Positions 1-64,000 of a stretch of 64,000 nucleotides of DNA are shown here, piece by piece (within the stretch, counting starts at the first letter, position 1; each line of letters opens with the position of its first letter). Location of the stretch: contig JAZBRS010000076.1 of assembly GCA_037176725.1 (NCBI GenBank), positions 119,121,001-119,185,000 on the forward strand. The letters run 5' to 3'. Source of the stretch: Posidonia oceanica. Its lineage: Eukaryota; Streptophyta; Magnoliopsida; Alismatales; Posidoniaceae. Under the pieces are notes generated by a model. It saw only the letters and a program-made list of their open reading frames with translations. It ran no database searches and was not told the DNA's origin. Both the position numbers and the translations under genes were made by a program.

Positions 1-348
1 GAAATATGAAACCACTGCTCACATGTGTATTTCAAGTTAAATGAACCTCTAGGACTGATAAAAAGGTTTATGCCACTTAATCACAGATTAGAGGGAGCTT
101 CAGCCAAGTTCAGTGACTTAAGTTACTGATAAAACGTTGGACACGTAATCTGGTACGGACAACGTTATCTGCTGGATATTCTGCGTCCAATGTCGGAAAG
201 CTGATTTGAACGTTATGCACCTGATATGGCGTGCATTACGTAAGATGCGCTATCCATCACGTACAACGAAGCGAGCCCAGAATCTTGTGGAATGCTGCGA
301 AATTTTCTCAATGCCCGCGTGGAGGATCTTCGACAGTCTTCCTATGCC
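1..348. other. TE2 3' non-coding end with diverged hairpin motifs
   Basis: No convincing gene. Around 138-175 there are degenerate copies of the GTTGGAC/GTCCAAC motif that is amplified in the TE4 LTR and also present at 1998-2078 and 60619-60655. The segment lies directly upstream of the TATA box of the antisense gene and may act as its promoter region (inference). Confidence 0.4.
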
Positions 349-355
349 TATAAAA
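349..355 (+). promoter_or_regulatory. TATA box of the TE2 antisense gene
   Basis: TATAAAA in the context CCTATAAAAGCC, 106 bases before the likely start codon at 461. This is normal spacing for a plant promoter with a short 5' leader. It is on the strand opposite to TE2 transcription. Confidence 0.5.
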
Positions 356-460
356 GCCTGGCCACCTCTTGGAACTTGTGCACACTTGCCCCTTGCATTC
401 TTACTTGTTGGTGCACTTTTCTCTTGGCTTGAGCTTCTTCCTCTCTTCTCACTTGCTCTC

Positions 461-1806
461 ATGGCTTCTGGCTCAGTCCCCACTGTTTTCATGCACAACA
501 AGAAGGGAGTTGCAAAACCTTTGGAGGAGATTAAAGGGCATATGATGTCCCATATCAAAGCGGGAAAGGTATGATTTTCCTTCATTGGTCCTACCATTCT
601 CTCTTGTTCCTCATGCTTTCAAATTTGTTTGCAGGAAATCCTCAACTTCACAAAAACGCCCTGCTTTGATAATGACTTCCCTTGCCATTCTCCTTGGGTG
701 AAGGACTTTGTACTTTGGGCTTGGGAAAGGAAATCCGTCTTGACCCGTACACGCTTTGGTGGACTTCTGGATTTATTGGACACCCCCTTGGACTGGCCCC
801 TACTCCATGCTTCATGTGCTTTCTGGAGTATTGAAACTCATACCGTCTTCCTTGGGGCCTGTGAGATGACAATCCTAGTGGAAGATGTTCATGGCCTGCT
901 TGGTGTGACTCAGATTGGAGCGGCCCGTCTAGATATTGATTTTCCATTGCTATACGGGACAGTGGATATGTAGACATTCATAGATTGTATCTTCACTGCT
1001 CTGCCTACTTTCCCAGTGATTAGAAGTCACAGACTCAACTTGGCACATTTGTACTACAGCTTTCAGCGGATTGAGGACTCCGCTTCCTAGGATCAGTTGC
1101 TGATGTGTCTGTACTTGCTGATAGGAGGCCTTACTATGTTTGTCTCCAGAGACTTCTCTTTGGATGTCTACCATACTGAGTTTCTGATAAGCCTTACTGA
1201 GCACTTCTGGCGTTCTCCTTCGTTCACCATCCTTGCAGCTACATACCTTAGTCTGACCGTGCCTCAACTGGAGGGAACTTTGTAAGCTCTCATTTTCTTC
1301 TTTCCAAGTGGCTACTGGTCCATTTCCAGAGGTTCAGGCCTACGAGGACTGATTTGATCGAGGAAAGGATTTGTTCTTTGTCTTCTGCCTCTATTGATGT
1401 CTTCGCACCTTCCACGCCTTTCTATCATAAGCACCAAGCGCGAGGCTCTTCAGTTGAGTTGGAGTTGATAGGGCCCACTCACTTTGTGGTGTACAACTCC
1501 CATTGTTGTTTTGAGATGGTGGGGCAGAAGAAAGGGGTGCCGCCTCGGCTGAGTTCTATTCCTCGCATCCGGGCTCGAGAGCACGGTCTTCCATCCACTG
1601 CAGTGATGGTGTACAACATTCGGGCTCTTTGGTCGTCTCTGGACCGCCATGATGATTCAAATGGGACCTCAGCTGCTCCTTTGACTTGCTGCCTACTGCG
1701 GGAGGGCGCGCACTGGGACTGGTATTCAAGGTTGCTGCCCAAGCTCGAGGAGTGGGTTGAAGCGACCAGCATGCTGCGCAAGAAAAGGAAGAGGCCAATT
1801 AAATAG
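461..1806 (+). pseudogene. antisense plant-mobile-domain-like gene in TE2, three exons, two nonsense codons
   Basis: Exons proposed at 461-568, 635-1281 and 1338-1806. Intron 1 (569-634) has AG|GTATGA and TTTGCAG and keeps the frame. Intron 2 (1282-1337) has GTAAGC and TTCAG; only 56 bases, it also keeps the frame. The second exon holds the plant mobile domain layout: FW, then a histidine about five residues on, a hydrophobic stretch, E-M-T, then EDV...LLGV. The last exon ends in a basic tail (RKKRKR). Two in-frame TAG codons (971-973, 1088-1090) break the second exon. The gene runs opposite to TE2 gag-pol and lies between pol and the unseen 3' LTR, where Tat-lineage elements are known to carry antisense ORFs. 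Its cellular function is not known; PMD proteins are linked to transposon silencing and to captured transposon genes. Start chosen at 461 because it is the first ATG in frame after the TATA box with a G at +4. Confidence 0.6.
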
Positions 1807-1861
1807 GCAATATCTTGTAGTTCATTTCATTTTTGGATCATGTATCTTTATCTCTCAAGGA

Positions 1862-1867
1862 AATAAA
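1862..1867 (+). terminator. poly(A) signal of the antisense gene
   Basis: AATAAA 56 bases after the stop codon (1804-1806). It completes a transcription unit with the TATA box at 349 and the two introns. A single hexamer in AT-rich DNA is weak evidence alone; its position makes it worth noting. Confidence 0.4.
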
Positions 1868-3573
1868 AGATCTCTTTCTCATTTCATCTTTATTCACATG
1901 CTTTGGACCGTGTTAAGTTTAGAAATACTCCCTGGTGACTTTGGCATTGGATCAAGGGCCCTTTATCAGAATTCTGCAGTTTAAGTCACTGTTAAAACGT
2001 AAGACGTGTAATAACATGCGTCCAATATTCCTCTGTTGGTTGTTATACGCTTCAGATGGTGCGTCCAACGTTGGACTCTGATATTTGGTTGTTTAACACC
2101 TCTGAACTGTTCTTCTGCACAATCTTGGCAAATTTGTTATTCCATCTAGGAGTATTATTGCCCCTAGTCCAAAGTGTCCTTTGAAAACTCAAATACGTCC
2201 TTAACACAGTGAAATCAAAATGGCTATAGGAAACTTGGTAACAACCTATATACAATGCATACTTTAAACTAACCTAATGCTATGAAAGAACAAGTCTTAA
2301 TGCAATGAAAAACTGAGGAAAACTTAGGTTTTGAATAACAAGCGTTGGCCTCAGCTTTGTTGTCTAAAGATGATATGCCTAGCGAGGGACTGTTTCTTCT
2401 TAAGATTGCAGTCTTGGCTCGTAGGTAAGTACCAAGTGACCGTCCTGGATAGGAGGGGTCAAGTACTATGCGGAGTCGTAAAATTTCCTAGATTTTTGCA
2501 TCATCGGCCTTACTTGTTATCGATTTCATGAGGTGATGTTGGTTGGGTAGATTTTACCCTACTTACAATTTTTGGATTTTTGATCTTTTACTATTTTTTG
2601 GATTTTTGGTTTTATCATTTTTTTGGATTTTTGACTTTATCATTTTTTGGACTTTATGGTTTTATCATTTTTTTGGATTTTTGGTTTTATCAATTTTTTG
2701 AACTTTATGGTTTTATCCTTTTTTTAGATTTTTGGCTTTATCAATTTTTTTGGATTTTTGACTTTATCATCATTTTTTGGATTTTTGGTTTTATCATTTT
2801 TTGGATTTTTTGTAGGGGAAGAAGAATCTTCCATGAAGTTGGGAAATAGGAGACCTCATGGTTGGAAAACCTTGACAGTTTGGTCCCTTGTGCATCTCAG
2901 AGCCATGGATACTATAGGCTTGCTTTGGCACCTAACTGCCCCTAGACCTAGGCTTCTGCCCCTTGCCTCTAATGTGTATAGTGCAGGATGTGGGTGGAAG
3001 GAAGGTCAATGTCCTGTCCTAAGATGTCAGTTGAAGATTTGAAGCCTATACCTCTCCCAGTTCAAGGTCGATTCCTACTGCGCTTCAGTATTTTCCCAAT
3101 TGTTTTTTTTAGTTTTGATTCCTGGACAGCTTCTTTGCTGCCTTGTATTCCATTCTCTTTCTTTTCTAGCACATGGGCAGCTTCTTTGCTGCCTTATTTT
3201 CTTCTTCTTCTTTTTTCCTGAGTATTTTGGCAAGTAGTCTCACCCCGTTTGAGTGCTCGGCCAATGGATACTCATTCCTTGACGGACTAAGACACTCTTC
3301 TATTTGGTACACTCCCCTCTTTTCTGCGCTTCTAAGTTTTGACTTTAGACGCCTACCCGATTTGTACCAGGGTATCTGACTCAAGGGATGTGTGCGGATT
3401 TGTTGTTCATGGACTAGGAGGGGGCTCCTTCATGGTTTTGCCTCTATCTCAGTATTGGACCATTTTCCCTCCTTCTCCCACAAGGTGTTTGTGAGGTGAG
3501 CTTAAGGTATGACTCTTAGGCTTTGGAAACAGTAGGTCCTCAAGCACGGGTACTCTAATGCTCAGTGTGCGTG
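1868..3573. other. TE2 non-coding region between antisense gene and pol
   Basis: No ORF of note. It contains diverged GTTGGAC-type motifs (1998-2078), an AT-rich tandem array (2570-2812) and two copies of a short hairpin (GGCAGC, six-base loop, GCTGCC) near 3125 and 3176. In TE2 sense this is the region downstream of the integrase stop at 3574. Confidence 0.5.
2570..2812. repeat. AT-rich minisatellite in TE2 3' region
   Basis: About eight to nine imperfect copies of a roughly 25-33 base unit built from TTTTTTGGATTTTTGG and TTTATCAT. Copies vary between GGATTTTTGG, GGACTTTATGG and GGCTTTATC. The long plus-strand reading frame here (F, I, L, W, Y only) is an effect of composition. Confidence 0.8.
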
Positions 3574-4875
3574 TCAAGAGTAGTACCTCTTGAGGTGTAG
3601 TGCATTCCAAGGATATTCAAGTCTAGTGCCATCCTCTCTGGCCAAACAATAGCCATTGCCTAGATATGCCTCAATCACCAAGTATGGTCCTTCCCAATTC
3701 AATCTCAGTTTCCCATACTTGCGAGAAATGATTTCTTTAAGCACCCATTCACCAACATTGAATTTACGTTCAATTACTTTCTTTTATAAGCTCTTGCAAG
3801 TCGTTCTTGGTAGAGGTGTGCATGCTCAGCTGCTTGCAATCGCTTCTCATCTTGCAAATCTAACTGTAGACTTAATAATTACCTCATATCCTTGGCATTT
3901 ATCTCATCATCGAGTTGTATCCTAGATGAGGGGACCATATTCTCAAATGGGACTACTGTCTCCATACCATAAGTAAACGCAAACGGGGTTTGACCCGTAG
4001 GCGTTCTTATGGAGGTTCGATAGGCCCATAAGGCATCAATTAATTTATCTGTCCAATCATGTCCCTTGGCTCCTCCTACCGTTTTCTTAAGGATTCGGAT
4101 TAACGTTTTATTAGTAGCTTCAGCTTGCCCATTACCTTGGGGGTAATATGGTGATGAATGATGTGATTCAATTTTAAACCTCTTACAAAGCTTTTTGAAG
4201 TCTTGGATACGAAGATTGTACCATTGTCTGCTACTAGTTTCTTTGGAACTCTGAACCTTGAGAGGATATTTTTCCACATGAACTTGCAAAGATTTGAAGC
4301 TTTGATCTAAGTGAACGCTTCTGCTTTAGCCCATTTGGTAAAGTACTTAGTGGCTATGAGTATGAACCTATTCTGCTTTTTGGTGTCGAATGGTCCTACG
4401 ACATCAAATGCCCACATGGAGAAAGGCCATACTGCTTGGGTCGGATTTAACTCTGATGTTGGTGCATGTATTCTGTCTGCATGGATCTGGCATTGTCTAC
4501 ATCTCTTCACCTTGTTTGCACAATCTACCTTCATTGTGGGCCAGTAGTATCCTCTACGCAGTATCATTTTTGCCATGAACTAAGAACTGATGTGTCCTCC
4601 ACTTATTCCTTCATGCATTTCCCCTAGGATTACACCGACCTCCTCGTAATGATGCAACGTAGCTCTATTCCACTGAAAGACCTTTTGAAAAGGACTCCGG
4701 CTCTCATGAAGTATCTTGTGGCCATCCTCCTAACTGCCTCTCTGTCTTGTGAAGTTGCATAATCGGGGAAGATCCCGTCTTGGATGTAGTTCTAGATGTC
4801 AAAGAACCATGGGTTCCCATCATCCTCTATGTTGTAGCAAACTTCAAACTTCGCTGCTTTTGATTCTCCAATTTT
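3574..4875 (-). pseudogene. pol: TE2 integrase (degenerate)
   Basis: Integrase inserts the cDNA copy into host DNA. In sense order I see a linker with the usual KRS and LRC residues, an H-x(3)-H plus C-R-Q-C zinc module near 4640-4500, the core with a catalytic D in FDVVGPFD (about 4400), a second D in ADNGT (about 4240) and E in GQAEATNK (about 4110), and a C-terminal part with NWEGPYLV (about 3690), the GPY/F-type module. The end reads HLKRYYS before TGA at 3574-3576, as in other plant gypsy pol genes. A TAG lies at 4577-4579, and frame changes occur between about 4300 and 4200 and again near 3780, so no functional protein can be made. Confidence 0.85.
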
Positions 4876-5943
4876 CTATCTAAGCTCCATGGCCCATGGC
4901 TCAGTCAAGTCAATGGCGGATGTCCCGTGTTGCTGTACCATGGTTGTCTGCTCTTGGACATTGATGGGGAACTCGATCGAGGAGGCCAACGATGCAAGGG
5001 CATCGGCTAGCAGGTTATGACTCCGAAGGGTATGGACATATACTACTTGTTGGAATCGGGCCAATAGGAGGCGAGCAATGCTTTTGTACTCTTCTAGCCT
5101 TGGGTTGAGGGTTCTATATTTGTTCAAAATTTGTCTTAGAACCAACTGAGAGTCCCCGATGAGTTTAAGCCGCTTTGCCCCTAGCTCTAGTGCTAGGCGT
5201 AATCCAAGGATCAAGGCCTCGTATTCTGCAACATTGTTGGTATTCGTGGTGAAATTTAACTACATAGCTCAAGGAATGAGAACTCCTTCTGGGGTGAGAA
5301 GTGCTACTCCGATGTCTGCCCCTTGTCTGTTGAGTGCTCCATCAAAATAGAGAGTCCACTATTGAGTGGGAGACTCTGTAGCTTGTATTTCTAGTATCTC
5401 CTCATCGTGGAAGTCTGTTCGGACTGGTTGATAGTCTTCTATGGGTAATCCCGCCAAATGATCCGCTATGGCTTGCCCCTTGACCGCCTTCTGAGATACG
5501 TATTGGAGGTCAAATTCAGTGAGGAGGAGCTGCCATCTTGCCAACCTTCCAGAGAGGGCTGGTTTCTTGAACATGTACTTGATTGGATCCATTTTGGCGA
5601 TGTAACAGACTTTATGGGCTAGGAAGTAGTGTCTCAGCTTCTGGGAGGCCCATACCAAGGCCAAGCAATGCTTTTCTATGGCTATGTACTTCTCCTCATA
5701 ATCCAGGAAGGTTCTACTCAGGTAGTAGATGGCCTTCTCTTTCTTTCCGTCCTCACCTTGTTGAGCCAGCACTACTCCTATTGACGATGCAGTGACTGCC
5801 ACATAGAGCAACAAAGGCTTCCCTGATATAGGCGCTGATAAGACTGGAGGACTCATGAGGTATGCTTTGAGCTCATCAAAGGCTTTCTGGCACCTCTCAT
5901 CCCAAGCAAATTCCCTTCCTCCTTTTAATAGCTTATAGAACAA
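4876..5943 (-). pseudogene. pol: TE2 dual RNase H (gypsy-type, then archaeal-type)
   Basis: Two RNase H domains in a row, which degrade RNA of the RNA-DNA hybrid. The first (5943-5359) has the standard gypsy layout, with LLLYV, AIYYLSR, KHCLALVWA and the tether ending ADHLAGLP. The second (5358-4876) has YFDGA, AEYEA and GDSQLV followed by N-x(3)-ADALASLA, the D-E-D layout of the archaeal-type RNase H acquired by Tat/Ogre elements. Stops in the second are TAG at 5359-5361 and two more near 5262-5270. The end of the unit (TAG or TAA at 4876) lies in what should be continuous polyprotein. Confidence 0.85.
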
Positions 5944-7222
5944 CTTACATCAGTCGACGAGTTGTGAGATGAATCTTCTGATGAACTGCAAGCGGCCGAT
6001 GAGTCCTCTGAGCTCTTTGATGTTTCGGGGAGGGGGCATTTGTGCTATTGCTCTAGCCTTCTATGGGTCTACCTCAATTCCTCTTTTACTGACGATGAAG
6101 CCCAGTAGCTTCCCAACTGTCATCACAATCACGCACTTCTTCAGGTTCATTTTTAGCTGATATTGCCTTGCTCTGCTCAGTACCCTTCTCAGTGCTTTGA
6201 AGTGCCCTTCCCTTGTCCTTGATTTGACCAAGACGTCATCAACGTACACTTCCATGCAATCGTGCATCATGTCGTGGAAGATGGCCATCATTGCTCTCTG
6301 ATATGTTGCGCTGGCGTTCTTGAGACCAAATGGCATGACCACATAGCAGTACGTCCCTTATGGTGTGATGAACGATGTCTTCTCTTGGTCTTCTTCTGCT
6401 AGCTTGATCTAGTTGTAACTGGAGAAACCATCCATGAAAGATAGCATCTTAAATCTTGCTATATTGTCCACTAGCAAGTCAATATGTGGCGAAGGGAAGT
6501 CGTCCTTGGGACAGGCGGCGTTGAGATTGCGATAGTCAATGCAAACTCGAACTTTTCCATCCTTCTTGGCCACTGGCACTATGTTTGAGACCCAACTGGG
6601 GTACACAACCACCTTGATGAACTTTGCTTTATGGAGCTAGTCAATTTCTTCTTTGACTTTAAGCACGAGCTCCTGCCTTAATCGCCTCAATTTCTGCTTG
6701 ATGGGTTTGGCTCCAGAGTTTAGTGGAGGCAGGTGTTCCACTAGAGCTGATTGTAGGCTAGGCATGTCTTCGTACTTGAAGGCCAATACTTCCACGAACT
6801 CCTTCAAGATTTGCACCATTTCCTCCCGTTCTTTTGGGCTCAAACTTGCACTTATGAGTATTGGTTTTGGCTCCTCTGTGGTCCCCAGATTGACCTCCAC
6901 GGTCTCTTCTTCAGCTGCCTTTGTTTGCTCATCATATTTATCCATGAGGTGCTTAAGGAGGTCTGAGTCGGCTTCCTGATCTTCTTCCTCACCACTGTAG
7001 CTAACCAACTCGTATGCCTCTATCCTTGCACACTTCCCAAATCGGTCAAATTCTTCTACTAGGAAGACCATGTTAGCAGTAGCTAGCTCCTGAGGCAATG
7101 CCTCCGTGTATTGACACACGCGTAGAGTTTTGGAAGTGGTGGTCGAAGTTGACCGCGAGCTGCTAGAGCTAACATGGTGATCCTTTCCCTTATTGAAAAT
7201 AGAAAGTAAATCATTTTTATTC
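5944..7222 (-). pseudogene. pol: TE2 reverse transcriptase and N-terminal linker
   Basis: Makes cDNA from the element RNA. The linker (7222-6640) includes an acidic segment and the KPIKQKLRR motif that precedes RT. RT follows, with KKDGKVRVCIDYRNLN (about 6560), FMDGFSSYN, VMPFGLKNASATYQR (about 6310) and the catalytic YVDD (about 6235-6247). All are in one frame, broken by stops after FSSYN (a conserved Q position), after FITP (a conserved W position), after EVDP and near 6620. Those at conserved Q and W codons fit C-to-T or G-to-A changes. The frame enters through the intron at 7223-7295. Confidence 0.88.
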
Positions 7223-7295
7223 CTAGGAAATGAAAACAATGTAGAATTAAATAAAGTTTTATTTACAAAATCTAGGGGGATGCCCCTAGAGTTAC
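7223..7295 (-). other. Ogre-type intron between protease and RT of TE2
   Basis: On the minus strand the sequence reads GGAG|GTAACT at 7298-7290 and, 73 bases later, a pyrimidine-rich stretch ending TTTCCTAG|GAAT at 7223. Removing it joins the gag-protease frame to the RT frame exactly in phase, through a split AG|G arginine codon. Ogre elements are known to have an intron at this place. One TGA (7301-7303) lies two codons before the donor, and may be a later CGA-to-TGA change. Confidence 0.6.
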
Positions 7296-8200
7296 CTCCA
7301 TCAGTAGAGGTAGGAGCCTTTCAAGGCAGGCTCGTCATGGTCGACGTTCCCACCATCTTCGAAAAGCTCATGATCTGCCCCTAGGTCAGGGTCAATTTCA
7401 GGCCTTTGAGGTTGCAGACCTTCAGAGAGATTCGCCGTGAGGCGTCGAACCCTATCTACGAGTCGTTGTGACTTGCATAGAGTTTGCCCCGTCAGTTGCT
7501 CCAAAGAGGAAGAGATGTTCAGAGCTGGAGGAAGCAAAGACTTGGAAGCAGGGGTGCCGGAAGAAGAGGGAGAAGAAGGAGAAGGTGGCTTGTCCGGAGG
7601 TTCGGGGGTTGGTGTGCCTAATAGTGGTGGCGGCGATGTTGCAGTCTGACCTTTGTGAGGCTCTGCTGGCAACTCTACTACAGTCTGACCTTCGTGAGGC
7701 TCTACTGTTAACTCCCTTGCAGTTTGACCTTTGTGAGGCTCTGTTGGCAATTCAAGTGTTTGGAATAAACCAGAAATGTTTTCGTCGGCTATGTCCTCTG
7801 CACTTTGGAGAGTGTGCTTGGTTGATTTTGCCAAAATAATATTTCCCATTGGGGATGAATTCGGATTGAAGATCGCTACACTAGTGAAATGTTCTTGTAG
7901 CTTCCACTGTAATGGTCGTCCATCGGGGAACTGGTCGAAGTCGAGTCCTCCCATCCCTTCTCTGTCACAAGCCTTTACAGGCTCCTTCGTTCCTTTTCCT
8001 TTCGGGCCTAAGCCCTGGCCTTCCTTGTAACCAATTCTCCTCATGATCTCCCATCCCACATTCATGGAGGGTCTTCTGTTTTTCGAGGGTTCCTTCTTCT
8101 TGTGAAATAGCATGGGCTTGGCCCACTTGTCTCTTAGCTCGACCATAGATACTATGATCTTGCCCTTTTCGGCACGGGTTGGCTTTTCTCGCACACTGAA
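7296..8200 (-). pseudogene. gag-pol: TE2 G-patch and proline-rich spacer after protease
   Basis: Continues the protease frame after a stop at 8201-8203. Near 8065-7985 it has a G-patch motif (GW-x(5)-GYKEGQGLGPKGKG-x(4)P), a glycine-rich RNA-binding module also seen in other Tat/Ogre polyproteins. Then follow three copies of a 12-residue repeat around EPHKGQT (about 7640-7750) and a P/S-rich stretch. The frame stops at TGA 7301-7303, just before the intron. Apart from the G-patch no catalytic role is visible. Confidence 0.7.
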
Positions 8201-9263
8201 CTAGTGCGGCAGGTATATCACATTTGCCTCTGCTTCTTTGCCTAGTATGTCCCTTGCTATTTTGATAATTTTCCCATTGTGAGGGAATTTCAGGCGTTGG
8301 TGCCGAGGAGATGATACTTCTTTTAAACTGTCCAGCCACTGTCTCCCCAGGATGATCTGATATGGGACGTTTATATCTATGACGAATAGTTGGGTTAGAA
8401 CCTGGGTTGGTCCTATCCCTATCATTGTGGTCCACTTGCTGTGTGCTTTTCTTTTACTGTCATCATATCCGGCAATCGTCATATCAATGGGGGTCAAGGA
8501 GGCCTCATTCATGCTCAAGGCTCGTATGGTATTTAGCGAGCAAATGTTCATTGATGCACTAGTGTCTATGAGTACTTCAGAAATTAAATGATTTTTTATA
8601 GAAATAGTTACATTCAATGGTGCCTTTCTCCTCTTTATTGGTGCCAACTCGCTATCAGCAAATGTAATGATAAGTTCTACAAAGGCTGTTGTAGCCATAA
8701 CATGGAGTTCCTCTGCAGGCATATCTGGAGTGACTTGGGCCTTCTCTAGAACTTCTTGCAGAGCCTTTCGATGTTGGATCGAGCTGTTTATGAGATCATA
8801 AATTGAGATCCTGGCTTGTGTCTTCTTTAATTGCTCCAGGATGTCAAATTCTGCTGGCCCGAGTCCTTCTTGAGGTCTGACTGGCTCTGCTTGCTCTACC
8901 GGTGGCATGATTCGATTCGATAGCCTCCCTGCCCTGGTAATAGGTGCAGCAGCCTCATTCTCTTTGCTTTGGCTGCCTAATTCTTCCCTCTTGTGTGGCC
9001 AAGCAAAGATAGGCTTCTTTTGTACAGGTCCGCCAAGCTCTTGTGGTTTCATGGCTCGGGCTGGTTGCTCTGTCGGTGCTCGGAAGATTGGAGACCGCAC
9101 TAGGTGACTGAGTGGGTTGGTGGTTCCGTTGAACTTGGGAGTCTTCGGGTACTTGAAACCCAAGAGGAGTCTGAACGGAGGAAACCGGCTCATATCAATG
9201 TTTGCCGGAGCTTGGATATGTACCTCGAATGTGCTGAGCATTTTTCTCATCTCATCTAAATTT
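8201..9263 (-). pseudogene. gag-pol: TE2 gag remnant fused to protease
   Basis: Starts at the TE3 insertion point. The first 50 residues resemble the start of a gypsy gag domain (KTPKFNGTTNPLSHL), but the rest of the capsid region and the zinc knuckle are missing: the text passes directly to a spacer and then to protease. The aspartic protease has LIDTSAS-x-NIC as active-site loop (about 8575) and IILGRQWL near its end (about 8350). The frame stops with TAG at 8201-8203 and then continues into the G-patch part. The gag loss would already make TE2 dependent on other elements. Confidence 0.75.
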
Positions 9264-9268
9264 GTTAT
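9264..9268. repeat. target-site duplication of TE3, left copy (GTTAT)
   Basis: GTTAT directly before the TG of the TE3 5' LTR. The same five bases follow the CA of its 3' LTR at 59945-59949, proving both LTRs belong to one insertion although they lie 48 kb apart. Confidence 0.95.
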
Positions 9269-10567
9269 TGATTAGAACATTATTCTTACATGTTTTATGC
9301 CCATATTTAACTCTTTTGTTCATAAATAATATTACTCGAGGTATTTTGTGCAATTTGTGCAAGAACTTTGGACTTGAAGAGAAAAGAGAAAAAGAAGAAA
9401 GAAAAATGATAAAAGACAAAAAGAAATGCAAATCTAAGGATACAAGAAATGGAAATCTGTACAAGATATCAAATATACTTATTCCACATGTGTGAACATG
9501 AGGAGGAAGATACTATAACAGAATTAACCAAGTTGGAGCCAATCTCGGGCTAGCTGGCGCCTCCCAGGTGCCCAAGAGCACATCTGGCGCCTCCCATGTG
9601 CCCGGGGAAGACCATGTTGACTTAGTCTTTGGCCATCACATAAAATCTCTTGGAAATATGTTGTTTTTGAAATTTAGTTTCCTAAGTTGTATCTAGATTT
9701 GTCTCTGTGATTACTAAGCCCTTGTAAGCCTATAAATGGGACCCTTGTGTAAACCGTAAGGAGGCTGGATTTGGTACATAAGGAGGCTATCATCTTCCAC
9801 ATTAGGCTTAGGTTTTCTTCTTCCATTATTTAAAGTTTTCAAGCTTATTTTCTGTAATCAAGGTATTTTATTAATAGACATTCATTTCTTTTATCTTAAT
9901 TATGTCTTGCTCTTCTCTTTCCCTTTCTTTTATTTCAATGTTTTCCATTATCATGCTAGGCTGAGTTTTTAGATCTAGGGTTTAGATGAAGTTTATGTAT
10001 GTTCATATGTTGTGATTAATTTTCTCTTTGTCTTCTCATACTTAAATGCTATGATTATGTAGATTGGATGTATATTACATGGATCATTCATTATTCGATA
10101 AACTTTGATAGATTAATATTGATAATATCTTTTTAATCTATGCTTAGGGATGAATAACTTGGGACTTGTTTTATATAATCTTAGATCTATCATATATCAT
10201 TTGATTGAGTTTGTTTTGTGTGATTTTATCTTAGGACTTGATAATATATGGTGCATTGTATATAGGTTATGCTTGTTAGGATAAGAACTATTGAGTAAAC
10301 TATTTAGATCATGAAGGGAGACAGAGAGTAGATTTAATCATGCATATTGGATTTTACATAAATGGATTCAAAGTCCTAGGTTTGTTTTAATTAATTTGAT
10401 TACATCTTCTATTTGTAGTTCTTAATCATCATCTCTCTCAACCTTTTTTCAATAACTGATAATTAATCTCTTTGTTTTTAAAATCTATTCTCCGTGGGAT
10501 CGACCCGTATTTCGCATACGTACTACATGGTACACCGTGCACTTGTGGTTAATTAAAATTCACATCA
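9269..10567 (+). repeat. TE3 5' LTR
   Basis: Begins TGATTAG and ends CACATCA. It has a TATA box TATAAAT at 9731-9737 (TATAAAA at 59108-59114 in the other LTR). Two copies of a GGCGCCTCCCAGGTGCC-type hairpin lie at 9556-9572 and 9586-9602, the second with one base changed; the 3' LTR has only one copy. The two LTRs differ by a few bases per 60, more than the TE5 LTRs do, which agrees with TE3 being older. Confidence 0.95.
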
Positions 10568-10573
10568 ACTTTT

Positions 10574-10591
10574 TGGCGCCATTGCCGGGGA
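10574..10591 (+). promoter_or_regulatory. TE3 primer binding site (tRNA-Asp type)
   Basis: TGGCGCCATTGCCGGGGA, six bases after the LTR. It matches the complement of the 3' end of plant tRNA-Asp(GTC) at 17 of 18 bases (from memory of that tRNA). It fixes the element as plus strand. Confidence 0.9.
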
Positions 10592-11679
10592 ATAGTGTTT
10601 TTATAATATTGAGTTATTATCGATTATTTCTTTCCTCCTGTTTTTATATAAAAATATATATATATTTGTTTCGTTATGATAATCTTACAGGGATATTTAG
10701 TTATAGATCAGAAGAATCATTAATTAATTTTCAGAAGTTTCAAGGAATCAAGGGCGCCTCCCAGGTGCCAGACTAGACTTCCGGCGCCTACTGGGCGCTT
10801 GGGTGAGATATTTTCTCCGTAATTTTAGTTGTAGTTATTCCTGACTTTTCCTAGAATCTTGATTTAGGGTTTAATTATTGTTTCTATTTCTGTTTATTCT
10901 CGTTTACTAATTTAAAAATCAAAAATCAAATTAAAAATATTTCATGATAAGATAGAAGCTTGTTTTTAGGGCATACATCATATAATTTGCATTTAGAGTA
11001 ATTTTAATTTCCTATTATTTTATTTTGGTGATTGCTAGAGGAAAGGTACATGTTCTCCTACTTGATTCTTTGCATTCTAGAGCATATAGTTAGTAGGAAG
11101 AATACCTTGTTTGAGCATAATTGTTTGTTGCATATCATTTCAAAGTACTTAAAGGCAAAACCTATAGCACAAGATAAGGTGAGGATTTCATCACCCTTCC
11201 TTAGCCCACAAACAACCAACCACATATTGCATTGACCTTGAGCTTAATTTAAAATTGATTAGACATCGGCCCCTAGGGTTTCGACCTCGATTAGGAAAGG
11301 AAGCTTAATAGAGAATCAAATTTGGAATTTTCTTACCTTTTTGGTGTCTAGGCAAGTGGTTTACATAGCTATGCCTTAAAAAGAAGGTGGTTCTCTAATT
11401 AGGTCCGTTGCAAAAGCACGGCGAGCCTCCCACATTCCTCCACTTACCTGGCCAATTAGGTTAGGGATTTTTTAGTTTAATAATCTTGAAAGCCAACTTT
11501 AAACTTAGGAGGTGTCTAGATTTTAGGTGAACATTAGAAATTAGATTTGTTTGACTTGTGTGATTAGATTAGGCATCTTTCTCCTCTATCTGTAATCTCT
11601 TCATCTATTTAGTTCATATTATCTCATCTTTTCTTCTTTTCTATTTTTATTGCATTTTGTTATTTAAAAAATAAAAAAA
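10592..11679 (+). other. TE3 leader, non-coding
   Basis: AT-rich leader without a supported ORF. It holds another GGCGCCTCCCAGGTGCC hairpin at 10753-10769 and a relative of it at 10783-10800. The short frames here have no resemblance to a known gag domain. Confidence 0.6.
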
Positions 11680-12633
11680 ATGAATCAAGTTGGATATAGG
11701 TCTGAACAATTCAATTATGTGGCCCAAAGACCTTGGAATGAGTCAAGTAACCCTTATTCCTCAAATTACAATTTAAATTGGGGTCAACTAGATTTCTTAT
11801 GGGCCCAAAGATCATATGATGGAGGGTCTAGCTTCAATCAAGGCTAATCTCATTACTTTGAACATTATCCATATTCAGACCCACAATACAACTCAACCTT
11901 TCCTCCTCTAGATTGTCAACAAGAAGATGAAATTAGGTTAACAAGTTTAGAAAAGAGCCTAGAAGAGCTAGTGGAAGCAAGTATACAGACCTCTATTGCC
12001 AACACTCATGCCTTAGCTCGTGTAGAAACACAGTTAAGTCAGCTAATCAATGTTATAAAGGAGAGAGAGGAATGGAACTTTCTTGCTCAACATGGGAACT
12101 CCCCTGATCAACCCTGTACTGTCCAAATAATGCCTGAAGTAGAAACCCAAGCCCAAGTAGATGAGCCCACTAAAGAACCAGTTGGCCAGGTAAACCATTT
12201 CATTACAGAGGTTTCCCTTTCAAGTAATTCTATTGCGAAAAAACCTCAATCAGATGAGACACTCGAGGTTAACATGATTAAGGATTTCTCAGAAAAAGAA
12301 GACCTAATAAAGGAGGAAATTGAATTTGATCTAGGCTACTTTGACAAAAATTTTGAGGAGATTTTCAAAGATGAATTAATGTTTGTTGAAGAAGCCAATG
12401 AGTTAACCCAATGTAGGACCCATAAGTCCAACAAGTGGTATAACCCTCCTCCAAAGCCTATCATGCCTGAGATTTCATCATTACCATCTACTATAGGCAC
12501 ATTAGAGCTATGTGTCAAGCCATATCATTCAGCTCTAGTCGATTATGAATTCAAGCCCTCATTCCATAGTCAATTAAATTACATGAGCTTATCCGATCTA
12601 ATTTCAGCACTTTGGGAAATTCATGAAGCCTGA
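11680..12633 (+). pseudogene. TE3 gag-like ORF with one internal stop
   Basis: ATG at 11680 opens a frame of 317 codons to TGA 12631-12633, broken once by TAA at 11845-11847. The start has an N-P-Y-S-x-N-Y-N-x-x-W segment that resembles the end of Athila gag proteins. A heptad-like stretch follows (about residues 85-135), then an acidic region and a PPPKP motif. No zinc knuckle, protease or RT follows before TE4 interrupts at 12808. I cannot assign a function beyond gag-like. The single stop in an otherwise long frame suggests recent coding. Confidence 0.55.
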
Positions 12634-12803
12634 TTGAGAGAAGTCCAATGGTGGCTTGAATAGGCCGAAAAGAAATTGCAAAAGTTCGACCGCCTCCTTG
12701 GCCAAATTGAGATTGTGCCCCAGAGATTGATGAGGTCTTGGATTTTCATGCACCTCAATTGTGAATATGTATAAAATGTACATAATTTTTTTTTCTTAGC
12801 AAG

Positions 12804-12808
12804 AACTC
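12804..12808. repeat. target-site duplication of TE4, left copy
   Basis: AACTC before the TE4 5' LTR; AACTT follows the 3' LTR at 57340-57344. One mismatch, a transition. Confidence 0.75.
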
Positions 12809-13027
12809 TGTAGACACCCCATTCTGACAGCTTGGAAGTTGATTGTTTTCTCCTGCAGGCTTGTGTGGACTTTGGATTGGCACTCCTTTTTCTAACCCAT
12901 TTTCTAGCCCAAAACCTAGCCCAAAACCTCACCTAAAACCTTAGCCTAAACCCCAAGCCTTCTTGCATCTTTTTAAACCTTTTTAGCCCAAGCCCAAGCC
13001 CTTTTACAGCCTTTTGCCAACTGAGGA

Positions 13028-15190
13028 CGTTGAACGCTGGAATAGGCAGCGTCCAACGTTGGACGTGCCCTGTTCCAGCGTCCAACGTTGGACGCCTTCT
13101 GCTCCAGCGTCCAACGGCTCGGTTGCAGCAGCGGCTACTCTGCCTCCTTCGGCTCACCGTTCGTCCACTCCACCGCCTCCCCACACTTACTACCCATCCC
13201 TTCTCACACTCCATGCCATCCACTACCTTCCAAAGCCCAGTTACTACCCATCTCTTCTCTATCAGCACCATTCCCGCTCTCTAAGCCCTCATTGCCAATT
13301 TGCCGCCGCTGTCAGCCACCAGCGGCTCCCTCGCTGGCCGACTGACATGCCCATGCCCCTCCTGCCATCCCTCGTGGCTCCCTCACACCCAGAGCACCTG
13401 CCAAAGCCTGCCAATTCCCCTCTGAGCCGCTGTAATTTTGGCAGCAAACCCAAGCACCCAATGCACAAAACCAGCCCAACCACCCTCTTTTGACAGAGAG
13501 CACAGACTAGCGCAGCCCCTTTCCTCTGCAATTCTCCACCTCCAGAGCCAGACCAATTGTCCACCTTCCTCCTGGACCCTTCGCTGACCTCTCCCGTGCC
13601 TCCAGCAGCCCGCACGAGCTCGCCGGAGTCAGCTGGTCGTCCACTTCTGTAGTGCCGGTGAAGGAGGTCGACACACCGTTCCAGGCCGCGACGAGGTAAG
13701 CACTCTATCCCCATAGCTCTTGCATGCCTAGTAGCATGTTCCCATGCATTCTTGCACTTTTTTGAATCCTTTTGGTCGCGATTCACGGCCAAAAGAGAGT
13801 TCAGTGTGTTGGACGCACCAACTGGTGCGTCCAACGTTGGACGTAGCATAGGCCGGCGTCCAACACCCAGCCTTGCCTTGCTCTTGTTCTATTGCCTTCC
13901 ATGCTTTGTTATTGCTTGCTTTTCTGTAAACCCATGCTATATGCTTCCTTAAATGTTCTCTTATGCTATGCCATGCCTATTTGCTTGTTCCATGCTTGTT
14001 TGAATCATCTTTGCATGCTCTGATATCAGTCTGTCATCTGCCTGTGTTGGACGCTAGGGTGAGCCGCGTCCAACGTTGGACACTGGTTCAACTAGCGTCC
14101 AACACTCCTGTTAGCCATAACTTGCTGCCATGCCTATATTATGCCCATTTTTTATGCTTGTTCATGGTCCATACTTGCTTAGAGATGCCTGGCCCCTATG
14201 GCAACCATGTTTAGGTTTGCTAGGTCTTTTCAAGTTGCTTGCTCTTTTTTTGCAAAGCTTATTTCTTATCTTCCCATGCATGTTCTTCCTTTCTTGCTTT
14301 CCTTGACTTAAATGCTTTCTATGCATGCTTCTGTTTGCTCTTACATGTCTCTGTTATGTCTGCATGCATATAGGTGGGGTTAGAGCTGAGCTCCCCTTTT
14401 AGTACAGGTAGGTCTACATGCTTTGGCCGTTGGACACCAGAGCCTTCAGCGTCCAACGTTGGACACTGCTGGCTCCAGCGTCTAACGTCCTGGCTCCTCA
14501 TCTTGTTATTCAAAGCTTGCATGTCGTTCTGATCTCCTTGCTTGCATGTCTTCTGCATTTGTATGCATGCTTAGCTTCCTTTGCAACTGTTCTTCAGCTT
14601 CCATTAGTTTATTTGCTATTTTATGCATGTTTTTTTGTGTGTTGTGCCTCCCAGGGCGTTATACGTTGCTGGTGCTGGCGTCCAACATTGGACGCCGGCC
14701 TAGCTCACGTCCAACACCCTAGTTGTGTCTCTGGCCTGGCATAAGCTGCTACTGGTAAGTTTTGGTTTTCTTTTGTGATCCCATGCTTGTATGTTTGCCC
14801 CATGTTCATCCCCAATAGCCCAAATGCATGTACCTATTTTTGTTTTGCTTTTGTACGCTTCTTTCTCTCTTCTGTCTTCTGGTCTGTGTTAGATGCTGTC
14901 CCTCTGGCATCTAACATTGGACGCCAAGCCTACTGGCGTCCAACAACCTGCTTGCTTTGATCTTGGATTCTGGCTTGCTCCATGCTCTGATTCCTCTTCG
15001 AATCTTCTGTTAGGTTAGACCTGTATCTCCTGCACCCATTTAGCTGTATATTTGCATCTGTATTGCATCCATGTAGCTAGAATGCACGGTTTTCTAAAAT
15101 TTACATGCTGTCTGCCTCCAGCAGGTATTGGACGCCAGCAATGCTAGCGTCCAATGTTGGACGCTGGTGTTGCCAGCGTCCAATGCTTGC
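13028..15190. repeat. GTTGGACGC/GCGTCCAAC hairpin units in TE4 5' LTR
   Basis: Scattered pairs in which GTTGGACGC is followed after about 4-20 bases by GCGTCCAAC, often two pairs back to back joined as CCAACGTTGG. Examples are 13808-13835 (12-base arms, 4-base loop), 14046-14105, 14431-14490 and 15127-15182. At 14888-14915 both arms changed together to GTTAGATGC and GCATCTAAC, which keeps perfect pairing. The 3' LTR has the same set at 54273-56402 with some degraded copies. Confidence 0.85.
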
Positions 15191-15492
15191 AGATGGCTGA
15201 CAGCCATTTTAAAATGCCGATTTCGCTTCACTCGCCGTTTTCCGCGTTTTTTTGCTTCTTTGGCTTGCTGCAGCCCCTATGCATGTTGCCCACCCCTTTG
15301 TTTTGGTTTTGCACCCCGCTTTGTCTCGTGTTCTGCACTTCGCCCTGTTTTCCGCGTTTTGCATTGTTTCCCGCTCCACTGCATAGTTTTCTGCACCCTG
15401 TTGCATCGTTTTCCGCTCTTTGCCTCATTTTCCATGCCTCGCATTGTTTTTGGCATTTTCGCACCGTTTTCCACACCCACTTTGCTTTATTG

Positions 15493-15497
15493 CTTGC
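15493..15497. repeat. target-site duplication of TE5, left copy (CTTGC)
   Basis: CTTGC before the TE5 end at 15498 and again at 42689-42693 after its other end. The TE4 LTR resumes there and matches the intact 3' LTR copy near 56718. Confidence 0.93.
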
Positions 15498-18400
15498 TGT
15501 AGTAATCCCAATCAGAATCAGGCTTGCTATTAGCGGCGAAGTCCGAGGAGGAGGGCTCAACTCGAAAACACTTAAAACAGAGGAGAAAAGATAAGGAAGG
15601 AAGAAGATAAGATAATTCAGAGTCGCCACCGTGTCTATTATCGGGAGACAAGGAAAATCGGGGGAAATGTGTGGATTAACACGCAAAACCAAGCAAGAAA
15701 TGCAAAGCAAAGCAATGCAAAGGAAAACAAATGCAAATGAATGCAAATGAGATGACTCATGCCTAGGATAAGGGCAATATGGTCATTGCAGGCCAAAAGA
15801 CTGGGCAAGGACTCTTGTTACGTGCGGGAAAGGTGTTAGGCACCCCCGACACGCTCGAGAATCGGTCTTTCTAGGCTTGCACTCGCATACGCAGGAAAAT
15901 GCAGATTTGAATGCCTAAATGCTAATGAATGCCTGAATGAATGCTCAAAGGTGTGCTCTAAGTGGTGGGAAGCAAAGCAGGAAAGTAAACGTGCAGTCTA
16001 AGTGCTTAGCAACGCTGTCTGTGTTCCGAACCGAGCGAAACCTGGCTCGTGAGAACTCTAGGCAGTAAGCATCACTGCCCGATATGCAAATGCAAGCGAA
16101 AAAGCAAAACGACGGTAAAATCAAGCAATGTAGGCGACATGCAAAGGAAAATGGCATAAGACACGCAAAACAATGCGAGAAGCGGAAGAGGCATGCAAAA
16201 CGGTGCAAGAAAACAAGATCGGCACGCAAAACGGTGCGAAAAGCAAAGCAGGCACGCAAAACGGTGCCAAAAAACAAAACAGCACGCAAAACGGTGCAAG
16301 AGACAGAGCGGGCACGCGAAACAGTGCCAAAAGCAAAGCAGGCACGCAAAACGGTGCCAGAAAACGAAGCGAGCACGCAAAACGGTGCCAAGAGCAAAGT
16401 AGGCACGCGAAAAGGTGCCAAAAGCAGAGCGGGCACGCAAAACGGTGCCAAAAGCAGAGCGGGCACGCAAAACAGAGCAGGCACAAGAAACGGTGCCAAA
16501 AGACAAGGCGGGCACGCAAAACGGTGCCAAAAGCAAAGCGGGCACGCAAAACAGTGCCAAGGAAGAGGCGGGCACGCGAAACGGTGCCAAGAGCAAAGCA
16601 GGCACGCAAAATGATGCCAGAAAACGAAGCGGGCACGCAAAACGGTGCCAAAAGCAGAGCAGGCACGCGAAACGGTGCCAAAAGCAAAGCGGGCACGCAA
16701 AACGGTGCCAGAAAAAGAAGCGGGCATGCAAAACAGTGCCAAAAACAGAGCAGGCACGCGAAACAATGCCAAAAACAGAGCGGGCACGCGAAACGGTGCC
16801 AAAAGCAAAGTGGAATAAAACATCGACAAAGCCATGCATATGCAAATGCAATGAGAGAGGACAAGAGAAGCGAAAGGAGAAGCAAACAGTGCGTGTGTGA
16901 GAACAGACACTGTTTAAGGGCCACGCAGAGTAGATGTGAAGACCTACAATGGGGAAGATAAGCAAGTGGAAGGATCACCTCCATTTTGTAACTGTTTCCC
17001 ACTAAACCGTCCCACGATATTTCTCGCACGCTGCCCAAAGCTCGCAGTGCGATCAGATCGTGGAAAAGGGGGAAGAAAGTTGTAATTAGTGGTGAATCCA
17101 GGGGAAACACAAAGCAAAGCACTTGGGAATACGCGAAAAAGGGGAGCAGAGCTGATTGATAAGAAGAGGAAGTCCTATTCTACATGTTCGAGGAAACAGA
17201 AAGCGAAAACGATGCATGCAATGCAAATGGTGTGCAAATGAATGCTGTGCAGGGGTTCAGGAGGACTTACCTGGGAAATCTGAGGCCTGATCTATGATCT
17301 ACTTGGTCCATGCTGAAGAGCGCTCCGCCGGGGTCGTCTAGGTAGCTTGGTTGAGAAGATCCATCGGCCGGATCGGAAGATATCCTAGCTTTAAGGCAGA
17401 GGGGCCAGAACAGGGGAGAAGAATGGATCTAAGTGTAAAGGAGGTCCTAGGGGTGTGCAAAACAGGTCCTCCCCTGTGAATGGGAGCTAAGAGTGTTTAA
17501 GTGTGTGCAAGGAATGCCAAATGCAAGAATGCATGAGTGCGATGCATGCAAAATGCAAGAAAAGACCTAAGGATGATTTTTCAGAAAATTGGAGACTTAA
17601 ATGCAATTTTTGAAAGAATGGGGGTCTAAATGCAAAGAATTTGAAAAGTTTGGAGCTTTTTATGCAAGATTTTTGAAAACTTGGGGGTCTGAATGCAATT
17701 TTGCAAGATGCAGGGTTCGAAATGCAACCTAATAAGGTAAACGTGCATTGGAATAAGCTTTGCAATCATATGGAGGATCTATGTGCAATTTTAAAACATG
17801 CAGGGGTTGAAATGCAATTTTTGTAAGAAAAATGCAAGCTAAATGCATGCTATGCATGATGCAGAGGACCTATGTGCAAAATCAGGAAACAAGGGCTAAG
17901 AATGCGATGCAGTAAATGAAGGATGAAAACAGAATGCTTGATAACAGATCAGAGGACCATTATGCAAATAATGCAAAGATCAGGACTTAACAGCAATTTA
18001 ATAAGATAACAGCAAGCATTTAAATGGCATTTAACAACTAAAGGACCTAATTGTGAAAATAAAAACATGCTAGGGCGGACAGTAAAGCATAGCAAGTTAT
18101 GTTGAACTAAGAACGGACTGATATGCAAATATAGCAACTTACTGGACTAGATCTAAAGAAATACAATTAAACCACAACAACAGAGGACCAATATGTAATA
18201 ACAGAAACATGCAGGGCTTAATTTAAAAGACAACTAAAGAAAATGAACAGCATGCAGATGACAGTGCAAATAGGCAAGAATGTAGACTTTAATTGCAATT
18301 CAATATGATTTTAAATCAGAATAAAATGAGTCTTAAACTGATCTGGACCTAGATGTAATATTAGAAAGTTATTATGATAACAATGCAATGCAATGGAAAA

Positions 18401-21211
18401 CATGGTAAGTTAATGAAAAATAAAAAAAAAGGAAGTGGAGCATGCTTACAGCGGAGATGGCCGGAGCTTCGCCGACGACTTCTCTGGACCGGTGGAGGAG
18501 AGGTCGGCGCGGTGCGGGAAGGGAGCGGGGGAGTCCGACGTGGTGTGGCAGAGGCGGGGGAGGTCCGGCGAGGCGTCGGCGGCGACGGAGGCTCGCAGGA
18601 ACGCCGCTGCTGTTGGAGCGCCGACGACCGGCGCCGGAGAAGAAGGAGACTTCGGCGAGCTTGTGTGGGCAGCACAGGCGACGAAAAGCCTCGGGGAAAG
18701 GCCGAGGAGCTAGAGGAGGAAGAGGAGAATTCGTAGGAGGGTGGTTTCGCCTGCTGCGCACGCTGAAGAGGGCCACCCACCTAAGTGGCTTTCGGCCGGC
18801 CAGAGGGGAGTGGAGACGGCACGGAGCGGCGGCTGCTGCTGCTGGGGTGGCTCGGGGACGTCGCCGGAGGTCCAAGGAGGATGACAGAGCTTCCAGAAGC
18901 AAGCTCCACAGCCCGGTGCAAGATTTGGTCCAGCCGACCCCTTACTGTGAAGGCCGTGGTGGGTACGGCGATGTGTGGCGTTCCAGGCCGAGCCAAGGGT
19001 ACGGGCGGCTAGGTGGTTGTCTGGGGAGCGCGTGGGAGGAAGCGGAAGTGAATTCCACTGAGCGTGGAGGGAGTTATGGAAGTTTGAAGTTTTCGGGCAA
19101 AAATGGGACCCAAGTGTTTGTAGTGGAATGCGATGGCTGTGGGAGGTCTCGTGGTGAGATCTTGGGTGTTCTGTGAAGGTGGGGTTCTGGTGAATCTAAG
19201 TGCCAAGTTCATGGGAGTGATGGAGGGCTAGTCTGGTGGCCACAGGGCATGGGAGTGAGGTTGGGAAGTCCATGGTGGTGTCAGGCAAGGTTTGAAAAGA
19301 GAGGGAGTAGGTCTGTCGTTTTTTTCTGAGAGAGAGGGAGAAGAATGGAAGAAGAAGAAGAGAAGGAGGGAAGGAGGAGGGGAAAACGCATGGGCTGTGG
19401 GCTTGATGCAAAAGAAATGAAATAAAGAAAGAAGGAAAGAAGGAGGGGAAGAGTTGGGTCAGGTGGGCAGGACCAAAAGAAGGAGAGGTAGAAAAGAAAG
19501 GGAAGAAGGAAGGAAAAGAAAGAAAGAGGAGAAATAAGAAGGATAAAAAAGAATAAAATAAAATAAAATGGGAATAAAAATAAAAAGACTTTAAAGTGAT
19601 TGCCCAAGTTAGGATTTTTTCATATAGGTTTTTTAATGGTTGTTTTTAATTAGGATTTTAGGATTAAGGAGTTTTAGTTTTGATTAGGATTTTGAGTTTT
19701 CTTTAAGTGGTTTTTGATTTTTGTTTAAATGTTCGTTAAGTTTTTAAATTGTCTTTTAGTTATGTTTTTCTTGTTAAGTCTTTGGAATTTTTGATTAGGT
19801 TTTTTTAAAGATCGTTTTTAAATTAATTATAGAGAGTTTTAGCCTTTGATTTTAATCCTTTTTTAGGGTTTTGTTTAAGTTTTGTTTTAAATTTGATTTT
19901 GTTTGTTGAATTTTTTTAATATATATTTCTTCAGTTAAGTTTTTCTTGTTAGGTTTCTAATTAAGTGTTTTCTTCTAATTTTGATTGTTTGTGCTTTTCT
20001 TTTTAATTAAGTTTTCAAATTGTTTCTTTTAGAATTGTTAAGTTAAGTTTTCCCCTTTTTTTTTGATTACTTGCCTTAGTATTTTAAGTTGTTCTCTTTC
20101 TTTCTAGGATTTGTTTGTTTTTTTTTATTGTTCTCAATAGGACTTTTTACTCTGGCTTGTTTCTATTACATTTTGGTTTTTTCTCTGATTTTATAGCATT
20201 TTCTTTTGTTTGTTTTGTATTTTTTAGATTACATTCTCAATTTCCTTTTTTAATTGGATTTAGTTAGGTTTTTGCTTTTGATTGTTTGTCTAAGTTTTTG
20301 ATTATTTATTTTTAGGATTTTGACTTGTTTCTCTTTGGTTTTAGAGTTCTAAATGTTTTTAAAGGTTTTTTAGGGGTTTAGTAAGAGAGGAGAAGAGGAA
20401 ATTAGAAAGGAGAGGAAAAGGGAGAAATGGAGGGATAAATAGGAAAGAGAGGAGTTGAAGGAAAATAATTTTTTGAAAATCAAAGAAAATGGTAAAAATA
20501 AGATAAAAATAGGAATAAGATTGAGAACAGATAGGAGCACAAGGAGGGCCCATAGCCAGACAAAAAAGAGGGAGAAAAGGAGGTGAAAAGAAGGAGGATA
20601 ATCAGGAGAGAGAGGAGAGAGAAAAGGATAATTTGGGTAAATGGAGGTCTTAGAGGTTTCAAAAAGGGGTGAAATTTGGTGGGTGTGTAGTCTAGGATCT
20701 CTAGTGTGGGACCTAGGGTTTTGGTTTGGTTTTGAGAAAGTTTTGGAAGGGTTTTGAGGTGTAGAAAAAGGGTAGTTTTGCCTAAGTTTCCTAGGGTTTT
20801 TCGGAGTGGTTTTGGTTTGAAAGTTTCTAGGATTTTTGGTGGGTTTGTTAAGTCAGGGATGGTGAGTTTTCCTATGGTTTTTGGTTATTTTTTGGGCTCG
20901 GGAAAGGGGTGTAATCCTAGGTTGAGTTTAGGTTGGTTTTGGAGGGAAAGAGAAAGGGAGAGGTGTGGATTAGGACCTGCATTTGGATGGTTTCAGGGTA
21001 AGGTCTTGGATGGTTTCAGGGTAAGGTTTGAGAGGGTTTTGGGGTGGTTTTCTGGGTTAGAAAATGAGTGTAGTTCTAGGTTTGGTTTTGAGGTTTAAGG
21101 TGGAGTTTTGATTTGAAAGGAAGGGTGAAGAGAAAGGTGTAATTTTGGGTTTTTTCCTAGCCGCCAGGGAGAGATCTGCCAATTCAGCCTTGTCGAAATG
21201 GGGTGTCAACA
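15498..21211 (-). repeat. TE5 3' LTR (5.7 kb)
   Basis: Reads TGTAGTAATCCC...GGGGTGTCAACA on the plus strand, thus TGTTGACACCCC...TTACTACA in sense. It holds a 30-base minisatellite (16190-16815), a G/C-rich exon-like block (about 18440-19190), an A/G-rich stretch (19320-19570) and a T-rich 1.1-kb stretch (19610-20380). Compared with the 5' LTR it lacks 275 bases (equivalent to 40412-40686). By hand, 17461-17700 against its partner has 5 mismatches in 240 bases, so the insertion is young. Confidence 0.95.
16190..16815. repeat. GGCAC-N8-GTGCC minisatellite in TE5 3' LTR
   Basis: About twenty copies of a 27-30 base unit, GGGCACGCAAAACGGTGCC followed by an A-rich spacer with GCAAAGC. Each unit has inverted arms GGCAC and GTGCC around GCAAAACG. 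Some units carry GCATG or GTGCA changes. The array makes all minus frames and several plus frames look open for up to 360 codons; these are not genes. Confidence 0.9.
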
Positions 21212-21227
21212 GATGCCCCTCCCTGAG
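21212..21227 (-). promoter_or_regulatory. TE5 polypurine tract
   Basis: On the minus strand CTCAGGGAGGGGCATC directly precedes the 3' LTR start TGTTGACACCCC. TE4 has the identical 16 bases at 54045-54060. The purine run primes plus-strand DNA synthesis. Confidence 0.88.
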
Positions 21228-21763
21228 CGAGGTCAAGGGGACCGAGACCGTTGCTCAGGGTTGAGAAGACGCCCCATTTGACCGAAGAGCCAAAAGATTT
21301 GCTATTAGCGTGAGTTACTTATTCGGCGGATGCACCGAACGTCGTAGCCCGTTGCCACAATGCAAAAATGCAGATGCATGCAAATGCAGATGGATGAAAT
21401 GCAATGCATACAATGCATGCTAGTGCAGGTGCAATGCAAATGTTAGCGCAAAAGTTAGTACAGATAAGAATGCTGATGCGGTGCAGATGATACTGATGAT
21501 GTTAGACTGGTATGTAATGCTAGCAAAGAAGGTGCAGAGATGATGCGAGAGAAATGCTAAAAGAAAGGCACGATGTGGCGCAAGGATCTGGCAGGTAGGC
21601 CAAACTTGCGCGACAAGGCGAGAAAGAAAAAAGTGCAGCTTGTCCCCGCCTGGGGAGCAAGCTAGCAAAAGAAGTGCGAGGGGAGAGGGGATGGCTCTCC
21701 TATCGCGAGGGGATGCGGGACTTTGCCTTCCTGGGACAAGGTCGCGCGAAGAGGGTGATAAGA
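21228..21763 (-). other. TE5 3' untranslated tail next to the PPT
   Basis: No gene. In sense the last about 170 bases match the TE4 tail (53910-54044), with TGCATTGTGGCA, GGTGCATC, AAGT-x-ACTCACGC and ACCCTGAGCA-CGGTCTCG in common. A stretch rich in TGCA and GCATTAGCA-like words (21360-21480) corresponds to the TE4 repeats at 53520-53900. Confidence 0.6.
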
Positions 21764-22785
21764 TGTCGGGCTTATCGGCCGGATAGTTTACGGTCCTATC
21801 AACCGGGAGTGATAGTTTACGGACAATCGGGAGTGATAGTTTACGGACCTATCAACCGGGAGTGATAGTTTACGGACCTATCAACCGGAAGCAATTGTGA
21901 GTGATAGTTACTAGATATCAGCCGTATAACATGGTTGTGCAGGATAGTTTACGGTCCTATCAACCGGAAGCGATAGTTTACAGGCCTATCAACTGGAAGC
22001 GATAGTTTACGGACCTATCAACTGGGAGCGATAGTTTACGGTCCTATCAACCGGAAAGCACAAACCATGAGGGATAGTTACTGGATATCAGCCGTATAAC
22101 GCAAATGCCAGAGAATGATAGTTTACGGTCCTATCAACCGGAAGCGATAGTTTACAGGCCTATCAACTGGAAGCGATAGTTTACGGACCTATCAACTGGG
22201 AGCGATAGTTTACTGTCCTATCAACCGGAAAGGGCATTTGCGAGGGATAGTTACTGGATATCAACCGTATAATATGATTGGCACAGCGATAGTTTACGGT
22301 CCTATCAACCGGAAGCGATAGTTTACAGCCTATCAACTGGAAGCGATAGTTTACGGACCTATCAACCGGGAGCGATAGTTTACGGACCTATCAACCGGAA
22401 AGTGCAATAATGAGGGATAGTTACTGGATATCAGCCGTATAATGCAATTGCAGGTGATAGTTTACAGTCCTATCAACCGGAAGCGATAGTTTACAATCCT
22501 ATCAACTGAAAGCGATAGTTTACAGTCCTATCAACTGGAAGCGATAGTTTACGGTCCTATCAACCGGAAAGTGCAATTGCAAGGGATAGTTACTGGATAT
22601 CAACCGTATAACGTAATTGCAAGAGATAGTTTTGGATATCAGCCAGAGAATGATAGTTTACGGTCCTATCAACCGGAAAGTGCAATTACGAGGGACAGTT
22701 ACTGGATGTCAGCCGTATAACACAACTGCGGGCCAGATCGGGGATCAGCCCAAGATGATAGTTTACGGTCCTATCAACCGGAAAG
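21764..22785. repeat. GATAG...CTATC hairpin array in TE5 3' untranslated region
   Basis: About thirty copies of a 27-32 base unit: GATAGTTTACGG-T/A-CCTATCAACCGG, interspersed with GATAGTTACTGGATATCAGCC units. Each has inverted arms (GATAG and CTATC, or GATA and TATC). In sense it reads CCGGTTGATAGGACCG..., clearly related to the TE4 units at 50013-50216 and 51652-52445. Confidence 0.88.
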
Positions 22786-22958
22786 AGCAGTGATTGATTG
22801 ATTGAGTGATTGATAAGAAAAAGAGGGATTGATTGATTGATTGATTGATTGAGTGATTGATAAGAAAAAGAGTGATTGATTGATTGATTGAGTGATTGAT
22901 AAGAAAAAGAGTGATTGATTGATTGATTGATGATTGATAAGAAAAAGAGTGATTGATA
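22786..22958. repeat. GATT microsatellite in TE5 3' untranslated region
   Basis: Runs of (TTGA)n interrupted by GTGATTGATAAGAAAAAGAG, five imperfect blocks. Lies between two hairpin arrays. Confidence 0.85.
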
Positions 22959-23445
22959 AGGAAAGGGTTGATAAGATATCGGACTTATCAGCCGGCAAAG
23001 GGAGAGGGGTGATAAGATATCGGACTTATCGGCCGGTAAATGAATAAAAGAATAGAATGATAAGATATCGGACTTACCACCGGCAAAGAGGGGGTGAAGG
23101 GATGATAAGATATCGGACCTATCGGTCGGCAAAGGGAAAGAGATGCTAAGATATCGGACTTATCAGCCGGCAAATGAATAAAAGAATAGAGTGATAAGAT
23201 ATCGGACTTATCGGCCGGCAAAGAGGGGATGAAGGAATGATAAGATATCGGACTTATCAGCCGGTGAAGGGAAAGAGATGATAAGATATCGGACTTATCG
23301 GCCAGCAAATGAATAAAAGAATAGAATGATAAGATATCGGACTTATCGACCGGCAAAGAGGGGATGAAGGAATGATAAGATATCGGACTTATCGGCCGGC
23401 AAAGGGAAAGAGATGATAAGATATCGGACTTATCGGCCGGCAAAG
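22959..23445. repeat. GATAAG...CTTATC hairpin array in TE5 3' untranslated region
   Basis: About eleven copies of GATAAGATATCGGACTTATC plus CGGCCGGC and a purine-rich spacer of 15-25 bases. The six-base arms GATAAG and CTTATC enclose eight bases. Spacers alternate between AAAGGGAAAGAG, AATGAATAAAAG and AAAGAGGGGATG, a higher-order pattern of about three units. Confidence 0.9.
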
Positions 23446-23471
23446 GAATGGGTTTCGGGAGAGCGAATCAT

Positions 23472-23564
23472 CCCATGATACCAGGAATATCATGGGGAAA
23501 AGAGAGGGAGAATGATACTAAGGGGCGATCAAAAGATGTCCCTGGTATCAGGATGATACCAGGG
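23472..23564. other. two perfect hairpins in TE5 3' untranslated region
   Basis: First hairpin: CCCATGATA and TATCATGGG (23472-23480 and 23488-23496), seven-base loop. Second: CCCTGGTATC and GATACCAGGG (23540-23549 and 23555-23564), five-base loop. The second has a homologue in TE4 at 52077-52110, embedded in a matching block of about 130 bases. Confidence 0.85.
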
Positions 23565-23945
23565 GTTGGCTAGCGCGTCCTTGGCATCAAAAGCAGAGGA
23601 TGAAGACAAAACTGTCGTGTTTGTCAGACGAGTAGTTTGGGGTACCAGCCCGACGGAGACTCAGCTAGGGATGCTGGATGGCTTGACTTGACGGCGTGGG
23701 TCTGCAGAGATTCTGGACTCCGGATTGACTGCTGAGGACTTTCCTGCGTTGTGTTGGCTACAAGTCTGGCCAGAGGGCTCAAGATGAGGTTGGCAATGAT
23801 TATGCAATGCATTAAGTAGTCTTGAGGTGCAAGCAGATAGCAGAAAACGCTTTTGCATTGAAGGAACTGTTGATTACATGCCTGTGTCAGGCCAAAATAT
23901 ACAGCACAACTTGAAAGGAAACTACATATTGGCTGCATAAGTGCC
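23565..23945 (-). other. TE5 non-coding stretch after the extra ORF
   Basis: No ORF of note in sense. The part near 23570-23660 matches TE4 51995-52076, including GGGCTGGTA and TTTTGATGCCAAGG. The remainder has no recognised content. Confidence 0.5.
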
Positions 23946-25147
23946 CTAGCCGGTTCGGGCCTTCTTCGACTGCTTGGAGTCGGGGAACAGGGGGCCGCCT
24001 GGCGGGATTTCATTGATGGGCCAGAGCTCTTGGACCTCGGTCAGGTACTCAGGGGTACATCCTACACCTCTCGCAGCTGCGATGTTTGTTAATCGCACTC
24101 CATGCTGCATCATATTGGCCAGCTTCTTTGTTGGGGCAGTCGTGCTAAGAGGGTATGTCTGCAGAAGCTTGGGTGCTGTGCTGTTAACAAAGGCGCCCTG
24201 CCGGAAGCCAAACTGGCGCATAATCCTGATAGGATGGTATTCCACACCCGTAGTGAATCCTGGTAGTACAATCAGCCGCGTGTCGCGTGCGCTGAAGAAG
24301 ACAGTGAATGGCTCGGCCATGGAGGGAATGATACGCCAGGTTACTGCGTCGTCGGTCAGCGCTGATAGCCTCTCATATTCTTCCTTGATGCTCTTGACTG
24401 TCTTGGCACGGCTGCTGTTGCAGTAGGCTTCAAAAGCATGCACTTGGGGGCGCAGAAGGTCCATCTCTAAGTGGGCGGCTAGCCAGACCTGTATAAGTGC
24501 CTCGCAGCCATGGAAGTGGCGGCAGCGATGTGAGATGCGGTCCAGCCCGCGGTATGTTTCTGCTAGAACAACCGGTGCCAGGTCTATCTGCCGGGTCACC
24601 ACAGCAAGTGCTATTTCCGCAACCTCGATGGCCACTGTCAGTCGGCCATGAGTAAAGATCAGCTCGCCTAGGAAACGGATGACAAACCCTCGGAGCCACA
24701 GCTCGTCTCCGAGTTCGACGTGCTTTTTCATGACGTCATCAAAGTGCGCTAGGCGAAGCAGGGGTTCGGGCCCGCTGGTGCAGATCAGTCTTTGTTGGCA
24801 GCTTCGAGTGGGGAGCCCAGTCAATTGGCTCAGGACCTCAAGGTATCCGTCATGCCTCATGAAGATAGGTAGCCCCATGATCTTGGAGAAGCCGCAGATC
24901 CGACGCACTTCTTCCAGTGTGGGTGTCAGTTCAGTTCTGCCAAAGCGAAAGACATGGTGTGCCAGTTCCAGAACCTTACGGCGGCAGACAAAAGATGGCG
25001 GCTTACTTCTACATCAGCGGCCTTCAGTAGCTTGGTTGGAATGCCCCATAGGCGCAGCTTTTCGCAGTCTCCTTGGGTGAGCTTACCAATCCATTCTCGC
25101 AGGGTCTCCTAGCAGTGTGCTGGGGTCACCAGAGTAGGGAAACCCAT
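23946..25147 (-). pseudogene. TE5 extra 3' ORF, plant-mobile-domain/DUF7745-like, sense strand
   Basis: About 400 codons from ATG 25147-25145 to TAG 23948-23946. The N-terminal part has REWIG, an L-x-L-W-G-I motif and RFWNWHT; then FRFG-R-x-ELTPTLEEV, then FVIRFLGELIF and APVVLAETYRGLD with a downstream C-x-A-L-I-Q-V-W-L-x-x-H. This is the layout of the plant mobile domain superfamily, closest from memory to DUF7745. Two lesions are visible: TAG at 25109-25111 and a one-base frameshift near 24955 between WNWHT and FRFG. It lies between integrase and the 3' untranslated hairpins, in the sense direction, unlike the antisense relative in TE2. Role unknown. Confidence 0.65.
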
Positions 25148-26520
25148 TGCGCAGATCACAGAATGTAGGCAGATAGCTGCTGCAGGATCTTCAAGTACCT
25201 GTTACCAAGACTGTAGATCATCAGACTTCCTTCTAGTACATAATCATTGACTGTAAGCAGATTCTAAGACTGGTAAAGCAGTTCAACATATTTAGCAGTA
25301 AACATTCAGAGCATGGCAATTAAGCACATATAAGTAGGGGATTCTGTTGGCACGGGGGCGGGGACTGGCAGGAGTCCTGGACCAGTGCAGCTCGATGATG
25401 CCAACGCGTGCTGAGTAGGAATACTGTCTCAGTACGAGAGCAGATCTTGCAAGGCAGAAAGATTAAAGGGGGGATGAGATGATCGGAAATGCAGATGTAT
25501 GCATGATCAATGATTGGAGTGGTTTGCCCTCAGCATACGGAATGCTTTAGTGCCTGCTGTCTTAGGAATGGAGCGGTCCCTGATTCACTGGACTCTACTC
25601 AGACTCCTAACTTGTTGGTGGCACTCCAGGAAAGGGTGCTGGTGATGTTTGGTGGTGGTGTAGAGAGGACAGGCTACATACCAAACTCTTAAGGACTTAC
25701 ACTTACTCTTTTCCTCTTTCTTGTCTTTCTTGCTTCTACGTAGGTGTGCAGGGCTCCCCCCATTCCTATCTTGGAGACAAGGAGGACCTGGCTTGAATTT
25801 CGAGTCTTCTCCGGGGTAGGTGAAAGGTGCGAGATTACTCTGCTTGCCTTCATTTTTTAGAGTTGATTTTTGCTTTTTCCTTTTTTTTCTTTTCTATCAT
25901 TCTCTTCTTCTTCTTTTTTTGTTGTTTGTTTTGTTTTTTTTTTTTGTTTTTCTTCTTTTTCTTTTTTTTTTCTTCTTCTTTTTTTTGGCTTGCAGGTCTC
26001 CGCTATCTCCACCCTAGAGGAAGTGGGTGCCTGGCTTCTGAGACATGGGGGCTGGGACTTTCTGGTGTGAACTTTGGCTCTCTCTTTCTTTCTTTCCTTG
26101 TGCATCCAGGCATGGGCATGTATTCCTTTCTGGCTAACGCCTAGCGTTCTTTTAGGAGTGTAAGTCCTTAAGTGTTTGGGCATTTCGCCCGCTCTCCCTG
26201 AGTGGTGGCTCCCTCACTAGCTAGGGCATCTAAGTAGTGTTAGGTGAGGTCGGGAGGCTCCTTCCATAGCAGGCAAGCATCTCCGGTTCTCATCACCGGG
26301 CAATATGCAATGCATGATTTGAGAGGATGACGATGATGATTATAAAGGGGATAAGGGACGGAACGTACGGGAATGCAGGAGAAGATAGAGCAAAGCGGTG
26401 TATGAAGATGTACAGAGGCAAAGGTAGGGGAAACGGAATGAGAAGAGGGGCAAAAGCGTGCAAAGGGTGGGAATACAAGAGGTGGGATGATGGAGAGTGA
26501 TCTGCAACGGCTGCTCCAGG
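25148..26520 (-). other. TE5 spacer between integrase and extra ORF
   Basis: No supported ORF. In sense it has a 130-base purine tract (25866-25990; A with G) and a CAG|GTACTTG-type junction just upstream of the extra ORF (about 25200). A splice acceptor (TTGGTAACAG in sense) near 25203 could allow the extra ORF to be expressed from a spliced RNA, but no donor can be chosen with confidence. Confidence 0.45.
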
Positions 26521-28431
26521 CTACTGATAGTATTTCTTGAGGTAGCACGAGTTGACCGGCTCGGACTGCTCGACCTGGTCCATGTCCTCAAGAGTTACAG
26601 CGCCACCCGAGAAGATCTGCTTAACCACAAAGGGGCCACGCCAGTTAGGTCGGAATTTGCCTCGACCGTCAGGTAAATGAATGGTGCACAGAACGAGATC
26701 TCCTGGCCAAAAGTTTCTGGGCTGGACCTTCTTCAAGAACACTCTAGCCATCCGCTTCTGGTAACAGTGAGCATTGTGCATAGCTTGTAGTCTGTGCTCA
26801 TCAATCAGATTCAGTTGGACGCAGCGGTCTTCGACCCATTCTGCCTCTTCCAACTCAGCTTCTCGTAGGATCCACAGTGAGGGGATCTCTACTTCGACAG
26901 GTAACACCGCTTCCATGCCGTACACCAGAGAGTACAGGGTGGCTCCCGTCGAGGTCCGGATTGATGTCCTGTACCCCCAGAGCGTGTACGGGAGCTTGTC
27001 ATGCCAATCCTTGTGGGTTTCTGCCATATTCTTCAGGATTTTAACAATGTTCTTGTTTGCAGACTCCACTGCTCCGTTCATCTGTGGCCGATAGGGCGAG
27101 GATCTATGATGCTTGATCTTGAGACTCTGCAGGTATTCCTCGGTCCTTTTGGTGATGAAGTTTGTGCCATTATCAGAGATGACAGAGTGCGGGACCCCAT
27201 ATCAGGCAACGATATTGTTCCTGATAAACTTTTCTGTTGCCACAGCGGTGACTGTCTTATAAGAGGCTGCTTCCACCCACTTGGTAAAGTAATCGATCGC
27301 TACCAGAATGTAGCGATGACCATTTGAAGCAGCAGGGTGGATGGCGCCAATGACATCGATCCCCCAGGTGGAGAAAGGCCATGGCGAAGACATGTTATGC
27401 AGCTGTTGTGGGGGGGCCCTAATGAAGTTACCATGGATCTGGCAGTTGTGGCATTTACGCACAAACCGGCAGCAGTCCGCTTCCATGGTCTGCCAGAAAT
27501 ATCCTTGGAGCATGATCTTCTTGGCTAGGAGGACGCCGTTCATGTGCGGGCCACAGGTCCCTACATGCACTTGAAGCATCAGCGTGTCCGCCTTTGATTT
27601 GTCCAGACAGTGCAGTAGCATATGGTTATATGATCTTCTGTATAGCTGCCCAGCCCCCAACACATACTTTGATGCTAGACGCGTCAGAGTTCTCCTGTCT
27701 GCTGCCGCGGTATCAGGAGGAAAGCTGCCAGACTCCAGGAAAGTTTTTATGTCTTGATACCAGGGCTGCTCCTCTGCTGGATCTGCCTCTTCTATGTTCA
27801 TGCAATGTGCAGGCTGCTCTATGCAGGTAACTGATACATCTACTGTACTGTCTTCAGGTATACTGAGCCAGGATACCAGAGTTGCTAGTGCGTCTGCGTA
27901 CGCGTTTTTTGTTCTGTTCATATATGTGAAGTAGATGCTCTCAAATTCTTCCATCAGCCTCAGCAGGTGTTCGTGATATGGCACAAGTTTGGGATCTTTT
28001 GTCTTCCAGTCACCATTCACTTGAGAAATCACCAGCATGGCATCGCCGTGCACATGTAGCTTTTGTGCCTCATGCTCGAGGGCGACTTTCAATCCCAGGA
28101 TGCATGCTTCATATTTCGCTTCATTGTTTGTGCAGGTGAAAGTCAGCTTCCTCGCGAAGGGAATCATCTGTCCTTGGGGCGTGGTCAGCACTGCGCCTAT
28201 GCCTCGACCCATTTTGTTGACAGCGCCGTCAAAGTAGAGCTGCCATTCCTCTTGTTCTTCAGGATCTTTCTCCTCAAAGCCCTCCATCGTAAAGAGGATG
28301 TCCTCGTTAGGGAACTGTGTCTGGAGGGGCTGGTATTCAGGCAGAGGGAGATCAGCAAGGTGGTCTGCCATGGCCTGGCCCTTTATGGATTTCTGTGTGA
28401 CAAAGGTGATGTCGTACTGAGACAATAACAC
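26521..28431 (-). pseudogene. pol: TE5 archaeal-type RNase H and integrase
   Basis: Follows RT in the same frame after TAG 28432-28434. The tether ADHLADLP leads to a second RNase H with YFDGA (about 28220), NNEAKYEA (about 28120), GDAMLV (about 28045) and N-A-Y-ADALA (about 27890). Integrase follows with an H-x-H and C-H-N-C zinc module, catalytic D in GIDVIG (about 27355), D in SDNG (about 27165) and E in AVESANK (about 27060), then RPNWRGPFVV (about 26620) and the end CYLKKYYQ. TGA at 27202-27204 replaces a conserved R in VA-R-YG. Otherwise all catalytic residues are present. Confidence 0.92.
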
Positions 28432-30327
28432 CTACCACTTAGCACATCTGCCTACCATGGCTAGCTTTTGAAAGAGAAACTTGATGGGGTCATGCCGGCA
28501 CAAGAGCTGAACCGGGTATGCCATCATATAGTGCCTTAGTTTCTGTGCAGTCCAGACAAGGAATAAGCAGGTCTTCTCTAGTGTGCTATACCTGGTCTCA
28601 CATTCATTAAATTTCTTGCTCAGGTAATAGATGGCGCGCTCCTTTCTACCAGATTCGTCATGTTGGCCCAAGACGGCGCCCATGGAATGCTGCGTAGTAG
28701 AAAGGTAGAGAAGCAAAGGTCTCCTTGGTGTGGGAGGAACCAGGACAGGAGGCTTGACCAACAGCTGCTTGATCTTGGCAAATGCAGTCTGGCACTCCTC
28801 GCTCCAGTCGATTTGTGCATTCTTCTTCAGGAGCTTGAATATGGGTTCACAGATGGGCGTAAGCTGTGCAATGAAGCGACTGATATACTGTAAACGCCCA
28901 AACAGACTTCTGACCTCCTTTTCAGTTCTGGGGGGTGGCATGTCCACGATGGCTTTTGCCTTCATCGGGTCCACCTCAATCCCCCTTTGGCTAACAATGT
29001 AGCTAAGCAGTTTGCCAGAAGACACCCTGAATACACACTTGTTGGGGTTCAGGCGCAGCTTGTAGTTCCGTAGACGGTCAAAGAGCTTTTTTAGACAAGC
29101 AAGATGATCTTCAGGCTCTCTGGTTTTAGCAATCATGTCGTCTACATAGACCTCCACTTCTTGGTGCATGAGGTCGTGGAACAGGGCAGTCATGGCCCTC
29201 TGATAAGTTGCGCCAGCATTCTTCAGACCGAACGGCATGACTTGGTAGCAGAAGACTCCCCAAGGGGTGATGAATGAAGTCTTTTCCATGTCTTCTTCTG
29301 CCATCTTACTCTGATTATATCCGGAAAAGCCGTCCATGAAGGAAAGCATCTTGTGGCCCGCTGTATTGTCGACTAGGACGTCAATGTGAGGCAATGGAAA
29401 GTCATCCTTGGGACTCACCTTGTTCAGGTCCCTATAGTCGATGCAGATCCGGACTCGGCCATCTTTCTTGGGCACAGGTACAATGTTTGCCAGCCACTCA
29501 GGATAAAGGACGACCTTGAGGAAATTGACTCTGAGCTGCTTCATTCTCTCTTCTTTGATCATGAGCAGCCACTGTGGTCGCCATCTTCTTAGCTTCTGCT
29601 TCACTGGCTTGGCATACAGGTTCAAGGGCAGATTGTGCACCACTATCTCTATGTCAAGACCAACCATATCTTCGTAACTCCAAGCGAAGACATCCGCATA
29701 TTCTTTCAAGAATGCGATGAACTCTGCTCGAGCCTGGGAGGACAGCTGGGCACTGATGCGAACTTCTCTGACTTCCTCAGCTGTGCCGATGTTGACAACC
29801 TCTGTTTCTTCTTCAACATGGGGGTTGGGGCCTTCTGGGTCGTCGTCATAGGGCCGGAACTCGGGCAATGGTTCGTCAGTCTCATCCATGCCCGTATCGT
29901 CCTCCTCTCCATAAGCAATAAGTCCCGAGAGGATCTCTTTCTCAAAAGAAGGATTTGTGATGTCGAAAGAGTGTACATGTTCCGCTGCTTGGCCTTGGTG
30001 ACGCTTCAGGATGGTCACGCTCACTCGAGTATTCTTGTAGCCTCGGTGCGCGACCTTTGTCCTGGCAACTTCTTCTGTCTGCTCTGGCATGACCGATTCT
30101 GCTGACTGCTCTGCTGATTCTTTTGACTGCTCTACTGATTCTGCTACTGACACTGCTGATGGCCCTGCTACTGAGGCTACTGGTGATTCTACTGCTGATT
30201 CTATTTTTTGCTCTGTTGCTGCTGCTGTTTGTACTGCTAGTGCATCCTCCTCTGAGTCTTCTAGTGTGCTTGTGGAGGATATGCCGGACCGACGGCTGAA
30301 CTGGGCATTGCCGCTCGCTATGCTCCC
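28432..30327 (-). pseudogene. pol: TE5 reverse transcriptase and gypsy-type RNase H
   Basis: A frame of about 630 codons between two stops. An acidic N-terminal linker (about 200 residues) leads to KPVKQKLRR, then RT with KKDGRVRICIDYRDLN (about 29440), FMDGFSGYN, VMPFGLKNAGATYQR (about 29210) and the catalytic YVDDM (about 29140). RNase H has LLLYLS, AIYYLSKKF and KTCLFLVWT. It ends at TAG 28432-28434, where relatives have RWQ, so CAG became TAG. The upstream stop is 30328-30330. Length and motif set are normal for the family. Confidence 0.93.
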
Positions 30328-31867
30328 CTAGTGAGGCATGTGTTGCACAAACCACCTAGACCCGCCTTCTAGTTGGAGAGTGATGAGTTCATCTGGTCTA
30401 GGGGGGTCCGGTATTGCCGAGTCTTCTTCCAGGACCATGATAGAGGCATGGTCTTCTTGCAGAGGAGGGTCCGTAACCACGGCTTTCCCTTTCCTTTCTA
30501 CGGCTCGATGCTCTACCAGGTCTTCTACTATCGACTTGAGTTGTTCTTGATAAAGTAGCTCTAAGTCGGATATCCATGAATCGACCTGGGCTTCTATCGC
30601 CACTCCTTCCTCCTCGTCTGAGGGTGAGTCGACGTAGTAGGCGCCGGGGGCCTGCGGCACTGGCCTGGCTGCAAGACGGATCGCTGCCCTTGGAGTTTGC
30701 ATGGTCTGGCTCATGGGCATGCCTTATAGCGGCAACTTTGGCATGGGAGATCCAGACAGACTGATCAGCGGGGCCACTGATGGGTATGCTACTAGGGTCA
30801 CTGTTACAGGTGGAGGGCAGGCAGAGGTGCTCTTCTGAGGGCTCAAGGGCCGGGAGACAGTGGTGCTCAATTGGTCCTCTGCATCTGGTGGTAACTGGGA
30901 GAGTGCCGCTTCCGACACCAAGGGGGCCTGCCGTGAGAGTTGCTGTTTTGCTGCAGGAAGATGCGAAGCGGACTGCGTCGGCTGCATTCTCAGTGATGTG
31001 GTTGCAGAAGTAGGCCGAGTCGCGCTGCTGACTAAATTGACTGACTGTCCTTCCAGAGAGAGACAGCGGTACTGATGCGACTGCGACCGCAGGTAGCCTG
31101 CCTGATTCTGCCAGAAGGAGTGTCTCTGACTTCTGTACCGCTGCTACTGCCTGTACTTGTAATGCAGATGTGGCTGTAAAAGTGTGAGAGCTTGCCAGTT
31201 CTGCCATAGAGCCTGCTGAGTTGTTTGCTATATCTGCTGGAGGGAGAGCTGGACAAACTGACCGTGGTACATCTGTGCTGATCAGAGCTTTGCTGCCAGT
31301 TGGGACTGCCTCTACTGTGCCAGACTGCTCCTCATCCAGGTAATAGTCCTCAATGCAGACCCAGTCTTCTGCCGGCACCGCGGCTTGATCGTCAATTGAT
31401 CCCAGAACCCCTGCACTGGTGAAGTTAGTGAGGTCTCTGGGGATGGCTGGTTCTTGATCCTTGAGCTGAAGGCAGTGATCTTCGTTGGGCTTGGGTTCGT
31501 AACCGAGGCCTTCAGATTTCCTCCGCTCCACCGCTACGATCGGCTCTACGATCCCCTGGCCGTGACGCCCGAGCGGTGTACCCTTTACGTAACCCCACCT
31601 GTGACATACATTCTTGACCATTCTGAAGGGGTTGTTGTGAATGGCCAAGGAGTTGACACGTTCAAGATCAGGAATGAAGTTAACCAGCTCGCACCGATTA
31701 ACGCGATATAGAGCTTCAGAAGTCTCGGGGTCAAACGAGATAGCTTGTGAAGACACAAGGGAGACTACCTCGATCCGCTCCTTCTCAAAGTTCTCTGCCA
31801 TGATGACAATGACATCATTGCCACGACGGTACTTTATCATCCGATGGAGGGTCGAGGGAAGGACCTA
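30328..31867 (-). pseudogene. gag-pol: TE5 G-patch and acidic spacer between protease and RT
   Basis: Begins after the protease stop (31865-31867). In sense it has MIKYRRGND, a CELVNF segment, then a G-patch-like motif (WGYVKGTPLGRHGQGIVEPI, about 31620-31560) and GLGYEP. An acidic EDYYLDEEQSG segment and a low-complexity part follow. The gag-protease frame continues to 30398, but from about 30725 the other frame is acidic and sensible (YVDSPSDEEEG), so a single frameshift lies near there. TE1 at 63471-64000 is the same region of a sister element. Confidence 0.8.
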
Positions 31868-32614
31868 ATGCTTGTGGAGCCAAGGGCGCCCAAGCAGAAG
31901 ATTGAAATTCGGCTTCAAGTCGACGACATAGAATTCTACATCGAAGACGACCGGACCGATGGCAAGAGGAATAATCAAGATCCCTAGAGCGTCATGGTGT
32001 GTGTTGTCAAAAGCTGTCATTCCCTTCACAGCTGGCGTGATGTCCTCGGCTTTGAATCCGAGCTTGGTTGCAGTACGCAAGGGGCAGACGTTAAGGCCTG
32101 ACCCATTATCAACCAGTGTTAGGGGAATGCGAAAGTTTTTGAACTGAACCGTGACGAACAGGGGTTGATTGTGATTAATCCCCGCTGGAGGTAGTTCATC
32201 ACTTGTAAAAGAGATGACCTGGGGCTCTGCAATCATCCCTACCATGCTCTCCAAGGCTGAAGGCTCAATAGATTGGGACACACGGGCAGCCTGGAACACG
32301 CGAAGAAAAGCCTCGCGGTGTTCGGCAGAGGTGTGGATTAGGTCCCAAATGGATATGTCGGCTTTGACCTTCTTAAGTTGGGAGGTTATGTCTGCCTTGG
32401 GTTGGTTCTTTTTAGCGACAGGAGGGGTTGTTTTGGCAAGCTCCAAAGGGGTAGTGGCAGGAAGTTGGGCCACTACTGGCTGGGCAGGGATTTGGCTCGC
32501 TACGAGTTGACTTGAGGTTGGGTCTGCTACGGGTTGGTTAGAGGGTGTGGGCATAGCAGGTTCAGGGTGATTTGGCCTAATCGCCGGTGCTGGGGGCCTG
32601 TAGACCCTCCCCGA
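31868..32614 (-). pseudogene. gag-pol: TE5 aspartic protease
   Basis: Cuts the polyprotein. It has ISIWDLIHTSAEHREAF ahead of the catalytic loop LVDNGSGLNVCPL (about 32120) and FNLLLGRPWLH near the end (about 31890). It is in frame with gag, separated by a stop at 32615-32617; the downstream stop TAG is 31865-31867. DNG instead of DTG or DSG is also seen in other Tat-lineage proteases. Confidence 0.85.
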
Positions 32615-35332
32615 TCACGTTACTTCCGCACACATTTCTGTGGCATAGCTGTAAGGGACGCGATGGGTGTCCAGGGTTAAGTCAATAACCACCGGGGCAC
32701 GTGCTGCGAGCACAGGAGGGGTTACAAGGGGACCTATTGGGTATTGAGGTCTACCTAGAGGGTATGGTTGTTGGGGTGGGAAGGCTGGGGCAGGTTGAGG
32801 TCTGCCTAGAAGGTGTACAGGGGATCCTAGCTGAGGTCGCCCTAAGAGGTGGACAGGGGATCTAGGCTGGGCCCTAGCTGGGAGGTGTACAGGGGATTGA
32901 GCCTGAGGAAGCACAGCGGGGGGCGCGAAGGGGCGCTCCGGCCTGGCATGCGGTCGGATCATGTGAACTCCCGACTCGGAGCCGGCAACTGCCGCAAGAT
33001 AGAGATTAACAGGGAAAGGCTCAGAAATATTAGAAATAAGATCAGAAGGGTCTACCACAGAGGTAGTAGGTCCAGAAGGGAAGACAGAGTGAATGCCTGA
33101 GGTTCCAGCCCCTGCCGAATAAGTGTGCTCCAATAGGGGTTGGTGGATGATGCCAGAATGAGGAGGAACAGCTGAATGTGCAGATGCATGAGTGTGTGCT
33201 TGAGTGGATGCCTCGTGCGTGTCAATCACAATCGTTCCCGATTCGATTAGGTCCTGAATTGCGTTCCGCAAGGAGTAGCAATTGTCCATCGAATGCCCGA
33301 CGCTTCGATGGAAATTGCAGAAGAGGTTCGCCTTAAACCAATACGGCAAAGGATTTGGGGGCGGACGAACCTCCAGGAACTTCAGGAGCGATGCAACCTT
33401 TGGCAAGATGACCGTGAGCGGTTCCACCAGTGGGGCGAATTTCTGCTTCTCAATGGGTGGCCTTCTTTGCCTCTGGTATGAGCCTTGCTGAACCGGTGTG
33501 GCAGGGTAGACCGGTCTAGCGGTGGTTGTGATTTGTGGTGTGGGTGGATTCCTAGGTGCAGGGGCATACACCATCTGAGCCGAGGCAGGCCGGGACGGCA
33601 AGTGAACAGGCACAGCAGGAGAGTCGACGAATGCAACAGTGGTTTTCGACGAGTCTTTCCTCTTCGGGCGGTTGTTGCTGCTGCTGCTGTTGTTGTTGTT
33701 GGAGGTGTTGCTGTTGGCACTGTTACTGCTAATCGCGGCCTGCTTAGTGAACGCAGAGAGAGTCGAGAAGTTGCCACTCCGCAAAGAACTCTCCACGCGC
33801 GCTCCAGCTCTGATGAGTGCTGCAAAAGTAGTGACTGGTTGGATGCTAAGCAGAGCTCCAAGAGATGGTCGCGCCCCTTTGATGACGATCTCAATAGACT
33901 CCTCGTCAGAGGGTCTATCTCGAACCTGAGAGGCAAGGGCGTGCTAGCGGCCGACGTACTCCCCGAACGGCTCGCCGGAATTCTGCTTAATTGCGATCAG
34001 GTCCGCCCGCTTTGGGACTAGATCGAGGTTGAAGGAGTACTGCTCCAGGAACGCCTGACTGAGGTCGTTCCAAGTCTTGATGGCTGACATATCAAGCGAT
34101 GTGAACCACTTGAGTGTCGGCCCGGTCAAGCTCTTCTGGAACAGGCAGATCAGTAACCTCTCGTCAGCCTAGAGCTGAGCGAGATCACCGCAATACGCCT
34201 TCAGGTGTGCTACAGGGCAGCCCCTACCATTGTATTTCTCGAAGTCCGGGATTTTGAACTTCGGAGGGAGTACTGCCTCTGGAAAGCAACAGAGGTCCCG
34301 AAATTGGTAGGTCTGGTGCTCAGTACCCTGCACTAGTCGTAGTGCCTTCTCCAAGACGTCCATCCGGTTGTTGATGGGGTCTAGATTTGCTGCCACAGGA
34401 GAGGGATCAGCTGGGGTATTGAGCACATACGCCGAATGGGTCGCACCTAAGTGCTCCTCCGGATCTACCATAGCGTCGCTTGGTGGAGCAACGGGATGGC
34501 CGGCGTATCCGTGCTGGGGAACTGTGTATGCAGGGATGTATGTAGGATGCTGGGCTTGATGCAAAGGGGAAGGTTAGATGCCATGCTGTGCTGTGGGAGG
34601 GGTAGGATGCCGGAGCACCAGTTGCTGTACAGGCGGGGTGCCAGACAGCGAGCCAGTGAGGTACTGGGCTCCAGTCGGTCCAAAGGACTGACCACCAGGG
34701 GGAAGAGGAGCATGCTATGCTAAGTGTTGTGCAGAAGGAGGCGGTAAACGGGCCCCCATCGTCGGAACCGTGAGCAGTTGAGACGATGGTCGAAGCGGAG
34801 GTGTAGAGGTAGATGCATGAAATGCAGGAACTGGCCTCAAAGGAACCTCAGGAACGACAAGAGCACAGGAAGGACGAACCGATAGAGCCATGCCCTGCAG
34901 TCTCTGGGCAAGCTCCATCAGGTGTTGGTACTGCGCCTCAGGCGTCTCGGCAGCGGGAACGCTGAAGTGCAGTGCCGGCGAAGGTTGAGAAGCAAATGGC
35001 ACAAACACGGACTGTCCGGGAGGAACAGGTTCTATAGTAAAAGTCACAGCAGCGGTAGGAGGGATGTCAAAGGCGACGTATCCCTAGGACGAAGGGGGCA
35101 ATGGCGTCTCCGAAGCGCGAGTAACGGTCATCAAGATAGACTCGACGACCGGATCCGGAGGGAGAGATGCTTGCCACTGTCCCGGAACATACTGAGATCC
35201 TAGAGGCGTCAAGGGAGGAAACCCTGGCGTCGGAGGGGGAACGAAAGGGACAGAAGGAGCAACCGAAGGGGCTGGAATGGAAACACCCTCCGTGACAGGA
35301 GTAAAGAGAGGCTAACTGACATACTGGGTCAT
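32615..35332 (-). pseudogene. gag: TE5 gag polyprotein with several nonsense codons
   Basis: Start ATG at 35332-35330. About 900 codons in one frame. It has a proline-rich N-terminal third, then the capsid domain with PPKFKIPDFEKYNGRG, HLKAYCGDL, SLTGPTLKWFTSLD and FLEQYSFNLDLVPKR (34300-33960), and a CNFHRSVGHSMDNC zinc-like knuckle (about 33325-33285; C-x2-H-x4-H-x4-C). The C-terminus has HLLGRP repeats (32760-32890). In-frame stops lie near 35312 and 35083 and at 34715-34717, 34169-34171 and 33944-33946. No frameshift. The capsid closely resembles that of TE4. Confidence 0.88.
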
Positions 35333-36639
35333 TGCTGACCTAGAGTGCGTGAGAATAGGGCTGCGACGGGTATACAAACGACGATTCCTAATAGGAGCTA
35401 TCGTCGCAAAGGCGGATAGCTTAGAAGGGGAATGGTTGCGAATAAGGTCGCAACAGGGGTGTCAGAAAGGGTCGGTACTCAAGCTCCAGCAAGGGGAACT
35501 CGCTTACCGATCACTGCTGACACAAACAGAAGGAAACAGGAATTAGAAACTGAAAGACAGATGCAAATGAGTTAAGTTAGATGACATGAATGATATGTAT
35601 GCTTTCTAGTATGCCCCCTTACCTACCTAGTGTATCTTAGCAGGTGATCTACTTCGGGTATCCCTAGGTGTATGGGTCGCCGACTCAGGTCAGAAAAGTG
35701 GGTTCCCTGCCTAACTCCTGGCCCAGAGCTCAGGTAATGACAGGGTGGTGCGTTGGTGGCCTCAACCCTGCCGAGGCGTGGGTAGTACCCTCTACTAACA
35801 CCGACACGACCCCTGAACAAAGGGGGGATAGACCGACTGACTTACGCCATGCCCAAAGCAGTGGAACAAGAGGTCGGGACTATCCTTCGCAGACTAATAG
35901 GTGGACTCAGATGAGAAGATGCATGCCCTATATGATGCTTATGCAAATGATTAAAGTCTTTTATCTTGAGCATTTTATTAACCCAAGGGGGTGAAGGATT
36001 GTTTGAAGTCTCTAGTTGCTCCTAGAAGTTTTTTTTACTTGCCATTTTTAGCTAACCACGGGGAGAGCAGACAAGTCTCTACTATCCTAGGCATGGCATG
36101 TGTGAAAGGGAAGAAAATCAGTCAAATATGGCAGGCAAACAACATACAACACAGCAAAAGGCAAGTGCATGGCATGTGCGGGTGTTTGTGAGCATGATAG
36201 TGAAGAGAAAGCGTCCATCATGTCAAAAGGCATGTATACAGGGTATGTGCGTGCGTAGTGACATAGCAAATGTGTAAAAGAAAGCATTCATCATTCAAAA
36301 AGCATGCATCGTTGCCAAACAAGTATGTAGACATGCATCGTGCAAGAAATAGAGCAATAATAAGCAAGCAAGATAAGGAAAGTAAAGACAGGTAAGCCGT
36401 AAAGCAAGTAAGAGCAGAAGCAAGGAAATAAGCAAGTAAACAAGCAACAGAGGCATAGCAAAGCAAAATAGAGCACAAACCAAGGCAAAGGAGGTGCAAA
36501 ACCTAAGTGGAGTAGCCACAAGGCGACTCGCTAGGAGTTTGCACAGAAAAGCGACCAAAACAAGCAAAGAGGCAAACAAAGGCAAGCTAGACTGCGAGAG
36601 CGGCGAGCAAAAAGCCAAAACGAAAGCCAGAGTCTGCAA
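35333..36639 (-). other. TE5 leader between PBS and gag
   Basis: Non-coding. The first 500 bases in sense are rich in TTGCTT and GCTTAC words. Two blocks match the TE4 leader: ATGCATGCTTTTTGAATGATG (about 36300) and GAGGGTAC-ACCCA-GC...GAGGCCACCAA-GCACCACC (about 35800-35740). They could be packaging or translation signals (inference). A splice acceptor candidate (GTTTGTGTCAG in sense) lies near 35520. Confidence 0.6.
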
Positions 36640-36657
36640 TCCCCAGCAGAGTCGCCA
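36640..36657 (-). promoter_or_regulatory. TE5 primer binding site (tRNA-Arg type)
   Basis: In sense TGGCGACTCTGCTGGGGA, one base after the LTR end TTACTACA. It matches the complement of plant tRNA-Arg(ACG) at 16 of 18 bases (from memory of that tRNA). The TE4 PBS is identical. Confidence 0.85.
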
Positions 36658-36658
36658 C

Positions 36659-39600
36659 TGTAGTAATCCCAATCAGAATTAGGCTTACTATTAGCAGCGA
36701 AGTCCGAGGAGGAGGGCTCAACTCGAAAACACTTAAAACAGAGGAGAAAAGATAAGAAAGGAAGAAGATAAGACAATTCAGAGTCGCCACCGTGTCTATT
36801 ATCGGGAGACAAGGAAAACCGGGGGAAATGCGTGGATTAACACGCAAAACCAAGCAAGAAATGCAAAGCAAAGCAATGCAAAGGAAAACAAATGCAAATG
36901 AATGCAAATGAGATGACTCATGCCTAGGATAAGGGCAATATGGTCATTGTGGGCCAAAAGACTGGGCAAGAACTCCTGTTACGTGCGGGGAAGGTGTTAG
37001 GCACCCTCGACACGCCCGAGAATCGGTCTTTCTAGGCTTGCGCTCGCATACGCAGGGAAATGCAGATTTGAATGCCTAAATGCCAATGAATGCCTGAATG
37101 AATGCTCAAAGGTGTGCTCTAAGTGGTGGGAAGCAAAGCAGGAAAGTAAACGTGCAGTCTAAGTGCTCAGCAACGCTGTCTGTGTTTCGAACCGGGCGAA
37201 ACCTGGCTCGTGAGAACTCCAGGCAGTAAGCATCACTACCCTATATGCAAATGCAAGCGAAAAAGCAAAACGACGGTAAAACCAAGCAATGCAAGCGACA
37301 TGCAAAGGAAAACGGCATAAGACACGTAAAACAATGCGAGAAGCGGAAGCGGCACGCAAAACGGTGCAAGAAAACAAGATCGGCACACAAAACGGTGCGA
37401 AAAGCAAAGCGGGCACGCAAAACAGTGCCAAAAAACAAAACAGCGTGCAAAACAGCGCAAGAGACAGAGCGGGCACGCGAAACGGTGCCAAAAGCAAAGC
37501 GGGCACGCAAAACGGTGCCAGAAAACGAAGTGGGCACGCAAAATGGTGCCAAGAGCAAAGTGGGCATGCGAAACGGTGCCAAAAGCAGAGTGGGCACGCA
37601 AAACGATGCCAAAAGCAAAGCGGACACGCAAAACGGTGCCAAAACAGAGTAGGCACGCGAAACGGTGCCAAGAGACAAGACGGGCATGCAAAACGGTGCC
37701 AAAAGCAAAGCGGGCATGCAAAACGGTGCCAAGGAAGAGGCGAGCACGCGAAACGGTGCCAAGAGCAAAGCAGGCACGCAAAACGATGCCAGAAAACGAA
37801 GCGGGCAAGCAAAACGGTGCCAAAAGCAGAGCAGGCACGCGAAACGATGCCAAAAGCAAAGCGGGCACGCAAAACGATGCCAGAAAACGAAGCGGGCACG
37901 CAAAACGGTGCAAAAAACAGAGCAGGCACGCGAAACGGTGCCAAAAATAGAGCGGGCACGTGAAACGGTGCCAAAACAGAGCAGGCATGCGAAACGGTGC
38001 CAAAAACAAAGCGGAATAAAACATCGACAAAGCCATGCATATGCAAATGCAAAGAGAGAGGACAAGAGAAGCGAAAGGAGAAGCAAACAGTGCGTGTGTG
38101 AGAACAGACACTGTTTAAGGGCCACGCAGAGTAGGTGTGAAGACCTACAATGGGGAAGATAAGCAAGTGGAAGGATCACCTCCATTTTGTAACTGTTTCC
38201 CACTAAACCGTCCCACGATATTTCTCGCACGCTGCCCAAAGCTCGCAGTGCGATCAGATCGTGGAAAAGGGGGAAGAAAGTTGTAATTAGTGGTGAATCC
38301 GGGGGAAACACAACGCAAAGCACTTGGGAATACGTGAAAAAGGAGAGCAGAGCTGATTGATAAGAAGAGGAAGTCCTATTCTACATGTTCGAGGAAACAG
38401 AAAACGAAAACGATGCATGCAATGCAAATGGTGTGCAAATGAATGCTGTGCAGGGGTTCAGGAGGACTTACCTAGGAAATCTGAGGCCTGATCTAAGATC
38501 TGCTTGGTCCATGCTAAAGAGCGCTCCGCCGGGGTCGTCCAGGTAGCTTGGTTGAGAAGATCCTACGGCCGGATTGGAAGATATCCCAGCTTCAAGGCAG
38601 AGGGGCCAGAACAGGGGAGAAGAATGGATCTAAGTGTAAAGGAGGTCCTAGGGGTGTGCAAAACAGGTCCTCCCCTGTGAATGGGAGCTAAGAGTGTTTA
38701 AGTGTGTGCAAGGAATGCCAAATGCAAGAATGCATGAGTGCGATGCATGCAAAATGCAAGAAAAGACCTAAGGATGATTTTTCAGAAAATTGGGGACTTA
38801 AATGCAATTTTTGAAAGAACGGAGGTCTAAATGCAAAGAATTTGAAAAGTTCGGAGCTTTTTATGCAAGATTTTTCAAAACTTGGGGGTCTGAATGCAAT
38901 TTTGCAAGATGCAGGGTTCGAAATGCAACCTAATAAGGTAAACGTGCATTGGAATAAGCTTTGCAATCATATGGAGGATCTATGTGCAATTTTAAAACAT
39001 GCAGGGGTTGAAATGCAATTTTTGTAAGAAAAATGCAAGCTAAATGTATGCTATGCATGATGCAGAGGACCTATGTGCAAAATCAGGAAACAAGGGCTAA
39101 GAATGCGATGCAGTAAATGAAGGATGAAAACAGAATGCTTGATAACAGATCAGAGGACCATGATGCAAATAATGCAAAGATCAGGACTTAACAGCAATTT
39201 AATAAGATAACAGTAAGCATTTAAATGGCATTTAACAACTAAAGGACCTAATTGCAAAAATAAAAACATGCTGGGGCGGACAGTAAAGCATAGCAAGTTA
39301 TGTTGAACTAAGAACGGACTGATATGCAAATATAGCAACTTACTGGACTAGATCTAAAGAAATACAATTAAACCACAACAACAGAGGACCAATATGTAAT
39401 AACAGAAACATGCAGGGCTTAATTTAAAAGACAACTAAAGAAAATGAACAGCATGCAGATGACAGTGCAAATAGGCAAGAATGTAGACTTTAATTGCAAT
39501 TCAATATGATTTTAAATCAGAATAAAATGAGTCTTAAACTGATCTGGACCTAGATGTAATATTAGAAAGTTATTATGATAACAATGCAATGCAATGAAAA

Positions 39601-42600
39601 ACATGGTAAGTTAATGAAAAATAAAAAAAAAGGAAGTGGAGCATGCTTACAGCGGAGATGGCCGAAGCTTCGCCGACGACTTCTCTGGACCGGTGGAGGA
39701 GAGGTCGGCGCGGCGCGGGAAGGGAGCGGGGGAGTCTGGCGTGGTGTGGCGGAGGCGGGGGAGGTCCGGTGAGGCATCGGCGGCGGCGGAGGCTCGCGGG
39801 AACGCCGTTGCTGTTGGAGCACCGGCGACCGGCGCCGGAGAAGAAGGAGACTTCGGCGAGCTCGTGTGGGTGGCACAGGCGACGAAAAGCCTCGGGGAAA
39901 GGCTGAGGAGCTAGAGGAGGAAGAGGAGAATCCGGAGGAGGGTGGTTTCGCCTGCTGCGCACGCTGGAGAGGGCCACCCACCTAAGTGGCTTTCGGCCGG
40001 CCGGAGGGGAGTGGAGACGGCGCGGAGCGGCGGCTGCTGCTGCTGGGGTGGCTCGGGGACGTCGCCAGAGGTCCAAGGAGGATGACAGAGCTTCCAGAAG
40101 CAAGCTCCATAGCCCGATGCAAGATCTGGTCCAGCCGACCCATTGCTGTGAAGGCCGAGGTGGGTACGGTGATGTGTGGCATTCCAGGCCGAGCCAAGGG
40201 TACGGGCGGCTAGGTGGCTGTCTGGGGAGCACGTGGGAGGAAGCGGAAGTGAATTCCACTGAGCGTGGAGAGAGTTATGGAAGTTTGAAGTTTTCGGGCA
40301 AAAATGGGACTCAAGTGTTTGTAGTGGAATGCGGTGGCTGTGGGAGGTCTCGTGGTGAGATCTTGGGTGTTCTGTGAAGGTGGGGTTCTGGTGAATCTAA
40401 GTGCCAAGTTCGGGGATTTTAGGAGGCTTGTAGTGGTGGATTTGCAATGAGGAAGATCATTCTGATAGAGTTGGGCGCTGAAGCTTTTCAGAGGCTAATT
40501 TAGAGGTGATTCGTGGTGGTTTTTTGGCTCTAGAAGTGGGGAACGGAAGCTGGAGGTTCTGGGCTTGAGGGTGTATGAGCATCTCTTCGGTTTGATTCTA
40601 ATTTTTCTGGTTTCGATCCCCTTCTTTCCACTGAATTTTCTGCTCAGAGGGAGGAAGAATGGGTCTTGGTCTTTGGGTGGCAGGGCATGGGAGTGATGGA
40701 GGGCTGGTTTGGTGGCCACAGGGCATGGGAGTGAGGTTGGGAAGTCCATGGTGGTGTCAGGCAAGGTTTGAAAAGAGGGGGAGGAGGTCTGTCGTTTTTT
40801 TCTGAGAGAGAGGGAGAAGAATGGAAGAAGAAGAAGAGAAGGAGGGAAGGAGGAGGGGAAAACACATGGGCTGTGGGCTTGATGCAAAAAAAATGAAATA
40901 AAGAAAGAAGGAAAGAAGGAGGGGAAGAGTTGGGTCAGGTGGGCTGGACCAAAAGAAGGAGAGGTAGAAAAGAAAGGGAAGAAGGAAGGAAAAGAAAGAA
41001 AGAGGAGAAATAAGAAGGATAAAAAAGAATAAAATAAAATAAAATGGGAATAAAAATAAAAAGACTTTAAGGTGATTGCCCAAGTTAGGATTTTTTCACA
41101 TTAGGTTTTTTAATGGTTGTTTTTAATTAGGATTTTAGGATTAAGGAGTTTTAGTTTTGATTAGGATTTTGAGTTTTCTTTAAGTGGTTTTTGATTTTTG
41201 TTTAAATGTTCGTTAAGTTTTTAAATTGTCTTTTAGTTATGTTTTTCTTGTTAAGTCTTTGGAATTTTTGATTAGGTTTTTTTAAAGATCGTTTTTAAAT
41301 TAATTAGAGAGAGTTTTAGCCTTTGATTTTAATCCTTTTTTAGGGTTTTGTTTAAGTTTTGTTTTAAATTTGATTTTGTTTGTTGAATTTTTTTAATATA
41401 TATTTCTTCAGTTAAGTTTTCTTGTTAGGTTTCTAATTAAGTGTTTTCTTCTAAGTTTGATTGTTTGTGCTTTTCTTTTTAATTAAGTTTTCAAATTGTT
41501 TCTTTTAGAATTGTTAAGTTAAGTTTTCCCCCTTTTTTTTGATTACTTGCCTTAGTATTTTAAGTTGTTCTCTTTCTTTCTAGGATTTGTTTGTTTTTTT
41601 TTTATTGTTCTCAGTAGGACTTTTTACTTTGGCTTGTTTCGATTATATTTTGGTTTTTTCTCTAATTTTATAGCATTTTCTTTTGTTTGTTTTGTATTTT
41701 TTAGATTACATTCTCAATTTCCTTTTTTAATTGGATTTAGTTAGGTTTTTGCTTTTGATTGTTTGTCTAAGTTTTTGATTATTTATTTTTATGATTTTGA
41801 CTTGTTTCTCTTTGGTTTTAGAGTTCTAAATGTTTTTAAAGGTTTTTTAGGGGTTTAGTAAGAGAGGAGAAGAGGAAATTAGAAAGGAGAGGAAAAGGGA
41901 GAAATGGAGGGATAAATAGGAAAGAGAGGAGTTGAACGAAAATAATTTTTTGAAAATCAAAGAAAATGGTAAAAATAAGATAAAAATAGGAATAAGATTG
42001 AGAACAGATAGGAGCACAAGGGGGGCCCACAGCCAGACAAAAAAGAGGGAGAAAAGGAGGTGAAAAGAAGGAGGATAATCAGGAGAGAGAGGAGAGAGAA
42101 AAGAATAATCCAGGAGAGAGAAAAGGATAATTTGGGTAAATGGAGGTCCTAGAGGTTTCAAAAAGGGGTGAAATTTGGTGGGTGTGTAGTCTACGGTCTC
42201 TAATGTGCGACCTATTGTTTTGGTTTGGTTTTGAGAAAGTTTTGGAACGGTTTTGAGGTGTAGAAAAAGGATAGTTTTGCCTAAGTTTCCTAGGATTTTT
42301 CGGAGTGGTTTTGGTTTGAAAGTTTCTAGGATTTTTGGTGGGTTTGTTAAGTCAGGGATGGTGAGTTTTCCTATGGTTTTTGGTTAGTTTTTGGGCTCGG
42401 AAAAGGGGTGTAATCCTAGGTTGAGTTTAGGCTGATTTTGGAGGGAAAGTGAGAGGGAGAGGTGTGGATTAGGACCTGCATTTGGATGGTTTCAGGGTAA
42501 GGTTTTGAGAGGGTTTTGGGGTGGTTTTTTGGGTTAGAAAATGGGTGTAGTTCTAGGTTTGGTTTTGAGGTTTAAGGTGGAGTTTTGATTTGAAAGGAAG

Positions 42601-42688
42601 GGTGAAGAGAAAGGTGTAATTTTGGGTTTTTTCCTAGCCGCCAGGGAGAGATCTGCCAATTCAGCCTTGTCGAAATGGGGTGTCAACA
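36659..42688 (-). repeat. TE5 5' LTR (6.0 kb)
   Basis: Same ends and order as 15498-21211, plus the 275-base segment 40412-40686 missing from the other copy. Near its sense 3' end is the block conserved among the Tat-type LTRs here (36960-37035; GGGTGCCTAACACCTTCCC in related copies). A 12-base copy of the PBS start (36779-36790) lies inside it. Confidence 0.95.
37350..38015. repeat. GGCAC-N8-GTGCC minisatellite in TE5 5' LTR
   Basis: Partner of 16190-16815, with about one or two more units. Individual units differ between LTRs by point changes such as GCACG/GCATG. The long minus-strand frames (for example 37241-38323) are produced by the repeat and have no domain. Confidence 0.9.
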
Positions 42689-42693
42689 CTTGC

Positions 42694-43301
42694 ATTGCTT
42701 GGTTTCCCCGCAGTTTTGCTTTACCGCTTGCATCTGCATTAGGGCTATGATGCTTACTGCGTAAGAGTTCTCACAAACCAGGGTCTGCCCAGTTCGGAAC
42801 ACTAGCAACGTGGCTGAGCACATAGATAGCACATTTATTTCCAATGCATAGTAGGTAGGCATTTATGGCATTTAGGCATTAGGCTAGTAATTCCTTGCAT
42901 TAGCACGTGATTGCCTAAGAAAGACTGACTCTCGGACGTATCGGGGGTGCCTAACACCTTCCCCGTGCGTAACAGGAGTCCTTGCCCTTTCTCTTGGCTC
43001 GCATCGACCTTTCCTTTATCCTAGGCATGAGTCATAGCATAGCATAGCTTGGCTTAGCATTGCATCCCTTTGCCCCCTTGCATCCAGTTTTGCATGTCTT
43101 TTCATGCTTTACCCTTGGTTTCCCCTATCTTCCAATTCAATAGACCCGATGGCGACTCCGATTTTGTCTTATCATTTCTTTTCTTTTTTTGCCAGCGTTT
43201 CCGAGTCGAGTTTCTTCCCTCAGATCCCGTCGCATATAGTGAGCCTATTTTGATCGGTGCACGCAAGCTTTGGTAACATGCATGGACGATCAGAATTCGG
43301 A
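42694..43301 (+). repeat. TE4 5' LTR, second part
   Basis: Resumes after the TE5 target duplication and matches 56723-57339. It includes the conserved block 42933-42990 and an internal TGGCGACTCCG (43150-43160). It ends CAGAATTCGGA, while the 3' LTR ends CAGAATTCGGGATTACTACA; a nine-base deletion at the very end explains the difference. Confidence 0.9.
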
Positions 43302-43302
43302 G

Positions 43303-43320
43303 TGGCGACTCTGCTGGGGA
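43303..43320 (+). promoter_or_regulatory. TE4 primer binding site (tRNA-Arg type)
   Basis: TGGCGACTCTGCTGGGGA, identical to the TE5 PBS on the other strand. Lies two bases after the deleted LTR end. Fixes TE4 as plus strand. Confidence 0.88.
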
Positions 43321-44197
43321 GCAGTACTCCGGCTTTCGCCTTGGCCTTCCCGCCTCTTGCTTTTGTGTTTTGCTTGCCTTTTGCTTTTGCTTGCCTTACC
43401 TGCTTACCTGCCTGCTTGCTTATTTACCTGCTTTATGCCATGATTGCTTGTGCTGCTTTATTTTCCTGCATCACATGTCTAAAATAATTGCTTGGCACCT
43501 GTAGACACCCCAAATCTGGAAGTCGGGCGACAGTTGTTTGCTCCTAGAAGCATACAGACGAGGCAGCTCCAACCTTTTCTTGAAACCCCAAGCCTAGACC
43601 CAAACCATCCCAGACTAGCCAAAACCCCACCAGTCACATCCCAATACATCCACTACCATAAAAACCACAAAACCCTAGCCCTGGATGGTCCTCGAACTAG
43701 AGAAGCCAGATCAGAAAGGTGAGGCAGCTATTGACAGAATACCTCCCGTGCAGAGCTCCCGCGTGTTTTCCTGCATCAGTGGCAACACTGACAGGGTCAC
43801 TCTCACGTCGAGCTCCCGCGTGGCACTCCCGCATGTTTTCCTGCATCAGTGGCAGAAACTGGCACTCTGACACTCACGTATAGCTCCTGCGTGATGCTCC
43901 CGTTTGTTGTCCTGTGTCGGTAGCGAAAACTGACAGATTGACAGCCGCGCCCAGCTCCCACTTCGAGCTCCCGCGTTATGTCCTGTGTCAGTAACAAAAA
44001 TCAGGCAGACCAATCACCTTGGCCCACCTCCTCCTCGCTCGCCATTGGCTCCCACCGATCTGGGCTTGTGCCTCCGGACACTTGGACCATCCAACCGCAC
44101 GTCCCAACCAACTCCATCCATTGATCTTCAGCAGCCATCTCAGCCTTTCGTTTTGAATCTCGATCTGTGCCAACGGCCAGCATCGACTCTCGCAGCC

Positions 44198-44204
44198 TAT
44201 AAAA
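44198..44204 (+). promoter_or_regulatory. TATA box of TE6 LTR
   Basis: TATAAAA in GCAGCCTATAAAACGCC, followed by a C-rich stretch that would hold the transcription start about 30 bases on. Confidence 0.55.
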
Positions 44205-45009
44205 CGCCGACCAGAGCTTCCCAACGTCCGGTTCAGCACTCCCTTGCATCCCTGAGAGCACCACCTACACCCAGAGTGTCCCCTCCGAGCTTCTGAGCAC
44301 CTCCCGACCTCTAAAACCCCTCAATTCCAGCGTTCTGGAAATGAAGAATTATCTCCGGTGAACTCACTCACCGTCGAGACCCCCACCGGCATTTCAGCAC
44401 CTCCAGAGCGACCCCTTGAACCCGCGAGGAAGAGCACCACCTTCCCAAGTGACTTCCCGAGCTCTATCACTCCGTCTACCTGCCTGTTTGAAGCAGTAAC
44501 GTCACCAGAGAAGACAGCATCCTCGACGCGTTTCAGGTATGCATTCGGCCTTCTAGTAGCGTAGAACTGCCCTCTAGTGTAGTGTTTTCATTCCCCAGTA
44601 GTTTTCTACTTCAATTGTAGTCTGCATTGTTGTTCCTTCTTCTCCTCCGCCGCCTCTCGTGCTAGGCAGATGGCTCGCGCCCGGCCTCGCGCCGACGCGC
44701 CCCTAGCCACCTTGCCTCGCTGCGTAGAGCCTCCGGCTAGCTTCCCCGCATCCGCCTCAAACCTCCTCAGTGTGACTCAGGCTGATAGCACCTTCCAAGC
44801 CGCCTCTATGGCCGGCGGAGAAGTGCGGTCACCGGCACAATACTACTGAGGTAGGGGTGACGCTCCAGGCGGTACCACCTCGCATCCGCACTTCATGTGG
44901 ATAGCTAGGTGTGCCACCTCGCCTCCCCAATTTGTTTCGTCGCGTTCCATTGAGCATCGGGCCCGGAATCGGGCAATGAAGATCCTCTGTCTGGCAAGCC
45001 GGTCCTGCG

Positions 45010-45475
45010 CTAAGGTCCCGCGTGGACCTCCCACTTGTTAGACTGTGACACCAGGCTGAGCTTCCAGCCTCTTTCTGACCCCTGTTAGCATCTGTTGCCT
45101 TCATATTTTTGCATAATATTGTTGTCTAGTATCTTCTCATCAGTACCTATCCGCTTTCTTTAATTTCCATTGCCTGTGGGTCCTGGAATCTGGCGATGAA
45201 GGTTCTCTTTCTGAACCGACTGGTCCCGCGTCGAGGTCCCGCGTGGACCTCCTGCGTGTTTGACTGAGATATTAGACAAAGTTCCCAGCCATCATTCCGA
45301 CCCTCATTTATGCCTATTTCTTAGATGTTATTGCATAATGTTGTTCCGGGATACTTCCTCCCCATCCTCCAACCGGTCTCATACCGAATTGGATTGAGGA
45401 GGGCCACCCATTTGGCTGTGACTACCACTGGAAGTATGAACTGTCCCCGTGTGGAGGTCCCGCGTGAGACCCTCG
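45010..45475. repeat. GGTCC-CGCGT-GGACC hairpin units in TE6
   Basis: Three diverged blocks of about 215 bases, each with AGGTCCCGCGTGGACCTCC or a variant (near 45014, 45233 and 45450). Inverted arms GGTCC and GGACC enclose CGCGT. The third has GAGGTCCCGCGTGAGACCCTC. A separate set of CTCCCGCGT units with CAGTG-GCAA-CACTG lies at 43745-43970. Confidence 0.65.
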
Positions 45476-47417
45476 CTTATTTAACAGTGGCTTCTACAGA
45501 TGTGGCTAGAGCCTATCTTCCCTCATTTTGGCTACTCCTCATGCATGTTTACATTCAAGTACCCTTATTTACTTCTCTGTTTCCTTTTGAGCATTGTTTA
45601 CTTAAGTCTTACTTGCTTTACTTATGCTCCTTATCTTGTACATTACCTCCTCGCTTTATAATGTTTATCTCCTGATTGCATGCAGCATGTGTGATGTTTA
45701 ATTACATTCTATCTTCTCATGTATGTTTGCTTCTTAGCCTTACATAGCTATTTGCCTTGGTCTTCCTTTAATCCATGAGCATGTTTACTTAAGTTTCTTT
45801 CCTTTCGCCTTCTTAAAATAACATGGCATGTTTTCTTTAGCTAGAACATATTAATTGGCCTTCAGCCTACATTGAGCCACACTATGAGCGGAATGACGTT
45901 AGAAAAGGCCACTCCTCGGGCGTGTCGGGGGTGCCTAATACCTTCCCCGCACGTACTAGGAGTCCTTACCCATCTCTGGACCACAATGACTCAGTGTCGC
46001 ATCCGTTTTGCATGGATCCACTTTGATTTCTTTTGCTTTTATTTGTTTACTCCAGTTTTCCTTGTCTTCCGGTTTTTCCCAATTAGACTAGGTGGCGACT
46101 CCCCTATTTTGTTGTTTATCTTATTCGTCGATTTCGATGTTTATTGGTAATTTTACACTCTTTATCGGGTCGAATCTTCCTCGGACATGCCATTTTTTGA
46201 GACCCTCTTTCTCTTCAACCGGGCGTCTGCGAGCTTTGGCAGTGGCTCCCATATCGTATGCGAGAGACGGTCGCATAAGAATGACCACTCCGTTAAGGAA
46301 TTTAGACTTGATCCCTTTTTCCTTTTTTCCTTTTATTCTTTAATCGTCACTTATCATTTTATTGGTGTTTTCTTCCTTGAGTTGAACTTTCCTCGGATAC
46401 ACCATTAGCTGTGGCCCTCATTCCCTACGGCCGGGCGTCTGCGAGCTTTGGCAGCGGCCCCCGAGTCGTACGTCGAAAGAGACAGTCACAACACCATACA
46501 TGCTTTTTGGGTGATGAATGCTTTGCTTTGCACATTTGCTATGCCACTACACACGCACATGCCATGCATGCCCGCTTTTGACATGATAAGTGTTTCCTTT
46601 TCACTATCATGATCACATACACTTGCACATGCCATGCCCATGCTTTTTGCCTTGCTATGTGAATTGCTTGCATGCCATGACTTCTTATTTCTCTCCCCTT
46701 CGCATATGCCATGCCTAGGATAGTAGAAACTTGCTTGCTTCCCTCTTGCTCAATCTAAAAGCCACAATATAGCAAAGCAATAACATCTAAGCACAACTAG
46801 AGCCAAAAACTTGCAGTTCTTTTCCCTTGGTTTAATAAAACGCAAGTAAAACGCTCTAAAGCATCTACATCAGCATTTAGAAGGCATGCATTCTTCTCAC
46901 CTGAGTCAACCCACAGTCTGAGAAGGATAGTCCCGGTCTCTTGCTCCCAACGCTTTGGCGTGGTGTGAGTAGATCTGTCTGTCCCCCCTTGTCCAGGGGT
47001 CGCGTTGGTGTTTTTGGAGGGTACCACCCATGCTTTTAGTAGGGTCGAGGCCACCAATGCACCACCCGTTCTACCTGAGCTTTGGCAGGGTCGAGACGGG
47101 AGCCTTTCTTCTGGCCTGGAGTCTGTATAATCCCATTACCCTTGAGTGCGTCCTGGTAGGTCATCTACTCGGGACATGCATGGTGAGAGAGCGCATATTA
47201 GGGCATTCATCTGCATCATGCCACCCCTAATAACTCTTTTTGCATCCAACCTCTAACGTGTTTATTTGTTTTGCAGGTAGGTGCAGGTTCCTTCGGCTAG
47301 GATCCTGAGCGTCCCTCTCTGTCTCTGAACTGTCTATCGCTTCCGACAGTAGCTAGCTTTAGGTCTTGTGTCCCTGCCTTCAGCCGCAGATCTATTTGCT
47401 TCCGCTTGCCGTCCGCT

Positions 47418-49861
47418 ATGGCCCAGCATATCGGTGAGCCTCCTTCCTCATTGGCGTCAGGAGAGGTACTGATTTCGGTATCTCCTTCCGTTGCCTTGGC
47501 GTCCCCCGTCTCCTCTCCACTTCTGGTGCAGGAGACCTCCCAACCCATTTATCTGGATCAAGGGTCGACCCCAGCTGACCTGGAGCTTGTGATCGCGTCT
47601 ACCGCGGTGACCGCCACTCGAGCTCCAGGAGCGTCGCCTTCTGTTCCGTCCCAGGGCCTTCCCATCTTGGGAATCCAACCTTCTGTGGCTACCCTTGGCG
47701 TAGGATCCACTCCGGTTGCTTCCTTGGTCTCCGCACCTCCCTTGGTGGACACCTCCTTGCGCCCCAGCCCGTCGGTCGATGCTTTCTCTGCCTTGCAAGC
47801 GCAGTGTTTATTGGTTAAGGCTGATAGGCTGCGAAGCATGGCTTTCGCACTCGACCTGACTGTGGCCTGTTCTTCCCGCCCAACCCCTGAGGTTCCGGTG
47901 CTGCCCTCTGTAGCCCTGCAGGCTCGCTACACTGCACCCCCGCCCTTTTCGTCGCCTCGGCTCCTCACAGCTCTGGCGATGGGGGCACATTTCCAGCCTC
48001 CTGCACCTGCACAGCACCTTGCACTACATGCAACTCCTTCCTCTGGTGGCCAGTCTTCGGGATTGGCAGGAGCACAGCACCCCTTAGGCTCGTTGCCCGG
48101 CACTGTGCCAGTGCAATAGCTGTTGCTCCCCTGCACTACACCTTACACTGCACAGCATATAATTTATCCATCTTCCTTGCATCAGGTTCAGGCTCTGCAT
48201 ACATAGCACCACATCCTGCACCCTTGCACGGGTATGCTGGCCCTCATGCTACGACACCAGGTGGTGTGATGGTGGATCCAGAGGAGCGCTTTCGCGCGAC
48301 CCGCGTAGCATACGTGGTCCCTGCCTCTGCTGCACAACCCTCGCCAGCAACAGCCTCAGACGCCTTCCTTGCCAGGTTGGGCGATCTAGAGAGAGCACTT
48401 CATCAAGTGCAAGGCTAGGACCGCCAGCCCTACCAATTCCACGACCTCTGTCGCTTTCCCGAGGCCACACTCCCTTCGAAGTTCCGCATCCCAGACTTCG
48501 ATAGATATGATGGTAGAGGCTGCCCCATCTCGCATCTGAAGGCATATTGTGGGGATCTTTCTCAGCTTCGGGCTGATGAAAGGCTCCTTATCCGCCTGTT
48601 CTAGAAGAGTTTAACTGGCCCCACGCTCAGGTGGTTCACGTCCCTTGACACCGCTACGGTTCAGACTTGGACTGGTCTTTCTCGGGCTTTCCTTGAGCAA
48701 TATGCTTTCAACCTCGACTTGATCCCCAAGAGGGAGGATCTCGTCGCCATCCGGTAGAGGCCGCAGGAGCCATTCAAGGAGTATGTTGGTCGCTGGTGCT
48801 CCACAGATGCCTAAGTCAGAGATAGGCCCTCCGAGGAGGATTCTATCGAGATGATCGTCAAAGGGGCGCTGCCAGCGACAGGGACTCTACTTTGCATCCA
48901 GCACATCACTAGTTTTGCATCGTTGATTAAGGCTGGCGCCTGCGTGGAAAGCTCACTACAGAGTGGGCATTTCCTTGCACTTTCTGCATTGGCTAGGTAG
49001 GCTGACAGCACTAGCAATCGCCGCAGCAGCAGCAACAGCAACTCCGCTTCCGACTACTCCAAACAGCACGCCGTCGCATGCGCTGATCCTCCTGAGGTGC
49101 CTGCCTTTGTAGAAAGTCAGCTAGACCCTTTTCTGCTAGTGCACGCACCTATTTATGCACCCACTGCACACACTGTCACCATTGAGCCAGTGCATCACGT
49201 CGCACCAACACAGCAAGGATGACAGCCTAGGCAGAGACGAGTCTGCCGCGCGAAGAGCGACTTCACCCCACTTGGTGAGCCGTTAAGTGCCGTCTTTCCC
49301 TAGGTTGTGTCGCTTCTGAGGCTTCTGGAAACTCGCCCACCATAAAATCCTCTTCCAAGGTGGTATGATGCGAGCAAGCATTGCGATTACCATCGAGCCC
49401 TGGGGCATTCGACGGATAATTGCCTCACTCTCCGGGATGTCGTTCAGGACTTGATTAACAGCGGGACCCTTGTCGTCAATCTGCAGGAGGCTGCTCACAC
49501 ACCTGCACTTGCACTTGCACACCCTAGCGTAGCTGGCCCTTCCTCTTCGGAGTCTGTGGGCTTCGAGGATGCCGGAACCTCGGGGGCTTACCCCAATCTT
49601 CTTTGAATTCAACTCTGCCCGGTGGGTCTTTCCGATCCCATCAGTGCAATCCCCCCTTCCTATCTCTCCCTATTTGTCTGGGGGACGCTCGGAAGCGCAA
49701 CAGCAGAATCAACAGCAAGCTCAGTCGCAAAACTGTCCAGGTAAGCCCCTTCTCCAGCATCAGCAGCCCCAGTGCTCCCCGCACTGCCGACAGCAGATCT
49801 CGCTGACAGCATCAACAGCGTAGGGGCAGACCCAGCACCTCCCTCCTAAGGTCGCTGACAG
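47418..49861 (+). pseudogene. gag: TE4 gag pseudogene
   Basis: ATG 47418. A frame of 234 codons (proline/serine-rich N-terminus) to TAG 48117-48119, a frameshift before 48224, then the capsid domain with PSKFRIPDFDRYDGRG, HLKAYCGDL, SLTGPTLRWFTSLD and FLEQYAFNLDLIPKR (48480-48750), and a CDYHRALGHSTDNC knuckle (about 49380-49422). At least eight in-frame stops follow, including after HQVQG, RLF and GRWCSTDA. The sequence ends at a perfect splice donor CAG|GTAAGT (49859-49867). Motif by motif it parallels TE5 gag. No protease follows. Confidence 0.85.
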
Positions 49862-50012
49862 GTAAGTCCCTCTTACCTCTCGTTTATTTCCTACACTGTC
49901 TTTTCTTTTTGTTTTGTTTTGTTTTTGTGTTTTCTTGCCTTGTCAAAAATCATAAAAAGCATAAGAATAGCAAAATCCCTAAAAACCTGCATTTCTTTTT
50001 CTACATGCATTT

Positions 50013-50216
50013 ATCATTCGGGCTGATACCCCTAACTATCCGGCGATGGGTCCGTTAACCTATCACCACTAGGCTGATACCCCTAACTATCCGACGATGG
50101 GTCTGCTAACCTATCATCACTGGGCTAGCAGCCCTAACTGCTCGGCGATAAGTCCGTCAACTTATCATTCAGGCTAATATCCCTAACTATTCGGCGATAA
50201 GTCCGTCAACTTATCA
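50013..50216 (+). repeat. two-stem hairpin units in TE4 3' untranslated region, block 1
   Basis: Four units of about 49 bases. Each has stem 1 around CCCTAA and stem 2 around TCCGTTAA. Stem 1 arms are GATA/TATC, AGCAG/CTGCT (50127-50142) and AATA/TATT; stem 2 arms are GATGGG/CCTATC or GATAAG/CTTATC (50147-50166). Arms vary but remain complementary. Confidence 0.88.
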
Positions 50217-51651
50217 CCCTGCACATATCAATCACTTTGCATGCATATCCATTCATCTTGCACATATCTGCCATCATGCATTATTATTTATTGCATGTAC
50301 ATATCATTTCTTGCATTCTATAAAGCATAAAGCCAAAAAAATCAAGAAAATAAAAGCAGCAAAAATATTTTCTTCGCCTTCCTGGTGGTTTTCCCTTGTT
50401 ATGTTTTCCTAAAACAAAAATCATAAAAATACAAAACCAATGCAAAACCCAAAAACATGTTTGTCCTTTCCCCTGCTAAAATATTCAAAACCCACAAACA
50501 TTTGCATAATCAGAAACCAGCTTTGGACAAACAAGCAGCGCCTAGAGGATGTCAAGCAGTGACAGTCTCAGGCAAGTCTCACCCAAGTGGCGCCATCTCT
50601 TGTATGTGGCTACAAAGTGAGACTAGAGCAGAACGGAGCAACTTGCTGAGCTTAAAAACTCTCGAAGCGAGGTCCACCTTAACCAGAGAGTCCACCAGAC
50701 ATGGATAGGACCAAAGCAGAGCAGAGCATAGCCAGAGGCTGTCTTCACATTGCAGAGGCTGAAGGTGCACGCCGATCAGCCAAACTCTCAATGCCTCATC
50801 TGGGACTACTACCCCAAGAGGGCGAAGACATGCATATCCAAATGAATAGAGGTCATGTGAGCAAAAGAAATGTGACAACATGATATGCATGCTGAGCACA
50901 AAAGAAAAATGCAGAAAGAAGTTGAAGAAAGAAGGCACTCATGAGAGGAGTGACTCGGACGAGTGTCGAAGCCACCTCAGCTATCAGCTTCAAGCGCCAC
51001 ACTGGCAGCTGCACGAGATGCACTATCAAGAGGACCTGGCCCCACCCTCCAAGTGCAGTAGCACGCTCTAATCTCCTCTGCAGGCATCTCTACTCCCTTG
51101 GCAGGCAAGATGCGGATCCAGTCACTCATGAGGGGAAAAGAAGATCTATTCTGTGAGCGTCAAAAGCGGTAGACGATCCCTGAAGAATTGAGACGGAGGC
51201 TGAGAAGCTGCATCCAATGCTCTACTACCCTACAGCCAAAGGCTATACTCTGCAAAGCTGAGGCCTCATCCCAAGCCAAGAGTGAAAAAGAGAGCCACCG
51301 ACCACCACTCGGCATGGCGTCGCAAGAGGATTGAGTCCCCTGAGTCAGGGACCGCAGAAGCATCCTTATGGCACAGCTGCTTTGAATCCAAAGCCACCAA
51401 AACATGCATGCTGTAATATATCTTTATCCTCCTTTCTCCCTATTTTCGAAAATTGGAGCCAAGGACGAGCACTTTTGCCTGCCTTGCTCAGAGGCTCTGT
51501 GCTTTTCAAATTTTGCCGCCCACTGCGTGGGTAGGTCCATGATGACTGGCATGAACCTTGTTTGCCACCTTGTGACGCTGCGAAGCATGCCCGCGCTGAG
51601 ACCATTGCACGCCTATCACGATGGGTCCCTGTTTCCTTTCTGCATCATTTC
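50217..51651 (+). other. TE4 unassigned insert-like region
   Basis: 50217-50460 is A-rich with no feature. 50460-51420 differs in composition from the rest of TE4: purine-rich, GC-balanced, with many short frames on both strands (for example 50701-50883 plus) but no domain I can recognise and no LTR-type ends. It may be a captured host fragment or the remains of an extra ORF like that of TE5 at the same relative position. 51426-51651 leads into the next hairpin block. Confidence 0.4.
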
Positions 51652-52445
51652 TACAACCGGGCTAGCAGCCCTAACTACTCGGCGATGGGTCTGTCAACCT
51701 ATCATTTTATCATGTCATCATTTCTGCATCCGGGCTGGCAGCCCTAACTGCTCGGTGATGGGTCCGTTAACCTATCACTCTGCATTCCTCTACATCAGGC
51801 TAGCAGCCCTAACTGCTCAGTCGGCACCCGTTAAAATGTCATCCCACATATCTACGCTGCATACGGGCTGATATCCCCAACTATTCGGTGATAAGTCCAT
51901 TAACTTATCACCTTGCATTTGCATTACTCCATTGCATCCCCCACCATCATTGCACTTTGCACAGTGTACCCTTTCCATCCATCTCACTGCATCTGGGCTG
52001 GTAGCCCTAACTACTCGGCCGACAAACCCATTAGTGTTGTCTCCGCCTTGCATTTTGATGCCAAGGGCACTTCGACTGCCCCCTGGTATCGTTCACCGAT
52101 ACCAGGGGCATCTTTATTCAGCTGCCCCATGGTCTCCCATTTCCATCTACATTTGGACTGACATCTCTAACTGTCACAGGAGTGTCTACGGACCTTTGCC
52201 ACACCTTCGGGTATGGTATTCCTGCTGCATTCGTGGTCACAAGCCATCCCACTTGTAATCACCCCTCTTGCTTGACAGACTCGCTGGCCTGTCACCATCC
52301 ATCGGGATGATAGCCCCAACTATCCGGTAGTGAGTCCGTTAACTCCTCGTGGGTTGATAGCCTCGACTATCCGGTGATGAGTCCGTTAACTCCTTGCGGG
52401 CTGATAGCCCCAACTATCCGGCGATAGGTCCGTTAACCTATCACC
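51652..52445 (+). repeat. two-stem hairpin units in TE4 3' untranslated region, block 2
   Basis: About nine more units, more diverged and spaced by TGCATT-rich sequence. Stem 1 arms include GCAG/CTGC (about 51735), GTAG/CTAC (about 52005) and GATAG/CTATC (52310, 52355, 52405). Stem 2 arms include GATGGG/CCTATC, GATAAG/CTTATC and GATAGG/CCTATC. A few copies (51830, 52030) have lost one stem. Confidence 0.85.
52077..52110. other. perfect hairpin conserved with TE5
   Basis: Arms CCCCTGGTATCG and CGATACCAGGGG around TTCAC. The TE5 homologue (23540-23564) has CCCTGGTATC and GATACCAGGG around a different five-base loop. The flanks also match, for example TTTTGATGCCAAGG just upstream in sense. Confidence 0.88.
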
Positions 52446-54044
52446 CATTCCATCTTAGTGTAATAGCATTTTGTTGCATGGCATTGGCATTCCATCATCT
52501 CGCAGACATCACGTGACCAGGATCGTTTTCCTGGTTTTGCGTGCCCCGCGCTCCACTATTTGTACACTGCATCTCACAACATTCGCATTGCATAGCATCA
52601 TGTAGTTCCTTTGTATCTCCTTGTAGAGTCAATCCTAGTACTGTATCTCATCATTACACGGACATCGCGTGCTTAGGATCCGAACTCTAGGTCCACGTGT
52701 TGCCTAAGGCACCATCTTCATCGCCCGCATGCTTCTTTTTATAGCATTGCCGACTCGGGATGATGCTCGCAGTAGTGCGTAACCCAGGATCGCTTTCTCG
52801 GTTCCGCATGCTCGGCGTTCCACTACATACCTTGCACCCCACTACATAACATCTCATGCATTGTACCCTTATTGCGCTGCCACTCCTCTGTGGTCCTTCC
52901 ATCAATTGCCGCATTCCACTTTCCCAAGTCTTTTAGTACCTGCCGCTGCATGCACATCCCCTGCTTTACTTTTAGCATATTTATTTTCTATGGTATCCCA
53001 TGCACTTGCATCGCCATTCGTCTACAGCTGAGCTTTGCGAATGGCACCCCCGTTGCTTGGCCTACATGCATTGCCTAGTGACAGCATTGCATTTCATTTC
53101 CACTTTTCCGCGTGCATGCACCATCCCGCTTTACCCCAGAGGAGTTTCAGCGTAGTAAGCATTAGTATAGGCATGTCATTTGCACAGCATTCTAGTGTCT
53201 GCATTCATCTGCATTTGCATTCACTTTCCTGCATTGCTTAGGACCCCCTCTGCATTGCATTGCCCCTTCTGCCTCTTCTGCCTGTCTGCTGCCTCGCCTG
53301 GAGACAAACACTTTCTCCTTCTCGCGGCCTCACGAGCTCCTACTTGTTTCACTTGTCCCGAATGGACAAGGGCCCTTGGTCTCCCCTGGACTAGCAGCCT
53401 GCCCAAGCAGCAAGCGTGCTAGCCCTCCTGGAGCTGCTTTTGCGCAAGCTTGGACAAACAGCCAACTTGCCGCATTGCCTTGTAGAACCCCCTGCTTCTT
53501 CTCCATGCATCACTCTGCACTGCCCCAGCATTAGCACAAGCACGCACAGCATTAGCACTCTCAAGCATCAGCATTCAAGCACTAGCACTCAAGATTTAGC
53601 ACTCACAAGCATTAGCAAGCACTCACCTCAAGCATCAGAACCTGCAAGCATTCAAGCACCAGCACTCTCAAGCATTAGCATCTGCAGCATAGCACCCCAT
53701 GCATCAACATCGGCATTAGTGCCAGCACTCACCATGCATCAGCATAGCATCTCCCCATGCACAGCACTCGCACGCGCACTAGTTCATACTAGCTTAGTGT
53801 CGGCATTCGCATCGCATACCAGTTCTGCACTAGCATCTGACCTAACATCTGCACTAACTCCTGCATTAGCATGCATTGCATTGCATTAGCATCCTGCATC
53901 TGCATCTGCATTGTGGCATCGAGTCATGATTTCCGGTGCATCTGCTGGATAAGTGACTCACGCCAACAGTAATTTGTGCTCCTGCCGGCGTTAGGTAGGG
54001 TGTCTAGTCTACCCTGAGCAGCGGTCTCGCTACGCTTGACCTCA
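52446..54044 (+). other. TE4 3' untranslated tail
   Basis: No gene. Rich in GCATTGCAT words. 53520-53900 is a degenerate array of AGCATTAGCACTCA-type words. The last 135 bases match the TE5 tail up to the PPT. CAGGATCG-x-TTTCCTGGTT-x-GC recurs at 52515 and 52790, showing an internal duplication. Confidence 0.55.
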
Positions 54045-54060
54045 CTCAGGGAGGGGCATC
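54045..54060 (+). promoter_or_regulatory. TE4 polypurine tract
   Basis: CTCAGGGAGGGGCATC directly before the 3' LTR, identical to the TE5 tract. Confidence 0.88.
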
Positions 54061-57000
54061 CGTAAGCATCCCATTCTGATAGCCCGGAAGTTGGTTGTTT
54101 TCTCCTGCAGGCTCGTGTGGACTTTGGATTGGCACTCCTTTTTCTAACCCATTTTCTAGCCCAAAACCTAGCCCAAAACCTCACCTAAAACCTTAGCCTA
54201 AACCCCAAGCCTTCTTGCATCTTTTTAAACCTTTTTAGCCCAAGCCCAAGCCCTTTTGCCAATTGAGTACATTGAACGCTGGAATAGGCAGCGTCCAACG
54301 TTGGACGCGCCCTGTTCCAGCGTCCAACGTTGGACGCCTTCTGCTCCAACGTCCAACGACTTGGTTGCAGCAGCGGCTGCTCTGCCCCCTTCGGCTCACC
54401 GTCCGTCCACTCCACCGCCTCCCCGCACTTACTACCCATCCCTTCTCACACTCCATGCCATCCACTACCTTCCAAAGCCCAGTTACTACCCATCTCTTCT
54501 TTATCAGCAACATTCCCGCTCTCTAAGCCCTCACTGCCAATTTGCCACCTCTGTCAGCCACCAGCGGCTCCCTCGCATGCCGACTGACATGCCCATGCCC
54601 CTCCTACCATCCCTCGTGGCTCCCTCACACCCAGAGCACCTGCCAAAGCCTGCCAATTCCCCTCTGAGCCGCTGCAATTTTGGCAGCAAACCCAAGCACC
54701 CAGTGCACAAAACCAGCCCAACCACCCTCTTTTGACAGAGAGCACAGACCAGCACAGCCCCTTTCCTCTGCAATTCTCCACCTCCAGAGCCAGACCAATT
54801 GTCCACCTTCCTCCTGGACCCTTCGTCGACCTCTCCCGTGCCTCCAGCAGCCCGCACGAGCTCGCCGGAGTCAGCTGGTCGTCCACTTCTGCAGTGCTGG
54901 TGAAGGAGGTCGACACACCGTTCCAGGCCACGACGAGGTAAGCACTCTATCCCCGTAGCTCTTGCATGCCTAGTAGCATGTTCCCATGCATTCTTGCACT
55001 TTTTGAATCCTTTTGGTCACGATTCGCGGCCAAGAGAGAGTTCAGTGTGTTGGACGCACCAACTGGTGCGTCCAACGTTGGACGTAGCATAGGCCGGCGT
55101 CCAACACCCAGCCTTGCCTTGCTCTTGTTCTATTGTCTTCCATGCTTTGTTATTGCATGCTTTTCTGTAAATCCATGCTATATGCTTCCTTAAAAGTTCT
55201 CTGATGCTATGCCATGCCTATTTGCTTGTTCCATGCTTGTTTGAATCATCTTTGCATGCTCTGATATCAGTCTGTCATCTGCCTGTGTTGGACGCTAGGG
55301 TGAGCCGCGTCCAACGTTGGACATTGGTTCAACTAGCGTCCAACACTCTTGTTAGCCATAACTTGCTGCCATGCCTATATTATGCCCATTTTTTATGCTT
55401 GTTCATGGTCCATACTTGCTTAGAGATGCCTGGCCCCTATGGCAACCATGTTTCGGTTTGCTAGGTCTTTTCAAGTTGCTTGCTCTTTTTTTGCAAAGTT
55501 TATTTCTTATCTTCCCATGCATGTTCTTCCTTTCTTGCTTTCCTTGACTTAAATGCTTTCTATGCATGCTTCTGTTTGCTCTTACATGTCTCTGCTATGT
55601 CTGCATGCATATAGGTGGGGTTAGAGCTGAGCTCCCCTTTTAGTACAGGTAGGTCTGCATGCTTTGGCCGTTGGACGCCAGAGCCTTCAGCGTCCAACGT
55701 TGGACGCTGCTGGCTCCAGTGTCTAACGTCCTGGCTCCTCATCTTGTTATTCAAAGCTTGCATGTCGTTCTGATCTCCTTGCTTGCATGTCTTCTACATT
55801 TGTATGCATGCTTAGCTTCCTTTGCAACTGTTCTTCAGCTTCCAATAGTTTATTTGCTATTTTATGCATGTTTTTTTATGTGTTGTGCCTCCCAGGGCGT
55901 TGTACGTTGCTGGTGCTGGCGTCCAACACCCTGGTTGTGTCTCTGGCCTAGCACAAGCTACTACTGGTAAGTTTTGGTTTTCTTTTGTGATCCCATGCTT
56001 ATATGTTTGCCCCATGCTCATCCCCAGTAGCCCAAATGCTTGTACCTATTTTTGTTTTGCTTTTGTATGCTTCTTTCTCTCCTCTGTCTTCTGGTCTGTG
56101 TTAGATGCCTGTCCCTCTGGTGTCTAACGTTGGACGCCAAGCCTACAGACGTCCAACAACCTGCTTGCTTTGATCTTGGATTCTAGCTTGCTCCTTGCTC
56201 TGATTCCTCTTCTAATCTTCTGTTACGTTAGACCTACATCTCCTGCACCCAATTAACTGTATATTTGCATCTGTATTGCATCCATGTAGCTAGAATGCAT
56301 GGTTTTCTAAAATTTGCATGCTGTCTGCCTCCAGCAGGTGTTGGATGCCAGCAATGCTGGCGTCCAACGTTGGACGCTAGTGTTGCCAACGTCCAATGCT
56401 TGCAGATGGCTGACAGCCATTTTAAAACACCGATTTTGCTTTGCTCACCGTTTTCTACATTTTTTGCTTCTTTGGCTTGCTGCAACCCCTATGCATGTTG
56501 CCCACCCCTTTGTTTTGGTTTTGCACCCTGCTTTGTCTCGTTTTCCTCACTTCGCCCCGTTTTCCGCGTTTTGCATCGTTTCCCGCTCCGCTGCATAGTT
56601 TTCTACGCCCCGTTGCATCGTTTTCCACTCTTTGCCTCGTTTTCCGTGCCTTGCATTGTTTTCCGCATTTTCGCACCGTTTTCCGCACCCGCTTTGCTTT
56701 ATCGCTTGCATGTCGCTTGCATTGCTTGGTTTCCCTACAGCTTTGCTTTACCGCTTGCATCTGCATTAGGGCTATGATGCTTACTGCCTAAGAGTGCTCA
56801 CGAACTAGGGTCTGCCCAGTTCTGAATACTAGCAGCGTGGCTGAGCACATAGATAGCACATTTATTTCCAATGCATAGTAGGTAGGCATTTATGGCATTT
56901 AGGCATTAGGCTAGCAATTCCCTGCATTAGCGCGAGATTACCTAAGAAAGACCGACTCTCGGACGTATCGAGGGTGCCTAACACCTTCCCTGTGCGTAAC

Positions 57001-57339
57001 AGGAGTCCTTGCCCTTTCTCTTGGCTCGCATCGACCTTTCCTTTATCCTAGGCATGAGTCATAGCATAGCATAGCTTAGCTTAGCATTGCATCCCTTTGC
57101 CCCCCCTTGCATCCGGTTTTGCATGTCTTTTCATGCTTTACCCTTGGTTTTCCCTGTCTTCCAATTCAATAGACCCGGTGGTGACTCCGATTTTGTCTTA
57201 TCATTTCTTTTCTTTTTTTGCCAGCGTTTTCGAGTCGAGTTTCTTCCCTCAGATTCTACCGCATATAGTGAGCCTATTTTGATCGGTGCACGCAAGCTTT
57301 GGTAATGTGCATGGACGATCAGAATTCGGGATTACTACA
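54061..57339 (+). repeat. TE4 3' LTR (3.3 kb)
   Basis: Uninterrupted copy. The start has decayed to CGTAAGCATCCC, with transitions away from TGTAGACACCCC; the end is GGGATTACTACA. It contains the hairpin units 54273-56402, the splice-donor block (GAG|GTAAGC at 54934-54942), a GCACCGTTTTCCGC repeat (56540-56700), and the conserved block 56960-57015. It lacks one hairpin pair present in the 5' LTR (14670-14715). Confidence 0.93.
54273..56402. repeat. GTTGGACGC/GCGTCCAAC hairpin units in TE4 3' LTR
   Basis: Same positions as in the 5' LTR. The pair at 55050-55077 keeps 12-base arms. The pair that is fully compensated in the 5' LTR is partly decayed here (56100-56130), so the two LTRs record different states of the same unit. 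Confidence 0.85.
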
Positions 57340-57344
57340 AACTT

Positions 57345-58650
57345 CATCCCGAATCAGGTATCATTGTTCTAATTTTAATTGTTTTTCATGGATCATATCA
57401 ATTGTTGCATACATTGAGGATAATGCATGGTTTAGGTATGGGGGGAGTCTTCTTTGCGACTTTTTCATTTTCTTTAGTTAGAGTCTTTTGTGTGTCATTT
57501 CATTTAAAAATAAAAAAAATAAAAAATTTTCTTACAGTTAGAGTTGTATGTACAAAAGTTTTCTTTTCATTTTCTTTAGTTAGAATCTTTTGTGTATCTT
57601 TTCTCTAAAAATAAAAAAATAAACAAAAATATAAATAAATAAATAAAACAAAAACATATTAGGAATTATCCGTAATAATCTAGGGGTGGATAAGTGAGTT
57701 TGAGTTGGAGTTCAAAGGTAAAACTGATAGATTGGAATCTCTCAAACCCTAGAGTGGAGACAAAATCTAAAAAATAGCATCATCTGGATTATCCTTAAGC
57801 ACATGTGTACCTTATCTTGCACTTACACTTTAGTCCTTGACTATGGAGAATAAAGGAAGACCTGAAACACCAGAGCATCAAAAGAGAAAAAGAGAAAAAA
57901 AGAGAAAAAAAGAGATTGCTGAAAGTCTAACAATCACTAAGTAACTAGGTAACCGTGCCTTAGGAAGCATTGGATATTCACGTAAAAAGGTGCTTGGAGG
58001 ACAAAAACATGTACAAGAAAAATCTTGTCTTTGTGGCCTTGGTTACTTGAGTGATTAAGTCGTTAGAGGTGTCTCAACACCTGGTATCCTAAAGCCATCT
58101 GGTTAGGGAATCACCGACCTAAAGCTCGATAAATAGGTAGCTAAGAAAAAGCCTAAGAAAGCAAGAATAAAGTTTTCTAAATTATTTAAATGAGATGAAA
58201 ATGTACTCAGGTTGGACTTAAAAATCATTGTTAAGGACTATTTTCACAAACACAAGGTACCTATGAGTCAAATGTAAAGAAGGATGATGTGAAAGATAGG
58301 AAAGAGTCTCCATGACATGAGGAGGAGAGAGAGATCTTGACTTGAGGTAGAGCTGGAGAATAAAGACTCATGGTATTTTAAAAGCTTCCTAAATTGTTAA
58401 AATATTGTGGATAGTAATAGTGTAAACAACTTTTTTATCTTTTTTATTTTTTCCTTTTCTTCTGCGATTTTGTGGGTAGATCTGCTGCAAACCCTCACAG
58501 GACACCACTCGTCCACTAGGGCAACCTAGGGGTTTAAAGGCTTGTTGCACATGCTAAGTGCTATCGCGATTCCTGCGAAAGTGAGTTAGAATTTTCTTTA
58601 TTTTTTCTTTCTTTTGTTTGAGTCTGTTTTGCTTGAGGGTTAGCAACAGA
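57345..58650 (+). other. TE3 3' internal region, non-coding
   Basis: Continues TE3 after TE4. It begins ACTTCATCCCGAATCAGG, has ATTGAGGATAATGC and a purine-rich GTATGGGGGGAG (57437-57450), an A-rich stretch with duplicated TTTTCATTTTCTTTAGTTAGA (57460 and 57565), and no ORF. Such a GAGGA-x-AATG plus GGGGGAG segment is common downstream of coding regions in Athila-type elements. Confidence 0.55.
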
Positions 58651-58666
58651 TAAGTATGGGGGTATT
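58651..58666 (+). promoter_or_regulatory. TE3 polypurine tract
   Basis: TAAGTATGGGGGTATT directly before the 3' LTR start TGATTAG. Confidence 0.75.
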
Positions 58667-59944
58667 TGATTAGCACATTATTCTTACATGTTTTATGCCC
58701 ATATTTATCTCTTTTGTTCATAAATAATATTACTCAAGGTATTTTGTGCAATTTGTGCAGGAACTTTGGACCTAAAGAGAAAAGAGAAAAAGAAGGAAGA
58801 AAAATGATAAAAGACAAAAAGAAATGCAAATCTAAGGATATAAGAAATGGAAAACCATGCAATATATCAAATATACTTTTTCCTCATGTTTCCACATGTG
58901 TGAACATGAGGAGGAAGATACTATAACAGAATTAATCAAGTTGGAGCTAATCTCGGGCCAACTGGCGCCTCCCAGGTGCCCGGGGAAGACAATGTTGACT
59001 CAGTCTTTGACCGTCACATAAATCTCTTGGAAATATCTTGTAATTGAAATTTAGTTTCCTAAGTTGTATCTGGATTTGTCTCCGTTATTACTAAGCCCTT
59101 GTAAGCCTATAAAAGGGACCCTTGTATAAACCATAAGGAGGCTGGATCTGGTACATAAGGAGACTATCATCTTCCACATTAGGCTTAGGTTTTCTTCTTC
59201 CATTGTTTAGAGTTCGTCAAGCTTATTTTCTGTAATCAAGGTATTTTATTAATAGAAGTTCATTTCTTTTATCTTAATTATATCTTGCTCTTCTCTTTCC
59301 CTTTCTTTTATTTCAATGTTTTCCATTATCATGCTAGGCTAAGTTTTTAGATCTTGGGTTTAGATGAAGTTTATGTATGTTCATATGTTGTGATTAAGTT
59401 CCTCTTTGTCTTCTCATGCTTAAATGCTATGATTATGTAGATTGGATGTATATTACATGGATCATTCATTATTCAATAAACTTTGATAGATTAATATTGA
59501 TAATATCTTTTTAATATATGCTTAGGGAAGAATAACTTGGGGCTTGTGTATATAATCTCAGATCTATCATATATTATTTGATTTAGTTTGTTTTGTGTGA
59601 TTTTATCTTAAGACTTGATAATCTATGGTGCATTGCATATAGGTTATGCTTGTTAGGATAAGAACCATTGAGTAAACTATTTAGATCATGAAGAGAGACA
59701 GAGAGTGGATTTAATCATGCATATTGGATTTTACATAAATGGATTCAAAGCCCTAGGTTCATTTTAATTAATTTGATTACATCTTCTATTTGTAGTTCTT
59801 AATCATCATCTCTCTCAACCTTCTTTCAATAACTGATAATTAATCCCTTTATTTTTAAACTCTATTCTCTATGAGATCGACCCGTATTTTGTATACGTAC
59901 TACATGCTACACCGTGCACTTGCAGTTAATTAAAATTCACATCA
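58667..59944 (+). repeat. TE3 3' LTR
   Basis: Partner of 9269-10567, ends CACATCA, TATA box at 59108-59114, one GGCGCCTCCCAGGTGCC hairpin at 58964-58980 where the 5' LTR has two. Confidence 0.95.
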
Positions 59945-59949
59945 GTTAT
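59945..59949. repeat. target-site duplication of TE3, right copy (GTTAT)
   Basis: Matches 9264-9268. Confidence 0.95.
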
Positions 59950-60553
59950 CCTGGCTGATGGGGTCGGGATGTGTGAGTTGAGGGACTGATGGTTCTGCTG
60001 CTGATGAGGATAGCTATTGCAGAAGTGTTGAGGTGCGATCGGCTCGTGTCACGGAGGAGATGCCTGGTGGTGGTGATAATCCTGCTAAGGCTGATTGCCC
60101 GCCGTCGGTGCATGGAGATGCTGTTCTTGGTGCCTGTAGGGCAGATAGACTCTTTCCTTGTATTCACCATGCGGCATGCGATTTTGTTCTTGAATCAAGG
60201 GGTTTGCCCTTGATTTATAAGCTCCGTTGAGCACTGTACCATGTCCTGGGTGGTTCGTATCCGGCGGTGGGTTGCCATACTGTCCTTGGTATAGATCGTC
60301 ATGGATATGGTCTGCAACTGGCCTTCGTTGTCTTTCACCGAGGTTGGGTGGCTGCTAGAGGTTGATACGGCCCCGTAGGGGTTGATGTCTCTTCTTTTAA
60401 GAACTGATACATGGCTTTATACTGGATCGAGTCTGGATCCAAAGCTTCTCCGGTGGTCGGATGGTAGATTATAGGCTCCTCTCCTACCGTACTTGCTGAG
60501 TTTGACCTCTCTCTTTCTAGCTGTTCAGCTTCAAAGACTTGGTGGTTCATCAT
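59950..60553 (-). pseudogene. gag: TE2 gag N-terminal part
   Basis: ATG at 60553 opens about 200 codons up to the TE3 insertion. The start is acidic (EAEQLERERSNS) with YHPTTGEALDP and QYKAMYQFLKEE. Stops follow after TQPR (60335-60337) and several times downstream, and the remaining proline/serine-rich frame is poor. Beyond TE3 the gag resumes at 9263. The start is supported by a splice acceptor a few bases upstream. No capsid core is present in either part. Confidence 0.6.
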
Positions 60554-60561
60554 TGTAGCAA

Positions 60562-62029
60562 CTAAGATAATGAGATGAGATTGGCTTCAGGGTGTAATAT
60601 GCCTCAAAATGCAGCATACAACGTTGGACGCAGAGTTTTCAGCGTCCAACGCCCTCAGCTGTATTTCTCTATTCTTCTGTCTTCACTGTTTCTTTCTTCT
60701 CTTTTTTTTTTCTCTCTATTTTTTTTTTCTTGTTTTTCTTTCTTTTCTTTTTTTCTTTTTCTTTGCTCTATTTTTTTCTCTTTCTTTTTTTCTTTTATAT
60801 AAATGAAGGATTACAAGTGCTTACACAAAAGAAAATTACAAAATTTTACGATTTAATACAAGTTCCTAAAAAGTAAAAAACTGAATATAAAACTGCCACT
60901 GTCACTATTTTGCTTTCAAATGTTTTACCCTGCAATCAATCCACCATAGAAAAGCTAGAAAATAAATAGCCAAGCAAAGAATACGTTAGACGCGGTATCT
61001 ACAACGTCCAACGTTAGATGCAGAGATTCCAGCGGCTAACACCCTGTTACAGAGAACTGCACAGAAACCCTTTTAGACAGTGATTTAAAGTTTTAATTTC
61101 TGTTTACACTTTGAGATTAGTGTTTTAAACCTACGTAGTTCTCAAGATTCCTTAAGGCTTAGGTATGGCTTCTTTTCCGAGATTTCTATGGCTCCTCACA
61201 AAATGGGTAAATATTTTTATTTTTTTTTGGTACTGCCCCCTACCGCAACTCCTGAGGATGCTAGGGGGAGCCCGAATACACTTTGGTCCCTACCCCGTAA
61301 GGGTAGAGCCCAGCGTACTCAGATCAGGTCTCTCGCGTGTCAACACACCAAGCACAATCAAACCATTGAAAAGGGGAGGGAGGAATACAAATCAAAGCTT
61401 GAGGTTCTAATTAACTTTCACAAAAAGCCAAGGAAGAAGGAGGGCCCCTTGTGAAAGAAAATGACAATACAAGCACCTCATCTAGGCCCTTTGCAACAGA
61501 GGTACTTGGGACCTAAATGGTTACTCATATAACTCAAGAAATGATACAAGCAATTAATTCCCAAAGAAAGATTCAAATTTTTTTTTTTTTTGAAAAGCAC
61601 CCAAAGATTAAGGTTCCAATCCCTACGGTAAAGCCGATCACCTCACACCTCAGTCCTTGAGCTAGTTATAAGAAGAAAACTAAGATGAACTTTTAAAACA
61701 TAAGGGTTTCTGTTCAGTGGTAGTTGGACGTGTATACTAGACCGTCTAATGTTGGATGCTGCAGATCGCGCATATAACGTACTGATAGTGTTTTTTTCAG
61801 AAAAACAGTAGCTTTTATAGATCACCCCCACGCTTGAGAATCCCAAAGAGAAAGGGGGTGTGATTTCAGTTATTTTGACGTAGAAGAAAACAGGAAAAAG
61901 ATCACAGTGCCTCGAAACACTATGAGGAATTTCACCGCTTCCTTAAAACTTAAGAAAAAACTAAGAAACTAAAAATTGAAACTAGGAATGTCAATAATGA
62001 GGAGGAAGAAGAAAGAAGGGCTTACTCAC
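60562..62029 (-). other. candidate 5' leader intron of TE2
   Basis: In sense a strong donor GCAAG|GTGAGT lies at 62030/62029, some 20 bases after the PBS, and an acceptor ATTATCTTAG ends at 60562, 8 bases before the gag ATG. The 1.47 kb between has no sense ORF. It holds GTTGGACGC hairpins (60619-60655, 60983-61040, 61725-61790) and a 130-base pyrimidine tract on the plus strand (60660-60800). Removing it would place gag close to the cap. Confidence 0.5.
61188..61454 (+). CDS. unassigned small ORF antisense in the TE2 leader
   Basis: 88 codons from ATG 61188 (an overlapping frame starts at 61165). The second half is basic and hydrophilic, with EKGREEYKSKLEVLINFHKKPRKK. No domain recognised. 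It lies opposite to TE2 sense, in the candidate intron. Could be chance or part of a lost antisense gene. Confidence 0.2.
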   Translation: MAPHKMGKYFYFFLVLPPTATPEDARGSPNTLWSLPRKGRAQRTQIRSLACQHTKHNQTIEKGREEYKSKLEVLINFHKKPRKKEGPL

Positions 62030-62050
62030 CTTGCACAGGGGCACTTTTAG

Positions 62051-62070
62051 CGGTCCCACCGTGATCGCCA
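62051..62070 (-). promoter_or_regulatory. candidate TE2 primer binding site
   Basis: In sense TGGCGATCACGGTGGGACCG, three bases after the LTR end TATATCCACA. It starts TGG, as expected for pairing with the CCA end of a tRNA. I cannot name the tRNA. Confidence 0.6.
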
Positions 62071-62808
62071 GACTGTGGATATAGGGTTTCGATTAGGAGA
62101 AGAAGAGGCTTGCTTCTTTGTTTCTATTTGCTCCTTCTTGGGGTCCCCTTTTGTTGTATCTGACTTCTCCACTCCACGTGTGTTGAAGTTAGTGTGATCG
62201 CCACTCTCGGTTTGCTTTCGCTGGCCCTCGAGACGCCTTGGGGAGATGTGTGATGGTTGTGGGTTCAGCTACCTTGGGACAACGCCTATGTTGCACAAGG
62301 GTGCCCGTACTTGGTGAATCTCTTCTTCTTTCTTCTTTCTCCTTGTATGACAATTGTTAACAAAACAAACAGAAATGACGCAAATATGGATCAATATGGT
62401 ATAGTAACTTATTCAGAATAAATAAAAAGGGACATAAAGAGACACAACGAAATACTTACCCGAGGGGTTTGATCCCTCCAGTTGCAACTAATGGAAATGT
62501 ATGCCTAGCTACAACAATATATGAAATGAATATGCTTGATTATACTATGGAATTAAACATATGATATGAAAAGAGAAAATTTAAAGAGAGTCCCCTTTTT
62601 ATCTATGCACGGAGTGCAAGATATGTCGACATGATACTATTGACAACAAAGGGAGACTCAAGCTCTTTCAATGACTCTTTCCAATTTCTCAAAGTTCTAT
62701 AAAAAACGTGGTTTCTCTCTCTAGGGATCTCTCCACTATTTCAATTCTCAAAAATCTCATCTCTCTCCAAAAAATCCCCCGTCCTCGACCCTATTGGGGT
62801 ACCCCTGC

Positions 62809-62815
62809 TTTTATA
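62809..62815 (-). promoter_or_regulatory. TATA box of TE2 LTR
   Basis: TATAAAA in sense, context TTCTATAAAAGCAGGGG. Confidence 0.6.
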
Positions 62816-62876
62816 GAAGTAGGGGGAACAAAAGGAATTGAATGAATAGACCAGCAATCTTTCCAATTCAGGAGTG

Positions 62877-62988
62877 TTATACGCTGGAAAACCAGTGGAT
62901 AACGTTATACGCTGGGAGTCCAGCGGATAACGTTATACGCTGGGAGTCCAGCAGATAACGTTATACGCTGGGAGTCCAGCAGATAACA
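62877..62988. repeat. hairpin array in TE2 LTR
   Basis: Four units of 28 bases: GTTATACGCTGG, a four-base loop (GAGT or AAAA), then CCAGCGGATAAC, CCAGCAGATAAC or CCAGTGGATAAC. A related group at 63169-63245 has CACTGG/CCAGTG and AGCTGG/CCAGCA arms. The CGCTGG/CCAGCG pair changes to CACTGG/CCAGTG on both sides. Confidence 0.85.
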
Positions 62989-63464
62989 GCCTCCGAAGCA
63001 CAGCTGCCAGGATCAAGGAATATCCTCTAATTAAAACTCGATTAAATGTCATTAAGCTGGTGTTAATTGCATTGACTGGTCAACAAAGTCTAAAGAAGGC
63101 AAAAACATAGATTTTGTATTTGTCCAAATAGAGAAAGTTTGGAGCTGACTGGGTTCCCACATTACACACTGGAAAAGCAGCAGCCAATGTTAGCCACTGG
63201 AAAACCAGTGGCCAACGTTATAAGCTGGGAATCCAGCATACAACATCCTCAGTCAGTCTATCTTCCAAATTTGGTCAAGAAATGAAGAACATTCAAGTTG
63301 TTGACACTTGAGGCTTAAATAGGGATAACGTTTTGAACTGGAGAAAAGGTGTTTGGCTCAAGCAAGATGCCTTGGATTGAGCGAAGAGCTTCTAGGCGTG
63401 ACCTAATGCAATAGACTATACTACCATGAAGGGAGTGCCAAAACGGGGTATCTATAGTACTACA

Positions 63465-64000
63465 TTAATCGATTTGAATCGGTTAACTATATCCCCCATC
63501 ATGAGCGTGTCAGCTGCCTAGCCGTTCACAGCAACCCCTTTCGGATGGTCGAGAACCTATATCACTGGTGGGGCTACGTGAAGGGAACACCACTCAGGTG
63601 GTACGGCCAAGGGATCGCCAAGCCGATCACAGCCGAAGAGCGAAGAGACTTCGAAGGTATCGGGTATGACTGGCAGCCTCATGAAAATAAACGCCTACAC
63701 TCGAAGAATCAGAAGATTTCCATCCCTCGGGATCTCACCAACTTTACCAGTACATGTGCCCTTGATCCAAATAAAAGCCAAGCCATCCTAGAGTCCCCCA
63801 CTGCTAACAGAGGAGTGGGTATGCATTGAAGACTACTATTTAGATGAAGAGCAGTCTGGTACATTGGAAACAGTTCAGACTAGTGGAGAGGTCCAGCAAA
63901 ACCCCACAGCATCTCGGTCAGTTTGCCTGGCCCTCCCTTCTACTGATACAATAGCAGAATCAGTGAGTTCTGTATCGGAGTTGATAGTCTCCCAGTTCCG
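63465..64000 (+). pseudogene. gag-pol: TE1: G-patch region of an Ogre/Tat-like polyprotein
   Basis: Plus-strand coding remnant of the element into which TE2 jumped. The frame from 63466 reads VNYIPHHERV, then SNPFRMVENLYHWWGYVKG and GQGIAKPI (G-patch-like, 63540-63635), GIGYDW and IPRDLTNFTS. These align step by step with TE5 31720-31430. A frameshift near 63800 is followed by EDYYLDEEQSG in another frame (63828-63862). The window ends inside the spacer before RT. Confidence 0.82.

Follow-up and report, generated by a model that had tools for sequence, protein, structure and literature searches.

The window (the whole 64-kb stretch of DNA analyzed) contains two nested LTR retrotransposons, TE4 and TE5 (Table 1). 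TE5 is 27.2 kb long, its LTRs of about 5.7-6.0 kb share 96.9% identity over 5692 columns, and it is bordered by the target-site duplication CTTGC (15493-15497 and 42689-42693); its coding frames are broken by stops. The LTR pair of TE4 is 95.4% identical across 3261 columns. A domain search of TE5 identified RT_RNaseH in the ORF 28432-30327, and RVT_3 followed by Integrase_H2C2 in the ORF 27202-28431. The RVT_3 domain is probably aRH, the second RNase H that is located between RH and INT and by which the Tat/Ogre lineage is recognized in the description of PMC6317226; TE5 has the domain order of that lineage. It also fits Tat/Ogre in its great length, long LTRs, 3′ tandem repeats (arrays at 21782-23449) and plant mobile domain ORF (PF10536, E 3.1e-16, 23946-25013, minus strand, downstream of pol), an ORF reported in 57% of Ogre elements (PMC6317226).

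Comparison of the DNA of TE4 and TE5 found no pol segment in TE4, none of the TE4-strand ORFs of at least 150 amino acids was pol-like (all inspected by eye, two also with Pfam), and the two ORFs tested against Pfam matched no family. The two elements have in common the first 48 internal bases, which include the PBS (85% identity), the 3′ end with the polypurine tract (72%) and a gag-like stretch (68%), and TGGCGACTCTGCTGGGGA follows the 5′ LTR in both. Such sharing of the PBS region and 3′ end would be expected were TE4 and TE5 served by a single set of proteins. By these comparisons, TE4 is a non-autonomous, pol-less derivative of the Tat/Ogre-like group to which TE5 belongs.

Table 1. Positions in the window of TE4, TE5 and their hairpin-forming units.
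Feature	Position	Strand	Basis
TE4 5′ LTR, split in two	12807-15497 and 42689-43300	+	self-comparison
TE4 internal region, pol-less, Tat/Ogre-like, with gag-like stretch	43301-54058	+	self-comparison, TE4/TE5 comparison
TE4 3′ LTR	54059-57329	+	self-comparison
TE4 first sub-array: four 44-nt units (50021, 50072, 50123, 50172), period about 51	50021-50215	+	
TE4 second sub-array: units 51660, 51733, 51866 and variant 51798	51660-51909	+	unit scan, model
TE4 variant unit: hairpin 1 GGTAG/CTACT, hairpin 2 GACAA/TTGTC around ACCCATTAGTG	51996-52041	+	
TE4 predicted three-branched structure: outer stem GATGCC/GGCATC, GGGCA/TGCCC arm, hairpin CCTGGTATCG/CGATACCAGG	52057-52112	+	
TE4 third sub-array: units 52305, 52352, 52399, period 47	52305-52442	+	unit scan, model
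TE5, Tat/Ogre-like, inserted in TE4 5′ LTR	15498-42688	-	self-comparison, domain search, TE4/TE5 comparison
TE5 3′ UTR hairpin arrays	21757-23445	-	model matches, sequence
TE5 counterpart of the three-branched structure	23535-23588	-	TE4/TE5 comparison
TE5 two-stem unit, arms GGUA/UACU and GACAA/UUGUC	23605-23650	-	structural model R1

TE4 carries 12 copies of a two-hairpin unit within 50021-52442, all on the plus strand, ten of them full 44-nt units and two of them variants (51798 and 51996). Besides these, the unit scan hit once at 35700, a stray match, and once in the reversed controls. Units of the first sub-array match the model with E 1e-18 to 9e-16, the variant at 51798 has the hairpin-2 arms GGCA/TGTC, and the units at 52305 and 52352 carry close variants of the hairpin-2 arms GATGAG/CTCCTC that share their internal T.C mismatch. 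The original prediction, based on the letters of the window, had assigned the units to 50013-52445; they lie there, but about 1.4 kb (50220-51640) yielded none in the scan. It correctly stated that the arms change jointly in TE4, in stem 1 (GATA/TATC, AATA/TATT, AGCAG/CTGCT and GGTAG/CTACT) as well as in stem 2 (GATAAG/CTTATC, GATAGG/CCTATC and GATGGG/CCTATC). Hairpin 2 had been drawn wrongly as 6 bp around TCCGTTAA; it has 7 bp and a 6-nt loop, CCGUUA, closed by a U-A pair.

The two-hairpin unit is a genuine repeat of a very abundant plant retrotransposon family. A search of the 2.96-Gb genome with the unit pattern, allowing up to 3 mismatches, gave 47,118 + 46,508 matches, and the reversed pattern gave none in the same search. 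In all 20 eight-kb loci the clear copies, 2 to 21 per locus, are on the sense strand of the element, the copy number of the arrays differing among loci, and a polypurine-tract motif was found downstream of the units in 18 of the 20. The arrays sit in the 3′ UTR, upstream of the polypurine tract and near the 3′ end of the element.

The 3′ UTR of TE5 carries a divergent unit in sense, and the claim that the unit occupies the same place in two elements was borne out. A structural model, R1, built from TE4-type units and without the TE5 units that it found, detects units in TE5 that score weakly by sequence alone. The unit at 23605-23650 reached 23.0 bits with R1 (E 5.1e-5 in the window) versus 16.1 bits, for its first half only, with the sequence-only model R2, and the unit at 21757-21804 reached 22.4 bits with the structural model versus 6.2 bits with the sequence-only model. 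These were the two strong full two-stem matches in TE5 when the filters were off; with default filters, 22374-22436 was also matched (E 7e-4). All 26 model matches with E up to 1 in 21212-23990 were on the minus strand, the sense strand of TE5. The stretch 21764-23445 had been described as made of the same unit, and a sense unit is present there, but most of the stretch consists of single hairpins: the full two-stem unit 21757-21804 is accompanied by many hairpins with GATAAG/CTTATC or GATAG/CTATC arms. The TE4 variant unit at 51996-52041 is homologous to TE5 23605-23650 and belongs to a 123-column block in which the two elements are 75.6% identical. The sharing extends beyond these two elements, since units were also found with different LTRs (loci L016, L023, L025 and L027 join an interior of TE4 type to an LTR of TE5 type) and in one element, at L024, with a plant-mobile-domain ORF that has 81% identity to that of TE5.

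The units compared across the genome were located by their loops and linkers, allowing up to 6 differences in the 22 fixed letters, and then filtered. Of 612 hits, 491 were kept and 310 were distinct, from 75 loci; the 121 hits dropped had loops, linkers or first letters that diverged or were shifted. The loci were drawn from the 100 places listed, all of them exact pattern matches on two contigs, and the sample is therefore weighted towards copies that have one or more canonical units. Loci L001-L008, which overlap with later loci, were excluded from the counts. The alignment A1 was built from 150 units, 9 taken from the window and 141 chosen at random, out of 260 distinct ones. In it 90.7% of the pair cells are paired, whereas slid partners give 22.8-44.0% and shuffles 83.9 ± 0.4%. 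When the tree null was rooted on a fully paired unit and rate-weighted, 93.0% of the cells were paired versus 77.8 ± 6.3% expected, and 1 of 300 simulations was as high; this is the run that we relied on, and a further 6 distinct units were dropped in it. A second tree null gave 0.933 paired versus 0.824 ± 0.042 (0/200). Taken by stem, the excess was found in hairpin 1 (0/300) and was not significant in hairpin 2 alone (21/300). Midpoint-rooted tree-null runs were set aside in favor of the run rooted on the paired unit because the midpoint root has unpaired stem-2 positions and overstates the effect; midpoint roots were also used for the 310-unit covariation and for the counts of loop and arm changes. 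A competing helix between the 3′ arm of hairpin 1 and the 5′ arm of hairpin 2 was considered and rejected; it was without covariation.

Summed covariation was 656, while the highest value under the null was 264 (0/200, midpoint root), and that of the structure slid by +1 was also high (340; 1 and 2 of 300), which indicates that linkage inflates this statistic. In an R-scape-like per-pair test no pair had E < 0.05, either in the first set or in the 75-locus set. The best single pair had E 0.25 on the full-unit tree and 0.075 on the unpaired-column tree, and in the first set of TE4-type units four stem pairs were in the top ten with E 0.8-9. Covariation had been proposed as the check on an inferred selection for RNA structure; the whole structure rises above background, jointly across both stems (1/300 and 0/200 in the tree nulls), but no individual pair does, nor does stem 2 taken alone. 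The unit had also been described as having conserved loops and variable arms, with equal variation named as the outcome that would speak against selection. Equal variation is largely what the 310 units from 75 loci display: shared changes (at least 2 loci) per column amounted to 2.3 in loop 1, 6.0 in loop 2 and 2.9-4.5 in the arms. Since the units were found through their loops and linkers the search favors constant loops, and yet the loops vary as the arms do. Pairing was kept more often in changes shared by at least 2 loci than in private ones (median p 0.0002 at 61 loci, 0.007 at 75); the same test gave 0.029 and 0.008 on bootstrap trees and 0.35 on the unpaired-column tree.

A founder effect without function may have produced the same pattern, if a palindromic seed that arose by chance was amplified into tandem arrays, a frequent event in the 3′ UTR of Tat elements, and a few ancestral arm classes then spread by retrotransposition, their linked ancestry mimicking covariation. 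We regard this as quite possible, although short of even odds. It is in line with the failure of the per-pair tests, with the lifting of covariation by linkage in the slid structure, and with the fact that stem 1 rests on approximately one old class split, in which the arm switch took about one shared change per column and thus few independent events; hypervariable 3′ UTR tandem repeats are also described as a habit of Tat elements (PMC7004042, PMC11963269). The joint pairing above the tree null, the less frequent breaking of pairs by shared than by private changes on the unit trees, and the transfer of the paired model to TE5 argue against it.

The inverted repeats may instead be kept up at the DNA level, one arm being rewritten from its partner when reverse transcription switches template or when repair runs across a hairpin. 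This would make the arms change jointly with no RNA function involved, and the existence of several unrelated inverted-repeat arrays is what a general mutational process would give. The trees point both ways: single-branch pair-to-pair changes are common on the unpaired-column tree (65 among shared changes), but direct pair-to-pair shared changes are few on the full-unit tree (2.8 on average). Copying should erase one-sided states, and those observed are stable and widespread (GGCA/UGCU, GAUA/UAUU, GATAGG/CTTATC and GATGGG/CCTATC, with lasting G-U states among them), as is the internal T.C mismatch of GATGAG/CTCCTC, the commonest hairpin-2 haplotype sampled (47/61 loci). Templated repair, the alternative that the original prediction had itself offered, is weakened by these states, and we consider it improbable.

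An excess of G-U over A-C intermediates, which would point to the sense RNA, is only suggestive. The comparison gave p about 0.006 at 61 loci and about 0.10 at 75 loci, and with other trees 0.33 and 0.16 (bootstrap) and 0.30 (unpaired-column tree). One-sided states present at 10 or more loci included 4 G-U, 0 A-C and 2 other, and the difference between G-U and A-C haplotypes by locus number was not significant (9:4 versus 45:29, p 0.76).

Predicted folds of five full TE4 units contained hairpin 2 in 5/5 cases and hairpin 1 in 2/5; in the other 3/5, hairpin 1 was displaced by GGG/CCC or GGGCU/AGCCC pairing. The folding of units stood out only moderately, with z of -1.5 to -3.8 in the five units and of -1.84 and -0.98 at array starts. 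RNAalifold applied to the unit alignment returned no hairpin 2 and placed hairpin 1 within another outer helix (energy -2.39), and therefore gave no support to the two-hairpin model; our guess is that the common T.C mismatch class is behind the missing hairpin 2. The predicted three-branched structure lies in a stretch (52056-52117) with a folding z of -5.40, and 0/200 shuffles were equally stable. In its alignment, A2 (the TE5 copy and 63 copies taken from 94 distinct ones), 95.1% of the cells are paired, and covariation among the 64 copies was not above that of shuffles. Variants of its long hairpin present in at least 3 loci were 3 G-U and 3 A-C; apart from this hairpin beside the units, the hairpins of the loci gave variants that were too mixed with chance hits and were set aside. 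Perfect hairpins of at least 8 bp were not enriched in the internal regions relative to controls (TE4, 5 versus 3-8; TE5, 7 versus 4-11), and only some tandem arrays of the window fold unusually well. The window also has several unrelated inverted-repeat arrays, both within these elements and outside them. A search of the 64-kb window against Rfam 15 gave no match at the gathering score. Among the 120 protein matches listed, the highest identity was 67%, and the named sources were several angiosperms.

Hairpin pairing above chance is a hint of a working RNA signal, not a proof. The explanation that we favor, with a probability of roughly 0.4, is that the unit is an RNA structure under weak selection, perhaps serving autonomous and pol-less elements as a handle for export or packaging. 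The 3′ UTR of the Tat/Ogre-like group bears arrays of the two-hairpin unit in elements with a plant-mobile-domain ORF and in pol-less derivatives alike; during the active life of the elements, their genomic RNA would have been under selection that held the hairpins paired, with arm changes passing mostly via G-U steps. The arrays would then act as a multivalent cis-acting RNA handle, with an element or host RNA-binding protein attached to many hairpins; this binding would lead to RNA export or packaging, and the pol-less RNAs would borrow the machinery of their autonomous relatives. We infer that selection acted on RNA and not on DNA, that a protein is bound, and that export or packaging is the step served. 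A narrower version, in which the arrays are an evolving multivalent export or packaging signal of a plant Ty3-type element, retained by pol-less elements to gain the use of helper proteins and read by a protein that recognizes hairpin shape and little arm sequence, seems rather unlikely.

Two other roles are very improbable. The hairpins could face the host, feeding small RNAs or being bound as DNA at palindromic boxes of GATAAG, the core of the plant I-box, and GATAAG/CTTATC is frequent in the arms, but the GGCAG/CTGCT and GACAA/TTGTC arms are without this box and hairpins of 4-7 bp are short for Dicer processing. They could instead assist reverse transcription or RNA dimerization, through loop contacts between a pair of packaged RNAs or through pausing that leads to strand transfer and array expansion; the self-complementary UUAA in loop 2 and the variable array copy number would agree with this, but loop 2 frequently reads UCAA, a sequence without self-complementarity (13 shared changes at column 35).

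If the RNA signal that we propose exists, it would resemble the constitutive transport element (CTE) of simple retroviruses, a structured export RNA. The export elements RTE, MTE and CTE have a 3′ position. The RTE of mouse IAP and the MTE of MusD are likewise cis-acting structured RNAs that mediate export (PMC12786077). Unlike these single, compact, mammalian elements, the arrays described here consist of many short tandem hairpins in a plant, with no Rfam match at the gathering score. BARE2 offers another parallel, as a defective element that keeps the signals for dimerization and packaging: it cannot make Gag and is packaged in BARE1 particles, although it belongs to the Copia superfamily and its signals, as presented in PMC3735527, are not placed in a 3′ tandem array. 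Retrozymes are also non-autonomous plant retrotransposons with structured RNA, but their structures are hammerhead ribozymes (PMC4918200), and no Rfam family scored at its gathering threshold here.

Elements of the Tat lineage are reported to carry tandem repeats commonly in the stretch from pol to the 3′ LTR, and these repeats to seed satellites (PMC7004042); the arrays described here are like those of Tat, Ogre and Retand elements in this location and in their variable copy number (Macas et al. 2009, cited in PMC7004042; Vicient 2025, PMC11963269). The published repeats are presented as sequence repeats, whereas the present unit is a hairpin pair whose pairing is retained; the word hairpin does not occur in the main text of PMC7004042 or PMC11963269. 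The origin and function of the Tat 3′ repeats are stated as unknown (PMC11963269), and export of plant LTR-element RNA is described as lacking direct study (PMC12786077). If the hairpins are not a signal, the arrays are a case of amplified palindromic classes imitating covariation. If the narrower version of the explanation is true, it would provide a function for the tandem repeats of the Tat 3′ UTR. Working as a cis-signal, the hairpins could account for the high numbers of pol-less elements, and both the function of the repeats and the export of plant LTR elements would be testable with one reporter.

The original prediction placed a two-hairpin tandem unit in the 3′ untranslated regions (UTRs) of TE4, a Tat/Ogre-like element without pol, and TE5, a Tat/Ogre-like element inserted in the 5′ LTR of TE4. 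Each unit consists of GGCT, hairpin 1 (CCCUAA loop, 4-5 bp arms), CGGC and hairpin 2 (CCGUUA loop, 7 bp arms). TE4 has 12 copies, variants included, all inside 50021-52442. The pattern CCTAACTATCCGGCGATNNGTCCGTTAAC, with up to 3 mismatches, had 47,118 forward and 46,508 reverse matches in the 2.96-Gb genome, where its reversed control had none. These counts indicated that the observation itself was real. Hairpin 2 was part of the predicted fold of all five full TE4 units that were folded and hairpin 1 of two; in the other three, GGG/CCC or GGGCU/AGCCC pairing replaced hairpin 1.

The window features are collected in the table. The LTRs of TE5 (5.7 and 6.0 kb) show 96.9% identity, and the flanks of the element carry CTTGC as a 5-bp target duplication. 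Its stop-interrupted frames encode protease, reverse transcriptase with RNase H, a second RNase H and integrase. This domain set, together with the ORF for a plant mobile domain, agrees with what PMC6317226 describes for the Tat/Ogre lineage. DNA comparison of TE4 and TE5 showed a common internal-region start with the primer-binding site, a gag-like stretch, a 3′ UTR block (123 columns) and a 3′ end with the polypurine tract, and no common pol segment.

Features of TE4, TE5 and the neighbouring predicted structure
Feature	Positions	Strand	Remarks
TE5	15498-42688	-	self-comparison of the window
TE5 plant mobile domain ORF	23946-25013	-	downstream of pol, between pol and the hairpin arrays
TE4 internal region	43301-54058	+	LTRs 95.4% identical
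Predicted three-branched fold with long hairpin	52057-52112	+	adjoins a variant unit; z -5.40
TE5 counterpart of the three-branched fold	23535-23588	-	TE4/TE5 comparison

The presence of the unit in TE5 in sense was borne out by a covariance model with both hairpins, which matched the sense strand at 23605-23650 (23.0 bits) and 21757-21804 (22.4 bits). When a model of sequence alone was built from this alignment, the first half of the former match scored 16.1 bits and part of the latter 6.2 bits. With filters off, all 26 matches with E up to 1 in TE5 21212-23990 were in sense. TE5 was absent from the alignment, which included six TE4-type rows from L024, a genomic locus that itself has TE5-like units.

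Beyond the window, 74 loci (20 of 8 kb and 54 of 2 kb) were sampled from exact pattern matches, a choice biased to canonical copies. Within each 8-kb locus all units with up to 4 mismatches lay on a single strand. The TE4 3′ end was found on that strand in 20 of 20 loci, a polypurine-tract motif downstream of the units in 18 and a gag-like stretch in 11. Similarity to reverse transcriptase or integrase over more than 120 bases was found in none of the 20 within 8 kb; pol could sit further upstream. L024, one of these loci, mixes TE4-type and TE5-type units; its plant mobile domain ORF and the TE5 one are 81% identical. TE4-type interiors were joined to TE5-type LTRs at L016, L023, L025 and L027 and to a TE4-type LTR at L022, which suggests LTR exchange between families; L017 has a 200-base piece of a TE4-type LTR.

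The loops were expected to be conserved, and this did not hold: the change rate per column was about equal in loops and arms. An any-loop scan of 40 arrays found 369 hairpins (223-256 in Markov controls), the commonest loops by far being CCGTTA (79) and CCGTCA (34), with 8 and 7 arm types, respectively; since these arrays were pre-selected by loops, the scan alone cannot show loop conservation. In stem 1, columns 5, 6 and 18 had about one change each shared by at least two loci, and column 17 had five. With so few shared changes, GATA/TATC versus GGCA/TGCY is essentially one old split. Stem 2 changed in several steps: GATAAG/CTTATC, GATAGG/CTTATC (G-U), GATAGG/CCTATC and GATGGG/CCTATC (G-U). 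Its commonest haplotype in the sample, GATGAG/CTCCTC (47 of 61 loci), has an internal T·C mismatch.

The alignment of 150 distinct units comprised 1800 pair cells, of which 90.7% held standard pairs (83.9 ± 0.4% when shuffled; 22.8-44.0% with slid partners), and two-sided changes occupied 221 cells versus 68.6 ± 7.1. Shuffling and sliding ignore ancestry; therefore, inferred substitutions were dealt to random columns and alignments simulated on the tree of units. Taken jointly, the two hairpins stood out from this null. Joint pairing was 0.933 against 0.824 ± 0.042 (263 units; 0 of 200 simulations as high) and, with rate weighting and a fully paired root, 0.930 against 0.778 ± 0.063 (304 units; 1 of 300). 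In the latter, 0 of 300 simulations reached stem 1 alone and 21 of 300 stem 2 alone. No single pair was significant, either among the 225 distinct units from 41 loci collected first (four best stem pairs, E 0.8-9) or among all 310 distinct units from 75 loci (best E 0.25, or 0.075 with a tree from unpaired columns). Summed covariation reached 656, whereas the null never exceeded 264 (310 units; 0 of 200). The structure slid by +1 also scored high, at 340 (1 and 2 of 300), so linked classes contribute to this sum. Few old events underlie the covariation, and both points are what amplification of palindromic classes without function, a close rival, would produce; the joint pairing above the tree null argues against it.

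G-U pairs well in sense RNA and A-C, its mirror change, does not, whereas mutation of a palindrome should yield both about equally. The G-U:A-C ratio was 36:46 among private changes (one locus) and about 20:7 among shared ones (median p 0.006; 263 units), and 44:46 and 21:10 with 310 units (p 0.10). Bootstrap trees gave p 0.33 (263 units) and 0.16 (310 units), and a tree from unpaired columns 0.30 (310 units). Shared changes in non-stem columns had no strand bias (41:43 with 263 units; 47.5:42.8 with 310). Distinct states spread to at least 10 loci were four G-U, no A-C and two other; at 5 or more loci they were eight, five and three. This balance leans towards RNA over DNA. Shared changes broke pairs less often than private ones (p 0.0002, 263 units; 0.007, 310 units). 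The corresponding p values were 0.029 and 0.008 on bootstrap trees and 0.35 when the tree came from unpaired columns.

Other structures were observed nearby. The three-branched stretch is present in 62 of 75 loci, with 94 distinct copies in all, and showed no covariation in the 64 copies aligned; variants of its long hairpin recurring in at least three loci were three G-U and three A-C. Its middle segment, CCCCTGGTATC, has a possible partner upstream (GATGCCAAGGG) or downstream (GATACCAGGGG), and one L024 copy has a compensated GGTGTC/GACACC. The gag-like regions have a common hairpin, TCGAAGTT..GACTTCGA in TE4 (48476-48501, plus strand) and CGAAGTTC..GGACTTCG in TE5 (34240-34263, minus strand). 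In the same 3′ UTR as the units, at L024:1600-2340, a second hairpin type around TCATCC also shows paired changes (CTCGACTGG/CCAGTCGAG, CTCGGCTGG/CCAGCTGAG). Near-perfect palindromes around CAGCGTCCAACGTTGGACGC lie in the TE4 LTRs (13047-13116, with folding z -8.5 and -5.7 on its two strands, and 54289-54358). In each TE5 LTR, GGCAC..GTGCC inverted repeats occur within a 30-bp array (16162-16810, 37323-38014), whose folding was not unusual. Outside both elements, 28-bp tandem units at 62876-62987 and 63167-63238 fold into hairpins (z -6.5 and -4.0, plus strand) with arms changing in pairs: CGCTGG/CCAGCG, CGCTGG/CCAGTG and CACTGG/CCAGTG.

Elements of this lineage are known to have tandem repeats in the interval from pol to the 3′ LTR; PMC11963269 calls the origin and function of these repeats unknown, and PMC7004042 describes satellites derived from them. 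The word "hairpin" is absent from the main text of both. No title on point was among those listed by a literature search for work on such elements dealing with hairpins, covariation, packaging signals or 3′ UTRs, a search that included few subscription papers. Selection for RNA structure had been proposed; joint pairing above ancestry supports it, although no pair exceeds ancestry singly. The best reading is that the unit is a weakly selected RNA structure, which may have a role in export or packaging.
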